Shown piece after piece: positions 1 to 64,000 of a stretch of 64,000 nucleotides of DNA; positions within the stretch are counted from its first letter, which is position 1, and every line of letters starts with the position of its first letter. Origin of the DNA: an uncultured Flavobacteriaceae bacterium (GTDB lineage Bacteria; Bacteroidota; Bacteroidia; Flavobacteriales; Flavobacteriaceae); contig CANNCM010000005.1 in assembly GCA_947503105.1 (NCBI GenBank), positions 1 through 64,000 of the forward strand, written 5' to 3'. The notes under the pieces were generated by a model. The model saw only the letters and a list, made by a program, of their open reading frames with translations. It had not been told where the DNA came from and did not search any database. The position numbers and the translations under genes are program-made.

Positions 1-327
1 GGATTTAAAATCTAGATTTTTGGATTAAAAACGACTCCCTTTCCCCTTTCCCAAGCTTACACGAAAAAAATGTGACTTTTTAGAGTTCTATGTGTCTAAA
101 CCCCCTGCTGGTGCAAGCGTCCACGCTTGCGCCCTATACCAACACAAGAGCCCCTGCTGGTGCAAGCGTCCACGCTTGCGCCCTATACCAACACAAGAGC
201 ACGATCAAAGTTATTCGCGCTAGCGAGGGATTTAAAATCTAGATTTTTGGATTAAAAACGACTCCCTTTCCCCTTTCCCAAGCTTACACGAAAAAAATGT
301 GACTTTTTAGAGTTTTATGTGTCTAAA
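1..327. repeat. Nested direct repeats: ~100-bp unit A (1-100 and 228-327) around two tandem 49-bp B units (102-150, 151-199)
   Basis: Near-identical sequence by eye: 'ggatttaaaatctagatttttggattaaaaacgactccc...' occurs twice (1 mismatch seen); 'cccctgctggtgcaagcgtccacgcttgcgccctataccaacacaagag' occurs twice in perfect tandem. Confidence 0.95.
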
Positions 328-636
328 CTCATGAGGGGAGTATATAAACTTCGCTTATGGAAAATCGATATACGCCATAAAAACAAGCTATTGTATTGAT
401 TTACAAGAGCTTAGAAAAACATCCCTAAAAATAATACACGAAACGTATATAAGTTGGATATACGCAATGCGTGTGTTTATGTAGTTATGCAACAGATGAA
501 CAAACAACGGTCGAAAATAAAAAAAGGAGCAATATTTCCGTGTAAGAGTGAGTAATTCAATAAATAGACACTATTGAAAACTCACTTAAATAAAAACCGA
601 ATTAAGTCTACATAATAATAAAAAAAAATTTTAAAG

Positions 637-1395
637 ATGAAAACAATTAGAAAACATATATCAAAAATTTCCTTATCAATGGGTATTACTTTATTAATAT
701 TTAGTTGTACACAATACGACGACTCATCTGTAAACAGAGATTATTCTGCAAAAGATATATTTAAGTCAGTAATGTTTGGATCAGGAGAATTTGCTTCAAA
801 CCTATCTATTTTTGATGCACAACAAAAAAGTGTTCAAAATATAGAAATAGCTCAAAAAGAAGAAATGCTTAAAAACATTGACTTACTTGTTGATGCCATT
901 GAGACAGATAATCCAAACTATTTTAACACTTTTAAGGAAAAAATAAAAAGTGAAAATCACAATGAAATCCAGTTAGCTATAAAGGAAGGTGGTAAATATA
1001 TTGAGAACAATTTAAATGCGATAATTCCTGATTATGAAACTCTTTATCAAAATATTAAATCAGATATTACTAACAAGAAAGATAGCTTTAAAACAATGGA
1101 AGATATTGATAATTATGTTAGTAGCCTTCAATCAAATAATAACGAATTGCTTCATAAAAATATGATAACAAGTAAGAGTGCATTAAGTCCTTGTAGCTGG
1201 GCAATAGCTTGTGTAGTATACTTTGTACTAGCTGCTCATAATACTGTAGCAGTTGCTGCAAACGTTTATCTAGTATTTGCTTTATGGGGACCTAGCCTTG
1301 ACAAACACAAAGGTGATGGAGCGTTTATTGATGATATGGATGATACTCTAAGAGAAGAAATGTTAGTGGAAGAAATTGCTAATATTCAATGGTGA
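637..1395 (+). CDS. SdpC-like antimicrobial peptide precursor (putative lipoprotein signal)
   Basis: N-terminal segment 'YSAKDIFKSVMFGSGEFASNL' resembles B. subtilis SdpC 'FSGEDYFRGLLFGQGE' as recalled; C-terminal hydrophobic 'PCSWAIACVVYFVLAAHNTVAVAANVYLVFALW' has the C-x5-C spacing of mature SDP; directly upstream of SdpA/SdpB-like genes. Confidence 0.8.
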   Translation: MKTIRKHISKISLSMGITLLIFSCTQYDDSSVNRDYSAKDIFKSVMFGSGEFASNLSIFDAQQKSVQNIEIAQKEEMLKNIDLLVDAIETDNPNYFNTFKEKIKSENHNEIQLAIKEGGKYIENNLNAIIPDYETLYQNIKSDITNKKDSFKTMEDIDNYVSSLQSNNNELLHKNMITSKSALSPCSWAIACVVYFVLAAHNTVAVAANVYLVFALWGPSLDKHKGDGAFIDDMDDTLREEMLVEEIANIQW

Positions 1396-1946
1396 GTTTT
1401 TTAAAGAATAACAATTACATCATTTATCTAATAACCTCATTGACTGTCTCATTTTGGTTAATTATCAATATTTTTTTGATTACTGTAAGAGGCAATCCGA
1501 TTGAGATAACCAATGAGGTTGATTCTAGGGTTTTTAATTTTATTCCTCAAGGTTGGGCTTTTTTTACACGCGACCCAAGAGAGGCACAAATAGCAATCTA
1601 TAAAATAGAAAATGATAATATTCTAAAACCTTATCCACAAAGACACTCGTTATTTACTAATCTTTTTGGATTAAAAAGGACTTCAAGTAAATTACTTACG
1701 GAATTGCAGTTATTAAAACTTAAAACAGTAGACTCTTTATATTCAGATGCGAAATGGAATTACCAAATTAATATATTTGATAAGATTATAACAAATACTT
1801 TTGAATGTAAAAATGAAATTTATGACCCTATATTATTGGGTAATTTTATTGTGGTTTATCAAAAACCTGTGCCTTGGGCTTGGAGTAAATCAATCAAGGA
1901 AATAAAAATGCCTGCTAAAATAATTAGATTTAAAATTAACGATTAA
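1389..1946 (+). CDS. SdpA family antimicrobial peptide system protein
   Basis: One N-terminal TM plus the 'PQGWAFFTRDPRE' motif typical of SdpA; overlaps the SdpC-like ORF by 7 bp. Confidence 0.85.
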   Translation: MVSFLKNNNYIIYLITSLTVSFWLIINIFLITVRGNPIEITNEVDSRVFNFIPQGWAFFTRDPREAQIAIYKIENDNILKPYPQRHSLFTNLFGLKRTSSKLLTELQLLKLKTVDSLYSDAKWNYQINIFDKIITNTFECKNEIYDPILLGNFIVVYQKPVPWAWSKSIKEIKMPAKIIRFKIND

Positions 1947-1948
1947 TT

Positions 1949-2866
1949 ATGCGATTAAACAATAAATTAAAAGAATTTGCTATAAATAATTTTCCTTATA
2001 CGGATGTGTTAGGCTTATCAAGAAGTGTTATTGCATTAGGCACATTATTAACCCTTTTGACAAACACATCTAGTGTATTAATGCAAAAAATGGATACAGG
2101 AGAATATCTAAATCCATTAATAAATCCAATAGCAGAAATTAATAAATTTAATTTTTTTCTTCTTTTTGGAATAGAACAGTTTGACCTAATGAGATATTTA
2201 GCAATACTTTTATTATTGATGGTTATTTCGGGGTACTTTATAAAAGTAACTTCTATTTTTCATTGGTGGATCTCTATTAGTTTTTTTCTTTCATCTTCTG
2301 TTATAGATGGAGGTGACCAAATTGCATCTATATTGAGCTTTTTATTAATTCCTATATGTCTTACCGATGAAAGAAAAAACCATTGGAATTATATTAAACC
2401 ATACAGCAAGCCAAAAAACATAGTAGGAATTGTTGCTGTCAATCTTATTAGGCTTCAAATTGCTATAATATATTTTCACGCAGCAATTGGAAAATTTGAT
2501 ATACCAGAATGGAGGAATGGTACTGCAATATATTATTGGTTTAATCATAGTTTTTTTGGTATGCCTGAATATTTAGCTAATCCTATGAATTACATATTGT
2601 CTAACAAATGGATTGTGAGTATACTAACTTATTCTGTTTTAATAGCTGAAGTTATTCTCTTCCTTTGCTTAACAGCATCAAAAAAGATGCGTAAGTACAT
2701 ATTTCCGTTTGCAGTACTTTTTCATTTTTTAATAATTATTTACCACGGAATTTTCTCTTTTTTCTTTTCAATTGTTGGTGGTCTTATAATTTATTTATTA
2801 CATATTAACTCTTCATTAAATCTTAAAAAATGGTTTCAAAAAAAATTAAATATATATATACAATAG
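1949..2866 (+). CDS. SdpB family (HTTM/VKGC-like) membrane protein
   Basis: Multi-TM protein with 'LIRLQIAIIYFHAAIGKFDIPEWRNGTAIYYWFNHSFFG', typical of the HTTM/SdpB superfamily; follows sdpA. Confidence 0.85.
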   Translation: MRLNNKLKEFAINNFPYTDVLGLSRSVIALGTLLTLLTNTSSVLMQKMDTGEYLNPLINPIAEINKFNFFLLFGIEQFDLMRYLAILLLLMVISGYFIKVTSIFHWWISISFFLSSSVIDGGDQIASILSFLLIPICLTDERKNHWNYIKPYSKPKNIVGIVAVNLIRLQIAIIYFHAAIGKFDIPEWRNGTAIYYWFNHSFFGMPEYLANPMNYILSNKWIVSILTYSVLIAEVILFLCLTASKKMRKYIFPFAVLFHFLIIIYHGIFSFFFSIVGGLIIYLLHINSSLNLKKWFQKKLNIYIQ

Positions 2867-3285
2867 GACTTTCCGTTTTTTTAACATACACCTGTTTTCT
2901 CATAAAAAATTATAGTAAAATTGCCAACACTGTTGTAACACACATTGATTACTCCGGAAATCCTGATGGTTATGGAGAAAAATATCATTTAATTGTTGCA
3001 TTAGCTGTCAATGCTGTTCTACTTATAGTAATGGGGCTTTTAATTAAAAACCCTAAATATGCAAATTATCCTGTCGAAATTACCGACGAAAATCGAAATT
3101 CAGTTTATGAAAAAATGAGATACTTTATGTCATTTTTGTCAATAGTTGTTTCGATTATTTTTTCTGTAATGATATATAAAGCAATAGGATACAAGACCAA
3201 TAAAGTATTACTAATATCAATTTCATTATGTGCTCCCCTACTGATTGTAATTCTACTTTTTAAAACAAATAAATCCGTTGCATAA
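2830..3285 (+). CDS. DUF1648 / SdpI-like membrane protein, putative toxin immunity
   Basis: TM protein with 'HIDYSGNPDGYGEKYHL' (DUF1648-type motif), last gene of the sdp-like operon, overlapping sdpB. Confidence 0.7.
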   Translation: MVSKKIKYIYTIGLSVFLTYTCFLIKNYSKIANTVVTHIDYSGNPDGYGEKYHLIVALAVNAVLLIVMGLLIKNPKYANYPVEITDENRNSVYEKMRYFMSFLSIVVSIIFSVMIYKAIGYKTNKVLLISISLCAPLLIVILLFKTNKSVA

Positions 3286-3381
3286 CAACGTATAAGCATA
3301 ATAAGGGTTTAAGGCTAAAATTAATAGTAGTTTTGTGTTTGTGATAGTTGTTTTTAAACCGAAACCAATAGCATACAAATC

Positions 3382-3487
3382 CCCCTGCTGGTGCAAGCGT
3401 CCACGCTTGCGCCCTATACCAACACAAGAGCACGATCAAAGTTATTCGCGATAGCGAGGGATTTAAAATCTAGATTTTTGGATTAAA
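3382..3487. repeat. Right-hand copy of the repeat (B unit + linker + truncated A unit), matching 151-256
   Basis: 106-bp match to 151-256 with one visible mismatch (gcgctagcg versus gcgatagcg); ends next to the stop codon of the symporter gene. Confidence 0.95.
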
Positions 3488-3488
3488 T

Positions 3489-4814
3489 TCACTTCACCTC
3501 TTCCAAATGGTCATCCCATTCTTTGGGTTTTGGGGTATGGAGTTTTCCTTCCAATTTTGCAATAACGGTAGAGACTGTAGCATCGCCAGTGACATTAATC
3601 ACTGTTCGGCACATGTCTAGTGGTCTGTCCACTGCAAAAATAAGTGCCAATCCAATGGCCAATTTTTCGGCAGGGAAACCTACAGATTCTAACACAATCA
3701 CCAACATAACCATTCCTGCTCCGGGAACTGCAGCACTACCAATAGAGGCCAGTAAGGCCGTAAGAACAATCATGAGTTGGTCTGTAAAGGTCAAATCAAA
3801 ATTAAGGGCTTGTGCGATAAAAACCGCCGCTACCGCTTGGTACAAACTTGTACCGTCCATATTGATTGTAGCACCTACGGGCAACACAAAACTGGACACT
3901 TCTTTATCAACACCCACATGTTCTTCTACGCGTTCCATAGTTACAGGCAAGGTGGCCGCACTACTGCTTGTAGAAAAAGCCAATAATTGTGCTGGACTGA
4001 TTTGTTTTAAAAACCAAAGCGGGTTCTTTTTGGTGGCTACAGTCACTACTATCATATAAAAACAAACCATTAAGAGCAAACCTCCTACTACAATTGAAGC
4101 ATAGTACAAGAGTGCATATAGTAGTTCTGGATCGCCAGAAGAAACCACCACATTGGCCAAGAGTGCAAAAACGGCGTATGGTGCCGTTAGCATGATTAAA
4201 TCAACCATTTTGAGGACGACATCGTTGAGAGAGTCGAAAACATCTTTTAATGGTTTTGCACTTTTTTCACCAATCAATAAAAGAGAAATCCCTAGAAATA
4301 TAGCCAAAAAAATCACTTGCAACATGAGTTTATTGTTGCTCAAAGCTAAAAACGCATTTTCGGGAACCATATCCACAACAAAATCTAAAGGCCCACTCTG
4401 TTGTTGGCGGGTTGCTTCAGCAATTTTTCCTTGTACACTACTGTTATTGGCATAAGTTGCTGTGAGTTTAGAAATGGTTGCATCTGAAACGCCTTCACCT
4501 GGGTTAAATATATTTACTAAAGTCAAACCAATACTAATAGCAATTACGGTGGTAAGGATATAAATTACAATCGTTTTTATGCCAATAGATGCAAATTTAG
4601 AAATGTCTTTTAAGTCAGAAATTCCTTTGATTAAAGAGGCTAAAATAAGAGGAACAGCAATGAGTTTGAGGAGTTTAACAAAAATGGTTCCAAGGGGTTT
4701 TATCCATGCAGTAATAAAAGCTGCACCACCTTGAACTTGAAGCATGATAAAGCCAAAGACAAGACCAAGAAGCATTCCAATTAATATTTTCCAATGTAGG
4801 GCTAATGATTTCAT
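3489..4814 (-). CDS. Dicarboxylate/amino acid:cation symporter (DAACS family)
   Basis: Full-length multi-TM protein with 'STSSSAATLPVTM', 'LPVGATINMDGTSLYQ' and 'DRPLDMCRTVINVTGD' motifs. Confidence 0.95.
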   Translation of the reverse strand: MKSLALHWKILIGMLLGLVFGFIMLQVQGGAAFITAWIKPLGTIFVKLLKLIAVPLILASLIKGISDLKDISKFASIGIKTIVIYILTTVIAISIGLTLVNIFNPGEGVSDATISKLTATYANNSSVQGKIAEATRQQQSGPLDFVVDMVPENAFLALSNNKLMLQVIFLAIFLGISLLLIGEKSAKPLKDVFDSLNDVVLKMVDLIMLTAPYAVFALLANVVVSSGDPELLYALLYYASIVVGGLLLMVCFYMIVVTVATKKNPLWFLKQISPAQLLAFSTSSSAATLPVTMERVEEHVGVDKEVSSFVLPVGATINMDGTSLYQAVAAVFIAQALNFDLTFTDQLMIVLTALLASIGSAAVPGAGMVMLVIVLESVGFPAEKLAIGLALIFAVDRPLDMCRTVINVTGDATVSTVIAKLEGKLHTPKPKEWDDHLEEVK

Positions 4815-4819
4815 ATGAT

Positions 4820-5884
4820 TTAGAGTTTTGATAGTCGATTGAGCAGCATAAAATCTGCAAGAACTAATGCCGCCATGGCCTCGACAATAGGAACTGCACG
4901 TGGAACCACACAGGGATCGTGGCGGCCTTTACCATGCATTTCTACAGCATTGCCGTCCTTGTCGATAGTTTCTTGTGCTTGCATAACTGTTGCTACAGGT
5001 TTGAAGGCTACATTAAAATAGATATCCATTCCATTACTAATACCACCTTGAATTCCACCAGAGCGATTTGTTTTGGTTGAGCCATCGGTGTTAAATACGT
5101 CGTTGTGTTCACTTCCTTTCATTCTAACCCCTTCAAAACCAGAGCCATATTCAAATCCTTTTACAGCATTGATCGAAAGCATCGCTTTGCCTAATTGCGC
5201 ATGTAGGCGATCAAAAACAGGTTCTCCTAGACCTATGGGAACATTTTTTATGACGCAAGAGACTGTGCCACCAATGGTATCTCCTTCTTTACGGATCGCT
5301 TTAATTCTGTCAATCATTTTTTCGGCCATTACAGGATCTGGACAACGCACAGCGTTGGATTCTGTTTTGGATAAATCTAAGTCTTGATAGTTTTTGTTTA
5401 AAGCAATAGCCCCAACAGATGCCGTGTAGGCATTAATTTCAATGCTGTTTAAAAATTGTTTAGCAATAGCACCAGCCACTACTCGACATGCGGTTTCTCT
5501 TGCCGAGCTACGCCCACCACCTCTGTAATCGCGTTGACCATATTTTTCTGTGTAAGTAAAATCGGCATGACTGGGACGGAAAACATCTTTGATATGGCTG
5601 TAATCTTTGGATTTTTGATTGGCATTTTTAATGATAAATCCAATAGGAGTTCCCGTCGTAATCCCTTCAAAAATACCAGATAAAAATTCTACGGTATCGG
5701 GTTCTTTTCGTTGCGTTACAATCTTTGATTGTCCGGGTTTTCTACGATCCATTTCTCGCTGAATAGCATCAAAATCTATAGAGATACCAGCTGGACAGCC
5801 ATCAATTACACCACCAATAGCCAAGCCGTGTGACTCTCCAAAAGTTGTTAATTTAAATACATTACCAAAAGAATTGCCTGCCAT
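4820..5884 (-). CDS. aroC: Chorismate synthase
   Basis: '[19 protein letters not shown]', '[27 protein letters not shown]' and '[26 protein letters not shown]' motifs. Confidence 0.98.
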
Positions 5885-5941
5885 TTATATGATTTTAATT
5901 TCAAATGAGGGTAAAATTACTAAAACAAACGCTAGTAGGCA

Positions 5942-7078
5942 CTAAATTGAGATACAATTTTTTAAAGCTGTTTTGTAAACTTCTTCATAAGCAGGAACAA
6001 TTTGATGGATATCAAACTTTGCCGCTGTAGATCTCGCTCCTTTTTTGAACGCCTCTAGGTCATTTGTGTTTTTTAGAATTTGAATCGCATTTTGAGACAT
6101 GCTTTTAACATCACCAACAGCACTCAAAAACCCTGAAACTTTATTGATATTGACTTCTGGAAGCCCACCAGTATTGCTAGAAACTACCGGCACTCCAGAG
6201 GCCATAGCTTCTAATGCAGACAGCCCAAAACTTTCTGTTTGTGAGGGCAAAAGAAAGAGATCACTGAAACATAAAATTTTATTGACTTCATTGGTATTGC
6301 CTAAAAAAACAACTTTGTCTTCGATATTGAGATGTGTACATAGTTGCTCAGCTTTTTCTCTTTCGGGGCCTTCGCCAATCATCATTAGCTTTGATGGAAT
6401 TTCTTTTTGAATGGCATCAAAAATATGAATCACGTCGGGAATGCGTTTGACTGTTCTAAAATTACTGACATGTGTAATGACTCGCTCGTGGGGTTCGGCC
6501 AAAACATCGCGTTGACAGTTTTTAACGCTAGGTTTATGCTTTTCTAAATCAATAAAATTGGGGATTACTGTAATCTCTTTGTTGGTGCTAAAAAGGCGTT
6601 GTGTATCATCTTTCAAACTTTGAGAAACAGACGTCACTGCATCCGATTTATTGATACTAAATGTGACTGCAGTTTTATAAAAAGGATGACTCCCAACTAG
6701 GGTAATATCTGTACCATGAAGCGTTGTGACAATTGGAAGTTCAATACCTTCTTCATGCAACATTTTTTTGGCCATATAACCGGCATAAGCATGAGGAATA
6801 GCATAGTGCACATGCAAAACATCAATTTGATGCGCTTTTACCATATCAACAATTTTGCTTGACAATGCCAATTCGTAGGGTTGATAATGGAATAATGGAT
6901 AATTTGGCACATGGACTTCATGAAAGTGAACATTGGCGCCCAAGAGTTCCAAGCGTACAGGTTGGCTGTAAGTGATAAAATGGACCTCGTGGCCTTTGCG
7001 TGATAGTTCAAGTCCCAATTCGGTTGCTACAACTCCACTTCCGCCAAAGGTCGGATAACATACAATTCCTATTTTCAT
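5942..7078 (-). CDS. bshA: N-acetyl-alpha-D-glucosaminyl L-malate synthase
   Basis: GT4 glycosyltransferase beginning 'MKIGIVCYPTFGGSGVVATELGLELSRKGHEVHFITY'; characteristic BshA. Confidence 0.95.
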   Translation of the reverse strand: MKIGIVCYPTFGGSGVVATELGLELSRKGHEVHFITYSQPVRLELLGANVHFHEVHVPNYPLFHYQPYELALSSKIVDMVKAHQIDVLHVHYAIPHAYAGYMAKKMLHEEGIELPIVTTLHGTDITLVGSHPFYKTAVTFSINKSDAVTSVSQSLKDDTQRLFSTNKEITVIPNFIDLEKHKPSVKNCQRDVLAEPHERVITHVSNFRTVKRIPDVIHIFDAIQKEIPSKLMMIGEGPEREKAEQLCTHLNIEDKVVFLGNTNEVNKILCFSDLFLLPSQTESFGLSALEAMASGVPVVSSNTGGLPEVNINKVSGFLSAVGDVKSMSQNAIQILKNTNDLEAFKKGARSTAAKFDIHQIVPAYEEVYKTALKNCISI

Positions 7079-7079
7079 T

Positions 7080-9989
7080 TTAATCCAATATGGCCTCGTA
7101 AATAAGGCGCTGTATTTCGGTTCTAATATTTTCTTTTAGTAAGCGATTATTTTTAGAATCTGGGAAGGTTCTGTTGGACAAAAATACATAAATAATTTCT
7201 TCCTCGGGGTCGGCCCATGCGTAGGTCCCTGTAAAACCAGAATGTCCAAAACTTGTCATTGAAATACACCCACATGTTGGCCCTTCTTCATCGAGTTGCG
7301 GCTTGTCAAATCCAACCCCTCGCCTATTGTCTTCTTCACAAAAATAGCAGGTATTAAAAGCATCTATTGTTTTGGGGGTTAGGAATTGCTTCCCTCCGTA
7401 ATGCCCATACTGAAGATACATTTGCATGAGTTTTGCTACATCATTGGCATTGCTAAAAAGTCCTGCATGACCGCCTACTCCATTTTGCATTGCTGCCCCC
7501 ATGTCGTGGACATGGCCATGAACGGTATCAAATCTGAAATATGTGTCTTTTTCTGTAGGAATGACTTGAGTTTTATCAAATTTTTCCAAGGGGTTATAGG
7601 TAGAATAATTAGCGCCAATGGTTTTATAAAATCGTTGCTGAATAAGTGCATCGAGTGAAACATCATAAAATGATTCTAAGTAATCTTTTAGAATATAATA
7701 CGGCAAATCACTGTAGCGGTATTTTTTTTCGTCTAACAATTTAGAGTCTATTATGTTTTGATGAATTGTATCCGTAAAATCTGTCCTCAAAAATGAATTT
7801 TCAGAAATCTTAATGGGGTATTTTTTTGATTTTTTTGTTCTAAAAAACCTAGAAATCGGCTTGTTTGTAACAGAATCTAAGGTGGATTGATAAAAAGGAA
7901 TCCAAGGCTGAAGACGTGCATAATGCGATAACATTTCTTTGAGTGTGATTTGAGATTTGTTCGTTTTTTTATACTGTGGCAATATGTCTCCCAAACGATC
8001 ATCTAAATCAACAGAGCCATGTTCAACCAACTCCATCAGCAATGGTAATGTGACTAAGATTTTGGTAAGTGAGGCCAAATCATATAAATCCTCTGCTCTA
8101 ACTTTTCGTTGTTTTGAGTAGGTGTGGTATCCAAAATTTTTATCATAAATGACTTTGCCTTTTCTAGCAACAAGCAATTGGATCCCCGGTGTCATTTTAT
8201 CGTCAATAGCAAAATTAGCAACAGAATCGAGCTTTGATAGTTTTGCACTACTCATTCCAACACTTTCTGGTAGACCAAAAGAGAGTCGATCAATTTTGGA
8301 GGTTTGCAAACCATGCCCTACTTTATACATCGAATTTGATATACTAACTGGTAGTTGTCCTTGTGCACTGAGGGCGCCAAATAGAATTTGTGCCGATAAT
8401 TTCTGCGCTGTGGCACTGTTTTGATATCCCACTACAACACCTTCAAAATTCGAGTACGACTTTAAAGCATCAAGGGTGTATGGTTTTGAGAAAATGTTTA
8501 AAATAACCTCATTGGTTCTTGCTATTTCTTGTAACCAAACCAATTCTTTGTTTGTAAATTTATAGGATTTCCATGGACTTGAATTAGATTTATGAAACCC
8601 AACAATAACCAAATTAAAGTGTTTTAATTTTTGAATGAGCTGATCTAAATTATCAGATTTGACTTCGGTAATTTTAGCATATTTTTTTAGGGTATTTAAA
8701 AAGGGTTTTCCAGAGCGATCACCCATAGATACATATGCTATATTTTTTAATTCGAGGTCTTTTATTGGAAGTGTAGATTTGTCATTTTTTACGACGGTTA
8801 TAGCGTTTTGCATCAACTGAGCATAGAGAAGATCGTCTTTAGAACGATTCAAATCAGCAACTAAATTTTTGGTTTTGATGGGGTTATAATTATTTAAACC
8901 TACTTTATATTTTGCATTCAAAATCTTTTTGACAGAATGTGCCAAACGCGCTTCAGAAATACGTCCAGAATAGTACGATAGCATGATTTCTTCCATACCC
9001 ACCTCAACGTTTTCAGACATAAGTAAAACGTCATTTCCAGCCAAAAAAGCTTGTACATCTATTGCGCCAGGTTTGCTAAAATTTGATACCCCTTTCATAT
9101 CTAGGGCATCCGTAAAAATGAGGCCTTCAAATTTGAGTTTTGTTTTTAAAAGATCTGATACTATAGGTTTTGATAATGAAGAAGGAAAATTGGCTCTTGG
9201 CTCTAGACTTGGAACATTCAAATGGGCAACCATGACACTAGATAATCCATTGGAAATCAACTTTTTATAGGGAAATAGTTCAATAGTTTCAATACGTTTT
9301 TTATCGAAACTAACGGTTGGTAATGTTTTGTGAGAATCTTGATCTGTATCGCCATGGCCAGGGAAGTGTTTTGCATTGGCCAGAACGCCTGCACTTTGCA
9401 TGCCCTGCATAAACGCCAATGCTTTTTCTGTGACATTGTTTTTGTCTTCGCCAAAAGAACGATTCCCGATGATGGGGTTTTGTGGATTGGTATTGATATC
9501 CACCACAGGGGCAAAATTAAAATGTACCCCTATACGCTTGCAATGTTCTCCAATATATTGACCTGTTTTTTTTATTAAATCCAAATCCTTTATTGCCCCC
9601 AAAGTCATATTCCACGGAAAGGCATAAGTAGAGTCTAATCGCATGTTTAGTCCCCACTCTGCATCCATCCCCACAAGCAAAGGGATTTTGGAAGCGGCTT
9701 GCAATTCGTTATCCAATTTGGCCTGACGCACAGGACCGCCATTAGAATAAATAAGACCACCAATATGTTGATTTTTTATAAGTTCTAATAGTTGTGATTT
9801 TTGAAGTTTTTTTTCATCAGAAAATGCTTGAACCATAAAGAGTTGCCCAACCTTTTGTTTCAAAGTCATGGCATTGTAAATGCTATCAACCCATTGTTTT
9901 TGAGCTAAACTATCGGTAGAAACCAAGGGAGATTGAGCCCACATTGAAATTGAGAAAAGCCAAATCCATACTATAAATAAGCGTTGCAT
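7080..9989 (-). CDS. Glycoside hydrolase family 3 (beta-N-acetylglucosaminidase-like) fused to C-terminal serine hydrolase (beta-lactamase-like)
   Basis: N-terminal GH3 ('KHFPGHGDTDQDSHKTLP'); C-terminal 'YDLASLTKILVTLPLLM' (SxxK) and 'HSGFTGTYAWADPEEEIIYVFLSNR'. Confidence 0.92.
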   Translation of the reverse strand: MQRLFIVWIWLFSISMWAQSPLVSTDSLAQKQWVDSIYNAMTLKQKVGQLFMVQAFSDEKKLQKSQLLELIKNQHIGGLIYSNGGPVRQAKLDNELQAASKIPLLVGMDAEWGLNMRLDSTYAFPWNMTLGAIKDLDLIKKTGQYIGEHCKRIGVHFNFAPVVDINTNPQNPIIGNRSFGEDKNNVTEKALAFMQGMQSAGVLANAKHFPGHGDTDQDSHKTLPTVSFDKKRIETIELFPYKKLISNGLSSVMVAHLNVPSLEPRANFPSSLSKPIVSDLLKTKLKFEGLIFTDALDMKGVSNFSKPGAIDVQAFLAGNDVLLMSENVEVGMEEIMLSYYSGRISEARLAHSVKKILNAKYKVGLNNYNPIKTKNLVADLNRSKDDLLYAQLMQNAITVVKNDKSTLPIKDLELKNIAYVSMGDRSGKPFLNTLKKYAKITEVKSDNLDQLIQKLKHFNLVIVGFHKSNSSPWKSYKFTNKELVWLQEIARTNEVILNIFSKPYTLDALKSYSNFEGVVVGYQNSATAQKLSAQILFGALSAQGQLPVSISNSMYKVGHGLQTSKIDRLSFGLPESVGMSSAKLSKLDSVANFAIDDKMTPGIQLLVARKGKVIYDKNFGYHTYSKQRKVRAEDLYDLASLTKILVTLPLLMELVEHGSVDLDDRLGDILPQYKKTNKSQITLKEMLSHYARLQPWIPFYQSTLDSVTNKPISRFFRTKKSKKYPIKISENSFLRTDFTDTIHQNIIDSKLLDEKKYRYSDLPYYILKDYLESFYDVSLDALIQQRFYKTIGANYSTYNPLEKFDKTQVIPTEKDTYFRFDTVHGHVHDMGAAMQNGVGGHAGLFSNANDVAKLMQMYLQYGHYGGKQFLTPKTIDAFNTCYFCEEDNRRGVGFDKPQLDEEGPTCGCISMTSFGHSGFTGTYAWADPEEEIIYVFLSNRTFPDSKNNRLLKENIRTEIQRLIYEAILD

Positions 9990-10326
9990 AATTGGAGTTT
10001 ACAAACAAGTGTGTAAATACTATGCCAAAGTACTATTTTTTGTAAGATTTTTCAATATATCATGGCGTTATAATTCTTCAAAATGAGTTAACTGTTTGAC
10101 ACTTTTATGGCCTTTAGCGCATCAATTTTGAAAAAGTATAACAAAAATTCAGCTCTTATTCTCTCGAAACTTAAGATGTATTTGAGTCCAACAACTGGAT
10201 TTTAGGGCAAAAACCTCTAAAATAATATTCAGACCAAAACTAGATTAGTTGGTATTGTTTTTCAAGCGAAGACCATCTATGGCACAGTGCTTGCTCTTAT
10301 TACAAAAACAAAATATATATGAACAC

Positions 10327-11019
10327 ATGAAAAAAATAGCATTTCTACTTATCATCACTTTTTGTGGAGCAAGTTTTGCTCAAACAAAAAATTTTATAGA
10401 CCAACCCTATTTAGAAACAACTGCAAAAGTTGATACCCTCGTTACACCAGATCAAATTTATTTATCTATTTATATTCATGAGGGCGAAGACCGCAACAAA
10501 ACATCTTTGGAAAAACAAGAACGAAAAATGGCAGTTGTTTTAGAAAATCTAGGCATAGATTTACAAGAGCAACTAAAGCTTGACAACCTTGCCAGCAACT
10601 ATAAAAAATATTTTTTGAAGCGAAAAAATGTATTGAAATCAAAATCATATACTCTAGAGATTTTTGATGCCATGACTGCCGGAAATGTTCTAATTGGATT
10701 GGAAGCCGAAGGGATTTCAAATGTTCGTTTGATCAAAACAGCTTATTCAAAAATTGAAGCTTTAAAATTAGAATTAAAATCTAAGGCCATTTTAAAAGCA
10801 AAAGCGCAAGCAGAAGCCCTCACAAAGCCATTAAATCAACACCTTGGAAAAGCAATCTATATCAATGATAAATATTTCAGCAGGCCATATTTTAACACAA
10901 CACAACTGATGGCAAGAGCCGATTATGCGATGGAAAAAACAATGGAAACTCCAATAGATATTGAATTTTCAAAAATAAAAGTAGAGAGTGAAGTAAGTGT
11001 TCGATTTGCAATAAACTGA
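10327..11019 (+). CDS. SIMPL (DUF541) domain-containing secreted protein
   Basis: Signal peptide 'MKKIAFLLIITFCGASFAQ'; start moved to ATG 10327 within the given ORF; SIMPL-like pattern. Confidence 0.7.
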   Translation: MKKIAFLLIITFCGASFAQTKNFIDQPYLETTAKVDTLVTPDQIYLSIYIHEGEDRNKTSLEKQERKMAVVLENLGIDLQEQLKLDNLASNYKKYFLKRKNVLKSKSYTLEIFDAMTAGNVLIGLEAEGISNVRLIKTAYSKIEALKLELKSKAILKAKAQAEALTKPLNQHLGKAIYINDKYFSRPYFNTTQLMARADYAMEKTMETPIDIEFSKIKVESEVSVRFAIN

Positions 11020-11570
11020 TGACTTCATTACGTAAAATTGAATTTCAATATTATAAATCACCTATTGGCGAATTGATTATTGGTTCTTGTCGTGAAAAAT
11101 TATGTTTACTTGATTATAAATATAGGAGTCAACGAAAAAGAATAGACTTGCGTTTATCTAGAGGTTTGAATGCCATTTTTACTGAAAGTAATAATCCAAT
11201 CATTAAAAAAACAATCCAAGAATTGAATACTTATCTTGATGGGGATTTAAAAAAATTTTCAGTTTCAACCTTGACTATTGGAAGTGAATTTCAAAAGCGC
11301 GTTTGGGAAGCACTAAAAGCTATTCCATATGGTCATACTTTAAGCTATATTGCGCTAACGAAGAAATTAAACATAAAAGCTACAAATGTTAGAGCTGTGG
11401 CTAATGCAAATGGGGCAAATGCGATTTCTGTAATAATACCTTGTCACAGAGTCATAGGTAGCAATGGCAGTTTGGTTGGTTATGCAGGAGGGCTAAATGC
11501 CAAAAAAAAATTACTGCAAATGGAACAATCAAATACTCTGAATATCAACGAATTACCGTTGTGGCCTTAA
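11019..11570 (+). CDS. Methylated-DNA--[protein]-cysteine S-methyltransferase
   Basis: 'FQKRVWEALKAIPYGHTLSYIALTKKL...VIIPCHRVIGSNGSLVGYAGGLNAKKKLL' active-site motif. Confidence 0.95.
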   Translation: MTSLRKIEFQYYKSPIGELIIGSCREKLCLLDYKYRSQRKRIDLRLSRGLNAIFTESNNPIIKKTIQELNTYLDGDLKKFSVSTLTIGSEFQKRVWEALKAIPYGHTLSYIALTKKLNIKATNVRAVANANGANAISVIIPCHRVIGSNGSLVGYAGGLNAKKKLLQMEQSNTLNINELPLWP

Positions 11571-11578
11571 AATTAAGA

Positions 11579-12088
11579 CTAAAAAAAACGACTATGCCAA
11601 CTTTCAGAAGCTGGGACTTCCCAATGCTCCAAATATTCAGCTTTGTTTTGAACTAAATTGTTAAACACTACGGTCTTTTTGGACACTGCTCTATTTTTTG
11701 CCATCGTTTTAAAATCTTTTAAGGATTTGTACGCTACAAAATCGCCTTGTTTATAAGACACATTCATTTTGTCCATCAAATCCACAGAATACTCTTGCTC
11801 CAATTGTTGAATAAAATGGACAGATGCATCAATTGAGCATCCTGTCGCAGATTGCAAATTTTGATCTAAACCAATAACAATAAAGCGTTTATATCGAATT
11901 TCAAATCCAGCATTGAGGTCAGCCCCGTGAGCAGTCCAAGAGGTAAGAAATTGAGATGTTTTTTGTGAAATTTCTTCAAGTTCGATTTCAGAAAATGAAC
12001 GGTTAGATTGGTAAATCCAAACGCGAGACGTCTCCGAAAGTTCTTGAAAATTTATGAGCATAATGTTATAAATCGTCGGCGTTTGCAA
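11579..12088 (-). CDS. Conserved hypothetical protein (flavobacterial)
   Basis: Intact ORF overlapping the downstream end of the Fe-S protein ORF; no clear motif. Confidence 0.65.
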   Translation of the reverse strand: MQTPTIYNIMLINFQELSETSRVWIYQSNRSFSEIELEEISQKTSQFLTSWTAHGADLNAGFEIRYKRFIVIGLDQNLQSATGCSIDASVHFIQQLEQEYSVDLMDKMNVSYKQGDFVAYKSLKDFKTMAKNRAVSKKTVVFNNLVQNKAEYLEHWEVPASESWHSRFF

Positions 12089-12854
12089 TCAGCTCTGCAA
12101 TATCTAAAACTTCAATTTGTCCTTCGGCTTTATTCTTCACACCATCGGTCATCATGGTGTTACAAAATGGACATCCAGCCGCTATAATTTCTGGTTGAAC
12201 TTCAATGGCTTGTTCTGTACGCTCAATATTTATTTCTTTGTTGCCTGGTTCGGCATCTTTAAACATTTGAGCGCCACCAGCACCGCAACACAATCCTTTT
12301 TTTCGACAATTTTTCATTTCAACAAGCTCTGCATCTAATTTTTTTATGAGATCTCTAGGCGCTTCATAAACACCATTGGCACGTCCCAAATAGCAAGGAT
12401 CGTGAAATGTAATGCGTTTTCCTTTGAATTGCCCTCCTTCTATGGTAAGTCGTCCTTCATCCAACAAGCTTTTTAAAAACTGTGTGTGATGAATAACTTC
12501 GTATGTCCCACCAAGAGAGGGATATTCATTTTTTAGGGTATTGAAACAATGAGGACATGCGGTAACAATTTTTTTAATCTCATAAGCATTTAATACCTCA
12601 ATATTGGTAACGGCTTGCATTTGAAATAAAAACTCATTTCCAGCGCGTTTTGCAGGATCGCCTGTACAACTTTCTTCGGCGCCTAAGACGGCAAATTTGA
12701 CATCAGCCTTGTGCAGAATCCGTACAAATGCTTTTGTAATTTTTTTTGCTCTATCGTCAAAACTACCAGCACACCCCACCCAAAACAACACTTCAGGAGC
12801 TATCCCTTGTGCATGAAATTCGGCCATTGTTGGTACCTTTAGTTGCTCGCTCAT
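12066..12854 (-). CDS. (Fe-S)-binding protein with CCG (cysteine-rich) domains
   Basis: 'CPHCFNTLKNEYPSLGG', 'HDPCYLGR' and 'KGLCCGAGGAQMF' heterodisulfide-reductase-type CCG motifs. Confidence 0.92.
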   Translation of the reverse strand: MSEQLKVPTMAEFHAQGIAPEVLFWVGCAGSFDDRAKKITKAFVRILHKADVKFAVLGAEESCTGDPAKRAGNEFLFQMQAVTNIEVLNAYEIKKIVTACPHCFNTLKNEYPSLGGTYEVIHHTQFLKSLLDEGRLTIEGGQFKGKRITFHDPCYLGRANGVYEAPRDLIKKLDAELVEMKNCRKKGLCCGAGGAQMFKDAEPGNKEINIERTEQAIEVQPEIIAAGCPFCNTMMTDGVKNKAEGQIEVLDIAELIANADDL

Positions 12855-12867
12855 TGTGTATAATTAT

Positions 12868-13311
12868 TTATGATTTACCGTCATCAAAAACTTGAATGGT
12901 CACTTCTTTTTCTACCAAATCCGTAAATTTACCTCTGTAGCGTGTTGCTTTTACCAAATGGTTATCAATCCAATGGTAATTTCCACCTCTTGGTTTTCCC
13001 ATCAATAAAGTATGATACTTAAATCCATGCTTTTTGAGCCAGTTTTCTGTAACCTCCCTATGGTCTTCAGTTCTGGAAGTAAAGAAGCATATCATATGCC
13101 CTTCTTCGTACCATTTGTTGCAGGTGTGTTTGGCGTCTTCAAAAGGTAAACATGTTGCCATACGCTCGGGTTCTTCATTTGGTACGTCCTCAGTGATCGT
13201 CCCATCAATGTCAATTAAATAGTTTTTTACGCCATCGGGTAAAACAGGACTTATCAATTCCCCTTCTTCTACTTTTTGATGCAATAGCGCATCTGCTTCT
13301 TCTCTTTTCAT
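12868..13311 (-). CDS. HAD-like phosphatase family protein
   Basis: 'YLIDIDGTITEDVPNEE' DxDGT motif and 'FFTSRTEDHREVTENWLKKHG'. Confidence 0.8.
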   Translation of the reverse strand: MKREEADALLHQKVEEGELISPVLPDGVKNYLIDIDGTITEDVPNEEPERMATCLPFEDAKHTCNKWYEEGHMICFFTSRTEDHREVTENWLKKHGFKYHTLLMGKPRGGNYHWIDNHLVKATRYRGKFTDLVEKEVTIQVFDDGKS

Positions 13312-13324
13312 TTTTTAAATTAAA

Positions 13325-14617
13325 TTATTCTTTATTCCAGTTGAGTCGATCCATTTGATTGTATGGCCATGGTGCGCCATTATTTTCAATATTGGTCATC
13401 ATTGTATTTAGTTCTGTTGGTGCTGCACTTTGTTCCATGACAAGGTAGCGGCGCATATCCAATATAATTGAAAGTGGATTGATGCTTATTGGGCAAGCTT
13501 CAACACAAGCATTACAACTTGTACAAGCCCATAATTCTTCATTAGTAATATAATCTCCTAGCAATTGTTTTCCGTCGGGGGTAAAAACACCTTTGTTGGC
13601 ATCAATATTTTTCCCGACTTCATGTAAACGATCGCGTGTGTCCATCATAATTTTACGTGGCGATAGTTTTTTTCCAGTTTGATTTGCAGGACATTCGCTA
13701 GTGCATCGACCACATTCTGTACAAGTGTATGCATTGAGTAATTGTATTCTATTCAAATCAAAAACGTCACTAGCACCAAATTTTTCTGGCTCTGCATCTG
13801 CGTCATCTGACACGGCATAAGGGTCGGCATCTGGATCCATCATGAGTTTGACTTCATTGGTTACAGATTCTAAATTATCAAGCTGTCCATTAGGTGTCAA
13901 ACGTCCATAATATGTGTTTGGAAACGCCAAAATGATGTGCAAATGTTTGGAGTAATATAAATAATTTAAGAAAATAAGAATTCCGATGATATGCATCCAC
14001 CATGCTGTTCTTTCGATTGCATGAAGTGGTAATCCTTCAAACCATGGCGCTACAAATTGACTGATAACGTTTCCGGAGTTCATGTTTTGAAATTGCACAT
14101 CTGTCGCATTCATTATAATGAAAAGAGCCATTAAAACAATTTCAAAATAAAGAATGAGATTTCCATCTTGTTTTGGCCATCCTTTCATTTCAGAACTCAT
14201 AAAGCGTTTAAGTCGAATGACATTTCTACGAAGCCAAAACACTACAACAGCAACAAAAACCAATAATGCAAATATTTCAAATGTTCCAATTAGAATACCA
14301 TAAACAGGTCCGATTGAAGAAAATATACGGTGTGTTCCAAAAAGGCCATCGATGACAATTTCCAAAACTTCAATATTGATAACTACAAATCCAATATAAA
14401 CAATAACGTGTAAAATTCCAGCTATGGGTCGAGTCACCATTTTGCTTTGACCAAGGGCAATCATGGCCATATTTTTCCACCTTTCAGACGTTGACCCAGA
14501 AATATCTACAGCTTTTCCTAGCTTGATGTTTCTTATTAGTTTGTTGATGTTTTTGACAAAAAATCCAATACCAACAGCCAATAAAACCCCAAATATAATG
14601 TTTGAAACTAACCCCAT
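13325..14617 (-). CDS. 4Fe-4S dicluster domain (Fe-S) oxidoreductase, membrane-bound
   Basis: N-terminal TM helices plus 'CTECGRCTSECPANQTGKKLSPRK' and 'CTSCNACVEACPISINPLSII'. Confidence 0.93.
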   Translation of the reverse strand: MGLVSNIIFGVLLAVGIGFFVKNINKLIRNIKLGKAVDISGSTSERWKNMAMIALGQSKMVTRPIAGILHVIVYIGFVVINIEVLEIVIDGLFGTHRIFSSIGPVYGILIGTFEIFALLVFVAVVVFWLRRNVIRLKRFMSSEMKGWPKQDGNLILYFEIVLMALFIIMNATDVQFQNMNSGNVISQFVAPWFEGLPLHAIERTAWWMHIIGILIFLNYLYYSKHLHIILAFPNTYYGRLTPNGQLDNLESVTNEVKLMMDPDADPYAVSDDADAEPEKFGASDVFDLNRIQLLNAYTCTECGRCTSECPANQTGKKLSPRKIMMDTRDRLHEVGKNIDANKGVFTPDGKQLLGDYITNEELWACTSCNACVEACPISINPLSIILDMRRYLVMEQSAAPTELNTMMTNIENNGAPWPYNQMDRLNWNKE

Positions 14618-14626
14618 TGTATTAAT

Positions 14627-15586
14627 TTATTTGGATTCATTCTTAGATTTTTCAGCAGAATATGTTTTTGGCTTTTTTCCAAATAATGAAAAATGAACAT
14701 AGCGTTTTGGATTCAATTTCATATCCTCAAGCAAGGCTTCCATTTGTTCCAAAGCACCCTCTAGATTATTATACAACCCTTCGTCTTTCATGAGTTTGCC
14801 AATAGAACCTTCGCCTTTGTCGATCGTCTTCAAAAGTTGATCAAAATTAGTGATAGACGATTGAAGTCCGCTGATGGTTTGTTTCAAATCGGCATCTGCA
14901 AGATTTGAACTAACAGTAGAGAGGTCTTCAGAAATATCAGTAAAATTATCTAAGGTTGTTGTAATGGACGTTTTATTATCTTCTATGAGGGTATTCAACG
15001 CATTTGAAGTTGACTCAAAAGATGTTATTGTTTGCTCCAATTGAGCAATACTTCCTTTAATGTTAGACTTTGTTTTCTCGTCAAAAATACTATTGATATT
15101 GGACAGCAGTGCGTCTGTAGAGACCATTACTTTTTCAATTTTTTCTTGCAGTGGAGTCAAGCGTTGATTCACTAGTTCTGTAAGACCTGGTTTTGTTTCT
15201 GAGAGAAGCACATCGCCAGAAGAAACATTTTCAGCACCATCAAATGCAGGAACAATGGCTATGGCTTTACCGCCTATCAAACCAGATTCATACAATTGTG
15301 CTTTACTGTTTTTTGAGAACTTAAAATCGTTTTCAATAAGCATTACAACTTCAAGGTTTCCACTGCCGTCTTTTGCAAATACAATGTCTTGAACTTTACC
15401 AACCTTATGGCCATTAATTGTTACTGCTGCAGAAGGCACTAATCCTTCTACGTTTGTGTAGATTGCAGTAATTTTCCGTGAACTGCTAAGGAGGTTCTCG
15501 CCCTTCAAATAATTAAAAATAAATATGAATAACAAAATCCCCGAAAGGATTAATATTGCTGCTTTTATTTCTTTTGTAATCTTCAA
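14627..15586 (-). CDS. MlaD/MCE family protein
   Basis: N-terminal TM then MCE domain 'ITAIYTNVEGLVPSAAVTINGHKVGKV' and 'SGLIGGKAIAIVPAF'. Confidence 0.93.
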   Translation of the reverse strand: MKITKEIKAAILILSGILLFIFIFNYLKGENLLSSSRKITAIYTNVEGLVPSAAVTINGHKVGKVQDIVFAKDGSGNLEVVMLIENDFKFSKNSKAQLYESGLIGGKAIAIVPAFDGAENVSSGDVLLSETKPGLTELVNQRLTPLQEKIEKVMVSTDALLSNINSIFDEKTKSNIKGSIAQLEQTITSFESTSNALNTLIEDNKTSITTTLDNFTDISEDLSTVSSNLADADLKQTISGLQSSITNFDQLLKTIDKGEGSIGKLMKDEGLYNNLEGALEQMEALLEDMKLNPKRYVHFSLFGKKPKTYSAEKSKNESK

Positions 15587-15647
15587 TAGTTTGGATTTTG
15601 ATGCCTTACAAATCTAAATAATTAATTTATAATTTTTGGGGTTAATT

Positions 15648-16721
15648 CTATTTAGTTTTCAACGCCTCTTTTAACGAAATTCTGTTGCCATTTTGATAGG
15701 CAACAACAAAGGCAGAAGTGTACCCAGAAGTGATGGCTTCTTCTCTAAGTGCTAAGGCACTGCTATAATCTGTTGTTTCACCATAAAAATAACGGTAAAC
15801 AGATGTCGATTTTGATCTTGAAATTGGGCTTAAACCTTTAAAATTATAGGATTTCGGAGCCACCTTGTTGGATGAAGCTGCAATTTGAACTTTAAATAAT
15901 ACTCTAGGAGTTAGTTCTGTAGTTTCTGTTGATATGTTTTCGGTAGAAATTTCGGGATTCAAACTTGATTTATAATCCAGGACAGCATCAACAATACTTT
16001 TAGAAATTTCTTTTTTGCCTTTTTCAGAGTTCAAATAATCGCCCTCATTTCTATTGGTAATAAATCCCGTTTCAATCAACACACTAGGCATATAAGTATT
16101 GTGAAGTACCCAAAACCCCGCTTGCTTTACGCCTCTATCGCGGCGTTTGAGTTTTTGGGTAAAATTATTTTGAACCGTTCTTGCCAACAAAATACTTTGA
16201 TCTAAATAATCTTCTTGTAATAATGTCAAACCAATGAATGATTCTGGAGAACTAGGGTCGAAACCTTCATAGTTTTGTTCATAGTTATCTTCCATAAAAA
16301 TCACTTCATTTTCTTGTTGTGCAACTCGAAAATTGGATTCATTACGATGAAGTCCTAAGACATAAGTTTCGGTACCGTATGCTTGAGAGTTGTGAGCATT
16401 ACAATGTACAGAGATAAAAAGATCGGCATCGGCTTTATTGGCAATGGCGGCACGTTGACGTAATTCCAAGAAAATATCTTTTTTTCGAGTGTAAATTACT
16501 TTTATATTTTCAAAGTTTTCGAGGTGTTTTCCAACACGTAACACAATATCTAGGGCGATATCTTTTTCTTTATATCCATAAGATGTTGGACGACCTGGAT
16601 CTTTGCCTCCATGACCTGCATCCAAAACCACAACAAAAGGTTTGGTATTATTTTTGGACTGAGCAAGAGAAATCAATCCAAAAAAACACAATAGGATTGT
16701 TAAAAATGATTTAATTTGCAT
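15648..16721 (-). CDS. N-acetylmuramoyl-L-alanine amidase (Amidase_3) with C-terminal SPOR-like region
   Basis: 'VVLDAGHGGKDPGRPTSYGYKEKDIALDI', 'SVHCNAH' and 'PSVLIETGFITN'. Confidence 0.95.
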   Translation of the reverse strand: MQIKSFLTILLCFFGLISLAQSKNNTKPFVVVLDAGHGGKDPGRPTSYGYKEKDIALDIVLRVGKHLENFENIKVIYTRKKDIFLELRQRAAIANKADADLFISVHCNAHNSQAYGTETYVLGLHRNESNFRVAQQENEVIFMEDNYEQNYEGFDPSSPESFIGLTLLQEDYLDQSILLARTVQNNFTQKLKRRDRGVKQAGFWVLHNTYMPSVLIETGFITNRNEGDYLNSEKGKKEISKSIVDAVLDYKSSLNPEISTENISTETTELTPRVLFKVQIAASSNKVAPKSYNFKGLSPISRSKSTSVYRYFYGETTDYSSALALREEAITSGYTSAFVVAYQNGNRISLKEALKTK

Positions 16722-16839
16722 ACGTAATAATAGTAGACTTGTAACTGAAGCATTTTAAAACTAATAAGTCGAGGAAAATATCCTTAACTTTGGTGCTTCA
16801 AAAACCAAGCCATTCAATACAAAAATACAGCTAAAAGCA

Positions 16840-19539
16840 TTGAAAACAACATTCTTTCAACTACTTTTTATCTTAAGTTTTACAGTGCTTACTAACAAAA
16901 TTGGTGCAGCTCAGGATCTTCCTAAGCCCTCAACAGAAGTTCCTGTTTCTTTGCCATCTTCAAAAAAAATTGTTTTGGATACTTTGCCAAAAAATGACTC
17001 TACTCAGGTTCAAAAAGATTCCATTGGTAGGGATAGTATTGTAAAACCAAAAGGGTTTTTGGAAGGGATTGTGAAGTATAAGGCAAAAGATTATACCTCT
17101 GTAAATCAAAAAACACAAAAAATTTACTTATACAATGAAGCCGAGGTTCAATATCAAGATATGGATATAAAATCTGGGGTGATCACTATCGATTATGCCA
17201 ATGATTTGGTGTATGCAGGCCGATTAAAAGACTCGTTAGGCAATTATTCTCAGGCTCCTGTTTTCAAGCAAGGAAGCGATGTTGTTGAACCCGATTCTAT
17301 TGTGTTTAATATGAAAACAAAAAAAGCTTTGATTTGGAATTCTAAAACAGAGCAACAAGGCGGTAGGATTATTTCTAAACTTACTAAAAAAGAGAATGAT
17401 TCTGTTTATTTTGTAAAGCGTGCAAAATTTACAACCTCTGAGAATGAAGAAAATCCTGAGTATTATTTTCTTTTGCGTAAAGCTAAGGTTGTACCAGGAA
17501 AAAAAGTGGTTACTGGACTTACAAATATGTTTATTGCCGATGTCCCCACTCCTATTGGTTTGCCTTTTGCTTTTTTTCCATTAACTAAAAAAAGAACTTC
17601 TGGTGTTATTTTTCCGTCGTTTGGTGAGCAAAACAATAGAGGTTATTTTCTACAAAATGGAGGGTATTATTTTGCCTTAAGTGATTATATAGATTTGGCC
17701 ACTTTAGGGGATTATTATACCAATGGAAGTTATGGGTTACGCTTAGAAAGTAATTATGCGGTCCGATATAAATTTAGAGGGACATTGAGTTTCCGTTATG
17801 AGAATCTAATCAATAGCGAAAGAGGTTTTCCTGATTATTCTAAAAGTATAATTTATAATTTGCGCTGGAATCAAAGTCAAGATAGTAAATCCAATCCTAG
17901 TTCACGGTTTTCGGCCTCTGTAAATTTGGGGAGTAGTACGTATTATCAAGAATCAATCAATCAACTTAATACGTCCAATTTTTTGAACAATACATTGGCT
18001 TCATCGGTTTCGTACTCAAAAACTTTTCGAGGCGAACCGCAAGTCAATATCAGTGTAACTGCAACCCATTCTCAAAATACAAACACAGAAACAATAAATA
18101 TGACGCTTCCAACATTTCAAGGAAGTGTAGATCGTATTTTCCCTTTTGCGCCAAAAACAGGAAGTAAAAAAGGAGCTTTTCAGAATATTAATTTTCAATA
18201 TAATGTTCGTGGCGAAAATCGTATTCAAACTACAGATTCTTTATTCTTTAAAAAAGAAATGTTTGACGATGCTAAAGCAGGGTTGCAACATACTATTCCG
18301 ATAAGCACTAACTTTAAGCTTTTCAAATATTTCAGTATGAGTACAAGTACCAATTTAAATCACAGTTGGACTTTTAAAACCATACAAAAAGAATATGATA
18401 TTGATAACCAGGAAGTTATCACAACAGAAAAAAAAGGATTTGATTCCTACACTACCTATAATTTTAGCGCTAGTTTGGGAACCACTATTTATGGGCTTTT
18501 CAATTTTGGTGAAGACAAAAAAATTCAAGCCATACGACACGTGATGCGTCCTTCTTTAAGCTATAGTGTTTCTCCATCCTTTGAGCAATATTATGACAAC
18601 TATGAAGTGGTTAGCGCAGACGGCTTGACCAGCGATCAAGTGGAATACAGTAGATTTGAACAATCTCTTTTTGGCGCTCCTGGTAACCGCTACTCAAGTA
18701 ATATAGGATTTTCCTTGACGAATAATCTAGAGGCAAAAGTTCGGGACAGAGACAGTACAGCTACAGAGCCAAAGAAAATATTTTTATTGAATTCGCTTAA
18801 TTTTTCTACAAATTATAATTTGGCAAGCGATTCTTTAAATTGGAGTCCCGTAAGAATGTCTGGTGGAACACAATTATTTGACAATAAAATGAGTTTAAAC
18901 TTTGGTGCCACATTAGACCCATATGCCTTAGACAATAACAATAAGAAAATTAATACCTTTAATATTGACAATGGTGGTAGCTTGTTTCGTATTTCAGGTG
19001 CAAATTTGACGATGAGCTACAATCTTTCTAGTGATACTTTTGGTGGTGATGATTCAAATGATAATGATGCCGCAACACAAGAGTCTTTACGTAGCGGTGG
19101 CCGTGCAGACGATCTATTTGGAAAACCACAGGATTTTGCCGATAGACGCCTTAGTGGTGACAGAAAAGAAGATGAAGATCCCTCACCGACAGATTTATAT
19201 AAATATAAAATCCCTTGGAGTTTGCGTCTCGCTTATGCTGTTAACTACAATAATTCTAGACGTCAAAACGAAATTTCTTCACATTCGCTCATGTTTTCTG
19301 GAGATATTGAATTATCTCCGCGTTGGAGTGTTGGTGCTTCTTCTGGGTATGATTTTAAGAATAAAGGATTCACCTATACACAACTGCGCTTCGAGAGAGA
19401 TTTGGAAAGTTGGCGTATGAACTTTTCTTGGATTCCTTTTAGTAATCGAAGTTCATGGAATTTCTTTATTGGTATTCGCTCAAGTATTCTTAGTGATATT
19501 AAATACGATAAACAACGACAACGCGACAAAACGCTTTAA
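16840..19539 (+). CDS. LptD-like LPS assembly outer-membrane protein
   Basis: Signal peptide; OstA-like 'YLYNEAEVQYQDMDIKSGVITIDYANDLVYA'; large beta-barrel C-terminus; TTG start in the supplied ORF. Confidence 0.85.
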   Translation: MKTTFFQLLFILSFTVLTNKIGAAQDLPKPSTEVPVSLPSSKKIVLDTLPKNDSTQVQKDSIGRDSIVKPKGFLEGIVKYKAKDYTSVNQKTQKIYLYNEAEVQYQDMDIKSGVITIDYANDLVYAGRLKDSLGNYSQAPVFKQGSDVVEPDSIVFNMKTKKALIWNSKTEQQGGRIISKLTKKENDSVYFVKRAKFTTSENEENPEYYFLLRKAKVVPGKKVVTGLTNMFIADVPTPIGLPFAFFPLTKKRTSGVIFPSFGEQNNRGYFLQNGGYYFALSDYIDLATLGDYYTNGSYGLRLESNYAVRYKFRGTLSFRYENLINSERGFPDYSKSIIYNLRWNQSQDSKSNPSSRFSASVNLGSSTYYQESINQLNTSNFLNNTLASSVSYSKTFRGEPQVNISVTATHSQNTNTETINMTLPTFQGSVDRIFPFAPKTGSKKGAFQNINFQYNVRGENRIQTTDSLFFKKEMFDDAKAGLQHTIPISTNFKLFKYFSMSTSTNLNHSWTFKTIQKEYDIDNQEVITTEKKGFDSYTTYNFSASLGTTIYGLFNFGEDKKIQAIRHVMRPSLSYSVSPSFEQYYDNYEVVSADGLTSDQVEYSRFEQSLFGAPGNRYSSNIGFSLTNNLEAKVRDRDSTATEPKKIFLLNSLNFSTNYNLASDSLNWSPVRMSGGTQLFDNKMSLNFGATLDPYALDNNNKKINTFNIDNGGSLFRISGANLTMSYNLSSDTFGGDDSNDNDAATQESLRSGGRADDLFGKPQDFADRRLSGDRKEDEDPSPTDLYKYKIPWSLRLAYAVNYNNSRRQNEISSHSLMFSGDIELSPRWSVGASSGYDFKNKGFTYTQLRFERDLESWRMNFSWIPFSNRSSWNFFIGIRSSILSDIKYDKQRQRDKTL

Positions 19540-19549
19540 CAACTTTGAA

Positions 19550-19930
19550 ATGAAAAAAATTATAACAACGGCCAATGCCCCTGCTCCAATTGGCCCATAC
19601 AATCAAGCGGTGCTTTTGGGAGATCTTCTTTATACTTCTGGGCAAATTGCAATAGATCCAAAAACTGGCGCCTTAGAAATTGATGATATTGAGTCTGAAA
19701 CGACTTTAGTTATGGAAAATATAAAAGCTATTTTGGAAGCTGCAGATATGACTTTTGAAAATGTTGTAAAATCTTCAATTTTTGTTTCGGACATGCACAA
19801 TTTTTCAAAAATAAATAAGGTCTATGGCAAGTACTTCAACAGCGCCACTGCGCCTGCAAGAGAAACTGTAGAGGTTGCCAATTTACCAAAATTTGTAAAC
19901 TTAGAGATTAGTGTAATCGCTTCGAGATAA
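19550..19930 (+). CDS. RidA family deaminase
   Basis: 'APAPIGPYNQAVLLGDLLYTSGQIAIDP'; ATG at 19550 inside the given ORF gives a typical 126-aa protein. Confidence 0.95.
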   Translation: MKKIITTANAPAPIGPYNQAVLLGDLLYTSGQIAIDPKTGALEIDDIESETTLVMENIKAILEAADMTFENVVKSSIFVSDMHNFSKINKVYGKYFNSATAPARETVEVANLPKFVNLEISVIASR

Positions 19931-19936
19931 AGGACT

Positions 19937-20809
19937 TTAAACCGCTTTTATTTGTCGCACATGGTATTCGGCCAATCCTTCTATTGGACGCCTTTGAAAA
20001 TTACCAATAGTAAAACCATATTCTTGTGCAACTTCTTTAATTTCTCTTTGTAGAAAAAATGAAATAGAACCCGCAAAATGAACTGGAACTGTTTTGATTT
20101 CATCTCTAAATTGCATGATCATTGTTTCAACAAAAGACCTCAATCCTTTTTTGATAACCTTTTGTACGTATTCCGATTCTTTGTTTAAAATCAAAAACTC
20201 TGCAAAAGTAGCTAGATATGCATTTGGATTGGGCTTTTTATAAAGATTAACCTTGATAAAGTCGTCATCCATATTGTAACGTGTTTTGAAAATTAATTTC
20301 AAATCATGTGGCATGAAATTAAAATAATAATCTCTCAACAATTGGCGTCCGAAATAATTTCCGGAAGCATCATCCATTATGGAATATCCTAGCGATATAA
20401 CTCTTTGGTGAATATTTTTACCATCAAAATAAGTACAATTTGAACCCGTTCCTAATATGCATACCACGGCAGGATCATGCTCTAGTCCTACTGTAGAAAA
20501 TATGGCGGCATAGGTATCTTCTTTGACATCTACAACTGCATTTGTAAAAATTGATCGCAAGACTTTTTTAAGCATAAGGGGCGCTTCTACCGTACCGCAA
20601 CCCGCACCATAAAAAAACACATGATTTACATCTAATCTATGATCGGTAAGTATTTTATTTTCATTAATGATATCGAACGCTTCATTTTCGGAAATGATAG
20701 CTGGATTTAACCCTTTGGTGCGTTGTTTTTCAAAAACTTGATGGCCAGTTTTTGGGTCTATTGCTATCCAATCACATTTGGTAGAACCGCTGTCTATGAT
20801 AAAAATCAT
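19937..20809 (-). CDS. BadF/BadG-type N-acetylglucosamine kinase-like ATPase
   Basis: 'MIFIIDSGSTKCDWIAID', 'VVCILGTGSNC'; start refined to 20809 because a terminator-like hairpin covers the ORF-track start at 20845. Confidence 0.8.
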   Translation of the reverse strand: MIFIIDSGSTKCDWIAIDPKTGHQVFEKQRTKGLNPAIISENEAFDIINENKILTDHRLDVNHVFFYGAGCGTVEAPLMLKKVLRSIFTNAVVDVKEDTYAAIFSTVGLEHDPAVVCILGTGSNCTYFDGKNIHQRVISLGYSIMDDASGNYFGRQLLRDYYFNFMPHDLKLIFKTRYNMDDDFIKVNLYKKPNPNAYLATFAEFLILNKESEYVQKVIKKGLRSFVETMIMQFRDEIKTVPVHFAGSISFFLQREIKEVAQEYGFTIGNFQRRPIEGLAEYHVRQIKAV

Positions 20810-20829
20810 GAAAATAGTATAAGTGTAAT

Positions 20830-20863
20830 AACCATACTGCTCCAAAATTGGAGCAGTATGGTT
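20830..20863. terminator. Perfect 16-bp-stem inverted repeat, probable terminator of gapA
   Basis: AACCATACTGCTCCAA-aa-TTGGAGCAGTATGGTT, read directly. Confidence 0.75.
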
Positions 20864-20869
20864 TAAAAA

Positions 20870-21907
<1,038 letters not shown>

Positions 21908-22894
21908 TTATGTACTCATGATATCTGACACTCTGAGAAGTTCTGTATCAATTTTTGAATGTCCTTTTACAGCTTTATCGATTGGATATAATTCCAATTT
22001 GTTATTGATAGTACCTACCATAACATTATTTTTTCCTTCCATCAAGGACTCTACAGCTTTTACACCCATTCTTGAAGCGAGCACGCGATCAAAACATGAT
22101 GGCGAACCTCCTCGCTGCATGTGCCCCAAAACGGATACCCTTACATCGTATCCTTTAAGGTGTTCCTCCACATAATCGCGAAGCTCAAAAACATTTTTTC
22201 CTGTTTTGTCGCCTTCTGCTACAACAACAATACTGGAAGATTTTCCGGTATGCTTGCTTTTTTCTAATGATTCTAGTAATCGATCGAGTCCTAAATCTTC
22301 TTCGGGGACTAAAATTTCTTCTGCACCAGAGCCAACTCCTGCATTTAATGCAATATGTCCAACGTCTCTACCCATGACTTCAACAAAAAATAAACGCTTA
22401 TGTGAACTCGCAGTATCTCTAATTTTATCGATAGCTTCTACCGCAGTGTTTAGTGCTGTATCGTATCCTAACGTAAAATTGGTTCCAACAATATCATTGT
22501 CAATAGTTCCTGGTATTCCAATAACGGGGTAATCAAATTCTTCATTAAAAACCATACCTCCTGTGAAAGTACCATCACCTCCAATAAGGACTAAAGCTTC
22601 AATACCACTTTTCTGGAGCTGATCGTGCGCTAATTCTCTACCCTCTTTTGTTCTAAACCGATCGGATCGAGCAGACTTTAAAAACGTCCCTCCTTTATTG
22701 ATAATATTATTAACACTACGGGCGTCTAGTACTTTAAAATCACCATCAATCATACCCTCGTATCCCCTGTAGATCCCCACACATTCTATGTTGTGAAAAG
22801 CACAGGTACGCACCACAGATCTGATCGCTGCATTCATTCCTGGAGAATCGCCACCAGATGTTAAAACACCTATTTTTTTTATTGTATTTGCCAT
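21908..22894 (-). CDS. pfkA: 6-phosphofructokinase
   Basis: 'IGVLTSGGDSPGMNAAIR', 'GGDGTF', 'GIPGTIDNDI'. Confidence 0.98.
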   Translation of the reverse strand: MANTIKKIGVLTSGGDSPGMNAAIRSVVRTCAFHNIECVGIYRGYEGMIDGDFKVLDARSVNNIINKGGTFLKSARSDRFRTKEGRELAHDQLQKSGIEALVLIGGDGTFTGGMVFNEEFDYPVIGIPGTIDNDIVGTNFTLGYDTALNTAVEAIDKIRDTASSHKRLFFVEVMGRDVGHIALNAGVGSGAEEILVPEEDLGLDRLLESLEKSKHTGKSSSIVVVAEGDKTGKNVFELRDYVEEHLKGYDVRVSVLGHMQRGGSPSCFDRVLASRMGVKAVESLMEGKNNVMVGTINNKLELYPIDKAVKGHSKIDTELLRVSDIMST

Positions 22895-23050
22895 AATTTT
22901 ACAGCTTTATTTGGCTAAAATAAAAAACTTCTTATTGAATATTATACAGTAAAGCACTTAATTTTCGGACAATTCAAAATTCAAACGTTTTCGTTAATAA
23001 CTATTCTATTTTAAGTAGAAAAACTTAAGTATTAAGCAGATTTATAAAGC

Positions 23051-26000
23051 TTATTTTTTGAATTTCATATAATCCGGAAGAACTGATGTTTTGGAGTTTT
23101 TTTTGGTTTGAGAGTCTTCTTTTTTGTTCTTTTTTGAAAACAATTCTTCAAACAACTCTCTCAAGTTGTCAAACTCAATAGTGTAGGAAACTCCAAGGCC
23201 TTGTGTATAGCCTATTTGTTCTCCAAAATTTTGAATGCTATTTTCTCTATTGAAAAACTTGAGCGAAAGTGTTCTATCCTCATTGAGTAAAACTTGAACT
23301 TCAAAATCTCCTGCTACCGTTGTTTCACTAACGCCACCAACTGGCACACCTACTTTACCATTAATCAATACATTGTCACTAATTTTTGTAGATAATGTAA
23401 CCCCCACCCTACTGTCTGTTTCATATTCGGGTGTGTTTTTACCAATGTCTAGGTCGAGACCCATTTTTACCTTATTTTCTTCATCGGAAAAAATAGCGTT
23501 CAAAACGTTTGTAACTCCGTCAGAGACCAATTCAAATGCGTCTTGTGAATCTAAGGCAAGTTTACTTCTAAACGATCCTGTTGCAAGTAGGGATAAGGCC
23601 TGAAAATCTCTTTTATCTTTGTCGCGAAGACGATCTCTTAGCTCGCTTCTCAATGCAGAATTGACGTTTGGAAATCGAAGATCAAATTCTAAATCTGGTT
23701 TTTCGAGTGCGCCTCTAAGATTAGTTACAACTTCTACAGGAATGGTTTGATTGATTGGATTGTCTAAAAGTACAGAAGGATTTACATTGATATCATCATA
23801 AATGGCTTCAATGTTAATTTCAGCTTTTAGTGGATCACCTTCCCAAACTAATGAACCGTCTTTTACAAGTTTAAATTTTTTCTGAATTAATCGTCCTAAA
23901 CTATAGTTATAATAACCAGAAAGCACCAGAAAATCTCCAAACATCAAAAATTTATCATTGGTGTTGATCTGTGCCAGCATACTTCCATTTCCACGCCCGC
24001 GAATAGAACTTCCAGTTTCTTTATCAATCACGATTTCAATTTCGGCATCATCTGTAACATCCATATTAAACTCCATCTCAACTCCTTGAATATCGTCTAA
24101 CTTTATGGATCTCCCTTGAGTTTTTCTGAGTTTTTCTTTTGGACTAAGAAACTTTATGTACGAATTTTCGCTTATCATTTCACTATCATTTAGTGGAATT
24201 TTAAAAATTGTTCCTTTTGAGGTGGTTACATTGGCCTCTATAAATAGTTGATTCATAGGGCCAGTAATATTGATATTTCCTGCCACAAAACCAGTACCAT
24301 AATACAAAGACTCCTCCGTTTCTTTGGTGTTGAGAACCAACAAGCGGTTAGAATCAATATCTAAATTTAAGGCCCAATCGCTAAAATTGGTATGACTCAT
24401 AACCCCGCTCAAAACACCAGCAGAAGAAAATGCCGTATCTTTTAATTGAGCTGATTTGAACACAAAACTTTGTGAAACCAAATCGACTTTTGTGTTGTCT
24501 GCAAAAGCATAATCCACATTTAAGTATGGCACAGACATTCCTCCTTGATTGAGCCACAAAGCGCCATTAATTTGAGGATTTTGTAACCGTCCTGTTATTG
24601 TAGAATTCCCAGTAACTTTACCTCTAATTTTTGTAATAACTCCACTCCCAAAAGGCCCCAATGGATCAAGTAAAAAATCTTTAAACTTTAGCTGTAAGTC
24701 TAGATTAGAATTTTCGCCAGAAACATCCAAATTCCCCTGAGCTGAAAAAGACTCATTTTTATCCTCTTTTATGGTAACATTGACGTCATAATTGGTAAGC
24801 GACGAATTCCCTTGAATATCCGCATTGAAAGCCCCCAAATTAAATTTATTAACTTCAAAATCATCGATAGTGAGCAATGATTTTGGAATAAAAATATTAT
24901 TTTGTTTTATGATATTTAATTCCCCATTAACAACCCCTCCTAACTGAAGACTATCAATCTCTGGGGTAACTTTGGCCAAATCAACATTATCAAATTTTAG
25001 ATTGATATTTCCAGAAAGAGAATCTTGTGTTTGAGCACTTAAAATCAATTTTTCGTCCATATAAGACATATCCATGTCCTGTATTGAAACTTTATTGAAA
25101 TTTGTATCAAAAATAAGTTTGTTTTTTGTATTATTTAACGCATTCAATTTCCATGGAATGGATTTAAAATTGACAAAAGATGGTTTAAGTCCAACAACAG
25201 AATTGTCACCTTCTTTGGTATAAAATAAATTAAAATCAAAGGCATCTTTATTTTGTTTTCCTCCTTTAAATTCAGATTTTATGTAAAGCGTGTCATTAAC
25301 AGTCAGGTTGATTAAACTAAAATCATTAGCGTTGTAAAAAGGGGTACTTAGACTATCCAACTCTACATAAGTATTAAAAATAGGATTGTCATTAATGAGC
25401 TGAACTTCAATTTTTTTGGCAAAATAATCTTCAACACTAATGTTTGGAGATTTGAATTTTAGGGTAAATTTCTTAGGGTTACTATCCAAAGTTCCTCGGA
25501 CAAAAGTATTGGCACCTACCTGAAGATTGGGGTAAAAAACTTCAATAATTTTATTATAAATTTTAAAATTAAAATTCATAAATTGATTTGGTGTGATATT
25601 GTCTGTCGAATATTGAGAATAGATTTCACTCAATGCATTTTTCAACATTTTAGGAATTTCTTTTACAATAAATTTCCCTTTGAAAGTTCCTCTTATAATT
25701 TCTGGCGAGTTGACAGAAATTGTTCGGACTCCATTAAGATCAAAGTCCGATAAAACCTGAAAATCTTTGAAATAATAATCGTCGTTTTGATTTTTGTACG
25801 AGGTATTATTAAATTTTAGAAACCCTCTTACATCGTCCAAGCTTGTTCCTTTCATGTCCATTGACACTTTGCCCTGAAAAACAGATATAGAATCGCGTGA
25901 AACTAGGTTTAATTCGTTCAAGTTTGCGTTTTGAATATCGGCGAAAAAATCATAAATATATTCCTCATCTGAAAAATCTACCAAACCCTTAAAATCCATT

Positions 26001-27436
26001 TTTAGGTTGTCTTCGGATACTGCGAGCAAACCATTAAAAACCTTATCCTCAATAAAACCTTCGATAATCAAATTTTTGTAAGCATATGAATTAACTTCAA
26101 AAACAGCACAATTTCCTATGATGTTGGATTGGAGTTTTTCTAATGTAAATCCCTTGCCTTGAAGCTTAAAATTAGATGTTATTTTTCCAAATTGGGGTTG
26201 ATTTAAAAGAGTACCCAAATCAAAATTTTCAAGTTGAATTTTTCCTCTATATTGAGCATCATCGATGGATTTAATTTTTGAGAAATGTAAATCGACATCA
26301 ACTGCACCTAGTTCTGTTGACGCTTCAAAATCAACATCAACAAGTGGTCCAGAAATTTGAGTATTCCCTTTTAGGGTAAACAATCCAAGGGAGGCAAGAT
26401 TTGAGGGGATATTTTCACCTAAAATTCGAGGCAAAATACGTTTCAAATCAGAATGCTTAGAAGTCAAACGGTTTATTTGACTTGTCATTTGAAAAGGTTT
26501 GGACTTGGAGTCTATTAAATTGACAAAATTGAATTGACCATCAATAAGCGTATTTCTATTGGACTTAAGTTGAAAGTTTTCAAGTGATAAATTATTAAGT
26601 GTTCCAGAAATTTCTGTGTCGAAGGTTACGTTTTCGGAAGCTCCAAATTCTGGAAAAAACACATTGAGTTCGCCAAGATTTATTGTACTATTTTTAAAGT
26701 TTGCTTTCAATTGAACTTTGTCTGAAAAATCTTTTAAATCTTCACGTTTGTAATTAAATTCTAGGTGGCCATCTACTTGCGAATTCAAAGACTGAATTTT
26801 TAAATTTTGGAAACGCATGGAAGACAAAGTGTACCTAAATTCGGTTTGAAGCAAATGCAGTTCTACGCCACGAGGATCGGAAAAACTTAAACCATTAATT
26901 TGTGTACTAACATTTGGACCAAATATTAAAAAATCGGAAACATTAATGTCTAGTTCTTGAAAATCTAGTATGCGTTTGCTTTCGCCTTTATTCTCATCAG
27001 TAAGAAGAAAATGTGAATTGGAAATAGTAATATCTTTTGAAGATAATTCAAATGGTGTTGCAGATTTCTTTTTCTTTCCATCTTCAAAACTACTTACAAA
27101 CACATCTAGGTTTGTGTCTTTTTCATCTTTGTATGTTTTGATATGAAAACGCAAACCATACAAATCTATATCTCCAAACAGAAGTTTATTATCATTTAAT
27201 TTTGCAAAATTCAGAATAGAGCTGTTCAATTCTTTGATCGCAATAAGTGTATCATTGTGATGATCTTTTATGAGAATATTTTTGAGTTCTAAATCGCCAT
27301 TAAACTGAAGACCAACTTTTTCTACATTTATAGCTGTGCCGTATTTAGAGTTGATTTTCTGTGTAGCGTAGGCACCTAACGAGGTTTGAATACTAGGAAT
27401 AGAAAACACCAATAACAAAATGAGAAATAGCAACAC
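23051..27436 (-). CDS. Translocation/assembly module TamB domain protein
   Basis: Very long ORF with N-terminal TM, AsmA/TamB-like beta repeats, C-terminal DUF490 pattern 'TVAGDFEVQVLLNEDRTLSLKFFNRENS'. Confidence 0.88.
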   Translation of the reverse strand: MLLFLILLLVFSIPSIQTSLGAYATQKINSKYGTAINVEKVGLQFNGDLELKNILIKDHHNDTLIAIKELNSSILNFAKLNDNKLLFGDIDLYGLRFHIKTYKDEKDTNLDVFVSSFEDGKKKKSATPFELSSKDITISNSHFLLTDENKGESKRILDFQELDINVSDFLIFGPNVSTQINGLSFSDPRGVELHLLQTEFRYTLSSMRFQNLKIQSLNSQVDGHLEFNYKREDLKDFSDKVQLKANFKNSTINLGELNVFFPEFGASENVTFDTEISGTLNNLSLENFQLKSNRNTLIDGQFNFVNLIDSKSKPFQMTSQINRLTSKHSDLKRILPRILGENIPSNLASLGLFTLKGNTQISGPLVDVDFEASTELGAVDVDLHFSKIKSIDDAQYRGKIQLENFDLGTLLNQPQFGKITSNFKLQGKGFTLEKLQSNIIGNCAVFEVNSYAYKNLIIEGFIEDKVFNGLLAVSEDNLKMDFKGLVDFSDEEYIYDFFADIQNANLNELNLVSRDSISVFQGKVSMDMKGTSLDDVRGFLKFNNTSYKNQNDDYYFKDFQVLSDFDLNGVRTISVNSPEIIRGTFKGKFIVKEIPKMLKNALSEIYSQYSTDNITPNQFMNFNFKIYNKIIEVFYPNLQVGANTFVRGTLDSNPKKFTLKFKSPNISVEDYFAKKIEVQLINDNPIFNTYVELDSLSTPFYNANDFSLINLTVNDTLYIKSEFKGGKQNKDAFDFNLFYTKEGDNSVVGLKPSFVNFKSIPWKLNALNNTKNKLIFDTNFNKVSIQDMDMSYMDEKLILSAQTQDSLSGNINLKFDNVDLAKVTPEIDSLQLGGVVNGELNIIKQNNIFIPKSLLTIDDFEVNKFNLGAFNADIQGNSSLTNYDVNVTIKEDKNESFSAQGNLDVSGENSNLDLQLKFKDFLLDPLGPFGSGVITKIRGKVTGNSTITGRLQNPQINGALWLNQGGMSVPYLNVDYAFADNTKVDLVSQSFVFKSAQLKDTAFSSAGVLSGVMSHTNFSDWALNLDIDSNRLLVLNTKETEESLYYGTGFVAGNINITGPMNQLFIEANVTTSKGTIFKIPLNDSEMISENSYIKFLSPKEKLRKTQGRSIKLDDIQGVEMEFNMDVTDDAEIEIVIDKETGSSIRGRGNGSMLAQINTNDKFLMFGDFLVLSGYYNYSLGRLIQKKFKLVKDGSLVWEGDPLKAEINIEAIYDDINVNPSVLLDNPINQTIPVEVVTNLRGALEKPDLEFDLRFPNVNSALRSELRDRLRDKDKRDFQALSLLATGSFRSKLALDSQDAFELVSDGVTNVLNAIFSDEENKVKMGLDLDIGKNTPEYETDSRVGVTLSTKISDNVLINGKVGVPVGGVSETTVAGDFEVQVLLNEDRTLSLKFFNRENSIQNFGEQIGYTQGLGVSYTIEFDNLRELFEELFSKKNKKEDSQTKKNSKTSVLPDYMKFKK

Positions 27437-27651
27437 AAGTGCAGCTAAAATTCTAAGAAATATGTTGAGTCGCGTTTTAATAAGTCAAAAGATAGTGTAA
27501 AATTATAAAATCAAAAAACAAACAAAAAATTTAAAAGCAATTTTACAGCATGCATCATTCATTTTTTATTTCTTTGTAAAACCAAATATTGACACTGCAA
27601 TAGTTTTGCCAAACGTGTACAAAGAAAACGAATAAATAGAGTAAAGCTTCA

Positions 27652-28674
27652 ATGATCGAGGAAAAAATATATATTTTAGGGATAGAATCGTCTTGCGATG
27701 ATACTGCGGCTTCTGTTTTATGCAACGGAAAAGTGCTTAGTAATGTGATAGCCAACCAGTCTATTCACGAGGCCTACGGAGGAGTTGTTCCAGAACTCGC
27801 TTCGCGTGCGCACCAGCAAAATATTGTTCCTGTTGTCGATCAAGCCTTAAAAAAAGCAGGAATATCCAAAAATGACCTTTCGGCAGTAGCTTTTACAAGA
27901 GGCCCTGGACTTATGGGTTCTCTTTTGGTCGGTACATCATTTGCGAAATCTTTGGCCTATGGTTTGGATATCCCCTTGATTGAAGTGAATCATATGCAAG
28001 CTCATATTTTGGCACATTTTATAGAAAAAGAGGGGTACAAAAAACCAGCGTTTCCTTTTTTGGCCATGACTATTTCTGGTGGACATACACAAATTGTACG
28101 TGTGGACGGAGCTTTCCAAATGACCGTTATTGGCGAAACAATAGACGATGCGGTGGGTGAAGCTTTTGACAAGAGTGGAAAAATTTTGGGCCTTGGTTAT
28201 CCTGCTGGACCTCAAATAGATAAACGAGCAAAATTAGGCAATCCAAAAGCATTTCATTTTACGAAACCTAAAGTGGACGGACTCAATTTTAGTTTCTCTG
28301 GACTCAAAACTGCTATTTTATATTTTGTTAGAGATCATTCAAAAGAAAACCCTAATTTTATTGCAGAACATTTGGATGATATTTGCGCTTCTATTCAATA
28401 TACAATTGTTGGTATTTTGATGGATAAACTAAAAGCTGCTGTAAAGGACACAGGCATCAATCGGATTGCAATTGGCGGTGGAGTTTCTGCAAATTCTGGA
28501 ATTCGTACCGCTCTTAAAAATGCGGAACAGAAACACGGTTGGGAGACGTTTATTCCTGCCTTTGAGTTTACAACAGACAACGCTGCTATGATTGCTATTG
28601 TTGGTTATTTGAAATATCTAAAAAAAGATTTTGCCATGCAAAATACAATGGCTACTGCACGATTAAAAATATAA
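27652..28674 (+). CDS. tsaD: tRNA N6-adenosine threonylcarbamoyltransferase
   Basis: 'LGIESSCDDTAASVL', 'NHMQAHILAHF', 'TISGGHTQIV'. Confidence 0.98.
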   Translation: MIEEKIYILGIESSCDDTAASVLCNGKVLSNVIANQSIHEAYGGVVPELASRAHQQNIVPVVDQALKKAGISKNDLSAVAFTRGPGLMGSLLVGTSFAKSLAYGLDIPLIEVNHMQAHILAHFIEKEGYKKPAFPFLAMTISGGHTQIVRVDGAFQMTVIGETIDDAVGEAFDKSGKILGLGYPAGPQIDKRAKLGNPKAFHFTKPKVDGLNFSFSGLKTAILYFVRDHSKENPNFIAEHLDDICASIQYTIVGILMDKLKAAVKDTGINRIAIGGGVSANSGIRTALKNAEQKHGWETFIPAFEFTTDNAAMIAIVGYLKYLKKDFAMQNTMATARLKI

Positions 28675-28682
28675 ATAAACGC

Positions 28683-29387
28683 ATGCAATTATTTTATAAT
28701 CCCATATTACAACCCGATGAAAGTAAGTTTTGTTTTGACAAAAACGAAAGTCGTCATATTATAAAAGTATTGCGTAAAGAAATTGGAGATAATTTACTTA
28801 TAACCAATGGTTTAGGTTGTTTTTTTGAAGCCACAATTGTGTCCAATAATCAAAATAAGTGTGACGTAAAAATCAATAGCGTTACGGTTGTTCCTAGAAA
28901 GGATTACAATATACATTTGGCTGTAGCACCCACAAAAACAAATGACCGTTACGAATGGTTTCTTGAAAAAGCAACGGAGATTGGCGTGGACACCATCACC
29001 CCTATCATTTGCAGCCGGAGTGAACGAAAAGTCATCAAAGCGGAGCGCTATGAAAAAATTATACAAGCGGCAGCAAAGCAGTCGCTTAGAGCGTATTTCC
29101 CTATCTTAAATCCTGCGGTACGTTTTTCAGAATTTATAAAAAATAATACCATAAAAGAACGCTTTATTGCACATTGTTTGGAGGATCAAAAAGTGCATTT
29201 AAAAGATGCTTTTTCGATCGAGAAAGATGTTTTAATTTTGATCGGCCCCGAGGGAGATTTCACCCAAGAAGAAATCAAAATGGCACAGGAATCAGGGTTT
29301 AAAGCAGTGAGTCTTGGAGATGCCCGTTTGCGTACAGAAACTGCAGCAATAGCAGCATGCCACACTATAACACTTTGTAATGCGTAA
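28683..29387 (+). CDS. rsmE: 16S rRNA (uracil(1498)-N(3))-methyltransferase
   Basis: 'LIGPEGDFTQEEIKMAQESGFKAVSLGDARLRTETAAIAA'. Confidence 0.95.
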   Translation: MQLFYNPILQPDESKFCFDKNESRHIIKVLRKEIGDNLLITNGLGCFFEATIVSNNQNKCDVKINSVTVVPRKDYNIHLAVAPTKTNDRYEWFLEKATEIGVDTITPIICSRSERKVIKAERYEKIIQAAAKQSLRAYFPILNPAVRFSEFIKNNTIKERFIAHCLEDQKVHLKDAFSIEKDVLILIGPEGDFTQEEIKMAQESGFKAVSLGDARLRTETAAIAACHTITLCNA

Positions 29388-30024
29388 ACCTTTCTTGTTT
29401 TTAGTGGTCTTTTTTTATGCTCTTAGCAGTCAAGGGCAAGAAATTGCGGTGCTAAAATATGATGGCGGAGGCGATTGGTACAGCAACCCTACTGCATTGA
29501 AAAATTTAATCAAATTTTCGAATAAAACTATCCACACATCTATTGCGTCTCAACCTGGTGTTGTTCATCCAGAAGATCCTGCCTTGTTCAGTTATCCATT
29601 TGTACACATGACAGGCCATGGCAATGTGACCTTTTCAGATGATGCATTAAAAAATTTGAAGACGTATTTGATGGGCGGTGGTTTTTTGCATATCGACGAT
29701 AATTATGGAATGAAATCTTATATCTTACCTCAAATAAAAAAATTATTCCCCGAAAAAGAATTGAAAGAAATTTCTACTGATCATCCTATTTTTAGTATTC
29801 ACTTCAAATTTCCGAATGGATTGCCAAAAATCCATGAACACGATGGACTTCCTCCTCAAGCATTTGGACTTTTTCATGACAATAAGGTCATTTTACTTTT
29901 CACATTTGAAAGTGATCTTGGCGATGGCTGGGAAGACGCTATTGTGCACAACGATCCCGAAGATGTTCGGTTGAGTGCTCTAAAAATGGGTGCAAATATC
30001 ATCAAATATGCGTTTGAATTTTAA
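29380..30024 (+). CDS. DUF4159 domain-containing protein
   Basis: 'GGGFLHIDDNYGM' and 'HPIFSIHFKFPNGLPKI', typical of secreted flavobacterial DUF4159. Confidence 0.82.
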   Translation: MRKPFLFLVVFFYALSSQGQEIAVLKYDGGGDWYSNPTALKNLIKFSNKTIHTSIASQPGVVHPEDPALFSYPFVHMTGHGNVTFSDDALKNLKTYLMGGGFLHIDDNYGMKSYILPQIKKLFPEKELKEISTDHPIFSIHFKFPNGLPKIHEHDGLPPQAFGLFHDNKVILLFTFESDLGDGWEDAIVHNDPEDVRLSALKMGANIIKYAFEF

Positions 30025-30035
30025 GGGTAAAAGCG

Positions 30036-30542
30036 ATGCAATTAGACCATTATACTTCAAAATTTAAAAAAAATACATTTCCCCTCGTTGTGGTTACCAA
30101 TCACGTAATGCGTCCAGCAAACGTAGGAAGTATTTTTCGAGTTGCAGATGCTTTTGGAGTTGAAAAACTAATCTTAGGCGGCAGTGCAATTGAACTGAAC
30201 AGAAAAGTATGGAATACCTCTAGAGCGACAGAGAAAGTTGTGGATTTTGAACAAACTGAAAATACTGAAGAAGTTATTGGAATTTTAAAACAACAGGGGT
30301 ACACTATAATCTGTCTAGAAATCACAAAAAACAGTGAATGTATTTCTGCGCTTCAATTGAAAAGTAGTCAAAAAACGGTGCTTGTTGTAGGCAGTGAGCG
30401 CCATGGGATAGACGATGCTGTTCTAAAATATGCAGATCATGTTTATCATATTCCAATGTATGGACAAAATAGCAGCATGAATGTGGCTCAAGCAACTTCT
30501 ATTGCACTTTATGAAATCACAAAATCAATGTTGCATGTTTAA
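30036..30542 (+). CDS. TrmH/SpoU family RNA methyltransferase
   Basis: 'RPANVGSIFRVADAFGVEKLILGG' and 'NSSMNVAQATSIALYEI'. Confidence 0.93.
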   Translation: MQLDHYTSKFKKNTFPLVVVTNHVMRPANVGSIFRVADAFGVEKLILGGSAIELNRKVWNTSRATEKVVDFEQTENTEEVIGILKQQGYTIICLEITKNSECISALQLKSSQKTVLVVGSERHGIDDAVLKYADHVYHIPMYGQNSSMNVAQATSIALYEITKSMLHV

Positions 30543-31716
30543 TTCTTTGCTTTTACAAAATGACGTCCAGCAGTTTATAAAAGAGCATCTGAATACGGCT
30601 ATGGATAAATTAGCACTAAAAGGCAGTCCGTTTGATGGCATCAACAGTCCTGAACTTTTGGAGCAAATACAATCTAAGAATAAATGTAATAAGAAACTTC
30701 CCCTTTGGTTCAATACAGCAGGACTTTATTACCCCAGTAAACTAAACATTGAGCAGACGTCATCAGAAATTTCGGCGAGGTATAAAAGCCAATTGGTGCA
30801 TGGCAAAACACTACTAGATTTGACCGGAGGTTTTGGAGTCGATAGTTTTTATTTTTCAAAGATCGTTCGTACTGTTACACATTGTGAAATTGATCCTTTT
30901 TTGTCAAAAATTGCTAAACATAACTTTAAAATTTTTGGTGTAGAAAATGTAAAAACGATCGCAGTTGATGGATTGGAATATTTAACACAAAATGAAGAAA
31001 ATTTTGATTGGATTTATGTTGATCCCTCTAGAAGGGACTCAAACAAAAACAAACGTTTTTTTATAGAAGATTGCACTCCAAATGTGGCCGAACACTTGCC
31101 TCTTTTTTTTAAATATGCGGCGAAGGTTATCATAAAATTATCTCCAATGTTGGATATTCATGCAGCGCAAAAAGCATTACCTCACACAAAAGAAATTCAT
31201 GTGGTAGCCATCAAAAATGAAGTGAAAGAACTGTTGTTTGTTTTGGAAAGAGATTTCGATATGAAGCCAGAAATAAAAGCCATTAATTTAGAAACCAATC
31301 AACCAGATTTTCAGTTCAAAATAAGTGATGAAGTTGAAACAATTGTTGATTATGAAAATCCTTTAAAGTATTTATACGAACCCAATGCCGCAGTTCTTAA
31401 ATCTGGAGCTTTTAGAAGTATAGCATCACATTTTGATCTATACAAATTGGGGCAACATACACATTTGTACACCTCTTCCGAATTAAAAAAAGAATTTCCA
31501 GGAAAGATTTATATCATAAAACGAGCACTCCCCTATCACAAAAAAAAGCTAAAGTCACAGCTTAGTGGTCAAAAAGCAAATGTGAAAACAAGAAATTTTT
31601 CAGAATCTATAAGTCAATTGAAAAAGAGGTTTAAAATTAAAGATGGAGGAGACGATTTTTTGATTTTTACATCGGTCAATCACCAGAAAACAGTTATAAT
31701 CACCAGGCAATTATAA
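30535..31716 (+). CDS. Class I SAM-dependent methyltransferase with THUMP-like C-terminus
   Basis: 'LLDLTGGFGVDSFYFSK' and 'DWIYVDPSRRDSNKNKRFFIEDCTPNV'; start refined to ATG 30535. Confidence 0.85.
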   Translation: MFNSLLLQNDVQQFIKEHLNTAMDKLALKGSPFDGINSPELLEQIQSKNKCNKKLPLWFNTAGLYYPSKLNIEQTSSEISARYKSQLVHGKTLLDLTGGFGVDSFYFSKIVRTVTHCEIDPFLSKIAKHNFKIFGVENVKTIAVDGLEYLTQNEENFDWIYVDPSRRDSNKNKRFFIEDCTPNVAEHLPLFFKYAAKVIIKLSPMLDIHAAQKALPHTKEIHVVAIKNEVKELLFVLERDFDMKPEIKAINLETNQPDFQFKISDEVETIVDYENPLKYLYEPNAAVLKSGAFRSIASHFDLYKLGQHTHLYTSSELKKEFPGKIYIIKRALPYHKKKLKSQLSGQKANVKTRNFSESISQLKKRFKIKDGGDDFLIFTSVNHQKTVIITRQL

Positions 31717-31720
31717 AGCT

Positions 31721-33559
31721 CTATCCAATATAAACTATTGAAAGGGAGTCGTTCCCCTGAACAATTTCACTTTTTAATGGGTTTAAATGTAATTCGTCAT
31801 TTAAAATATATCCCATAAATGTTTGGTTGTCTTTTATAGAAAGTACAATTAATTCGTATATACTAAACTGCTTGTCATATGATTTTAACCCATAATCAGC
31901 AATAGATTTTGAACTAATTTTTAAACCTGATTCTTTGAAAAGTTTTTCAAATACATACCACAATTTTGGATTATCTGCCAACTGAGTAATAATCAAAGAG
32001 GAAAGGTCATCGCTAACAATAACCTCATTCTTGTTAAGTTCTTGTATCAAATCTTTTTTGGACCCATCATTTAGTTGTAAAATTATTCTACAAGAATCCG
32101 ATTTTTCCAATTCTTCTAGTATTGTCTTTACATAAAAAATCTGCATTAAAGAATTGGTATCTGAGACCTCATTAGATAACTTATCATCATAACCTAGATT
32201 TAGTATTATATCAAAATGATTTTCACTTATAAGGTCTCTAATTGTATCATTATTGTCTTTCTTTAGTAAAATGATATTTGATTTAATAGAGCTGTTTTTT
32301 TCAATTACTGGATTTTGTAAAACTAGAGCTTCACGAAATGCAAAACAAAAACTTGAGTCGTCAGAAAGAAAAGGAATCGCACTATTTATTATTTGTTGTC
32401 CAAGTTGCGACCAACCTAAAACGAGAACTGAGATAGTTTCTTTTTTATTTGTAGAGATTTCAGCTATTTTTATTTCGTCTAAAAATTGATCAATTTCAAT
32501 TACACTTTTTAGTTTAATTTCAAGATTGTCGTCTTCTGCTATGACTATCAAATGATCATCTTTTAATATAATGTAGTCTTTTTTTGGATTCAATAACACT
32601 TGACCGTCCGCTGTGCGAATTCCTACAAGTGTAACCTCTTGTAGCATTAACATCGCTTGTTTGAAGGTTTTTTGAGCAAGGCCATCAGAAGGGAAGAAAT
32701 ATAGTTCATCACCATCATAATCAATAAAATCTAAAACTACCGATGAGATATGCTTATTTCTAATAGATTGAGCTGTTACGCTAGAAATAATATTATCCTT
32801 GAGAACTGAGTATACAACATTTCCCTTCAATTTAGAAATAATATCTATATTTTCACCATTATTAAATTGAGCAATTATTGGAACATTTTGGTTGTTAAGA
32901 TTTTGTTTAACAGCAAGAATTGTGGTTTCAATATTAAAACTTTGTTGTATAGTATCATCCAAAATTATAACTGATTTTGAATTATTCATATTAGTTCTTG
33001 CCAAATCTTGAATGCTATAAATATCTCCTGACCTTGTTATGATTCGAATATTTTTTTGATTGGGTCTTTCGGTATTTATTATATTATTCATCTCTAAATT
33101 ATCTAGACCATTAAAGCAGAGTATTGTTGGTTTTGATTGGTTTTGATTGGCCACCTCAATCTCATCAAAGATTTTAAATATCGTAGAATTCCAACCAACA
33201 ATAATGTAATGATTTGTATCTATGACATGCGAATGACCTTTTTTTAAATCTTCAATAAAACTTGAAACTTTTGCGGCCAAAAAAGCTATTATGGTTCCAG
33301 AAAATGTAACGCTAAAAATCCAATAAATTAAAGTAACCAAACGTTCTTTAAATTCTACTCCAGACTCCTCTATTTCTAGTAATCGTTCAAGTCTATTCCA
33401 CCAAATATTAAAAAAAGAATCGTTTTCAATTAATCCTAAGCTCATTTCTACAGCAATCATCAGTAATGCAAAAACAGCACTTACGATCATTAAGAAATAA
33501 ACAAAATTTGATTTGCGGGCTATAAAATTCTCAAAATAATATCTAATATGCGTTTTCAT
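31721..33559 (-). CDS. CASTOR/POLLUX-like ion channel / TrkA-N-type protein
   Basis: N-terminal TM region, 'SVTFSGTIIAFLAAKVSSFIEDLKKGHSHVIDTNHYIIVGWNS', RCK-like domains. Confidence 0.8.
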   Translation of the reverse strand: MKTHIRYYFENFIARKSNFVYFLMIVSAVFALLMIAVEMSLGLIENDSFFNIWWNRLERLLEIEESGVEFKERLVTLIYWIFSVTFSGTIIAFLAAKVSSFIEDLKKGHSHVIDTNHYIIVGWNSTIFKIFDEIEVANQNQSKPTILCFNGLDNLEMNNIINTERPNQKNIRIITRSGDIYSIQDLARTNMNNSKSVIILDDTIQQSFNIETTILAVKQNLNNQNVPIIAQFNNGENIDIISKLKGNVVYSVLKDNIISSVTAQSIRNKHISSVVLDFIDYDGDELYFFPSDGLAQKTFKQAMLMLQEVTLVGIRTADGQVLLNPKKDYIILKDDHLIVIAEDDNLEIKLKSVIEIDQFLDEIKIAEISTNKKETISVLVLGWSQLGQQIINSAIPFLSDDSSFCFAFREALVLQNPVIEKNSSIKSNIILLKKDNNDTIRDLISENHFDIILNLGYDDKLSNEVSDTNSLMQIFYVKTILEELEKSDSCRIILQLNDGSKKDLIQELNKNEVIVSDDLSSLIITQLADNPKLWYVFEKLFKESGLKISSKSIADYGLKSYDKQFSIYELIVLSIKDNQTFMGYILNDELHLNPLKSEIVQGNDSLSIVYIG

Positions 33560-33615
33560 AAAATTTGATCCCTTAAAAATGATGGTAACTTATTTCAAAA
33601 TGTTTTTGCTAAGGC

Positions 33616-34383
33616 CTAAAATAATTTTAATTCAATTCCAAAATTCACACTATTATCGGTATTGTAAATGTCAATGTAGGGCGTTGAATGATAGCGGTGA
33701 GTCCAATCGATAAACAAATCAAGTTTATCAAGGGAATAATAGATCCTTGGTTCTAAGAAAAGACGATAATCTGTTGTGTTTGAAGTATTAATTTGGTAAT
33801 ATAAAGCTAGATTAATGAAGAACTTTTCAGAAAATTTATGTTTCATAAATGTGCTAAGGCTATATCGCCAGTTGTACACTTGTTGTTGAGTACTTAAATT
33901 TTTGTCATAGAGTTCATCTTCAAAAAACACGCCCGCAGAAAGATCCCAATAATTGTCTCCTTTTTGGAGCATTCTGTGGCGATATCCTCCACCAGAAATA
34001 TAACGGTGATTCATGCGCAGGGATTTAATGTTTTGTACTTGAAGGAATCCAAATACAGAATTAACTCCTATACTGTAGTTATAACGAAATTGACCTGTAA
34101 AATCTGAAGAAATTTCGCTCCCACTTTCTTTTATATAATCATAGTTTAGCAGTAATCGGAATAAATTTTTGTTTACAGATTTTGAGATTTGATGTGCCGT
34201 ACTAAATTGGATTAAATCGATGTTTCCAAAATTCAAATCGCCTTGAAAATTAAGGCTGTAAGAAACGCTTTCATCAAGATCAGACAACATATTTTCTGTA
34301 TTGATAATGGTTTGTGAAGAGACAACTAGACCAAAAAAAAGAAATGAAAAAAGAACAGAATTTCGATTCTGGAGCAGATACAT
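33616..34383 (-). CDS. DUF481-like outer-membrane beta-barrel protein
   Basis: Signal peptide, repeated amphipathic beta strands ending '..SVNFGIELKLF'. Confidence 0.65.
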   Translation of the reverse strand: MYLLQNRNSVLFSFLFFGLVVSSQTIINTENMLSDLDESVSYSLNFQGDLNFGNIDLIQFSTAHQISKSVNKNLFRLLLNYDYIKESGSEISSDFTGQFRYNYSIGVNSVFGFLQVQNIKSLRMNHRYISGGGYRHRMLQKGDNYWDLSAGVFFEDELYDKNLSTQQQVYNWRYSLSTFMKHKFSEKFFINLALYYQINTSNTTDYRLFLEPRIYYSLDKLDLFIDWTHRYHSTPYIDIYNTDNSVNFGIELKLF

Positions 34384-34417
34384 ATTTTAATGTTAAATTG
34401 GTTAAAAAAGTAATAAC

Positions 34418-36373
34418 TTATGTTAATGTTTTTAAATGTTCATAAATCATTACCATTGCTAAAGTATCTAATTCACAGTACTTTAACAAAGATTTTTTTA
34501 TAATTTCTCTTTCCTGAAATGTCATATCCACGAATTGAAGTTTTGAATAGGCCGTTAGGGCTGCACCACCATCTGAGATCGTTTCTAATCCAGACATAAA
34601 TTCATCTAATTGTTCTTCATTATATTCATTAAATATGGGCGGCAGTAATTTATAAGGATTCTTGACTTTTTGATCTTCCTGTTGTATCCATACATGATGA
34701 TCTTTAAAATTTTTACTGGTCATATTGATCTGTGATATGGGCTGAGAGTATTTATGTTTTAAAAAATCGCAAGAATTCAAAATAGCCGGTAACACAGCTT
34801 TAATAGAGTTTGACCCCTTGGTTAATGGATTGTAATAATAATCCAAAATAACAATTCTTAGATCAACCATTGGTCTTGGTGTTACCCAGGGTTTTGGATC
34901 ATTTCTTCGTGGCGTTGTGATGCTTTTGATAAACTCAATTAAGTCCTGTTTTTGAGAATACGAACTGACTTCGAGTTGATCTTTTATTGAATTAAGAATA
35001 CTATTTTCATGCGATGCAAATCTAAATATAGTTCCTTTATCGTTTTCAAGCGTATTTTTGAGAGCAGATACAAACTTAAAGTTAGGAAACTCACCTGGGG
35101 TTGTATTGATATACTCAGAAGCATGCTTTATGGTACCATCGGCATAATATATGTGATGAGAAAACTGAAAAGCAACTTGTTCGTAGGGATGTCTGCCTTT
35201 GTTAAAAGGCAAAGCAACTGCACTAGTTTCAAAATCAATAAAATGTAATGGAAAAACCCAAGACTCCATTTCTTTTTTTAGGCCATCCAACTCCACAAAG
35301 GGTTGAGATTGAGGTTCTAAAGTTTTTTGAACTTGAATCCAGCGTCTTTCTCTAGAACTCATAGCGTCTGGCTCATCTATAACTTTGAAATCATCTTGAG
35401 TTAGTTGATCTAAAAATAATCGGTTTTGTTCTAAAAGTTTTTGGCCTCTGAAATTCCAAACCTCGAATATATTTGGACGCTCAAAATCAGTATCTGACCA
35501 CTGGTGTTGTTTAGAAAAACAAAACTCAAATCCAGAATTAAATCCTGCTTCTTTGGTCGAATGGTCTATTTTATATTCACAGGACTTACAACGGCTATAG
35601 CTGGTGGGCCAGTTCAAATAGGTGTGATTTTGATAACTTGTCTTCAAAAGCGGAACAGCTTTAGAAAAAACCAAATCATCGCTATAAGAAAATTCGTCGT
35701 TAATTATGCTATCCACAATACCAGAAACATTAACTTCAGAAAGAACAGATGTGTTTTGTGCTTGATCTGGGGTTATTCTAACTTCTACATCCTGTCGAGA
35801 ATCCCCTACATTTGGTAGTCTAAACATTTGATTTAGTCCATCAATTGTTGCAACTTTTGACTTATCGGCCATTAAAAAAAAGGAATCAAAAGTAAAATGA
35901 GGAAAGCATTGTTTGGCAACATACGTTTGAAACGCAATATCGAACAAGTAGGGTCGCCAACTGCTTCTTATATTACCCCTAGTCCCAATAAAAGTATCTG
36001 TCACTGTGGAATCAAAAGATTTCGCTTTAACCTCTATAAGGCGAATTTGATTTCCTTTTTTTACCAAAATATCAGTCATTACAAAAAGACCGTCATTCAA
36101 AAAAGCGGCCTCATATATTATAACCTCATCTCGTTTTAAAAGCTCTAGAGTTTGCTCGTGTGCTTGTTGATAGGCGCCGTAGGGAGCATCGATAAAATGG
36201 CCCTCGGGGTACAATAATCGTGATAGAGCTTCAACTTGAAACCCTCCTTCTGCTAAGGCTGCAAGAAAGGTATTATCATCGTCTTTATTTTTATAAGAAT
36301 CATCTCCAGTGAAATACAACTTGTTTGGACATGAAAGGCCAATTTTAAAGCGAGATTTTGAGAGTACTTTCAT
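34418..36373 (-). CDS. DUF2779 protein: PD-(D/E)XK-like N-terminus plus RNase-H/DEDD-like domain
   Basis: 'RLIEVKAKSFD' (E-x-K), 'HFIDFETSAVALPFNKGRHPYEQVAFQFSHH' (D-x-E), C-terminal 'YCELDTLAMVMIYEHL'. Confidence 0.82.
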   Translation of the reverse strand: MKVLSKSRFKIGLSCPNKLYFTGDDSYKNKDDDNTFLAALAEGGFQVEALSRLLYPEGHFIDAPYGAYQQAHEQTLELLKRDEVIIYEAAFLNDGLFVMTDILVKKGNQIRLIEVKAKSFDSTVTDTFIGTRGNIRSSWRPYLFDIAFQTYVAKQCFPHFTFDSFFLMADKSKVATIDGLNQMFRLPNVGDSRQDVEVRITPDQAQNTSVLSEVNVSGIVDSIINDEFSYSDDLVFSKAVPLLKTSYQNHTYLNWPTSYSRCKSCEYKIDHSTKEAGFNSGFEFCFSKQHQWSDTDFERPNIFEVWNFRGQKLLEQNRLFLDQLTQDDFKVIDEPDAMSSRERRWIQVQKTLEPQSQPFVELDGLKKEMESWVFPLHFIDFETSAVALPFNKGRHPYEQVAFQFSHHIYYADGTIKHASEYINTTPGEFPNFKFVSALKNTLENDKGTIFRFASHENSILNSIKDQLEVSSYSQKQDLIEFIKSITTPRRNDPKPWVTPRPMVDLRIVILDYYYNPLTKGSNSIKAVLPAILNSCDFLKHKYSQPISQINMTSKNFKDHHVWIQQEDQKVKNPYKLLPPIFNEYNEEQLDEFMSGLETISDGGAALTAYSKLQFVDMTFQEREIIKKSLLKYCELDTLAMVMIYEHLKTLT

Positions 36374-36404
36374 GTTTATTTTTAATAAAGAAAAGTAATT
36401 ATAT

Positions 36405-36731
36405 TTATCTTAATCTTTTAATACGCTCGCGGCAGCGCTTAATTTTCTCACGAATATCTTTGATTTTTTCGCGACTTCGAGCTATTTTATCTCTTTCTCT
36501 TTCAATCTCTCTTGAATAGCGTTCCCAATCCCTCTTTTTCTGAGCGCGAATACTGTGCTTAATGGCAGTAGAGGACGCAGATTTCAATCGGCGAGAATAA
36601 TGATCTGCATCTCGACTTTTACGGATTCGGATTTTGGCTATGTCGCCTCTGTAATCTGTAATTCTAGATTTTTCACGGTCGATATCTCTTTTATAACCTT
36701 CAATCTGGCGTTTTACACTATCAATACTCAT
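36405..36731 (-). CDS. Hypothetical basic coiled-coil protein
   Basis: 108 aa almost entirely K/R/E/D helix with arginine-rich repeats; co-directional with neighbours. Confidence 0.6.
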   Translation of the reverse strand: MSIDSVKRQIEGYKRDIDREKSRITDYRGDIAKIRIRKSRDADHYSRRLKSASSTAIKHSIRAQKKRDWERYSREIERERDKIARSREKIKDIREKIKRCRERIKRLR

Positions 36732-36743
36732 ATTATATTAATT

Positions 36744-37499
36744 TTAAAGATTATACATGATAGGATTGGAAGCGCCGTGCTTTTTCTTATGAGCAACGGA
36801 TTTGTTAAGAAATAAATTTCTAATTTTTTCTGGTGCCACATGGCCATCAAAACCATAGCCCGTATAGGTTTGCCCTGCTTTTTTTGTACCAGGATTGTAT
36901 TGTCGCTTAATTGGATACCATTTTTCAACTTCAAAAACTTCAACTATCAAACCTTTAAACTCACTTAAGACATATTTAATACCAACTAATCTAGTTTTAT
37001 CCATACGCCAACGTTCTTTAGTGGCTAGATACAATTTGTCCATTCCTGATGCTCTTTTGTAAGAACTATTGATATTGATTATAATGGTATCGGAAGGTAT
37101 CGAATTTAATGGTATTGCATTATATTTTCGTTTTACTTCTTCTGAAGACATCAAACCATTTTCAATGGAATTTATACCACCTTGGATATTGCCACTAACA
37201 AAGTCGTTAAAAGAAGGAATATATCTAAATGTATCAATCAAACTAGCCTCAATTTGATAGGCCGTTTTTTCGTTTAATCCATGACGAACAATAACATGAT
37301 CCACCGTTTTATTCTTTTTCAATATGGCTTGAATCTCATCTAATTTATCTGTCCCTTTTTTTCCTTGTTTAGCCTCATCTAAATGGTCAAAAACGCGGTT
37401 GCCTTCCCCTTTTCCAACATAAAAAGGTGTTTTGGTTTCTGGATTGATTAATAAATAGACATAATATTTTAATTCTAATTTTGTTTTTTCATCAAACAT
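36744..37499 (-). CDS. GIY-YIG nuclease family protein (LEM-3-like)
   Basis: 'YYVYLLINPETKTPFYVGKGEGNRVFDH' (GIY-YIG-type beta hairpin) and 'QIEASLIDTFRYIPSFND' (E followed by N). Confidence 0.82.
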   Translation of the reverse strand: MFDEKTKLELKYYVYLLINPETKTPFYVGKGEGNRVFDHLDEAKQGKKGTDKLDEIQAILKKNKTVDHVIVRHGLNEKTAYQIEASLIDTFRYIPSFNDFVSGNIQGGINSIENGLMSSEEVKRKYNAIPLNSIPSDTIIININSSYKRASGMDKLYLATKERWRMDKTRLVGIKYVLSEFKGLIVEVFEVEKWYPIKRQYNPGTKKAGQTYTGYGFDGHVAPEKIRNLFLNKSVAHKKKHGASNPIMYNL

Positions 37500-37896
37500 A
37501 TCTGTTATTTTTTATTATTAATTCAATTTTTTTGGCATCCGAAATAGAAAAATTTTCAGCTCGTATACCTTTTGATCCCTTACTTGAAATAATGATGGTT
37601 GAATTGATCAATCTTCTATCAATTTTAACATAAGAAATATCACTAAAAGACAAAAAGGATCGATCAACGCCAATGAGATATTTATTACGTTTTAGGTAGG
37701 TAACCCCATCTTGATTAATAATTAATTTGTCGGGGGTTAAAATACTTCCGCCCAAAATAATTTTTGATGAAAACGTATAAGAAAATGATTCCTTAGAACG
37801 ACTGTTTGCTCCGATTCCTGAGGGCTTTTGCCCACAACTAGGGCAAAAGTTCTCATTCCCTGTAAGGTTATAACCGCACGAGGCACAAAATCCCAT
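37492..37896 (-). CDS. Zinc-ribbon protein with possible PH-like domain
   Basis: 'CASCGYNLTGNENFCPSCGQ' zinc ribbon at N-terminus; overlaps the GIY-YIG ORF by 8 bp. Confidence 0.75.
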   Translation of the reverse strand: MGFCASCGYNLTGNENFCPSCGQKPSGIGANSRSKESFSYTFSSKIILGGSILTPDKLIINQDGVTYLKRNKYLIGVDRSFLSFSDISYVKIDRRLINSTIIISSKGSKGIRAENFSISDAKKIELIIKNNRYV

Positions 37897-37908
37897 GGTG
37901 GTACATTG

Positions 37909-38268
37909 TTATTGTCTAGAAGCTTTCCCTAGAGTTAGACCATTATCCATGAGGGTTTTTGAGGATTTATCTTTGATTTGAACTTTGACCCCGTAGGTGT
38001 TTTCAAACAAATCCTCCACATCTCCAACTTTCATACTGCCTTTAATTTTAACATCTTCTTTTGAAGTGGTATTGACTTTTTTTGCTGTTTTTTTGTTAAG
38101 TGCAGCTAAGGTCAAATCACCATCAGCAATCATATTTCCTTTGTAAAATACCAAGGAAAGATTAAACGAAGATTTAAAATCTTTAGAAATTGTTTTTAAT
38201 TTTTTGTTTGGCGCAATTGAAAATTCCGCATTATTAAAATGATCTTTTATTGAATCAAATAGTCCCAT
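37909..38268 (-). CDS. Small two-repeat protein, paralogue 3
   Basis: 'KKLKTISKDFKSSFNLSLVFYKGNMIADGDLTLAAL...VGDVEDLFENTYGVKVQIKDKSSKTLMDNGLTLGKA'; aligns by eye to the two neighbours. Confidence 0.75.
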   Translation of the reverse strand: MGLFDSIKDHFNNAEFSIAPNKKLKTISKDFKSSFNLSLVFYKGNMIADGDLTLAALNKKTAKKVNTTSKEDVKIKGSMKVGDVEDLFENTYGVKVQIKDKSSKTLMDNGLTLGKASRQ

Positions 38269-38283
38269 AATGTATTTTTGTAT

Positions 38284-38682
38284 TTATTTCCACTCTCCTT
38301 TTATACAACCTTCAGCTTCTTTTTCTCTATTTAGAGCTGTAAGGGTTAAATTATCTGTTCTTCCACCATTTGAATAATAATATCCTCCATCACTTGTTCT
38401 CCAGGTTATCTGTACGAACAATCCAAATATTTCGGAAAACTCTTGCTCAACAGTCTTAACTTTTTTACGACCTGTAAGTGAGATTTTGCCAGAGCCTATC
38501 TTCTCCCTAACTTCTGATAGTGTCTTTTCACTATCTAGTTGTGGTAATTCCCCACCCTTTTTTGCAATTTTTGCTACATCAGATGAGTGAAAGTGAATTG
38601 ATAGAAAAGGAAAGTGTTTGTTAAACTCTTTTTTTATAGTCTTTAATTTTTTAGAGCCTGTTGTTGTAACTTCTCTTGCCAT
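38284..38682 (-). CDS. Small two-repeat protein, paralogue 2
   Basis: 'KKLKTIKKEFNKHFPFLSIHFHSS...KKVKTVEQEFSEIFGLFVQITWRTS...NLTLTALN'. Confidence 0.75.
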   Translation of the reverse strand: MAREVTTTGSKKLKTIKKEFNKHFPFLSIHFHSSDVAKIAKKGGELPQLDSEKTLSEVREKIGSGKISLTGRKKVKTVEQEFSEIFGLFVQITWRTSDGGYYYSNGGRTDNLTLTALNREKEAEGCIKGEWK

Positions 38683-38738
38683 AATAGTATTTTTAAAAAA
38701 TCAGCAGGTTCAATAAAACCTACTGATTAATGAATAGC

Positions 38739-39044
38739 TTATAATTTCCCTGCTTGTGTTAAGGTCATGCTGTTATCGGCCAATTTGGTGTCATCAGCAT
38801 TTGAAATTTGTACTTTGATTCCAAATTCTTCCATGAAATAACGCTCAACATTGGCTACTCGACTTCTAGCACCCAAATCCAACTCTCCACCAGCACTATC
38901 TGTTTTGGATAGTTCGCTGATTTTTGTTTTTTCATCAGCAAATTTATTGCCCTTGTAAATTCGAATATTACAATTAAATTCTTCTGAAAATTGTCTCTTA
39001 ATACTCTTAACAGAGCTTGCTTTAGTAACTCTTATAGTTGCCAT
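38739..39044 (-). CDS. Small two-repeat protein, paralogue 1
   Basis: 'SSVKSIKRQFSEEFNCNIRIYKGNKFADE...SRVANVERYFMEEFGIKVQISNADDTKLADNSMTLTQAGKL'. Confidence 0.75.
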   Translation of the reverse strand: MATIRVTKASSVKSIKRQFSEEFNCNIRIYKGNKFADEKTKISELSKTDSAGGELDLGARSRVANVERYFMEEFGIKVQISNADDTKLADNSMTLTQAGKL

Positions 39045-39154
39045 AATTTGATAAATTAGTTAATTAATTTTCCTACTTCTTTTTTGTGTTGTTTTTCGGA
39101 TTATTCCAACTTATTTTCTTAAAACAATAAATATATAAAATAAATGTGATAATT

Positions 39155-39187
39155 TTGATACATAATTGATACATAATTGATAGATAA
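39155..39187. promoter_or_regulatory. Three tandem 11-bp direct repeats, candidate operator
   Basis: TTGATACATAA / TTGATACATAA / TTGATAGATAA read directly, between divergent genes. Confidence 0.7.
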
Positions 39188-39193
39188 ATAATA

Positions 39194-40426
39194 ATGATAG
39201 AACTACTAAAAGAAATGACACAAAGCAATCTTGGTTACAAAATAAGATCACGAGGAGACTGTGAAAAGTTGTCAGAGCTAATTTTAATAAAAACAGCTAA
39301 AGAAATAAGTTACAATACATTGCGTCGTTTTTTTGGAATTTCTAAAGGAACAACGCCTCAATTAAAAACTTTAAATACTCTTGCCCAATTTAATGGATTT
39401 CCCTCTTTTGCAGAGTTTACAATTCATTATCCAAATAGATTTAGTTGGTCGTTAAGAGAAAAAGCATACAAACTTATAAATCAGGAAAATAAAACAGAGC
39501 TCGTAAATTTTTTAAATAACTTAGAAGAAATTCAGAAAGATGTTTTAGATCTCATTGTTTCCATAATAAGAGAACTTATAATTAATAAAGAAATTAGAAT
39601 TTTAAAGGAACTTTTTAATCTTGAACTATTTAATCCAAACAAAACAAATTATTCTGAACTTCTACACATAGGTAATTCTGTTGGATTATTATTTCGTAAA
39701 CAACAAATTGATTATTTAGAATTTAAAAATTGTATGTACTTCACATCAACTATGTTCACACTGTTTGTAGATTATTCGAGTTTAAATAGAAACTATGGTA
39801 AATTCTCACAATATATTTACAAAACAACAAATGAAAAAGAGCTAAAGCTATTTAGCGGCTTAGTTTTGCAATTAAAAAACCTGTTGAATAATAAAACTAC
39901 TATAAATAATTTTCAACACATGATTTCAAAACAAACTCATCCCATTCTCTTAAGTCGATACATGAGTATATACATATTAAATTTAGAAAAACAACAAATG
40001 ATAGAAGCACTAGATTCTTATAAAAAAGAGTATTGTAAAGCCAATAATTTAGAGCATATATATGAACTAATGTTTACTTCAATTTTGACAAAAAATTTTG
40101 AACTGATGAAGTGGTTAACTATAAATTTTAAAGTTAACCAGACGAGCTCAAACAACTACAGTGAATGGCACAATAGTTTATTCAAACTTGTTAACTTGTT
40201 TTTAGATTTTTATAACAAAAAAAAATCCAGTGCTAAAAAACAAATGACTTTATTAGAAAACTTTACAATAAGATACAGCTATGAATCATTTATTGAAATC
40301 TTTATTTGCACAATAAATTACCATCTAAAAATTGAACAAGAAAAGCAATTAAAAAGGTATCTGAAAATAAGAGACGAACTAAAATACCCCTATTTTTCAA
40401 ACAACTATTTGATAAATTACTTTTAA
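39194..40426 (+). CDS. Hypothetical protein, possible transcriptional regulator (HTH-like N-terminus)
   Basis: N-terminal 'AKEISYNTLRRFFGISKGTTPQLKTLNTLAQFNGFPSFAEF' looks HTH-like; rest is helical; divergent to the small-protein cluster. Confidence 0.6.
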   Translation: MIELLKEMTQSNLGYKIRSRGDCEKLSELILIKTAKEISYNTLRRFFGISKGTTPQLKTLNTLAQFNGFPSFAEFTIHYPNRFSWSLREKAYKLINQENKTELVNFLNNLEEIQKDVLDLIVSIIRELIINKEIRILKELFNLELFNPNKTNYSELLHIGNSVGLLFRKQQIDYLEFKNCMYFTSTMFTLFVDYSSLNRNYGKFSQYIYKTTNEKELKLFSGLVLQLKNLLNNKTTINNFQHMISKQTHPILLSRYMSIYILNLEKQQMIEALDSYKKEYCKANNLEHIYELMFTSILTKNFELMKWLTINFKVNQTSSNNYSEWHNSLFKLVNLFLDFYNKKKSSAKKQMTLLENFTIRYSYESFIEIFICTINYHLKIEQEKQLKRYLKIRDELKYPYFSNNYLINYF

Positions 40427-40499
40427 AAAATAAAAACAAATTTATTCATATTAAAGGTTAAGTAATTGAATAATTAAAATTTTAGAGCAATACATTAAA

Positions 40500-40530
40500 A
40501 AAAAACCTCTGCTAAAACAGAGGTTTTTTT
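40500..40530. terminator. Rho-independent terminator-like hairpin
   Basis: AAAAACCTCTG-ctaaaa-CAGAGGTTTTTTT. Confidence 0.85.
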
Positions 40531-40595
40531 TATGAATTTATAATAGAAATCAGTACTGAAACCGTCAAATTTATAAGGTTTAAGCATGTAGATTT

Positions 40596-41498
40596 TTATT
40601 CGCAATAGTCTTCAAAATAATCTTCTAATTCTTCTTCTGAGTTGAGGACTAGTGTTTGTGATTGTTGAGAGTTTTCTGAATAATATTCTACTGTTACTGG
40701 AAATTGAAGTTCAAAATCAAATTCACAATCGTCCATATCATCACAATTTTCTGAGTACCATTCTTCGATATATCCTACAAGCGCTTCTTCACTATTAACA
40801 GTAATAACATCTCCGTTTGAATGTACTAAAGATATAGGATAAACTAAATCAAAACAATCATTTTCAAACCAACCATCTTCGTGGTCACCTTCTGTATCAC
40901 AATCCTCTAAAAAGTCATTTTCATCAAATCCATCAAGACCTGCATAACAATCGTTTGGATAAACTAAAACTATGGTCTGTCCATCGGCGTTTGTGATTTC
41001 TACACACACGGGATCATAAAGCTCATAACACATATTGTCCTCTTCTAGATCAAATTCGCAATCCTCCAAGAGACTATCAAAAACTTCATCATTTTCAATC
41101 GTAAATGTTTCAATGGAGTCATTTTCGGTATTAAAAACCAAAACATCGAAAGGATATGATACGTCGTCTATATACAAATCATCATTAGATTCAATTAATA
41201 TTTCGACTAATTCTTCAATGGAGTTAATTGTAACTATTGAATTATCATTCATTTGAAAATCAATTGGAAATACAAACTCAAAACAAAAGTCTAAAGCCAT
41301 ATTTCCACTTGGATTTTGGCTTTCATCTGTATTCCCATTAGCATCAAATTGATCCATCATTTCGGACATTGCTCTCATTAAAATGGAGGTGTTGGCGTCC
41401 TCATTTTGGTTAATTTCTTCAATATTATCACATGTCAACAATGTTAATGATATACAGATAAAAAATAATATAGAATTTTTGAGTTTAAATATTTTCAT
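40596..41498 (-). CDS. Acidic, Cys-containing repeat lipoprotein
   Basis: Lipobox 'LTLLTCDN'; repeated 'CFEFVFPIDFQ../CFDLVYPISLVH../FELQFPVTVEYY' blocks and a Kazal-like 'CYELYDPVCVEITNADGQ..YPNDCYA'. Confidence 0.7.
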   Translation of the reverse strand: MKIFKLKNSILFFICISLTLLTCDNIEEINQNEDANTSILMRAMSEMMDQFDANGNTDESQNPSGNMALDFCFEFVFPIDFQMNDNSIVTINSIEELVEILIESNDDLYIDDVSYPFDVLVFNTENDSIETFTIENDEVFDSLLEDCEFDLEEDNMCYELYDPVCVEITNADGQTIVLVYPNDCYAGLDGFDENDFLEDCDTEGDHEDGWFENDCFDLVYPISLVHSNGDVITVNSEEALVGYIEEWYSENCDDMDDCEFDFELQFPVTVEYYSENSQQSQTLVLNSEEELEDYFEDYCE

Positions 41499-41641
41499 TT
41501 TTTTAGGTTTAATATTGGTTTTTGTACGAGTTTTAATTAAAAAAATCTAAAATTTCAAAAGCTTTCGCAATTTATAAAATATTCTCATAGACCATATGTA
41601 ATTTTTTTTAAAATTATAAAAATATTAACAACATAAGAACA

Positions 41642-41672
41642 AAATAACCCCCTGAATTTCAGAGGGTTATTT
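41642..41672. terminator. Terminator-like hairpin
   Basis: AAATAACCC..CTGAATTTCAG..GGGTTATTT. Confidence 0.75.
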
Positions 41673-41690
41673 CTATTTGATTTAATATAT

Positions 41691-42383
41691 TTATTGTTTA
41701 CTGCTTATGATATTTAATGAAAAATCTTTGGTTAATTCATACCCTCCACGTTCTTGTAATAATTTTACAAATCGACTGTTTTTTCCCATTTTATCATATA
41801 GCATAAGATGATCAACAGTATCTTTTCCTGTCAATCCAATCCAGTGTGTAGCACCGTTTGGCAGACCAATATCATAGGTTCCAAATCCTACAACACGATC
41901 TTTAAATTCTTCTTTAAATTCATCGACGATTTTATCGTGAGCAACTTTAAAAGCTGCTGGATCTTCCGGAATAATATCCCAAATATGAACTTCAGGATTG
42001 GTTTCCAAGTTACCTTCTTTCCAGCTCATCATTCGTCCGGAATAGGAGACGCCCCAATCTTCAATATAGTTCCCCATTTTGGCCCAAAAGGCAGCAGTTT
42101 TGTCAGAAGCCCAAAATTCATCTGGAATCATTTTTTCTCCTAAGGTGTATAGGAAGACCAAACGATGCGTCATTCCATTGCTGTCGCCACCAGTAAATCT
42201 TTCTAATACAATTGCGCCTTTATTCATTTCAACATCGGCAAAAACTTCTTCAAAAGCTTCTTTAATGTCTTTTTGAGTAAATGGCTTAACTTTAACTTCT
42301 ATGGCAGAAAATGCCATGGTTTGTGCGCTGGTCCATTGAATTGTAAAACAAATCAATAAAAGTGATAAAAATAATTTTTTCAT
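41691..42383 (-). CDS. Hypothetical secreted protein
   Basis: Signal peptide 'MKKLFLSLLLICFTIQWTSAQ'; intact 230-aa ORF. Confidence 0.65.
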   Translation of the reverse strand: MKKLFLSLLLICFTIQWTSAQTMAFSAIEVKVKPFTQKDIKEAFEEVFADVEMNKGAIVLERFTGGDSNGMTHRLVFLYTLGEKMIPDEFWASDKTAAFWAKMGNYIEDWGVSYSGRMMSWKEGNLETNPEVHIWDIIPEDPAAFKVAHDKIVDEFKEEFKDRVVGFGTYDIGLPNGATHWIGLTGKDTVDHLMLYDKMGKNSRFVKLLQERGGYELTKDFSLNIISSKQ

Positions 42384-42616
42384 AATTAGTTAATTTAAAT
42401 TTCTTAAAAATAAAAAAAATTACTTGCAAAAAAAAATCGATAATAAAATTTAAAGATTAATTAATAAATTACGACTTAAAGTTAATTTGATGCGACTAAA
42501 ACATTAAAAATTGTACCATGCCATCAAAAAACAAACCATGAATTTCAGAACGTTATTTGTGATCGCACTAGGATTATTTTATGATCCTTCGCGCTCCGCG
42601 CTGAAAATAACACAAA

Positions 42617-42649
42617 CAAAAAAACGCTCAAGCAAGCTTGGCGTTTTTT
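42617..42649. terminator. Terminator-like hairpin downstream of tRNA-Arg
   Basis: AAAAAACGCtCAAGC-aa-GCTTGGCGTTTTTT. Confidence 0.8.
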
Positions 42650-42670
42650 ATTAGTTGTACTATTTATTCG

Positions 42671-42744
<74 letters not shown>

Positions 42745-42769
42745 ATTCAAGGACAATAGTGTCCTGAAG

Positions 42770-42844
42770 TCGGGGTGGCAGGATTCGAACCTGCGACCTC
42801 CGCGTCCCAAACGCGGCGCGATAACCGGGCTACGCTACACCCCG
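42770..42844 (-). tRNA. tRNA-Pro (TGG)
   Basis: CGGGGTGTAGCGTAGCCCGGTTATCGCGCCGCGTTTGGGACGCGGAGGTCGCAGGTTCGAATCCTGCCACCCCGA; anticodon TGG. Confidence 0.96.
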
Positions 42845-42886
42845 AATTTGGTTATCATTACAATACATTTATCTATACAATACTTG

Positions 42887-42961
42887 TCGGGGTGGCAGGA
42901 TTCGAACCTGCGACCTCCGCGTCCCAAACGCGGCGCGATAACCGGGCTACGCTACACCCCG
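42887..42961 (-). tRNA. tRNA-Pro (TGG), identical second copy
   Basis: Sequence identical by eye to 42770-42844. Confidence 0.96.
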
Positions 42962-42983
42962 TATTGTGTTGATTAATGACTTG

Positions 42984-43067
42984 CGGAGAGACCGGGATTC
43001 GAACCCGGGCAACACTTACGCGTTGACAGATTAGCAATCTGCTCCATTACCACTCTGGCACCTCTCC
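42984..43067 (-). tRNA. tRNA-Ser (GCT)
   Basis: GGAGAGGTGCCAGAGTGGTAATGGAGCAGATTGCTAATCTGTCAACGCGTAAGTGTTGCCCGGGTTCGAATCCCGGTCTCTCCG; anticodon GCT. Confidence 0.95.
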
Positions 43068-43169
43068 TTAAATTTATGAACTTGTGCAATAAAATTGCGG
43101 ATGCAAATGTAGCTTTTCATTATCAAGAACGCAAACTATTTTTTTACTTTTTTAATTCCTGTTTTATTC

Positions 43170-45218
43170 CTATTCTGGGTATTCTATACGAAGATGGTAC
43201 ATGTTGGCTAGCTTGTGTTTCAAAACTTTCTTTATCGATTCTATTTCTTTGAAAGTGATGTTGGCGTTCAAAAACTGTGCAGCTTCTATTTGATTGGCGA
43301 TAATTGTATCTACAAATTCATTGATTTTTGTAGAGGTTGGATCTTTCAAACTTTTTGATGCAGCTTCTACACTATCACACATCATCAAAATGGCAGTCTC
43401 TTTACTGAATGGTTTTGGTCCGTTGTACATATAATCGGAGGGGGCAAATTCCGTAGTAATTTCCATTTGTTTATTATAAAAATAACGCACATAACTTGTG
43501 CCGTGATGCGTACGAATAAAATCAATTACACGATCTGGTAATTTGTTTTTCTTTGCTATTTCTACTCCGTTGATGACATGATTTACAATAATTTGAGCAC
43601 TTTCTTTTGGCGATAATTCATCGTGTGGATTAGTCCCTGTAGATTGGTTTTCTGTAAAATATGTAGGGTTAGACATTTTCCCGATGTCGTGATACAATGC
43701 ACCTACCCGAACCAACATGGCATTGGCACCAATCTCGTTCGCTGAAGCTTCAGCAAGGTTGGCAACATTTAAGGAATGATGAAACGTTCCTGGAGCTTTG
43801 TCCGAAAGTTCTTTGAGGAGTTTTGAATTTGTGTCTGAAAGTTCTAATAATGAGACATCTGAAACTAATCCAAAAAGTTTTTCGTAGGCATAAATTAAGG
43901 GTTGAACAAATAATGTCGCCAAACCACAAAGTACAAACAATAAAAAGTTTTCCCACTTTAAACCATCAATACTCCCTTCGTGGATCACATAAAATGAAAA
44001 ATAGGAAATGATATAAATTAGAGTAATTTGTCCTACAGAAATAAATAAATTAGCACGTTTATATAGTTCTGATACCGTAAGAATTGTAACGATTCCTGCA
44101 ATAATTTGAAGAAACATATACTCATAGTTGTTGGCTACAACAAAACCCAAAAGCAGTACGGTTACAACATGAGTAAAGAGCCCTAGTCGGGCATCGAAAA
44201 AAGCTTTAAGTACCAAAGGTAAAATACACAAGGGCACTGCGTATATGTATGCAGAATTGTAGTTAACCACTAGAGTTGTGAGTAATACCATCAAAGCAAT
44301 ATTGAAAAATATAAAGGTAACTTTCGTATTGTTAGAAAAAATATCGTCTCTGTATTTTCTCAAAAAAAGCAAAAGCATCAAAAGCGCTAAGGCCACCAAA
44401 ACGGTGTATGCTACCAAAATCCAGACATAATTTGCTTCTGTCCATACTTGAGATTCATATTCAGATTCCAATGATTTCAAAATAGAGAGCTTATCGCCTT
44501 GAACAACTTCTCCTTTAGAAACAATTAAAGTGCCTTTATCTACACGACCACGTACCAAAACAATTCGATCCAAGCGATCTTTCAAAGCACTTTCTGAAAG
44601 TGATGTATTGTATTTGGAATTTGGCTCAACAACATCATAAAATAAAGACAAATAGGCGGGTAAAAATTCGGCATATTCAGAGTCTTCTATTTTGGAGGTG
44701 ATATAGGATTTTAAATCTGTCTGAACAAAAAATTGACTGTAAGCTACTGTTTTACTTTGGATGTTACCAATTAAGACAGATATAGTTTGCTCATTATCAA
44801 TGTTATATCTTTCCGATAGCACCCCAACAGTATAAAGCTCTGAAAGTAATTTTTCACCAAACTGATAGAGGTTATTCTTTAATTTTTGTTCCGTAACTTC
44901 AAAAAAACTACGCTCAAAAACGGCTTTGTAGCGATTTGAAATTTGCGTCACCTTTGCCGTGTCTACTTCGAAAAATACAGGAGATTCATTTGCGATTTGT
45001 TGTCGTTCTTCTTTTAATTCTTCGTTTGATTTTTGGATGGCAAAATCAAAAGGCGCATACAAATTTTCGGATTGCCAAGGCTTTCCTTTTTCAAAACTAT
45101 ACCGAAATGTTCCACTTTTTGGGAATAAATAAACAATCAAAAATGTGGTTGCTACAAATAAAAATACTTTATAAAGTAAATTGTGATTTTTGTAAAATTT
45201 ATTTAAAACTGAATCCAT
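43170..45218 (-). CDS. 7TM-HD family phosphohydrolase (PgpH-like)
   Basis: N-terminal extracellular domain, TM helices, HD domain 'GTFHHSLNVANLAEASANEIGANAMLVRVGALYHDIGKM'. Confidence 0.93.
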   Translation of the reverse strand: MDSVLNKFYKNHNLLYKVFLFVATTFLIVYLFPKSGTFRYSFEKGKPWQSENLYAPFDFAIQKSNEELKEERQQIANESPVFFEVDTAKVTQISNRYKAVFERSFFEVTEQKLKNNLYQFGEKLLSELYTVGVLSERYNIDNEQTISVLIGNIQSKTVAYSQFFVQTDLKSYITSKIEDSEYAEFLPAYLSLFYDVVEPNSKYNTSLSESALKDRLDRIVLVRGRVDKGTLIVSKGEVVQGDKLSILKSLESEYESQVWTEANYVWILVAYTVLVALALLMLLLFLRKYRDDIFSNNTKVTFIFFNIALMVLLTTLVVNYNSAYIYAVPLCILPLVLKAFFDARLGLFTHVVTVLLLGFVVANNYEYMFLQIIAGIVTILTVSELYKRANLFISVGQITLIYIISYFSFYVIHEGSIDGLKWENFLLFVLCGLATLFVQPLIYAYEKLFGLVSDVSLLELSDTNSKLLKELSDKAPGTFHHSLNVANLAEASANEIGANAMLVRVGALYHDIGKMSNPTYFTENQSTGTNPHDELSPKESAQIIVNHVINGVEIAKKNKLPDRVIDFIRTHHGTSYVRYFYNKQMEITTEFAPSDYMYNGPKPFSKETAILMMCDSVEAASKSLKDPTSTKINEFVDTIIANQIEAAQFLNANITFKEIESIKKVLKHKLANMYHLRIEYPE

Positions 45219-45370
45219 TTAAACATTTCATTAATACCAACAGCCATGCCATTGCAACGATATCAAAAGTAATAAAAAGAACTTCAACAAACGTGTAAAA
45301 ATCAATAATCGTCTCTATTATCTGCTAAATTTTATTTACATTAGCGAGAGAAAAATTATAACTATTTTTG

Positions 45371-46546
45371 ATGAAAGACGTTGTCATCGTTTCTGCAGTA
45401 CGCACCCCAATTGGTAGTTTTATGGGAAGTTTATCTTCGGTTGAGGCGCCAAAACTTGGGGCCATCGCCATTAAAGGGGCATTAGAAAAAATTAATTTAG
45501 ATCCAAATTCAATTGATGAAGTCCTTATGGGACATGTTGTACAAGCCGGTACAGGACAAGCCCCTGCAAGGCAAGCGGCTATATTTGCGGGAATTCCAAA
45601 TACAGTGCCCTGCACAACCGTCAATAAAGTCTGTTCTTCTGGCATGAAAACCATTATGCAGGCCGCACAAAGTATTGCGCTTGGCGATGCCGATATAATT
45701 GTCGCTGGCGGAATGGAAAATATGAGTAAAATCCCACACTATTATCACGCAAGAACAGCAAAGAAATTTGGCCCTGCACAAATGGAAGATGGCCTGCAAA
45801 AAGATGGCTTAGTGGACGCCTATAACAAAGAAGCAATGGGCGTTTGCGCCGATGCTTGTGCCACAGAATATGGTTTTTCTAGAGAAGATCAAGATGCGTT
45901 TGCAGTACAATCTTACAAACGCTCTGCTGAGGCATGGAATCGTGGAAATTTTGACAATGAAGTGGTACCTGTAGAAGTTCCTCAACGCCGTGGCGAACCC
46001 ATAATTGTCACAAAAGATGAAGAATTTTCGAATGTTAAATTAGAAAAAATCCCTAGTCTTCGACCGGCTTTTACCAAAGATGGCACCGTTACTGCAGCCA
46101 ATGCCTCTACCATAAATGATGGTGCTGCGGCACTTGTATTGATGAGTAAGGATAAAGCACAAGAACTAGGACTAGAACCATTAGCCACCATAAAAAGTTA
46201 TGCTGATGCAGCACGCGAACCAGAATGGTTTACGGTTGCTCCAGCAAAAGCACTCCCCAAAGCACTAAAAAAAGCCAACATACAAATAGATGATGTTGAT
46301 TATTTTGAATTTAACGAAGCCTTTTCTGTCGTTGGATTGGCCAATATGAAAATTTTGAACCTCAACGACTCCAAAGTCAACGTCAATGGTGGTGCCGTAT
46401 CCTTAGGGCATCCATTGGGCTGCTCTGGTGCTAGAATTGTGGTGACACTACTTCATGTTTTAGAACAAAATAACGGAAAAATTGGAGCTGCAGCCATTTG
46501 TAATGGCGGCGGCGGTGCATCGGCACTGATCCTCGAACGAAACTAG
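45371..46546 (+). CDS. Acetyl-CoA C-acyltransferase (thiolase)
   Basis: '[21 protein letters not shown]', '[15 protein letters not shown]', '[17 protein letters not shown]', '[11 protein letters not shown]'; ATG 45371 preferred to TTG 45368. Confidence 0.96.
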
Positions 46547-46552
46547 CACTCA

Positions 46553-47302
46553 ATGCAATACGGCCTGTGCAATCTTAGTATTGTCGCATTAAGAAATGAA
46601 CCCTCAGACAAAAGCGAACTCACTTCGCAAGTCCTTTATGGGGAACTGTTTAAAGTCCTTGAACACCGCAAGAAATGGAGTCGTATCCGACTAAGCTACG
46701 ACGGTTATGAAGGGTGGATCGATAATAAACAATTTCAATTTATTGAAGAGAATGATTATAAAACCTACACCGCCAAAAAAGAACAACTCTGCAGCGATTT
46801 AGTCCATTTTATTACCGACAAAGAACACAAACTACAACCCATTGTGATGGGCAGTGTATTGTCTGCACAATCGCTTTTGTATCATAGCTTTGATGGAGAA
46901 ACATTGATTGGCCAAAAGAAGAAAAACCAACTGATAGAAACAGCACTTTTGTACCTCAACACGCCCTACCTTTGGGGCGGAAAAACACCTTTTGGAATAG
47001 ATTGCTCTGGGTTTACACAAATGGTGTATCGCTTGAATGGCTATAAACTCCTACGCGATGCTTCGCAACAAGCTACACAAGGCGATGCCCTAAGTTTTAT
47101 TGAAGAAAGTTCGCCAGGTGACCTTGCTTTTTTTGATAATAATGAAGGGGATATCATTCATGTGGGAATCATTATGGAAAATCATTATATCATTCATGCC
47201 CATGGTAAAGTTCGCATAGACCGCTTGGACCACTCTGGAATTTATAATGTCGATACCAAAACCCATTCCCACAAACTCCGTGTCATCAAGAGCATTGTTT
47301 AA
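46553..47302 (+). CDS. NlpC/P60 (C40) family peptidase with SH3-like N-terminus
   Basis: 'TPYLWGGKTPFGIDCSGFTQMVYRLNGY', 'SPGDLAFFDNNEGDIIHVGIIM'. Confidence 0.94.
   Translation: MQYGLCNLSIVALRNEPSDKSELTSQVLYGELFKVLEHRKKWSRIRLSYDGYEGWIDNKQFQFIEENDYKTYTAKKEQLCSDLVHFITDKEHKLQPIVMGSVLSAQSLLYHSFDGETLIGQKKKNQLIETALLYLNTPYLWGGKTPFGIDCSGFTQMVYRLNGYKLLRDASQQATQGDALSFIEESSPGDLAFFDNNEGDIIHVGIIMENHYIIHAHGKVRIDRLDHSGIYNVDTKTHSHKLRVIKSIV
47258..47301. repeat. 44-bp direct repeat, left copy (3' end of the NlpC/P60 gene)
   Basis: AAAACCCATTCCCACAAACTCCGTGTCATCAAGAGCATTGTTTA, identical to 48506-48549. Confidence 0.97.
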
Positions 47303-47432
47303 GTTTTTTTTAGTTGCTTCGATTATTTTCTTATATTTACTCTGTTAGCCCACAAATTTATCTTTTTTTAAGCTGTAGAATTACACCGTTTAATCTTGTG
47401 TTTTTTAATGACAAAAACACGCCTTAAATCTT

Positions 47433-47765
47433 ATGATTATGAGTAATTTAAAATCTTTAGCCGAAAAAGTCGGTATGGGCTTTTCACCCAGAAATTCCAA
47501 AACCAAAACCCGTTTAGGCCTGCATCACTTTGTAGCAGCCACCACAGACCAAATGCTAATGACCCGAGGTGGGTATGGCGCTAGTGCTCCTCTTCTAAGT
47601 AGTTGTATACACGGAAGTGTAGGTGAATGTAACAGATTTCCGTGTAACCAAAAAAAATGGACTGCTGGAGGTGGTCCTAATGGATTGTTCGATCAGTATG
47701 GTAAATTTTCAAATATTAAAAACAATTCCAATCACAATTGCACCTATCTAAAAATGGCTGAGTGA
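47433..47765 (+). CDS. Small Cys/Gly-rich hypothetical protein, possible peptide-toxin precursor; in-frame continuation past TGA to 47864
   Basis: 'MSNLKSLAEKVGMGFSPRNSKTKTRLGLHHF...MTRGGYGASAPLLSSCIHGSVGECNRFPCNQKKW'; followed in frame by 'LNPKNYKDGDTGAYFGAILGHFLFCDKSNDQD*'. Confidence 0.5.
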   Translation: MIMSNLKSLAEKVGMGFSPRNSKTKTRLGLHHFVAATTDQMLMTRGGYGASAPLLSSCIHGSVGECNRFPCNQKKWTAGGGPNGLFDQYGKFSNIKNNSNHNCTYLKMAE

Positions 47766-47886
47766 TTGAATCCAAAAAATTATAAAGATGGTGATACAGG
47801 AGCATACTTTGGAGCTATACTCGGACACTTTTTGTTCTGTGACAAATCAAATGATCAAGATTAATTCGAACTTTTAAATTTAAGTT

Positions 47887-48507
47887 TTGACATCATTCAT
47901 TAAGAGTAAAATTGTCAAAAGTATTATTAATTTTATTGGAGTTGTTTTTTCAATTGCTATCATTCAGTTTGTGTTGATTTTAGTATTTAAATCCAATACT
48001 GATTTAGATGCTTTTAATCTTTTTTCAAAGCTACTAGGATTCATCCTATTTATTACTTTCTTTTTTGGTCTTCAACCTTTTAGAAAAATTAATATAATTG
48101 GATTTAGTTCAACTTGGGTAATATTAGTTTTGTGTACTTCATTGGTTAGTTATTTAGTAATTGAAATAGTTGTGATGCATTTTATTCATAGCTCAACAAC
48201 GTTACGAGAAATTAATGTTTTTAAAATTTTGAGTATTTTAATAATATCGCCTTTATTTGAAGAGCTATTTTTTAGAGGAATCATTCAAAAAATGCTTCAA
48301 GAAAAACAAAAATGGTATGTTGCTGTTGTAATTACATCTATTTTATTTATGTTATTTCATACTCAAACAACTTTATATGTATCCTACTTTTTATTTAGCG
48401 TAGTCGCTGGATATTTATATCATAAGCATCGCTCTGTATTTTTATCTATTTTATTTCATTTTTTATATAATTTACTAATTTTTACCTTTTCGTTCTTTAA
48501 GTTATAA
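47887..48507 (+). CDS. CPBP family intramembrane metalloprotease
   Basis: 'ISPLFEELFFRGIIQKML' (EExxxR), 'FMLFHTQTTLYVSYF', 'SILFHFLYNLL'. The supplied start is non-ATG (TTG). Confidence 0.85.
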   Translation: MTSFIKSKIVKSIINFIGVVFSIAIIQFVLILVFKSNTDLDAFNLFSKLLGFILFITFFFGLQPFRKINIIGFSSTWVILVLCTSLVSYLVIEIVVMHFIHSSTTLREINVFKILSILIISPLFEELFFRGIIQKMLQEKQKWYVAVVITSILFMLFHTQTTLYVSYFLFSVVAGYLYHKHRSVFLSILFHFLYNLLIFTFSFFKL

Positions 48508-48549
48508 AACCCATTCCCACAAACTCCGTGTCATCAAGAGCATTGTTTA
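48506..48549. repeat. 44-bp direct repeat, right copy
   Basis: Identical to 47258-47301; begins inside the CPBP stop codon. Confidence 0.97.
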
Positions 48550-48603
48550 GGCGTTTTATTTATTTTTTGTAAATTTGAATAGAGAATCCTAAATCTATTT
48601 ATC

Positions 48604-49320
48604 ATGTTTTACAAGACCTTTAAACTTACTACCCTTTTATTTTTAACTTTTTTTACCACATTTTTGAGTGGGCAAAACTCTAAATCTGATGCAATGTCAG
48701 AAAAAAATTATGAGTTTTCAAACTTTGATACCCTCGAACTTAGTCATGCCATTTCTGTGATTTTAGTACAATCGGACACCTATAAAGTAGCCATCAGCTG
48801 CGAAGACAAATACAGAGATGATGTTGTGGTGTCGCAAAACAATTCAACATTAAAAATCCAACTCAAAGGAAGAAAGTCGTATAAAAACATTAATCTTTCA
48901 GCAGTGATTCATATGCCTTCAGTCAAAAAACTTCAGATGAGTGGCGCTTCAAAAGTGGTATTTAGAGATTATAAAGGGAAGGATTTAGATCTAGAACTTT
49001 CTGGTGCAAGTAGCGTTAGAGGTCTTATTGCTTTGAGCAATATACTTACAGTGGATTCTTCTGGAGCATCGGATATAAAACTAGAAGGCACCGTAAATAA
49101 TGCTGATGTTGAAATTTCTGGAGCGTCGTCAATTAAAGGTCTAGACCTATTAATTGCACAAAATTTGGACTTAGAGGCTTCAGGAGCGAGCAGCGCCAAA
49201 TTGATTGCCAATGGTCGAATAAAAGCCAAACTTAGTGGGGCAAGTTCATTCAAATATGCCGGCGATGCAAAACATATCAAGATTAATGCTACTGGAGCAT
49301 CAAGGTCGAGGAGATTATAA
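48604..49320 (+). CDS. GIN domain (DUF2807) protein
   Basis: 'YEFSNFDTLELSHAISVILVQSDTYKVAISC' then repeated 'SGASS' beta-helix-like repeats. Confidence 0.88.
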   Translation: MFYKTFKLTTLLFLTFFTTFLSGQNSKSDAMSEKNYEFSNFDTLELSHAISVILVQSDTYKVAISCEDKYRDDVVVSQNNSTLKIQLKGRKSYKNINLSAVIHMPSVKKLQMSGASKVVFRDYKGKDLDLELSGASSVRGLIALSNILTVDSSGASDIKLEGTVNNADVEISGASSIKGLDLLIAQNLDLEASGASSAKLIANGRIKAKLSGASSFKYAGDAKHIKINATGASRSRRL

Positions 49321-49340
49321 TAATTAAGACCTTAAAAATA

Positions 49341-49362
49341 AACCCCCAATGCATTGGGGGTT
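49341..49362. terminator. Terminator-like hairpin
   Basis: AACCCCCAATGCATTGGGGGTT. Confidence 0.85.
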
Positions 49363-49392
49363 GTATTCTATATTTATTTTTTGTTAATACTA

Positions 49393-50643
49393 TTATTGCT
49401 GTGAGCGATCAGCCATATCTTTATACTTTTTGGCTTTAGCATCGTCCCCGGTTGCAGAAAAAATATTGGAAAGTGTCTTTGCAGCTTGAACGTTATTCGC
49501 GTCTATTCTAAGGGCGTTTTCCAAATAAGGAATAGCATCCAAATATAATTGATTACGTTCTTCACGAAGCTCGTCATAACGGCGATCATCGGCAGCAGAA
49601 GTACCCAAATTATTCATCTCGTCAATGATGGATTCTTCTTGTCCCAAAATTAGTGCCGCTAAATTAATGTAGGCATTGGTATAGTTTGGATTGAGCTCAA
49701 TAGCTTTATCATAATATTTTTTTGCATTTTCAAAATCCTTAGCATCAGCAGCAATCACGCCTAAGTTGTAGCGTAACTCTGCATTTTCTGGGTCTTTTTC
49801 AGTGGCATATTCTAAAAGTTCTTTAAACTTATCTACATTCCCCATTGCATAATGTACATTGGCTTCTGTGAGAATAAGGTTTAAATCGTCTGGATTTTGA
49901 GCTCTTGCTTCGCGCATCGCCTCTAATGCTTTATCTGTTTCGCCACGCTCATTATAAATCAGCGCCATATTTTTTATGATCTCCGGGTATTTAGATTTTG
50001 TGTTTTTATCTGTTGGATTGGTGTGTGTTTTCGACTTTACAGAGACATCACGCAAAACCTCACTATCGAAAGCTTCTTCTTTACCGGTTTCTTTGTTGAC
50101 GGCGAAATATTGCTTTTCTATGCCTGTAAACCCAACTGCTCTCAATTTTTCGTACATCGCTAAAGACTTGTCATAGTCCTTTGCATTTACTGCCGATGAG
50201 GCCGCATAATACAAATAGATTGTATCTTTAGATGACAGCTTATGCGCATTAGAAAAGTAATCGGATGCTGTTGCAAAATCGCTTTTATCAATAGACGCAC
50301 TTCCTTGACTAATCATGTGATTGATTAGATTTTGAAAGTGTACGTTTTTATCATCTGAACTTACAGATGAACCAATTTTCGCAAAGGCATCAATTGATTT
50401 ATTGATATCGTTAAGGTCTGCAGCACCACCTTTAAAAAGAAGTTTACTTTTCAAAAAATAAAACTGCCCTTTTTGTTTTTCATCCATTGATGATATTAGT
50501 GCTTCTGCAGCATCTAGCGCAGATGAGGCTTGCTCAAAATTTGCTTTGTTAAGCGCTTTACTAGCGGTTTTTAGCTCTTTTTTTTGTGCTTCCACAGAAG
50601 ATGAAAAAGCAAGTAGGAGTCCAAAAATTAGGTATTTTTTCAT
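49393..50643 (-). CDS. Tetratricopeptide repeat protein, secreted
   Basis: TPR pattern 'DFENAKKYYDKAIELNPNYTNAYINLAALI'; signal peptide start 'MKKYLIFGLLLAFSSSVEAQ' at 50643 preferred over 50745. Confidence 0.88.
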   Translation of the reverse strand: MKKYLIFGLLLAFSSSVEAQKKELKTASKALNKANFEQASSALDAAEALISSMDEKQKGQFYFLKSKLLFKGGAADLNDINKSIDAFAKIGSSVSSDDKNVHFQNLINHMISQGSASIDKSDFATASDYFSNAHKLSSKDTIYLYYAASSAVNAKDYDKSLAMYEKLRAVGFTGIEKQYFAVNKETGKEEAFDSEVLRDVSVKSKTHTNPTDKNTKSKYPEIIKNMALIYNERGETDKALEAMREARAQNPDDLNLILTEANVHYAMGNVDKFKELLEYATEKDPENAELRYNLGVIAADAKDFENAKKYYDKAIELNPNYTNAYINLAALILGQEESIIDEMNNLGTSAADDRRYDELREERNQLYLDAIPYLENALRIDANNVQAAKTLSNIFSATGDDAKAKKYKDMADRSQQ

Positions 50644-50659
50644 GATGTATGTATTATAA

Positions 50660-53209
50660 TTATTCTTCAGTTTGTGTATTGTTATTTGTTGAGTTTTCTG
50701 TGTTTTCCGCGTTTGAATTTTCTTCAGAAGTTGCTGCTTCAGCATTTACATCTTCTATCATCTCTTCTTCATCTTCTTTCATCACTTTCGCAACAGCAGC
50801 AATAGAATCGTTTCCTTTAAGATTGATAAGCTTTACACCTTGTGTTGCTCTACCCATTACTCTTAAATCCTCTACCGCCATACGAATGGCAATTCCAGAT
50901 TTGTTAATGATCATCAAATCATCTTCATCAGTCACATTTTTTATAGACACTAAACTTCCTGTTTTGTCTGTAATAGAAATGGTTTTGACCCCTTTTCCGC
51001 CACGATTCGTAACGCGATAATCCTCTAAACTAGAGCGTTTTCCATAGCCATTTTCTGAAACTACCAGAATGTTACTTTCCATGTCATCTACAGATATCAT
51101 GCCAATCACTTCATCTGTGTCGTGTGCAAGCGTAATTCCACGTACTCCAGAAGCGCCTCTTCCCATTGGGCGTGTTTTTGCTTCTTCAAAACGAATGGCT
51201 TTTCCAGACTTCAAGGCCAACATCACTTGGCTTTCACCGGTTGTTAGCTTTGCTTCAAGAAGTTCATCGCCTTCCTTGATTGTAATGGCATTGATCCCAT
51301 TTGTTCTTGGACGAGAATATTGCTCTAAAGACGTTTTCTTGACTTGCCCACGCTTTGTGGCCATAATGACGTAATGGGCATTGATGTAGTCTTCGTCTTT
51401 TAAACTTTGAGTACAAATAAATGCTTTTACTTTATCGTCTTGCTCTATATTGATCAAGTTCTGTATTGCTCTTCCCTTAGAAGTTTTACTGCCTTCCGGA
51501 ATTTCATAAACACGCATCCAGAAACATTTTCCTTTTTGTGTGAAAAACAACATGTATTGATGATTTGTACCTACAAAAAGGTGTTCTAAGAAATCTTCAT
51601 TTCTTGTGGTTGATGCTTTTTGACCAACCCCTCCTCTATTTTGAGTTCTGTACTCAGTCAAAGATGTTCTTTTGATGTAACCCGCATGAGAAATAGTAAT
51701 CACCACTTGCTCATTAGGAATCATATCTTCGATAGATAAATCGCCTCCAGCATATTCAATTACAGAACGGCGCTCATCACCATATTTTTCTTTAACCACC
51801 AAGAGCTCATCTTTGATGATTTGCATTCGGCGGTATTTTTTGTCTAAAATATCTTTAAGATCTTCAATGGTTTTCATCAAGTCCTCATACTCAGAACGCA
51901 GCTTATCTTGCTCAAGACCAGTAAGTTGACGCAATCGCATCTCTACAATCGCTTTGGCTTGAATTTCACTCAATTCAAAACGTTTGATGAGTTTCTGACG
52001 GGCTTCATCTGGATTTGAAGAGCCTCTAATGATAGCAATTACTTCATCTATATTATCAGAAGCAATGATAAGTCCTTCCAAAATATGAGCACGTTCTTCT
52101 GCTTTGCGCAATTCGTAAGTGGTGCGTCGTACAACAACTTCATGACGATGCTCTACAAAATGATGAATCATATCTTTGAGATTCAACATTTCTGGACGGC
52201 CATTAACTAATGCAATATTATTTACACTAAATGAGGACTGAAGTGCAGTATATTTAAACAATTTATTAAGGACAATGTTTGGAATAGCATCTCTTTTTAA
52301 GACATAAACAATACGCATTCCATTACGGTCCGATTCGTCGCGAATTGTTGAAATTCCTTCTAATTTTTTATCATTGACAAGCTCAGCCGTTTTCTTAATC
52401 ATGTCGGCCTTATTGACTTGATATGGAATTTCGGTAACAATTATACACTCTCTTCCGTTAACTTCTTCAATATTAGCTTTGGCACGAATAACAACACGCC
52501 CACGACCGGTTTTAAAGGCTTCCCTAACACCATCGTAGCCATAAATAATTCCGCCTGTTGGAAAATCTGGCGCTTTGACATGAGTAATTAATTCATCAAT
52601 TTCAATAGCACTATTGTCAATGTAGGCGTTTATACCGTCGACAACTTCAGAAAGGTTATGTGGGGGCATATTGGTCGCCATACCCACTGCAATCCCCGAT
52701 GCACCATTAACTAAAAGTCCTGGAATTCGCGTTGGAAGAACCGTTGGCTCTTGAAGAGTATCGTCAAAATTAAGTTTGTGATCTACAGTTTCTTTATCGA
52801 TATCGGCAAGCATATCTTCCGATATTTTGCGCATTCTTGCTTCAGTATAACGCATTGCCGCAGGACTATCGCCATCAATCGATCCAAAATTTCCTTGCCC
52901 ATCGACAAGCATATAACGCAAACTCCACTCTTGTGCCATACGTACCATAGTGTCGTACACTGAAGTATCGCCATGCGGGTGGTATTTTCCAAGCACTTCT
53001 CCAACAATTCTTGCGGATTTTTTATGAGCAGAATTAGACCGCACACCCAACTCATGCATCCCATACAATACACGACGGTGAACAGGCTTTAAGCCATCAC
53101 GAACATCGGGTAGTGCTCTAGAAACAATAACGGACATCGAATAATCGATGTAGGCCGATTTCATTTCATCTTCAATATTGATTGGGATTAATTTTTCTCC
53201 TTCTATCAT
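50660..53209 (-). CDS. gyrA: DNA gyrase subunit A
   Basis: '[32 protein letters not shown]', '[18 protein letters not shown]'; GyrA-box-like '[10 protein letters not shown]'. Confidence 0.97.
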
Positions 53210-53457
53210 AGGTTGATTTTATTGCAATTATTATATTCAAGCTAATATAAAACAATCGCTCTTTTTCACACTAATAATTGCAGGGTTTTTTGGTGTAATT
53301 TATCAACAATTTAAAGAGGTGAAGGGTTAATAAATACAGGGCGAAAAATTTTGATTTTAAAATGTTTTTAATATCATTTGTACTATCAATTTTTATTTGA
53401 GGTATAGTTTTTGAATTATGACTCATAAAATTCGTATTTTTAAACAAAATATTTTCT

Positions 53458-56010
53458 ATGGATGACAACTTTTCACCCCGAGTTAAAGATGTGATTTCTT
53501 TCAGCAAAGAAGAAGCATTGCGTCTAGGACATGATTTTATTGGAACTGAGCATTTGATGCTTGGTTTGCTACGCGATGGCCACGGCAAAGCCGTAGAGAT
53601 TCTCAATGCGCTAGACATTGACTTGAGCCAGCTGCGCCGCAAAGTAGAAATTTTAAGCCCTGCAAACCCCAATATTAATACCTCGACCAACGAGAAAAAA
53701 AATCTACATCTAACTCGACAAGCAGAACGCGCCCTTAAAACAACCTTTTTAGAGGCCAAACTTTTTCAAAGTAAATCTATCAATACAGCGCATTTGCTTT
53801 TGTGTGTTTTAAGAAATGAGAATGACCCTACCACCAAATTGCTCAATAAAATGAGAGTGAACTATGATAATGTAAAGGAACAATTTAAAAACATTATCAC
53901 TAGTAGTGACGATGTTTTTATGGATACTCCGAAAGCAGAATCCTTTTCTGAAGAAGACACCAATGAAGACAAAGACAACACTGGCGCTTTTGGCCAAACA
54001 AGTTCAACTAAAACAAATAAAAAATCTAAAACTCCTGTTCTAGACAATTTTGGTCGAGACCTTACCGCTATGGCCGAAGAAGGAAAATTGGATCCTGTTG
54101 TAGGTAGAGACAAAGAAATTCAGCGTGTTTCACAAATATTAAGTCGAAGAAAAAAGAACAACCCTTTACTTATTGGTGAGCCCGGAGTGGGCAAATCTGC
54201 CATTGCAGAAGGTCTAGCCAATAGAATTGTAAAACGCAAAGTTTCTCGAATTCTTTTTAATAAACGCGTGGTAACTTTAGACCTAGCGAGCTTGGTGGCT
54301 GGTACAAAATACAGAGGCCAATTTGAAGAACGCATGAAAGCAGTTATGAATGAACTGGAAAAAAATGACGATGTTATTTTATTCATTGATGAAATTCATA
54401 CCATTGTCGGAGCTGGAGGTGCCACAGGCAGCCTCGATGCTTCAAATATGTTTAAACCTGCTTTGGCTAGAGGTGAAATTCAATGTGTGGGTGCTACAAC
54501 CTTAGATGAATACCGTCAGCATATCGAAAAAGATGGTGCTTTGGAACGTCGCTTTCAAAAAGTTATTATTGAACCAACATCCGTTGATGAAACGATTGAA
54601 ATTCTCAATAATATCAAAAATAAATATGAAGAGCATCACAATGTAGATTATACAGACGAAGCCATAGAAGCTTGCGTTAAACTTACAAGTCGATACATGT
54701 CCGATCGTTTTCTTCCAGACAAAGCAATTGATGCTTTAGACGAAGCAGGATCTAGAGTACACATTACAAATATTGATGTTCCAGATCAAATTGTGGAGCT
54801 CGAAACAGAGCTTGAGGCCGTTCGTGCAACAAAAAATTCTGTAGTAAAAAAACAGAAATATGAAGAAGCAGCAAAGCTCAGAGATGATGAAAAAAGACTT
54901 GAAAAAAGTTTGGCTGAAGCTCAAATGAAATGGGAAGAAGAATCTAAGCTCAATAGAGAAATTGTTTCCGAAGAAAATGTAGCCGAGGTTGTTTCGATGA
55001 TGACAGGAATTCCTGTCAATAGAATTGCACAAACAGAAGGCAACAAGCTTTCATTGCTGCCAGAACTGATTAGCGGAAAAGTCATCGGACAAGATGAAGC
55101 TGTCAATAAGGTCGTAAAAGCTATTCAAAGGAATCGTGCGGGGCTTAAAGATCCAAATAAGCCAATTGGGTCGTTTATCTTTTTGGGGCAAACAGGTGTA
55201 GGTAAAACCCAACTAGCCAAAGTTTTAGCTGGCGAGTTGTTTGACAGTACAGATGCACTAATCAGAATCGACATGAGCGAATACATGGAGAAATTTGCTA
55301 TTTCTCGACTTGTTGGAGCACCTCCAGGCTATGTTGGTTACGAAGAAGGCGGGCAACTTACAGAAAAAGTACGCCGAAAACCATATGCTGTCATTCTTTT
55401 GGATGAAATTGAAAAAGCACACCCCGATGTTTTCAACATGCTTCTTCAAGTCTTAGATGATGGGTTTTTAACCGACAGTTTGGGCCGTAAAATTGATTTT
55501 AGCAATACCATTATCATTATGACTTCCAATATTGGAGCACGAAAACTTAAAGATTTTGGAACTGGCGTTGGTTTTGGAACTGCCGCTCAAAAACAACAAG
55601 AAAGTGCCAATGCGCGTGGCGTGATTGAAAATGCGTTGAAAAAAGCTTTTGCACCTGAGTTTCTGAACAGAATTGATGATGTTGTTGTATTCAATACACT
55701 AGAAAAAGAAGATATTGATAAAATCATTGATATCGAATTGGTAAAACTTCTAGATCGAATTTCGGAACTTGGTTACAAACTGAAATTGAGCAAAAAAGCA
55801 AAAAGTTTTATTGCAGAAAAAGGATTTGACAAGCAATATGGCGCACGACCACTAAAGCGTGCTATTCAAAAATATGTTGAGGACGCTATTGCCGAGGAAA
55901 TTATCAAATCTAACATTCAAGAAGGAGATAGCATCACTATGGATATTGGAAAAAATGATACAGAGTTAAGCATCAAAATTACCAGTCCAAAAAAATCAGA
56001 AGAACAATAA
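53458..56010 (+). CDS. clpC: ATP-dependent Clp protease ATP-binding subunit ClpC
   Basis: Clp N repeats, two AAA+ modules 'GEPGVGKSAIAEGLA' and 'GQTGVGKTQLAKVLA', UVR-like linker. Confidence 0.94.
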   Translation: MDDNFSPRVKDVISFSKEEALRLGHDFIGTEHLMLGLLRDGHGKAVEILNALDIDLSQLRRKVEILSPANPNINTSTNEKKNLHLTRQAERALKTTFLEAKLFQSKSINTAHLLLCVLRNENDPTTKLLNKMRVNYDNVKEQFKNIITSSDDVFMDTPKAESFSEEDTNEDKDNTGAFGQTSSTKTNKKSKTPVLDNFGRDLTAMAEEGKLDPVVGRDKEIQRVSQILSRRKKNNPLLIGEPGVGKSAIAEGLANRIVKRKVSRILFNKRVVTLDLASLVAGTKYRGQFEERMKAVMNELEKNDDVILFIDEIHTIVGAGGATGSLDASNMFKPALARGEIQCVGATTLDEYRQHIEKDGALERRFQKVIIEPTSVDETIEILNNIKNKYEEHHNVDYTDEAIEACVKLTSRYMSDRFLPDKAIDALDEAGSRVHITNIDVPDQIVELETELEAVRATKNSVVKKQKYEEAAKLRDDEKRLEKSLAEAQMKWEEESKLNREIVSEENVAEVVSMMTGIPVNRIAQTEGNKLSLLPELISGKVIGQDEAVNKVVKAIQRNRAGLKDPNKPIGSFIFLGQTGVGKTQLAKVLAGELFDSTDALIRIDMSEYMEKFAISRLVGAPPGYVGYEEGGQLTEKVRRKPYAVILLDEIEKAHPDVFNMLLQVLDDGFLTDSLGRKIDFSNTIIIMTSNIGARKLKDFGTGVGFGTAAQKQQESANARGVIENALKKAFAPEFLNRIDDVVVFNTLEKEDIDKIIDIELVKLLDRISELGYKLKLSKKAKSFIAEKGFDKQYGARPLKRAIQKYVEDAIAEEIIKSNIQEGDSITMDIGKNDTELSIKITSPKKSEEQ

Positions 56011-56035
56011 TATTGAGCTCAATAAATTGAATATT

Positions 56036-56063
56036 AAACCCTTGCAGATTGCAGGGGTTTTTT
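56036..56063. terminator. Terminator-like hairpin downstream of clpC
   Basis: AAACCCTTGC-agatt-GCAGGGGTTTTTT, 10-bp stem including a G-T pair. Confidence 0.85.
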
Positions 56064-57573
56064 ATGCTGAAATTTGCTCGAAAAGAACGTCATTATCAAA
56101 ATTTAATGATTGCATAAAAGCTATCGTTTTTTTGATATCTATGTACAACGGTTTGTCTTTTTTTGTAAATGGAATTTCTTTTCTAAAACCAGTCAAAAAT
56201 TGCTCCAAAAAAGTTGATGTTTTTAGTGTTCTCATGTACAACGCCTGAGAAGCATTCATCAATTCAATAGCAAGAATCCGTTCTACATTATCGACAAGCT
56301 CAAATGCTTGTGTTGCAGCATTGGCGCCCATACTAACGTGGTCTTCTTGACCATTAGAAGACACTATAGAATCTACACTCGCCGGTGTGGCCAATTGTTT
56401 ATTAGCACTCACAATACTTGCAGCAGTATATTGAGGAATCATGTATCCAGAATTCAAACCAGGCGAGTTGACTAAAAACGACGGAAGGCCACGTTCTCCA
56501 GAGATCAATTGATAGGTTCTACGCTCAGAGATACTTCCAAGTTCGGAGACAGCAATTTTTAAAAAATCTAGACTTAAAGCCAAAGGTTGTCCATGAAAAT
56601 TTCCGCCAGAAATAATTTTATCGGCTTCTGTAAAAATATTGGGATTATCCGAAACAGAATTAATTTCGGTCAAAACCACAGACGACACATGCTCTAAAGC
56701 ATCTTTTGTAGCGCCATGAACTTGTGGCATACACCGAAAAGAATAAGGATCTTGTACATGTGTTTTTTCTTGACGAATCAAAGCGCTGTCTTTTAAAAAT
56801 CCTCGTATGCGTTGTGCTGTTAAAATTTGCCCCTTGTGAGGGCGGACCAATTGCACCAAAGGATCAAATGGCTCTATACGTCCATCGTAAGCATCTAGTG
56901 ATAATGCACCTATTAAATCTGAAAAATAAGAGAGTTTATATGATTTCAACAAGCAATGTATGGCATATGCAGACATAAATTGTGTACCATTCAACAGTGC
57001 TAAACCTTCTTTGGATTGAAGTTGTATAGGCCTTATTTTACACTCTTTTAACACCTCTTTAGTTGGCTTTTGTATTCCATTGTGCCAGACTTCTCCTTCG
57101 CCAATGACGCACAACGCTACATGTGCTAAAGGTGCTAAATCTCCAGAAGCACCCAAAGAACCTTGAGTATAAACCACTGGTAAAATATTCAAATTATAGA
57201 ACTCTACAAGACGTTGAACTGTTGCTAATTGCACACCACTATTACCATTAGACAAAGACTTAATTTTGAGTAAAAGCATCAATTTCACAATGTGCTGAGG
57301 AACTAATTTTCCTGTTCCACAAGCATGAGAGCGCACTAAATTTTCTTGAAGCTGACCCAACTGGTTTGTGTCTATAGACACATCACACAATGCACCAAAA
57401 CCTGTATTAATTCCATAAATTGGAGTGTTAGAGTTTTGTAATTTTTCATCCAAATATGCTCTACAATTGGCTATATTTTCAATGACTTCTGATGATAATT
57501 CAATGGGGGTCTGGTTGGTCATCAAATCATTGAGTGAAGATAAACTCAAAGGATGTGTTGTTATTTTATGCAT
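56062..57573 (-). CDS. hutH: Histidine ammonia-lyase
   Basis: 'YGINTGFGALCDVSI', 'GSLGASGDLAPLAHVAL' (MIO-forming ASG); start refined to MHKITTHPLSL at 57573. Confidence 0.93.
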   Translation of the reverse strand: MHKITTHPLSLSSLNDLMTNQTPIELSSEVIENIANCRAYLDEKLQNSNTPIYGINTGFGALCDVSIDTNQLGQLQENLVRSHACGTGKLVPQHIVKLMLLLKIKSLSNGNSGVQLATVQRLVEFYNLNILPVVYTQGSLGASGDLAPLAHVALCVIGEGEVWHNGIQKPTKEVLKECKIRPIQLQSKEGLALLNGTQFMSAYAIHCLLKSYKLSYFSDLIGALSLDAYDGRIEPFDPLVQLVRPHKGQILTAQRIRGFLKDSALIRQEKTHVQDPYSFRCMPQVHGATKDALEHVSSVVLTEINSVSDNPNIFTEADKIISGGNFHGQPLALSLDFLKIAVSELGSISERRTYQLISGERGLPSFLVNSPGLNSGYMIPQYTAASIVSANKQLATPASVDSIVSSNGQEDHVSMGANAATQAFELVDNVERILAIELMNASQALYMRTLKTSTFLEQFLTGFRKEIPFTKKDKPLYIDIKKTIAFMQSLNFDNDVLFEQISA

Positions 57574-57629
57574 AATTGCTCTTATGGTGTACTTCAAATG
57601 TGCGTTTTTCAATGAAAATTTCCAAATAA

Positions 57630-57661
57630 TTGATACAATTAATTTATTATATCTAATTTTG
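57630..57661 (+). promoter_or_regulatory. Bacteroidota-type promoter TTG-N21-TAATTTTG
   Basis: TTG at 57630-57632, 21-nt spacer, TAATTTTG at 57654-57661, 38 nt before the ATG at 57700; fits TTG-N17-23-TAnnTTTG. Confidence 0.55.
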
Positions 57662-57699
57662 AATAGGTTACATTTTGAGTCTAATCTAAGACATTAATA

Positions 57700-58158
57700 A
57701 TGCTAAAAAACGTAAATATATCAAGTAAAAAAACTTCTATTTTAGAAAATTTAGTTGGCAACTGGAATTTGGAACGTTTATACGATAATGGATCAAAAGT
57801 TATTGGTACAGCCCATTTCACAAAACACAGCGCAACAAGGTTTGAATATTCTGAAAAAGGGGTGATGACGCTTGCCGATGGAAAAAAAATGACTTGTGCC
57901 AGGAGGTATATTTATAAACCTATAGCAGATGGTTTTGAGGTTTATTTTTTTGAAAATCCAACCGAGCTATTTCAAAAAATTGTTTTAAAAAAAAACAATG
58001 AAGTTCTTTGTGCAGAGGCCACTCATTTTTGTGTAAAAGACGTGTATTCCTCTTCATATAAATTTTTCGATGATACCTATTTTGAAATCACTCATGTGGT
58101 AAACGGCCCAAAAAAAGACTACACTTCAAAGGGACTTTTCAAAAAAATAAAAATCTAA
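57700..58158 (+). CDS. DUF6314-like protein
   Basis: 'LENLVGNWNLERLY' and 'FFDDTYFEITHVVNGPKKDYTSKGLF' pattern. Confidence 0.65.
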   Translation: MLKNVNISSKKTSILENLVGNWNLERLYDNGSKVIGTAHFTKHSATRFEYSEKGVMTLADGKKMTCARRYIYKPIADGFEVYFFENPTELFQKIVLKKNNEVLCAEATHFCVKDVYSSSYKFFDDTYFEITHVVNGPKKDYTSKGLFKKIKI

Positions 58159-58206
58159 AAAAAAACTGTACCTTCGTCATAGTATTTAAACCCTAAATCT
58201 AGTACT

Positions 58207-59241
58207 ATGAAAAAAATCTTCTCCCCTGCAATTATTGTTGCAATTTTATTGGCCAGTTGCCAAAAACCAAAAGACCATGTCGAACTTTACGGTAAAATAA
58301 GCCATCCCAATTCTAATAAAATCACAATTAGTAACCCCGATAATGGCTATAAGAAAGAAATAGCCGTCAATGAAGATGGCTCATTTTCAGACACGCTCAA
58401 AATAAAAGAAGGGCGCTATCGCTTTTATGATGGACTAGAATATGGACGTATTTTCTTAAAAAATGGAAATACAACTTCATTTACTTTAGATACCAATGCT
58501 TTTGATGAGACTTTAAAATTTAAAGGGGATGATGCTGATAAAAGTAATGTTTTAATTGATTACGAATTACTCAAAGAAAAACATCTTAACAGTGATTTAT
58601 TTCGCAAAAACATAACAGAATTTGAAAATGCTTTCAACACTTTAGAAAAAGAATTTGGAAAGTTGAAGCTTAATTATAGAGCCATAGATCCATCATATTT
58701 TGAACCCGAAGACCGCAGATTTAAAAAAATGAAAGCGGCGTATTTAAAATTTTATAAAGATCGACAAGCATTAATGAAAGAATTCACCAAAGGTACACCC
58801 TCACCAACATTTGAAAATTATGAAAATTTCGAAGGAGGTACGACATCTCTAAAAGATTTTAGAGGCAAATACGTGTATATTGATATTTGGGCAACATGGT
58901 GTGGCCCTTGTAAATTAGAGATCCCTTTTTTGAAAGAACTCGAAGAGAGATTTCATGATCGCAACATTGAGTTTGTTAGCATTTCTGTTGACGATGATAG
59001 ACGAAGTGGAACCATGGAAAAAGCAAAAACAGCTTGGAAAACAATGGTCGCTGAAAAAAATCTTACTGGTGTTCAGCTTTTTACGGGCAGTGGTTTGAAA
59101 GCCGATTTCATAAAAGCCTATAAAATTAATAGTATTCCAAGGTTTATTCTTATCGACCCAAAGGGCAATATTGTAGATGCCGATGCCCCAAGGCCATCGA
59201 GTGCCAAAATCACAGAACTCCTAAAAGAATTAGGCATTTAG
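58207..59241 (+). CDS. TlpA-family thioredoxin-like lipoprotein (DUF4369-type N-terminus)
   Basis: Lipobox 'ILLASCQK'; 'YVYIDIWATWCGPCKLEIPFLKEL'. Confidence 0.93.
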   Translation: MKKIFSPAIIVAILLASCQKPKDHVELYGKISHPNSNKITISNPDNGYKKEIAVNEDGSFSDTLKIKEGRYRFYDGLEYGRIFLKNGNTTSFTLDTNAFDETLKFKGDDADKSNVLIDYELLKEKHLNSDLFRKNITEFENAFNTLEKEFGKLKLNYRAIDPSYFEPEDRRFKKMKAAYLKFYKDRQALMKEFTKGTPSPTFENYENFEGGTTSLKDFRGKYVYIDIWATWCGPCKLEIPFLKELEERFHDRNIEFVSISVDDDRRSGTMEKAKTAWKTMVAEKNLTGVQLFTGSGLKADFIKAYKINSIPRFILIDPKGNIVDADAPRPSSAKITELLKELGI

Positions 59242-59615
59242 TTAAGGTAATCGACCAAAATAAGGTTATTGATATTTTCATGTGAAGCATGAGCTATGGC
59301 TTTTCCATTTTTGATGACGAGGAGTTGAGGTGATTGATGCACAACTTCAAACTGCTTTTCAATTGCATTGGATATCGAACGATGTTTCAATAAATCTAAA
59401 AAATGAGCTGTAAAATCAGACTCAGAAAAGCCATATTGCGCTTTAAATTCTTTCAACACAAAAAGACTCACACTACAACGTGTGGAGTGCTTAAATATAA
59501 GTTGTGGAACAGAAAATGAGGCATCAACAAGATCGTCCAACTGATGAATATACTCTAGTTTTTGGCCAGGCCAATCATTTAAATTATTGTTTAAAAAGGA
59601 ATCAAATAATCCCAT
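59238..59615 (-). CDS. ytxJ: Bacillithiol system redox-active protein YtxJ
   Basis: 'IFKHSTRCSVSLFVLKEF' motif and length typical of YtxJ. Confidence 0.88.
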   Translation of the reverse strand: MGLFDSFLNNNLNDWPGQKLEYIHQLDDLVDASFSVPQLIFKHSTRCSVSLFVLKEFKAQYGFSESDFTAHFLDLLKHRSISNAIEKQFEVVHQSPQLLVIKNGKAIAHASHENINNLILVDYLN

Positions 59616-59740
59616 AATGTCTCTTATTGTGTTTAAATTATGACTAAACGTCAGTTTTTTTGTTAAAATTATGTCATTTTGTCGTATGCTTTGAATTGGT
59701 AAGATAATTGAACCCTAATAACTCATAAAAATAACCCATT

Positions 59741-62347
59741 ATGAACTTTGACAATTATACAATAAAAACACAACAAGCGCTACAACAGGCGCAACAAATT
59801 GCACAAGAATTTGGTCATCAACAAATTGAAAATGAGCACCTATACAAAGGGATGCATGTTGTAGATCACAATGTAATTCCATATGTATTAAAGAAACTTG
59901 ATGTCAATCCAAACGTAGTAAATCAGATTATTGATAAAGAAATAGAGCGTTTTCCAAAAGTAAGCGGTTCGGAGCAAATGCTATCGAGAACACTCACTAA
60001 AACGCTCGGAGATGCAGCGACGATATCAAAAAAGACAGGGGGAGAATATGTATCCATAGAAGATGTTTTTCTTGCTTTATTAAAATCAAAAAGTAAAATC
60101 TCTCAAATTTTAAAAGATCAGGGCGTTACTGAAAAAGATGTAGAATCTTGTATCAAAGAACTTAGAAAAGGCCACAGGGTAACTTCTAAAAGTCAAGAGA
60201 ACACCTATAATGCGTTGGATAAATATGCGAAAAATTTAAACCAAATGGCGCGCGAAAATCGTTTAGATCCTGTTATTGGTCGAGACGAAGAAATCCGAAG
60301 AATTCTTCAAATATTATCAAGGAGAACCAAAAACAATCCCATACTGGTTGGTGAGCCTGGCACTGGAAAAACCGCAATTGCCGAAGGTTTAGCACATCGT
60401 ATTATTGCTGGAGATGTTCCAGAAAATCTAAAGGACAAACAGGTCTTTGCCTTGGATATGGGGGCACTAATTGCGGGTGCAAAATACAAAGGAGAATTTG
60501 AAGAACGTCTGAAGTCCGTCATCAAGGAAGTGACACAAGGTTCTAGTGATGTGGTGCTGTTTATAGATGAAATCCACACCCTTGTTGGCGCTGGTGGCGG
60601 TGAAGGTGCTATGGACGCCGCAAATATTTTAAAACCTGCTTTGGCGCGTGGCGAACTGCGTGCGATTGGCGCCACTACACTTGATGAATATCAAAAGTAT
60701 TTTGAAAAAGACAAAGCACTAGAACGGCGTTTTCAAAAGGTTATGGTTGATGAACCTGATGAAGAAAGTGCTATTTCAATTTTGAGAGGGATCAAGGAAA
60801 AATATGAAACACACCATAAAGTTCGGATCAAAGACGAAGCGATTATTGGTGCGGTCAAGCTATCAACACGATACATTAGCAATCGTTTTTTACCAGACAA
60901 AGCCATTGATTTAATGGACGAGGCCGCTTCAAAATTACGAATGGAAATCAATTCAAAACCAGAAGAATTGGATGTTTTGGACCGAAAAGTGATGCAACTA
61001 GAGATTGAAATTGAAGCCATCAAACGTGAAAAAGATGACGTTAAACTTAAAGCACTGCGTGCAGATTTGGCTAACACCAAAGACGAGCGAAACACTTTAG
61101 AGGCACAATGGCGCAACGAAAAAGAAATGGTAGATTCGATTCAAGGGGCAAAATCTGAAATTGAACACCTAAAAGTTGAAGCAGAACGCGCAGAGCGTAA
61201 TGGCGATTATGGAAAAGTTGCAGAATTGCGGTATGGAAAAATCAAAGAGGCGCAATCCCATTTGGAACAATTACAACACAACCTTATTGAAAATCAAAAA
61301 TCTGCATTGATAAAAGAAGAAGTGACCTACGAAGATATTGCAGAAGTCATTGCCAAATGGACAGGAATTCCAGTCACCAAAATGATAACATCTGAACGAG
61401 AAAAACTATTAAAACTCGAAGATGAATTACACAAACGCGTTGTGGGCCAAGAAGAAGCTGTAGAAGCTGTGAGTGATGCTGTAAGACGCAGCAGAACTGG
61501 ACTTCAAAATCCAAAAAAACCAACAGGAACATTCTTATTTTTAGGGACTACTGGTGTGGGAAAAACAGAGCTTGCCAAAACTTTAGCGGCATATTTATTT
61601 GATGATGAAAATGCACTCACAAGAATTGACATGAGCGAGTATCAAGAAAGACATGCTGTAAGCCGACTCATTGGTGCGCCTCCGGGTTATGTTGGTTACG
61701 ATGAAGGCGGACAACTTACTGAAGCCGTTAGAAGAAAGCCCTACTCTGTTGTGTTATTGGATGAAATTGAAAAAGCACACCCCGATACATTCAATATTTT
61801 ACTGCAAGTATTGGACGAAGGACGATTAACAGATAATAAAGGTCGTGTGGCAGATTTTAAGAATACTATCATTATAATGACTTCAAATATTGGTAGTGAG
61901 ATCATTCAGAGTAAAGTTGAAGATTTTGGTCATGATACCTCGGCTATGGAAGCCGCAAAAACTGAAGTGATTGGTGTGTTGAAAAAGATGGTTCGACCAG
62001 AATTTTTAAATCGAATTGACGATACAATTTTATTCAGTCCACTCCATGAGAAGCATATAAAATCCATTGTTAAACTTCAATTGAAGAACTTATCAAAAAC
62101 ACTTCAGGAACAAGGGGTTGTTTTTGATGCAAGCCCCGAGGCCATAGCGTATCTTGCAAAAAAAGGGTATCAACCTGAATATGGCGCACGACCTGTCAAA
62201 CGTGTCATTCAAAAAGAGGTACTGAATACATTGAGCAAAAAACTCCTTACAGGATCGATCAATTCGAATAGTGTCATTTTGATGGATGCTTTTGATCATG
62301 AGTTGGTATTTAGAAATCAAAATGAAAAAATCCCAAAAGAACTGTAA
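59741..62347 (+). CDS. clpB: ATP-dependent chaperone ClpB
   Basis: Clp N domain, 'GEPGTGKTAIAEGLAHRI', long coiled-coil middle domain, 'GTTGVGKTELAKTLA'. Confidence 0.97.
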   Translation: MNFDNYTIKTQQALQQAQQIAQEFGHQQIENEHLYKGMHVVDHNVIPYVLKKLDVNPNVVNQIIDKEIERFPKVSGSEQMLSRTLTKTLGDAATISKKTGGEYVSIEDVFLALLKSKSKISQILKDQGVTEKDVESCIKELRKGHRVTSKSQENTYNALDKYAKNLNQMARENRLDPVIGRDEEIRRILQILSRRTKNNPILVGEPGTGKTAIAEGLAHRIIAGDVPENLKDKQVFALDMGALIAGAKYKGEFEERLKSVIKEVTQGSSDVVLFIDEIHTLVGAGGGEGAMDAANILKPALARGELRAIGATTLDEYQKYFEKDKALERRFQKVMVDEPDEESAISILRGIKEKYETHHKVRIKDEAIIGAVKLSTRYISNRFLPDKAIDLMDEAASKLRMEINSKPEELDVLDRKVMQLEIEIEAIKREKDDVKLKALRADLANTKDERNTLEAQWRNEKEMVDSIQGAKSEIEHLKVEAERAERNGDYGKVAELRYGKIKEAQSHLEQLQHNLIENQKSALIKEEVTYEDIAEVIAKWTGIPVTKMITSEREKLLKLEDELHKRVVGQEEAVEAVSDAVRRSRTGLQNPKKPTGTFLFLGTTGVGKTELAKTLAAYLFDDENALTRIDMSEYQERHAVSRLIGAPPGYVGYDEGGQLTEAVRRKPYSVVLLDEIEKAHPDTFNILLQVLDEGRLTDNKGRVADFKNTIIIMTSNIGSEIIQSKVEDFGHDTSAMEAAKTEVIGVLKKMVRPEFLNRIDDTILFSPLHEKHIKSIVKLQLKNLSKTLQEQGVVFDASPEAIAYLAKKGYQPEYGARPVKRVIQKEVLNTLSKKLLTGSINSNSVILMDAFDHELVFRNQNEKIPKEL

Positions 62348-62395
62348 CAAATTATTGAGATGAACGTCTTTTAGTTGTTGGTTAGTTAGTTAGTT

Positions 62396-62440
62396 GAAAA
62401 AGCAGTGCTCTGTGTAGAAATACAAATGTGCTGCTTTTTC
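62396..62440. terminator. Terminator-like hairpin downstream of clpB
   Basis: GAAAAAGCAG ... CTGCTTTTTC inverted repeat with a long loop. Confidence 0.55.
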
Positions 62441-62502
62441 TATTAAAAAAAGTTGAATTGCATTGAGACATCAACTAAATATTTGATTAGTTTTGAGCTG
62501 AG

Positions 62503-62964
62503 ATGAAAAAACCTGTAAACATAATTAATAGAAAAGCCCGTTTTTCGTACGATCTCTTAGATACGTACACCGCTGGGATTGTCTTGAGTGGAACAGAAAT
62601 AAAATCGATCAGAGCGAGCAAAGCCTCTATTGCAGAAAGTTTTTGTGAATTTAATGAAAATGGAGAATTATTTGTGATTAATATGACTGTTCAAGAATAT
62701 GATTATGGCAATCATTTCAATCACAAACCAAAAGCAGAACGAAAACTTTTGCTCAACAAAAAAGAGTTGAAAAAACTAGAGAAAGAAGTCAAAAATAGAG
62801 GATTGACTATTATTCCTCTGAAACTATTTATTAATGACAAGGGCTTTGCAAAACTTCAAATTGCACTAGCCAAAGGAAAAAAACTTTTTGATAAACGAGA
62901 CACCATCAAAGACCGCGAAAACAAAAGAAACTTGGATCGTATTAAAAAGAATTTTAAGTCTTAA
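62503..62964 (+). CDS. smpB: SsrA-binding protein
   Basis: 'INRKARFSYDLLDTYTAGIVLSGTEIKSIRASKASIAESF', 'DKRDTIKDRENKRNL'. Confidence 0.97.
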   Translation: MKKPVNIINRKARFSYDLLDTYTAGIVLSGTEIKSIRASKASIAESFCEFNENGELFVINMTVQEYDYGNHFNHKPKAERKLLLNKKELKKLEKEVKNRGLTIIPLKLFINDKGFAKLQIALAKGKKLFDKRDTIKDRENKRNLDRIKKNFKS

Positions 62965-62977
62965 ATCCTGAATAATC

Positions 62978-64000
62978 ATGAACAAATTTTTTCAAATTTT
63001 ATTTCTAACAACAATAACTTTTGTTCACAGTCAAATTACTGGAACAGTGAAAAACACTAGTGGACAACCACTGCCCTATGTCAATATTTTTATCGAAAAC
63101 ACCTATAGCGGCACCACGTCCAATGAAGAGGGTTATTATGAACTAAGTGTTTCAAAAACAGGAACTTACACTGTTGTTTTTCAGTTTTTAGGTTATAAAA
63201 CTTTAACAAAAAAAATAGAGGCAGCAAAGTTTCCTTACACGGCTAACGTTACCTTGCAAGACGAAAATATCAATCTGAGTGAGGTCGTCATAGATGCTAA
63301 TGAAAACCCTGCCAACCGCATCATCAGAGCGGCTATTGCAAAACGTCAATTATATCTTGAAAAACTCAACTCCTACACTGCAGATTTCTATTCTAAAGGC
63401 ATTATACGCATCAAAGATGCTCCAGAACAGTTTATGGGACAAGATGTTGGAGATTTTGATGGGGCTTTGGATTCTACTCGAACAGGAATTTTATACCTTT
63501 CTGAGACGATGTCTAAAATTAAATACATAAAACCCGATTTAATTGAAACTGTAACAGCTTCAAAAATTAGTGGAGATTCCAATGGCATGAGTTTTAACTC
63601 TGCAATGGATGTCAATTTCAATCTCTACAATAATACGGTTAGCATTAATAATGACATAATTTCGCCCATTGCAGATTATGCTTTTAATTATTATAGATAC
63701 AAATTAGAAGGAGAATTTTATGATGATGAAGGACATTTAATTCATAAAATAAATATCATCCCAAAACGTGAAAATGACCGTGTTTTTTCTGGTAGTATTT
63801 ATGTTGTAGAAGACACTTGGGCATTGTATGGAATTGATATAGAAGTCAAAGGCAGTCAAATTCAGATGCCGCCTGCCGATACTATTCGTATTCGTCAAAA
63901 CTTAACTTTTGACAATGCTGAAGACCAGTGGTTGGTGCGCGCCCAAACTATTGATTTTAACTATAGTTTTCTGGGTTTTAAAGGTGATGGTAGCTTTGTT
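62978..64000 (+). CDS. DUF5686 / carboxypeptidase-regulatory-like domain outer-membrane protein, truncated by the window end
   Basis: Read from ATG 62978: 'MNKFFQILFLTTITFVHSQITGTVKNTSGQPLPYVNIFIENTYSGTTSNEEGYYELSV...'; open for 341 codons to the window edge (not in the ORF track). Confidence 0.85.
   Translation, partial: MNKFFQILFLTTITFVHSQITGTVKNTSGQPLPYVNIFIENTYSGTTSNEEGYYELSVSKTGTYTVVFQFLGYKTLTKKIEAAKFPYTANVTLQDENINLSEVVIDANENPANRIIRAAIAKRQLYLEKLNSYTADFYSKGIIRIKDAPEQFMGQDVGDFDGALDSTRTGILYLSETMSKIKYIKPDLIETVTASKISGDSNGMSFNSAMDVNFNLYNNTVSINNDIISPIADYAFNYYRYKLEGEFYDDEGHLIHKINIIPKRENDRVFSGSIYVVEDTWALYGIDIEVKGSQIQMPPADTIRIRQNLTFDNAEDQWLVRAQTIDFNYSFLGFKGDGSFV

Follow-up and report, generated by a model that had tools for sequence, protein, structure and literature searches.

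A roughly 9-kb island of about ten genes, nine of them co-directional and the tenth a divergent HTH-type regulator, lies at positions 31721-40426 of the window (the whole 64,000-nucleotide stretch analysed). We tentatively favour reading it, from homology and gene neighbourhood, as a multi-gene, horizontally exchanged module directed against phages or other mobile elements, probably linked to the envelope and with a CMoRE-type GIY-YIG nuclease as its effector. An earlier reading made from the sequence alone had proposed an undescribed defence-type cassette here. Homology and neighbourhood support the defence part of that proposal. The word ‘undescribed’ fails for the nuclease, which matches the known CMoRE/PD-T4-3 family over its full length, and holds, as far as the literature found goes, for the assembly of ten genes, of which no description was found.

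Extent and variability of the island

The seven minus-strand ORFs that the sequence-only reading had placed at 34418-39044 are all present there, with intergenic gaps of 12-56 bp and an 8-bp overlap between the genes for a zinc-ribbon protein, ZnPH, and the GIY-YIG nuclease. These borders are too narrow, as the co-directional run extends unbroken beyond the DUF2779 gene to a DUF481-type outer-membrane-like protein of 255 aa (33616-34383, minus strand; Pfam DUF481, 8.5e-10) and ends with a CASTOR/POLLUX-type (RCK/TrkA-like) membrane channel protein of 612 aa (31721-33559, minus strand; Castor_Poll_mid, 6.1e-18). The variable unit was delimited by comparison with the same-genus genome G047, in which the flanking genes are kept at 68-96% identity and three unrelated genes replace the island. 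Its GC content of 0.311, against a mean of 0.349, is the third-lowest among 111 overlapping 8.7-kb stretches of the window. An origin by integration at att repeats was dropped, there being no long direct repeat around the island and no integrase or transposase within it, and simple tRNA insertion was rejected because the tRNA genes (42670-43067) lie 2.2 kb away. A search of NCBIfam with all ten island genes returned no family assignment.

The two nucleases

The GIY-YIG protein (251 aa; 36744-37499, minus strand) matches Pfam LEM-3_GIY-YIG (5.3e-14) and, over residues 8-250 against model positions 12-253 of 256, the PADLOC PD-T4-3 model (2.5e-47). Its residues 10-250 align to 19-259 of PDB 9u75 (E 1.6e-29), and 9u7u is matched at E 1e-23. 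PD-T4-3, which shows activity in E. coli, its native host (PMC12409345), was renamed CMoRE in 2026 as a type IV restriction enzyme acting on DNA with 5hmC or glucosyl-5hmC; it breaks down 5hmC/5ghmC DNA and blocks T-even phages (PMC12923530). The homology takes in both the GIY-YIG domain and the C-terminal modification-sensing domain, and the active-site residues Y13xY15...Y27xG29, R35 and E84 are kept, being invariant across the three copies of the module (window, G072 and L054). The first Gly of the GIY-YIG motif is Lys in the window copy and Gly in the other two. The window copy shares ~34% identity with the E. coli plasmid copies, and the acidic lid loop of 9u75 (ADDDDLLSNK) is replaced by the basic or neutral AKQGKKGTDK; the loop is likewise non-acidic in G072 and L054. 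Such an acidic autoinhibitory loop occurs in most, not all, CMoRE members (PMC12923530). Judged by these alignments, the protein is a relative of CMoRE with intact active-site residues and without the acidic autoinhibitory loop. No match to it was found among viral contigs.

The DUF2779 protein (651 aa; 34418-36373, minus strand; PF11074, E 1.8e-21) combines an N-terminal Cas4-like PD-(D/E)XK part (D101, E114-V-K116) with a C-terminal RNase H-like part of DEDDy type (D380-F-E382, Y632...D636), and four cysteines (C15, C262, C265, C285) are probable Fe-S ligands. All these residues are invariant in 10 aligned homologues, and the ‘EVKAKS’ and ‘FIDFET’ stretches, previously singled out as PD-(D/E)XK-like and DEDD-like, coincide with motif positions that are invariant in the family. 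DUF2779 has been grouped with 3'-5' exonucleases in the RNase H-like clade F.17, with a PD-(D/E)XK partner (PMC3985635). The window protein, which retains every family motif including the four cysteines, is a predicted two-nuclease enzyme. Whereas the window copy lies beside small-protein genes, its relatives adjoin Wadjet I (L034), DRT3 (L039, with a similar pair in L040) or a PDC-S37 helicase (L037). This sets a large and unstudied family of two-nuclease proteins in specific defence surroundings.

The small proteins and their neighbours

The run opens with three small two-repeat proteins on the minus strand, S1 (101 aa; 38739-39044), S2 (132 aa; 38284-38682) and S3 (119 aa; 37909-38268). Their repeat structure and paralogy, both noticed before, go beyond shuffled controls: the internal repeats of S1 and S2, and the matching halves of S1, S2 and S3, outscore at least 499 of 500 shuffles, and in S3, whose two halves show no direct match between them, each half still matches its counterparts in S1 and S2. 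S1 shares 82-84% identity with its copies in G072, L053 and L054, and S3 is 76% identical to the G072 copy. S3 also carries a conserved amphipathic N-terminal helix, with a hydrophobic moment of 0.64-0.75 in five of five homologues against a 95th percentile of 0.56.

Searched by profile against the PDB, the small proteins gave nothing significant. The AF2 model of S1 has a pLDDT of 83.1, and that of S3 (76.8) shows two beta-alpha-beta-alpha units with a linker of low confidence between them. Foldseek searches of the PDB with these models retrieved ubiquitin-like proteins almost exclusively, di-ubiquitin and ISG15 among them, at E values of at least 0.011 and 0.026; whole-chain TM scores reach at most about 0.4, local matches of 40-50 residues superpose at 2-3 Å, and the repeat has one N-terminal strand fewer than ubiquitin. 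A four-repeat relative (L059:7576-8190) scores 25.6 bits (E 1.7e-5) against the Ubiquitin_2 cut-off of 23.1, which is exceeded by none of the 18 members of small-protein set A7, the window's own included. A ferredoxin-like (beta-alpha-beta)x2 fold is, with low certainty, less favoured than a ubiquitin-like one, because it is absent from the Foldseek best 50 and because the linker splits the S3 repeats. The models and the single sequence match weakly suggest, at low certainty, that these family-less paralogues are ubiquitin-like. A phage or plasmid origin was also rejected, since the small proteins had no match at E 1e-3 in phage, plasmid and viral-contig collections; a loosened limit added two chance matches at E 5-6.

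ZnPH (134 aa; 37492-37896, minus strand) has a zinc ribbon (CxxC...CxxC) and a possible bacterial PH-like domain, with scores (Zn_Ribbon_1, 1.4e-4; bPH_3, 0.064) that are both under the curated cut-offs, and its homologue at the same locus in G072 is 58-61% identical. Between the two nuclease genes lies that of an Arg/Lys-rich coiled-coil hairpin protein (108 aa, K15 R24; 36405-36731, minus strand), to which coiled-coil-like proteins adjoining small proteins in L055, L057 and L054 (cut) are 19-26% identical. The homology is weak because the sequence is of low complexity, and matches to Phage_scaffold, SMC and LmuB/JetC were rejected as composition-driven.

Recurrence of the gene set

Among 151 genomes of the family, the small proteins, the full-length GIY-YIG nuclease and a full-length ZnPH homologue are each found in two, and in each case these are the window's own genome (G000) and G072. 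With G000 as a given, the probability that a gene's one further carrier would be this same genome is about 1/150 for each gene. In G072, which belongs to another genus, the three lie within 4.4 kb; in L054, from a member of the Salibacteraceae in another order, S1, S3, the nuclease and a PH-type protein lacking the zinc ribbon lie within 4.7 kb. The evidence linking small proteins and nuclease comes from these three loci, and five further small-protein loci (L053, L055, L057, L058 and L060) lack a GIY-YIG gene in the region seen. The genome-collection scan for the small proteins gave 8 loci. Whether DUF2779, GIY-YIG and small-protein genes occur together elsewhere, the condition on which the sequence-only reading had staked its proposal, thus has a split answer: the small proteins do recur with the nuclease and ZnPH or its PH-type counterpart, but the one DUF2779 gene that stands beside them elsewhere is the N-terminal remnant of 156 aa in G072. 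DUF2779, which otherwise occurs without the small proteins and alongside other defence systems, is more loosely associated with them than GIY-YIG and ZnPH are.

These patterns bear on a first alternative, an ordinary defence island in which a stand-alone CMoRE and a stand-alone DUF2779 happen to lie beside an unrelated small-protein operon and the genes do not cooperate. We regard this as unlikely. In its favour, CMoRE is a single-component system (PMC12923530), DUF2779 relatives occupy many different neighbourhoods, several small-protein loci lack both nucleases and defence genes cluster in general. It accounts poorly for the confinement of S proteins, ZnPH and full-length nuclease to the same two genomes at one locus each, for the recurrence of S proteins with nuclease in another order and for the 8-bp overlap of ZnPH and GIY-YIG. 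DUF481 and DUF2779 are, moreover, neighbours in both the window and G072, where a DUF481-type protein 39% identical to that of the window (L033:18051-18809) adjoins the DUF2779 remnant.

Related small-protein loci carry a KAP NTPase, an OmpA-like envelope protein or ion channels. The KAP NTPase adjoins S1 in L033, L053, L054 and L055 and matches the models of the defence proteins PifA, QatA and PDC-S20, and OmpA domains occur on a KAP-associated protein. The window differs from these systems in its partners and has no KAP gene in the island; a search of the whole of its own genome found nothing related to the KAP protein of G072, and the OmpA-type protein is absent from its locus. The set is therefore either modular or incomplete in the window copy. 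As for channels, the equivalent G072 locus holds a different one (L033:16848-17996), and in G530 yet another (L102:4570-5397; Ion_trans, 8.5e-42) adjoins small proteins.

It could be argued that the small ubiquitin-like proteins, the channel and the DUF481, DUF4230 and OmpA-type proteins sense and answer envelope damage or ion stress, the nucleases being passengers or agents of self-killing. The presence of three different families of ion channel next to S proteins, the OmpA domains, the amphipathic helix of S3 and the lone S2-like genes that occur in other Bacteroidota beside universal-stress, CBS and Hsp20-like genes all speak for such a module. We nonetheless think it improbable, as the nuclease active sites are intact, and a patchy distribution (~1% of Bacteroidota genomes) with replacement in a congener fits mobile conflict genes better than a housekeeping stress response. 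Very improbable is a DNA-repair or DNA-uptake cluster whose nucleases process the DNA of the cell itself: repair enzymes also use folds of the Cas4-like and DEDDy exonuclease kinds, but the island has no recombinase, helicase or competence gene, the CMoRE relatives are restriction enzymes and congener G047 lacks the gene set.

Comparison with known systems and a possible mechanism

BilABCD is a bacterial ISG15-like conjugation system, and the island may resemble it, in fold similarity only, in that its putative defence operon encodes tandem-repeat proteins that are possibly ubiquitin-like. However, no E1, E2 or JAB-type domain is present among the ten island genes, and the small proteins end in AGKL, GEWK and ASRQ rather than in Gly-Gly. 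In Zorya, ZorAB forms an envelope-anchored sensor. The OmpA/MotB-type peptidoglycan-binding domain in L054 matches ZorB models, although ZorA, ZorC and ZorD were not seen and the window has no OmpA protein. A literature search for loci combining KAP with OmpA or ubiquitin-like proteins found no such locus described.

Returning to the anti-phage or anti-mobile-element module that we favour, we propose the following scheme. The run would form one operon controlled by the divergent HTH-type regulator. The C-terminal domain of the CMoRE-type nuclease would detect modified cytosines on incoming DNA, which the nuclease would cut and the DUF2779 protein might then degrade from the cut ends by its PD-(D/E)XK and 3'-5' exonuclease activities. 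The S proteins, ZnPH and the basic coiled coil may assemble into a probably envelope-attached accessory complex that either restrains the nuclease or brings it to incoming DNA and that in this clade could replace the acidic lid loop of stand-alone enzymes, with the channel and DUF481 proteins as a membrane arm. CMoRE is known as a single gene, unlike the nuclease of this recurrent multi-gene locus; the partners are possibly irrelevant, because the E. coli enzyme works alone.

A bolder version, speculative and in our view unlikely, is an undescribed modular immune system with the non-conjugated tandem ubiquitin-like adaptors S1 and S3 at its core; together with a PH-type membrane protein and either a KAP NTPase/OmpA-type envelope sensor or an ion channel, they would release a CMoRE-type nuclease in which these partners have taken the place of the built-in autoinhibitory loop.

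If such a module is real, a restriction enzyme regarded as a one-gene system would belong, in one branch, to a regulated and probably envelope-linked multi-gene module, which would show how a dangerous nuclease stays safe without an acidic lid. It would also add to bacterial conflict loci a double ubiquitin-like family without the conjugation enzymes, and make a role without conjugation testable.

The putative regulator (410 aa; 39194-40426, plus strand) has an N-terminal helix-turn-helix-like domain, as judged by eye, and no family in Pfam or NCBIfam. One homologue, in L053 (25%, 1e-20), is transcribed divergently from KAP-S1-S3, another, in G124, is divergent from a 135-aa protein, and the window's own genome carries a second copy (C12). 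Three tandem copies of TTGATACATAA (39155-39187; tandem repeat score 59, 95% matches) lie in the 149-bp divergent promoter region and are a candidate operator for this regulator.

Limits of the gene run and its regulator

The sequence-only reading placed a candidate nuclease cassette of seven ORFs at 34418-39044, and all seven minus-strand ORFs are borne out, with gaps of 12-56 bp and one 8-bp overlap. They include the small-protein genes S1 (38739-39044), S2 (38284-38682) and S3 (37909-38268), all on the minus strand. The proposed limits do not hold, as the run is continued by same-strand genes at 33616-34383, 34 bp downstream, and at 31721-33559, a further 56 bp downstream. Indeed, 31721-40426 is one variable segment, because in the same-genus genome G047 only three unrelated genes, lying between the two groups, interrupt an otherwise contiguous row of homologues of window genes 21908-31716 and 40596-47302 (protein identity 68-96%), and DNA similarity ends near 31670 and restarts near 40603. 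The GC content of the segment is 0.311 against a mean of 0.349, the third-lowest of 111 overlapping stretches of the same length in the window; searches of it detected neither an integrase or transposase gene nor att-like repeats. In the congener, the adjacent window gene 30481-31716 has a homologue broken up into two frames (L073:8712-9949), which may reflect a pseudogene or an assembly error.

A gene for a 410-aa regulator (39194-40426) is divergent from the run across 149 bp, and three tandem TTGATACATAA units between it and S1 (window 39155-39187) represent a candidate operator. No similar repeat is evident in the Flavobacteriaceae locus L053, where a regulator homologue is divergent from genes for a KAP NTPase, S1 and S3. 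The regulator has no family match; judged by eye, its N terminus is similar to the HTH-like region of numerous proteins from Bacteroidota, which match it nowhere else. Another homologue, in genome G124, is divergent from a 135-aa protein resembling, again by eye, the OmpA-associated domain described below. A second regulator copy in the window's own genome (contig 12, L090:5994-7947), 36% identical, adjoins a small lipoprotein-like gene, a family also found near the regulator in L053 (3516-4193).

The two nucleases

The GIY-YIG protein matches the PADLOC PD-T4-3 model end to end (2.5e-47), and its residues 10-250 align with the crystal chains 9u75 (1.6e-29) and 9u7u (1e-23). PD-T4-3 has been renamed CMoRE (Liu et al. 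2026, PMC12923530), and its activity against Tevenvirinae in a native E. coli host was found in a separate, independent study (PMC12409345). Residues Y13, Y15, Y27, G29, R35 and E84 are present in the window protein. However, the acidic lid loop of CMoRE, which when neutralised renders the E. coli enzyme toxic, has not been retained: the sequence AKQGKKGTDK aligns with it, and the corresponding stretch is likewise non-acidic in the two closest module copies. The loop is also missing from some CMoRE/PD-T4-3 members, and by every sequence test except this one the window protein belongs to that known family. Thus the cassette is not undescribed as regards this nuclease, whereas for the multi-gene assembly no description was found in the searched literature. 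Relatives occur in 185 plasmid records and, judging by a match to phrog_5356, a PHROG family of unknown function (4.2e-47), also in phage genomes.

The DUF2779 protein (PF11074, E 1.8e-21) was aligned with other members, ten in all, and the PD-(D/E)XK residues D101 and E114-V-K116, the DEDDy-type residues D380-F-E382 and Y632...D636, and the cysteines C15, C262, C265 and C285 are invariant. This one-plus-three cysteine arrangement is that of Cas4-type Fe-S nucleases. In a 2014 classification (PMC3985635), DUF2779 is grouped with the 3'-5' exonucleases, alongside a PD-(D/E)XK partner. The domain is present in 18 of the 151 family genomes. Long-type proteins, 44-51% identical to that of the window, neighbour JetA, JetC and JetD of Wadjet type I together with a KAP NTPase (L034:4699-13227), lie directly downstream of Drt3a/Drt3b of DRT3 (L039:10181-15965) or directly beside a similar pair (L040:10316-16063), and have PDC-S37/Hhe helicase in their neighbourhood in L037. 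Quite apart from the present locus, the family itself looks linked to defence, and may be a recurrent defence companion.

Conservation and a possible defence role

The best-ranked reading, quite possible if short of probable, is that the genes form a defence module in which the CMoRE-type nuclease would be the effector and the DUF2779 protein a DNA-degrading helper, while the S proteins, the zinc-ribbon protein (ZnPH) and the coiled-coil protein would provide control or scaffolding, with a membrane arm as a further component. Since the acidic loop is missing, restraint of the nuclease by partner proteins might be considered, only as a suggestion. That these are independent defence genes, merely co-located, seems to us rather unlikely. 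Among the 151 family genomes, the small proteins, full-length ZnPH and full-length GIY-YIG protein occur only in the window's genome and in G072, of another genus, four others having GIY-YIG fragments or partial matches; with the window's genome as the starting point, each coincidence with G072 has a chance of about 1 in 150, and the naive figure is 8.8e-5.

The G072 locus (L033) encodes, in order, a KAP NTPase, S1, a 215-aa protein and an OmpA-type part, S3, ZnPH, a basic repeat protein, the GIY-YIG protein, two DUF4230 proteins, an unassigned 208-aa protein, an ion channel, DUF481 and a 156-aa N-terminal DUF2779 remnant (L052:141-611, equivalent to L033:19141-19611). The remnant comprises the first ~150 residues (49% identity over 153 residues), and the remainder of the gene was not found within 14 kb. 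DUF481 adjoins DUF2779 in both the window and G072, the DUF481 proteins being 39% identical.

A scan of GTDB genomes yielded eight loci, with L053 (see above) among them. L054 (Salibacteraceae) holds, within 4.7 kb, KAP, GIY-YIG, S1, an OmpA-type protein, S3, a PH-type protein and a cut coiled coil; L055 holds TerB, KAP, S1, an OmpA-type protein and a coiled coil; and L057, L058, L059 and L060 hold S proteins, in some cases together with the OmpA-associated domain. In genome G530, S1 and S3 lie beside a six-TM voltage-gated channel and a MORN/aspartyl-protease protein (L102:4570-7004), and this locus recurs on a near-identical contig of the same assembly (L103:6791-9156). Judging from the gene content of the compared loci, the constant part is S1, usually with S3; nucleases, KAP and channels are variable. 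The common N-terminal domain of the OmpA-type proteins belongs to no Pfam family and, on visual inspection, is similar to the C-terminal part of the KAP protein in L055 (L055:5606-7369), which matches PDC-S57. The C terminus of this KAP protein has a domain in common with a 298-aa protein (L104:4469-5365), and this domain may be related to the OmpA-type N-terminal one.

The small proteins

The two-repeat structure and paralogy claimed for S1-S3 stand, being beyond chance against shuffled sequences. The proteins have no Pfam, NCBIfam or PADLOC family and no useful PHROG family, occur in ~1% of sampled Bacteroidota, and were not found in plasmid, phage or viral-contig collections. The conserved N-terminal amphipathic helix of S3 suggests membrane contact. 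An envelope-stress module is a less probable reading than co-located defence genes, and a repair function is very improbable.

AlphaFold2 models of S1 (pLDDT 83) and S3 (77), which draw on shared sequences and so are not independent, each display two beta-alpha-beta-alpha units. In Foldseek searches against the PDB, nearly all hits were to linear di-ubiquitin, ISG15 or further ubiquitin-like proteins, though weak (E at least 0.011 and at least 0.026), and viral models gave local matches of 40-50 residues to ubiquitin-like domains at 2-3 Å. A four-repeat relative exceeds the Pfam Ubiquitin_2 cut-off, as do none of 18 other members, and the C termini are without Gly-Gly; 'ubiquitin-like, not conjugated' is taken as a lead. 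The best viral-model matches of S1 are small jumbo-phage proteins (probability up to 0.99, TM ~0.5) with no sequence similarity to it, from Erwinia phage Ea35-70 and others, including a Serratia phage protein annotated as a putative toxin. In other Bacteroidota (L062, L063 and L065), lone S2-like genes without a nuclease adjoin universal-stress, CBS, LOG-type, CRP-type and Hsp20-like genes.
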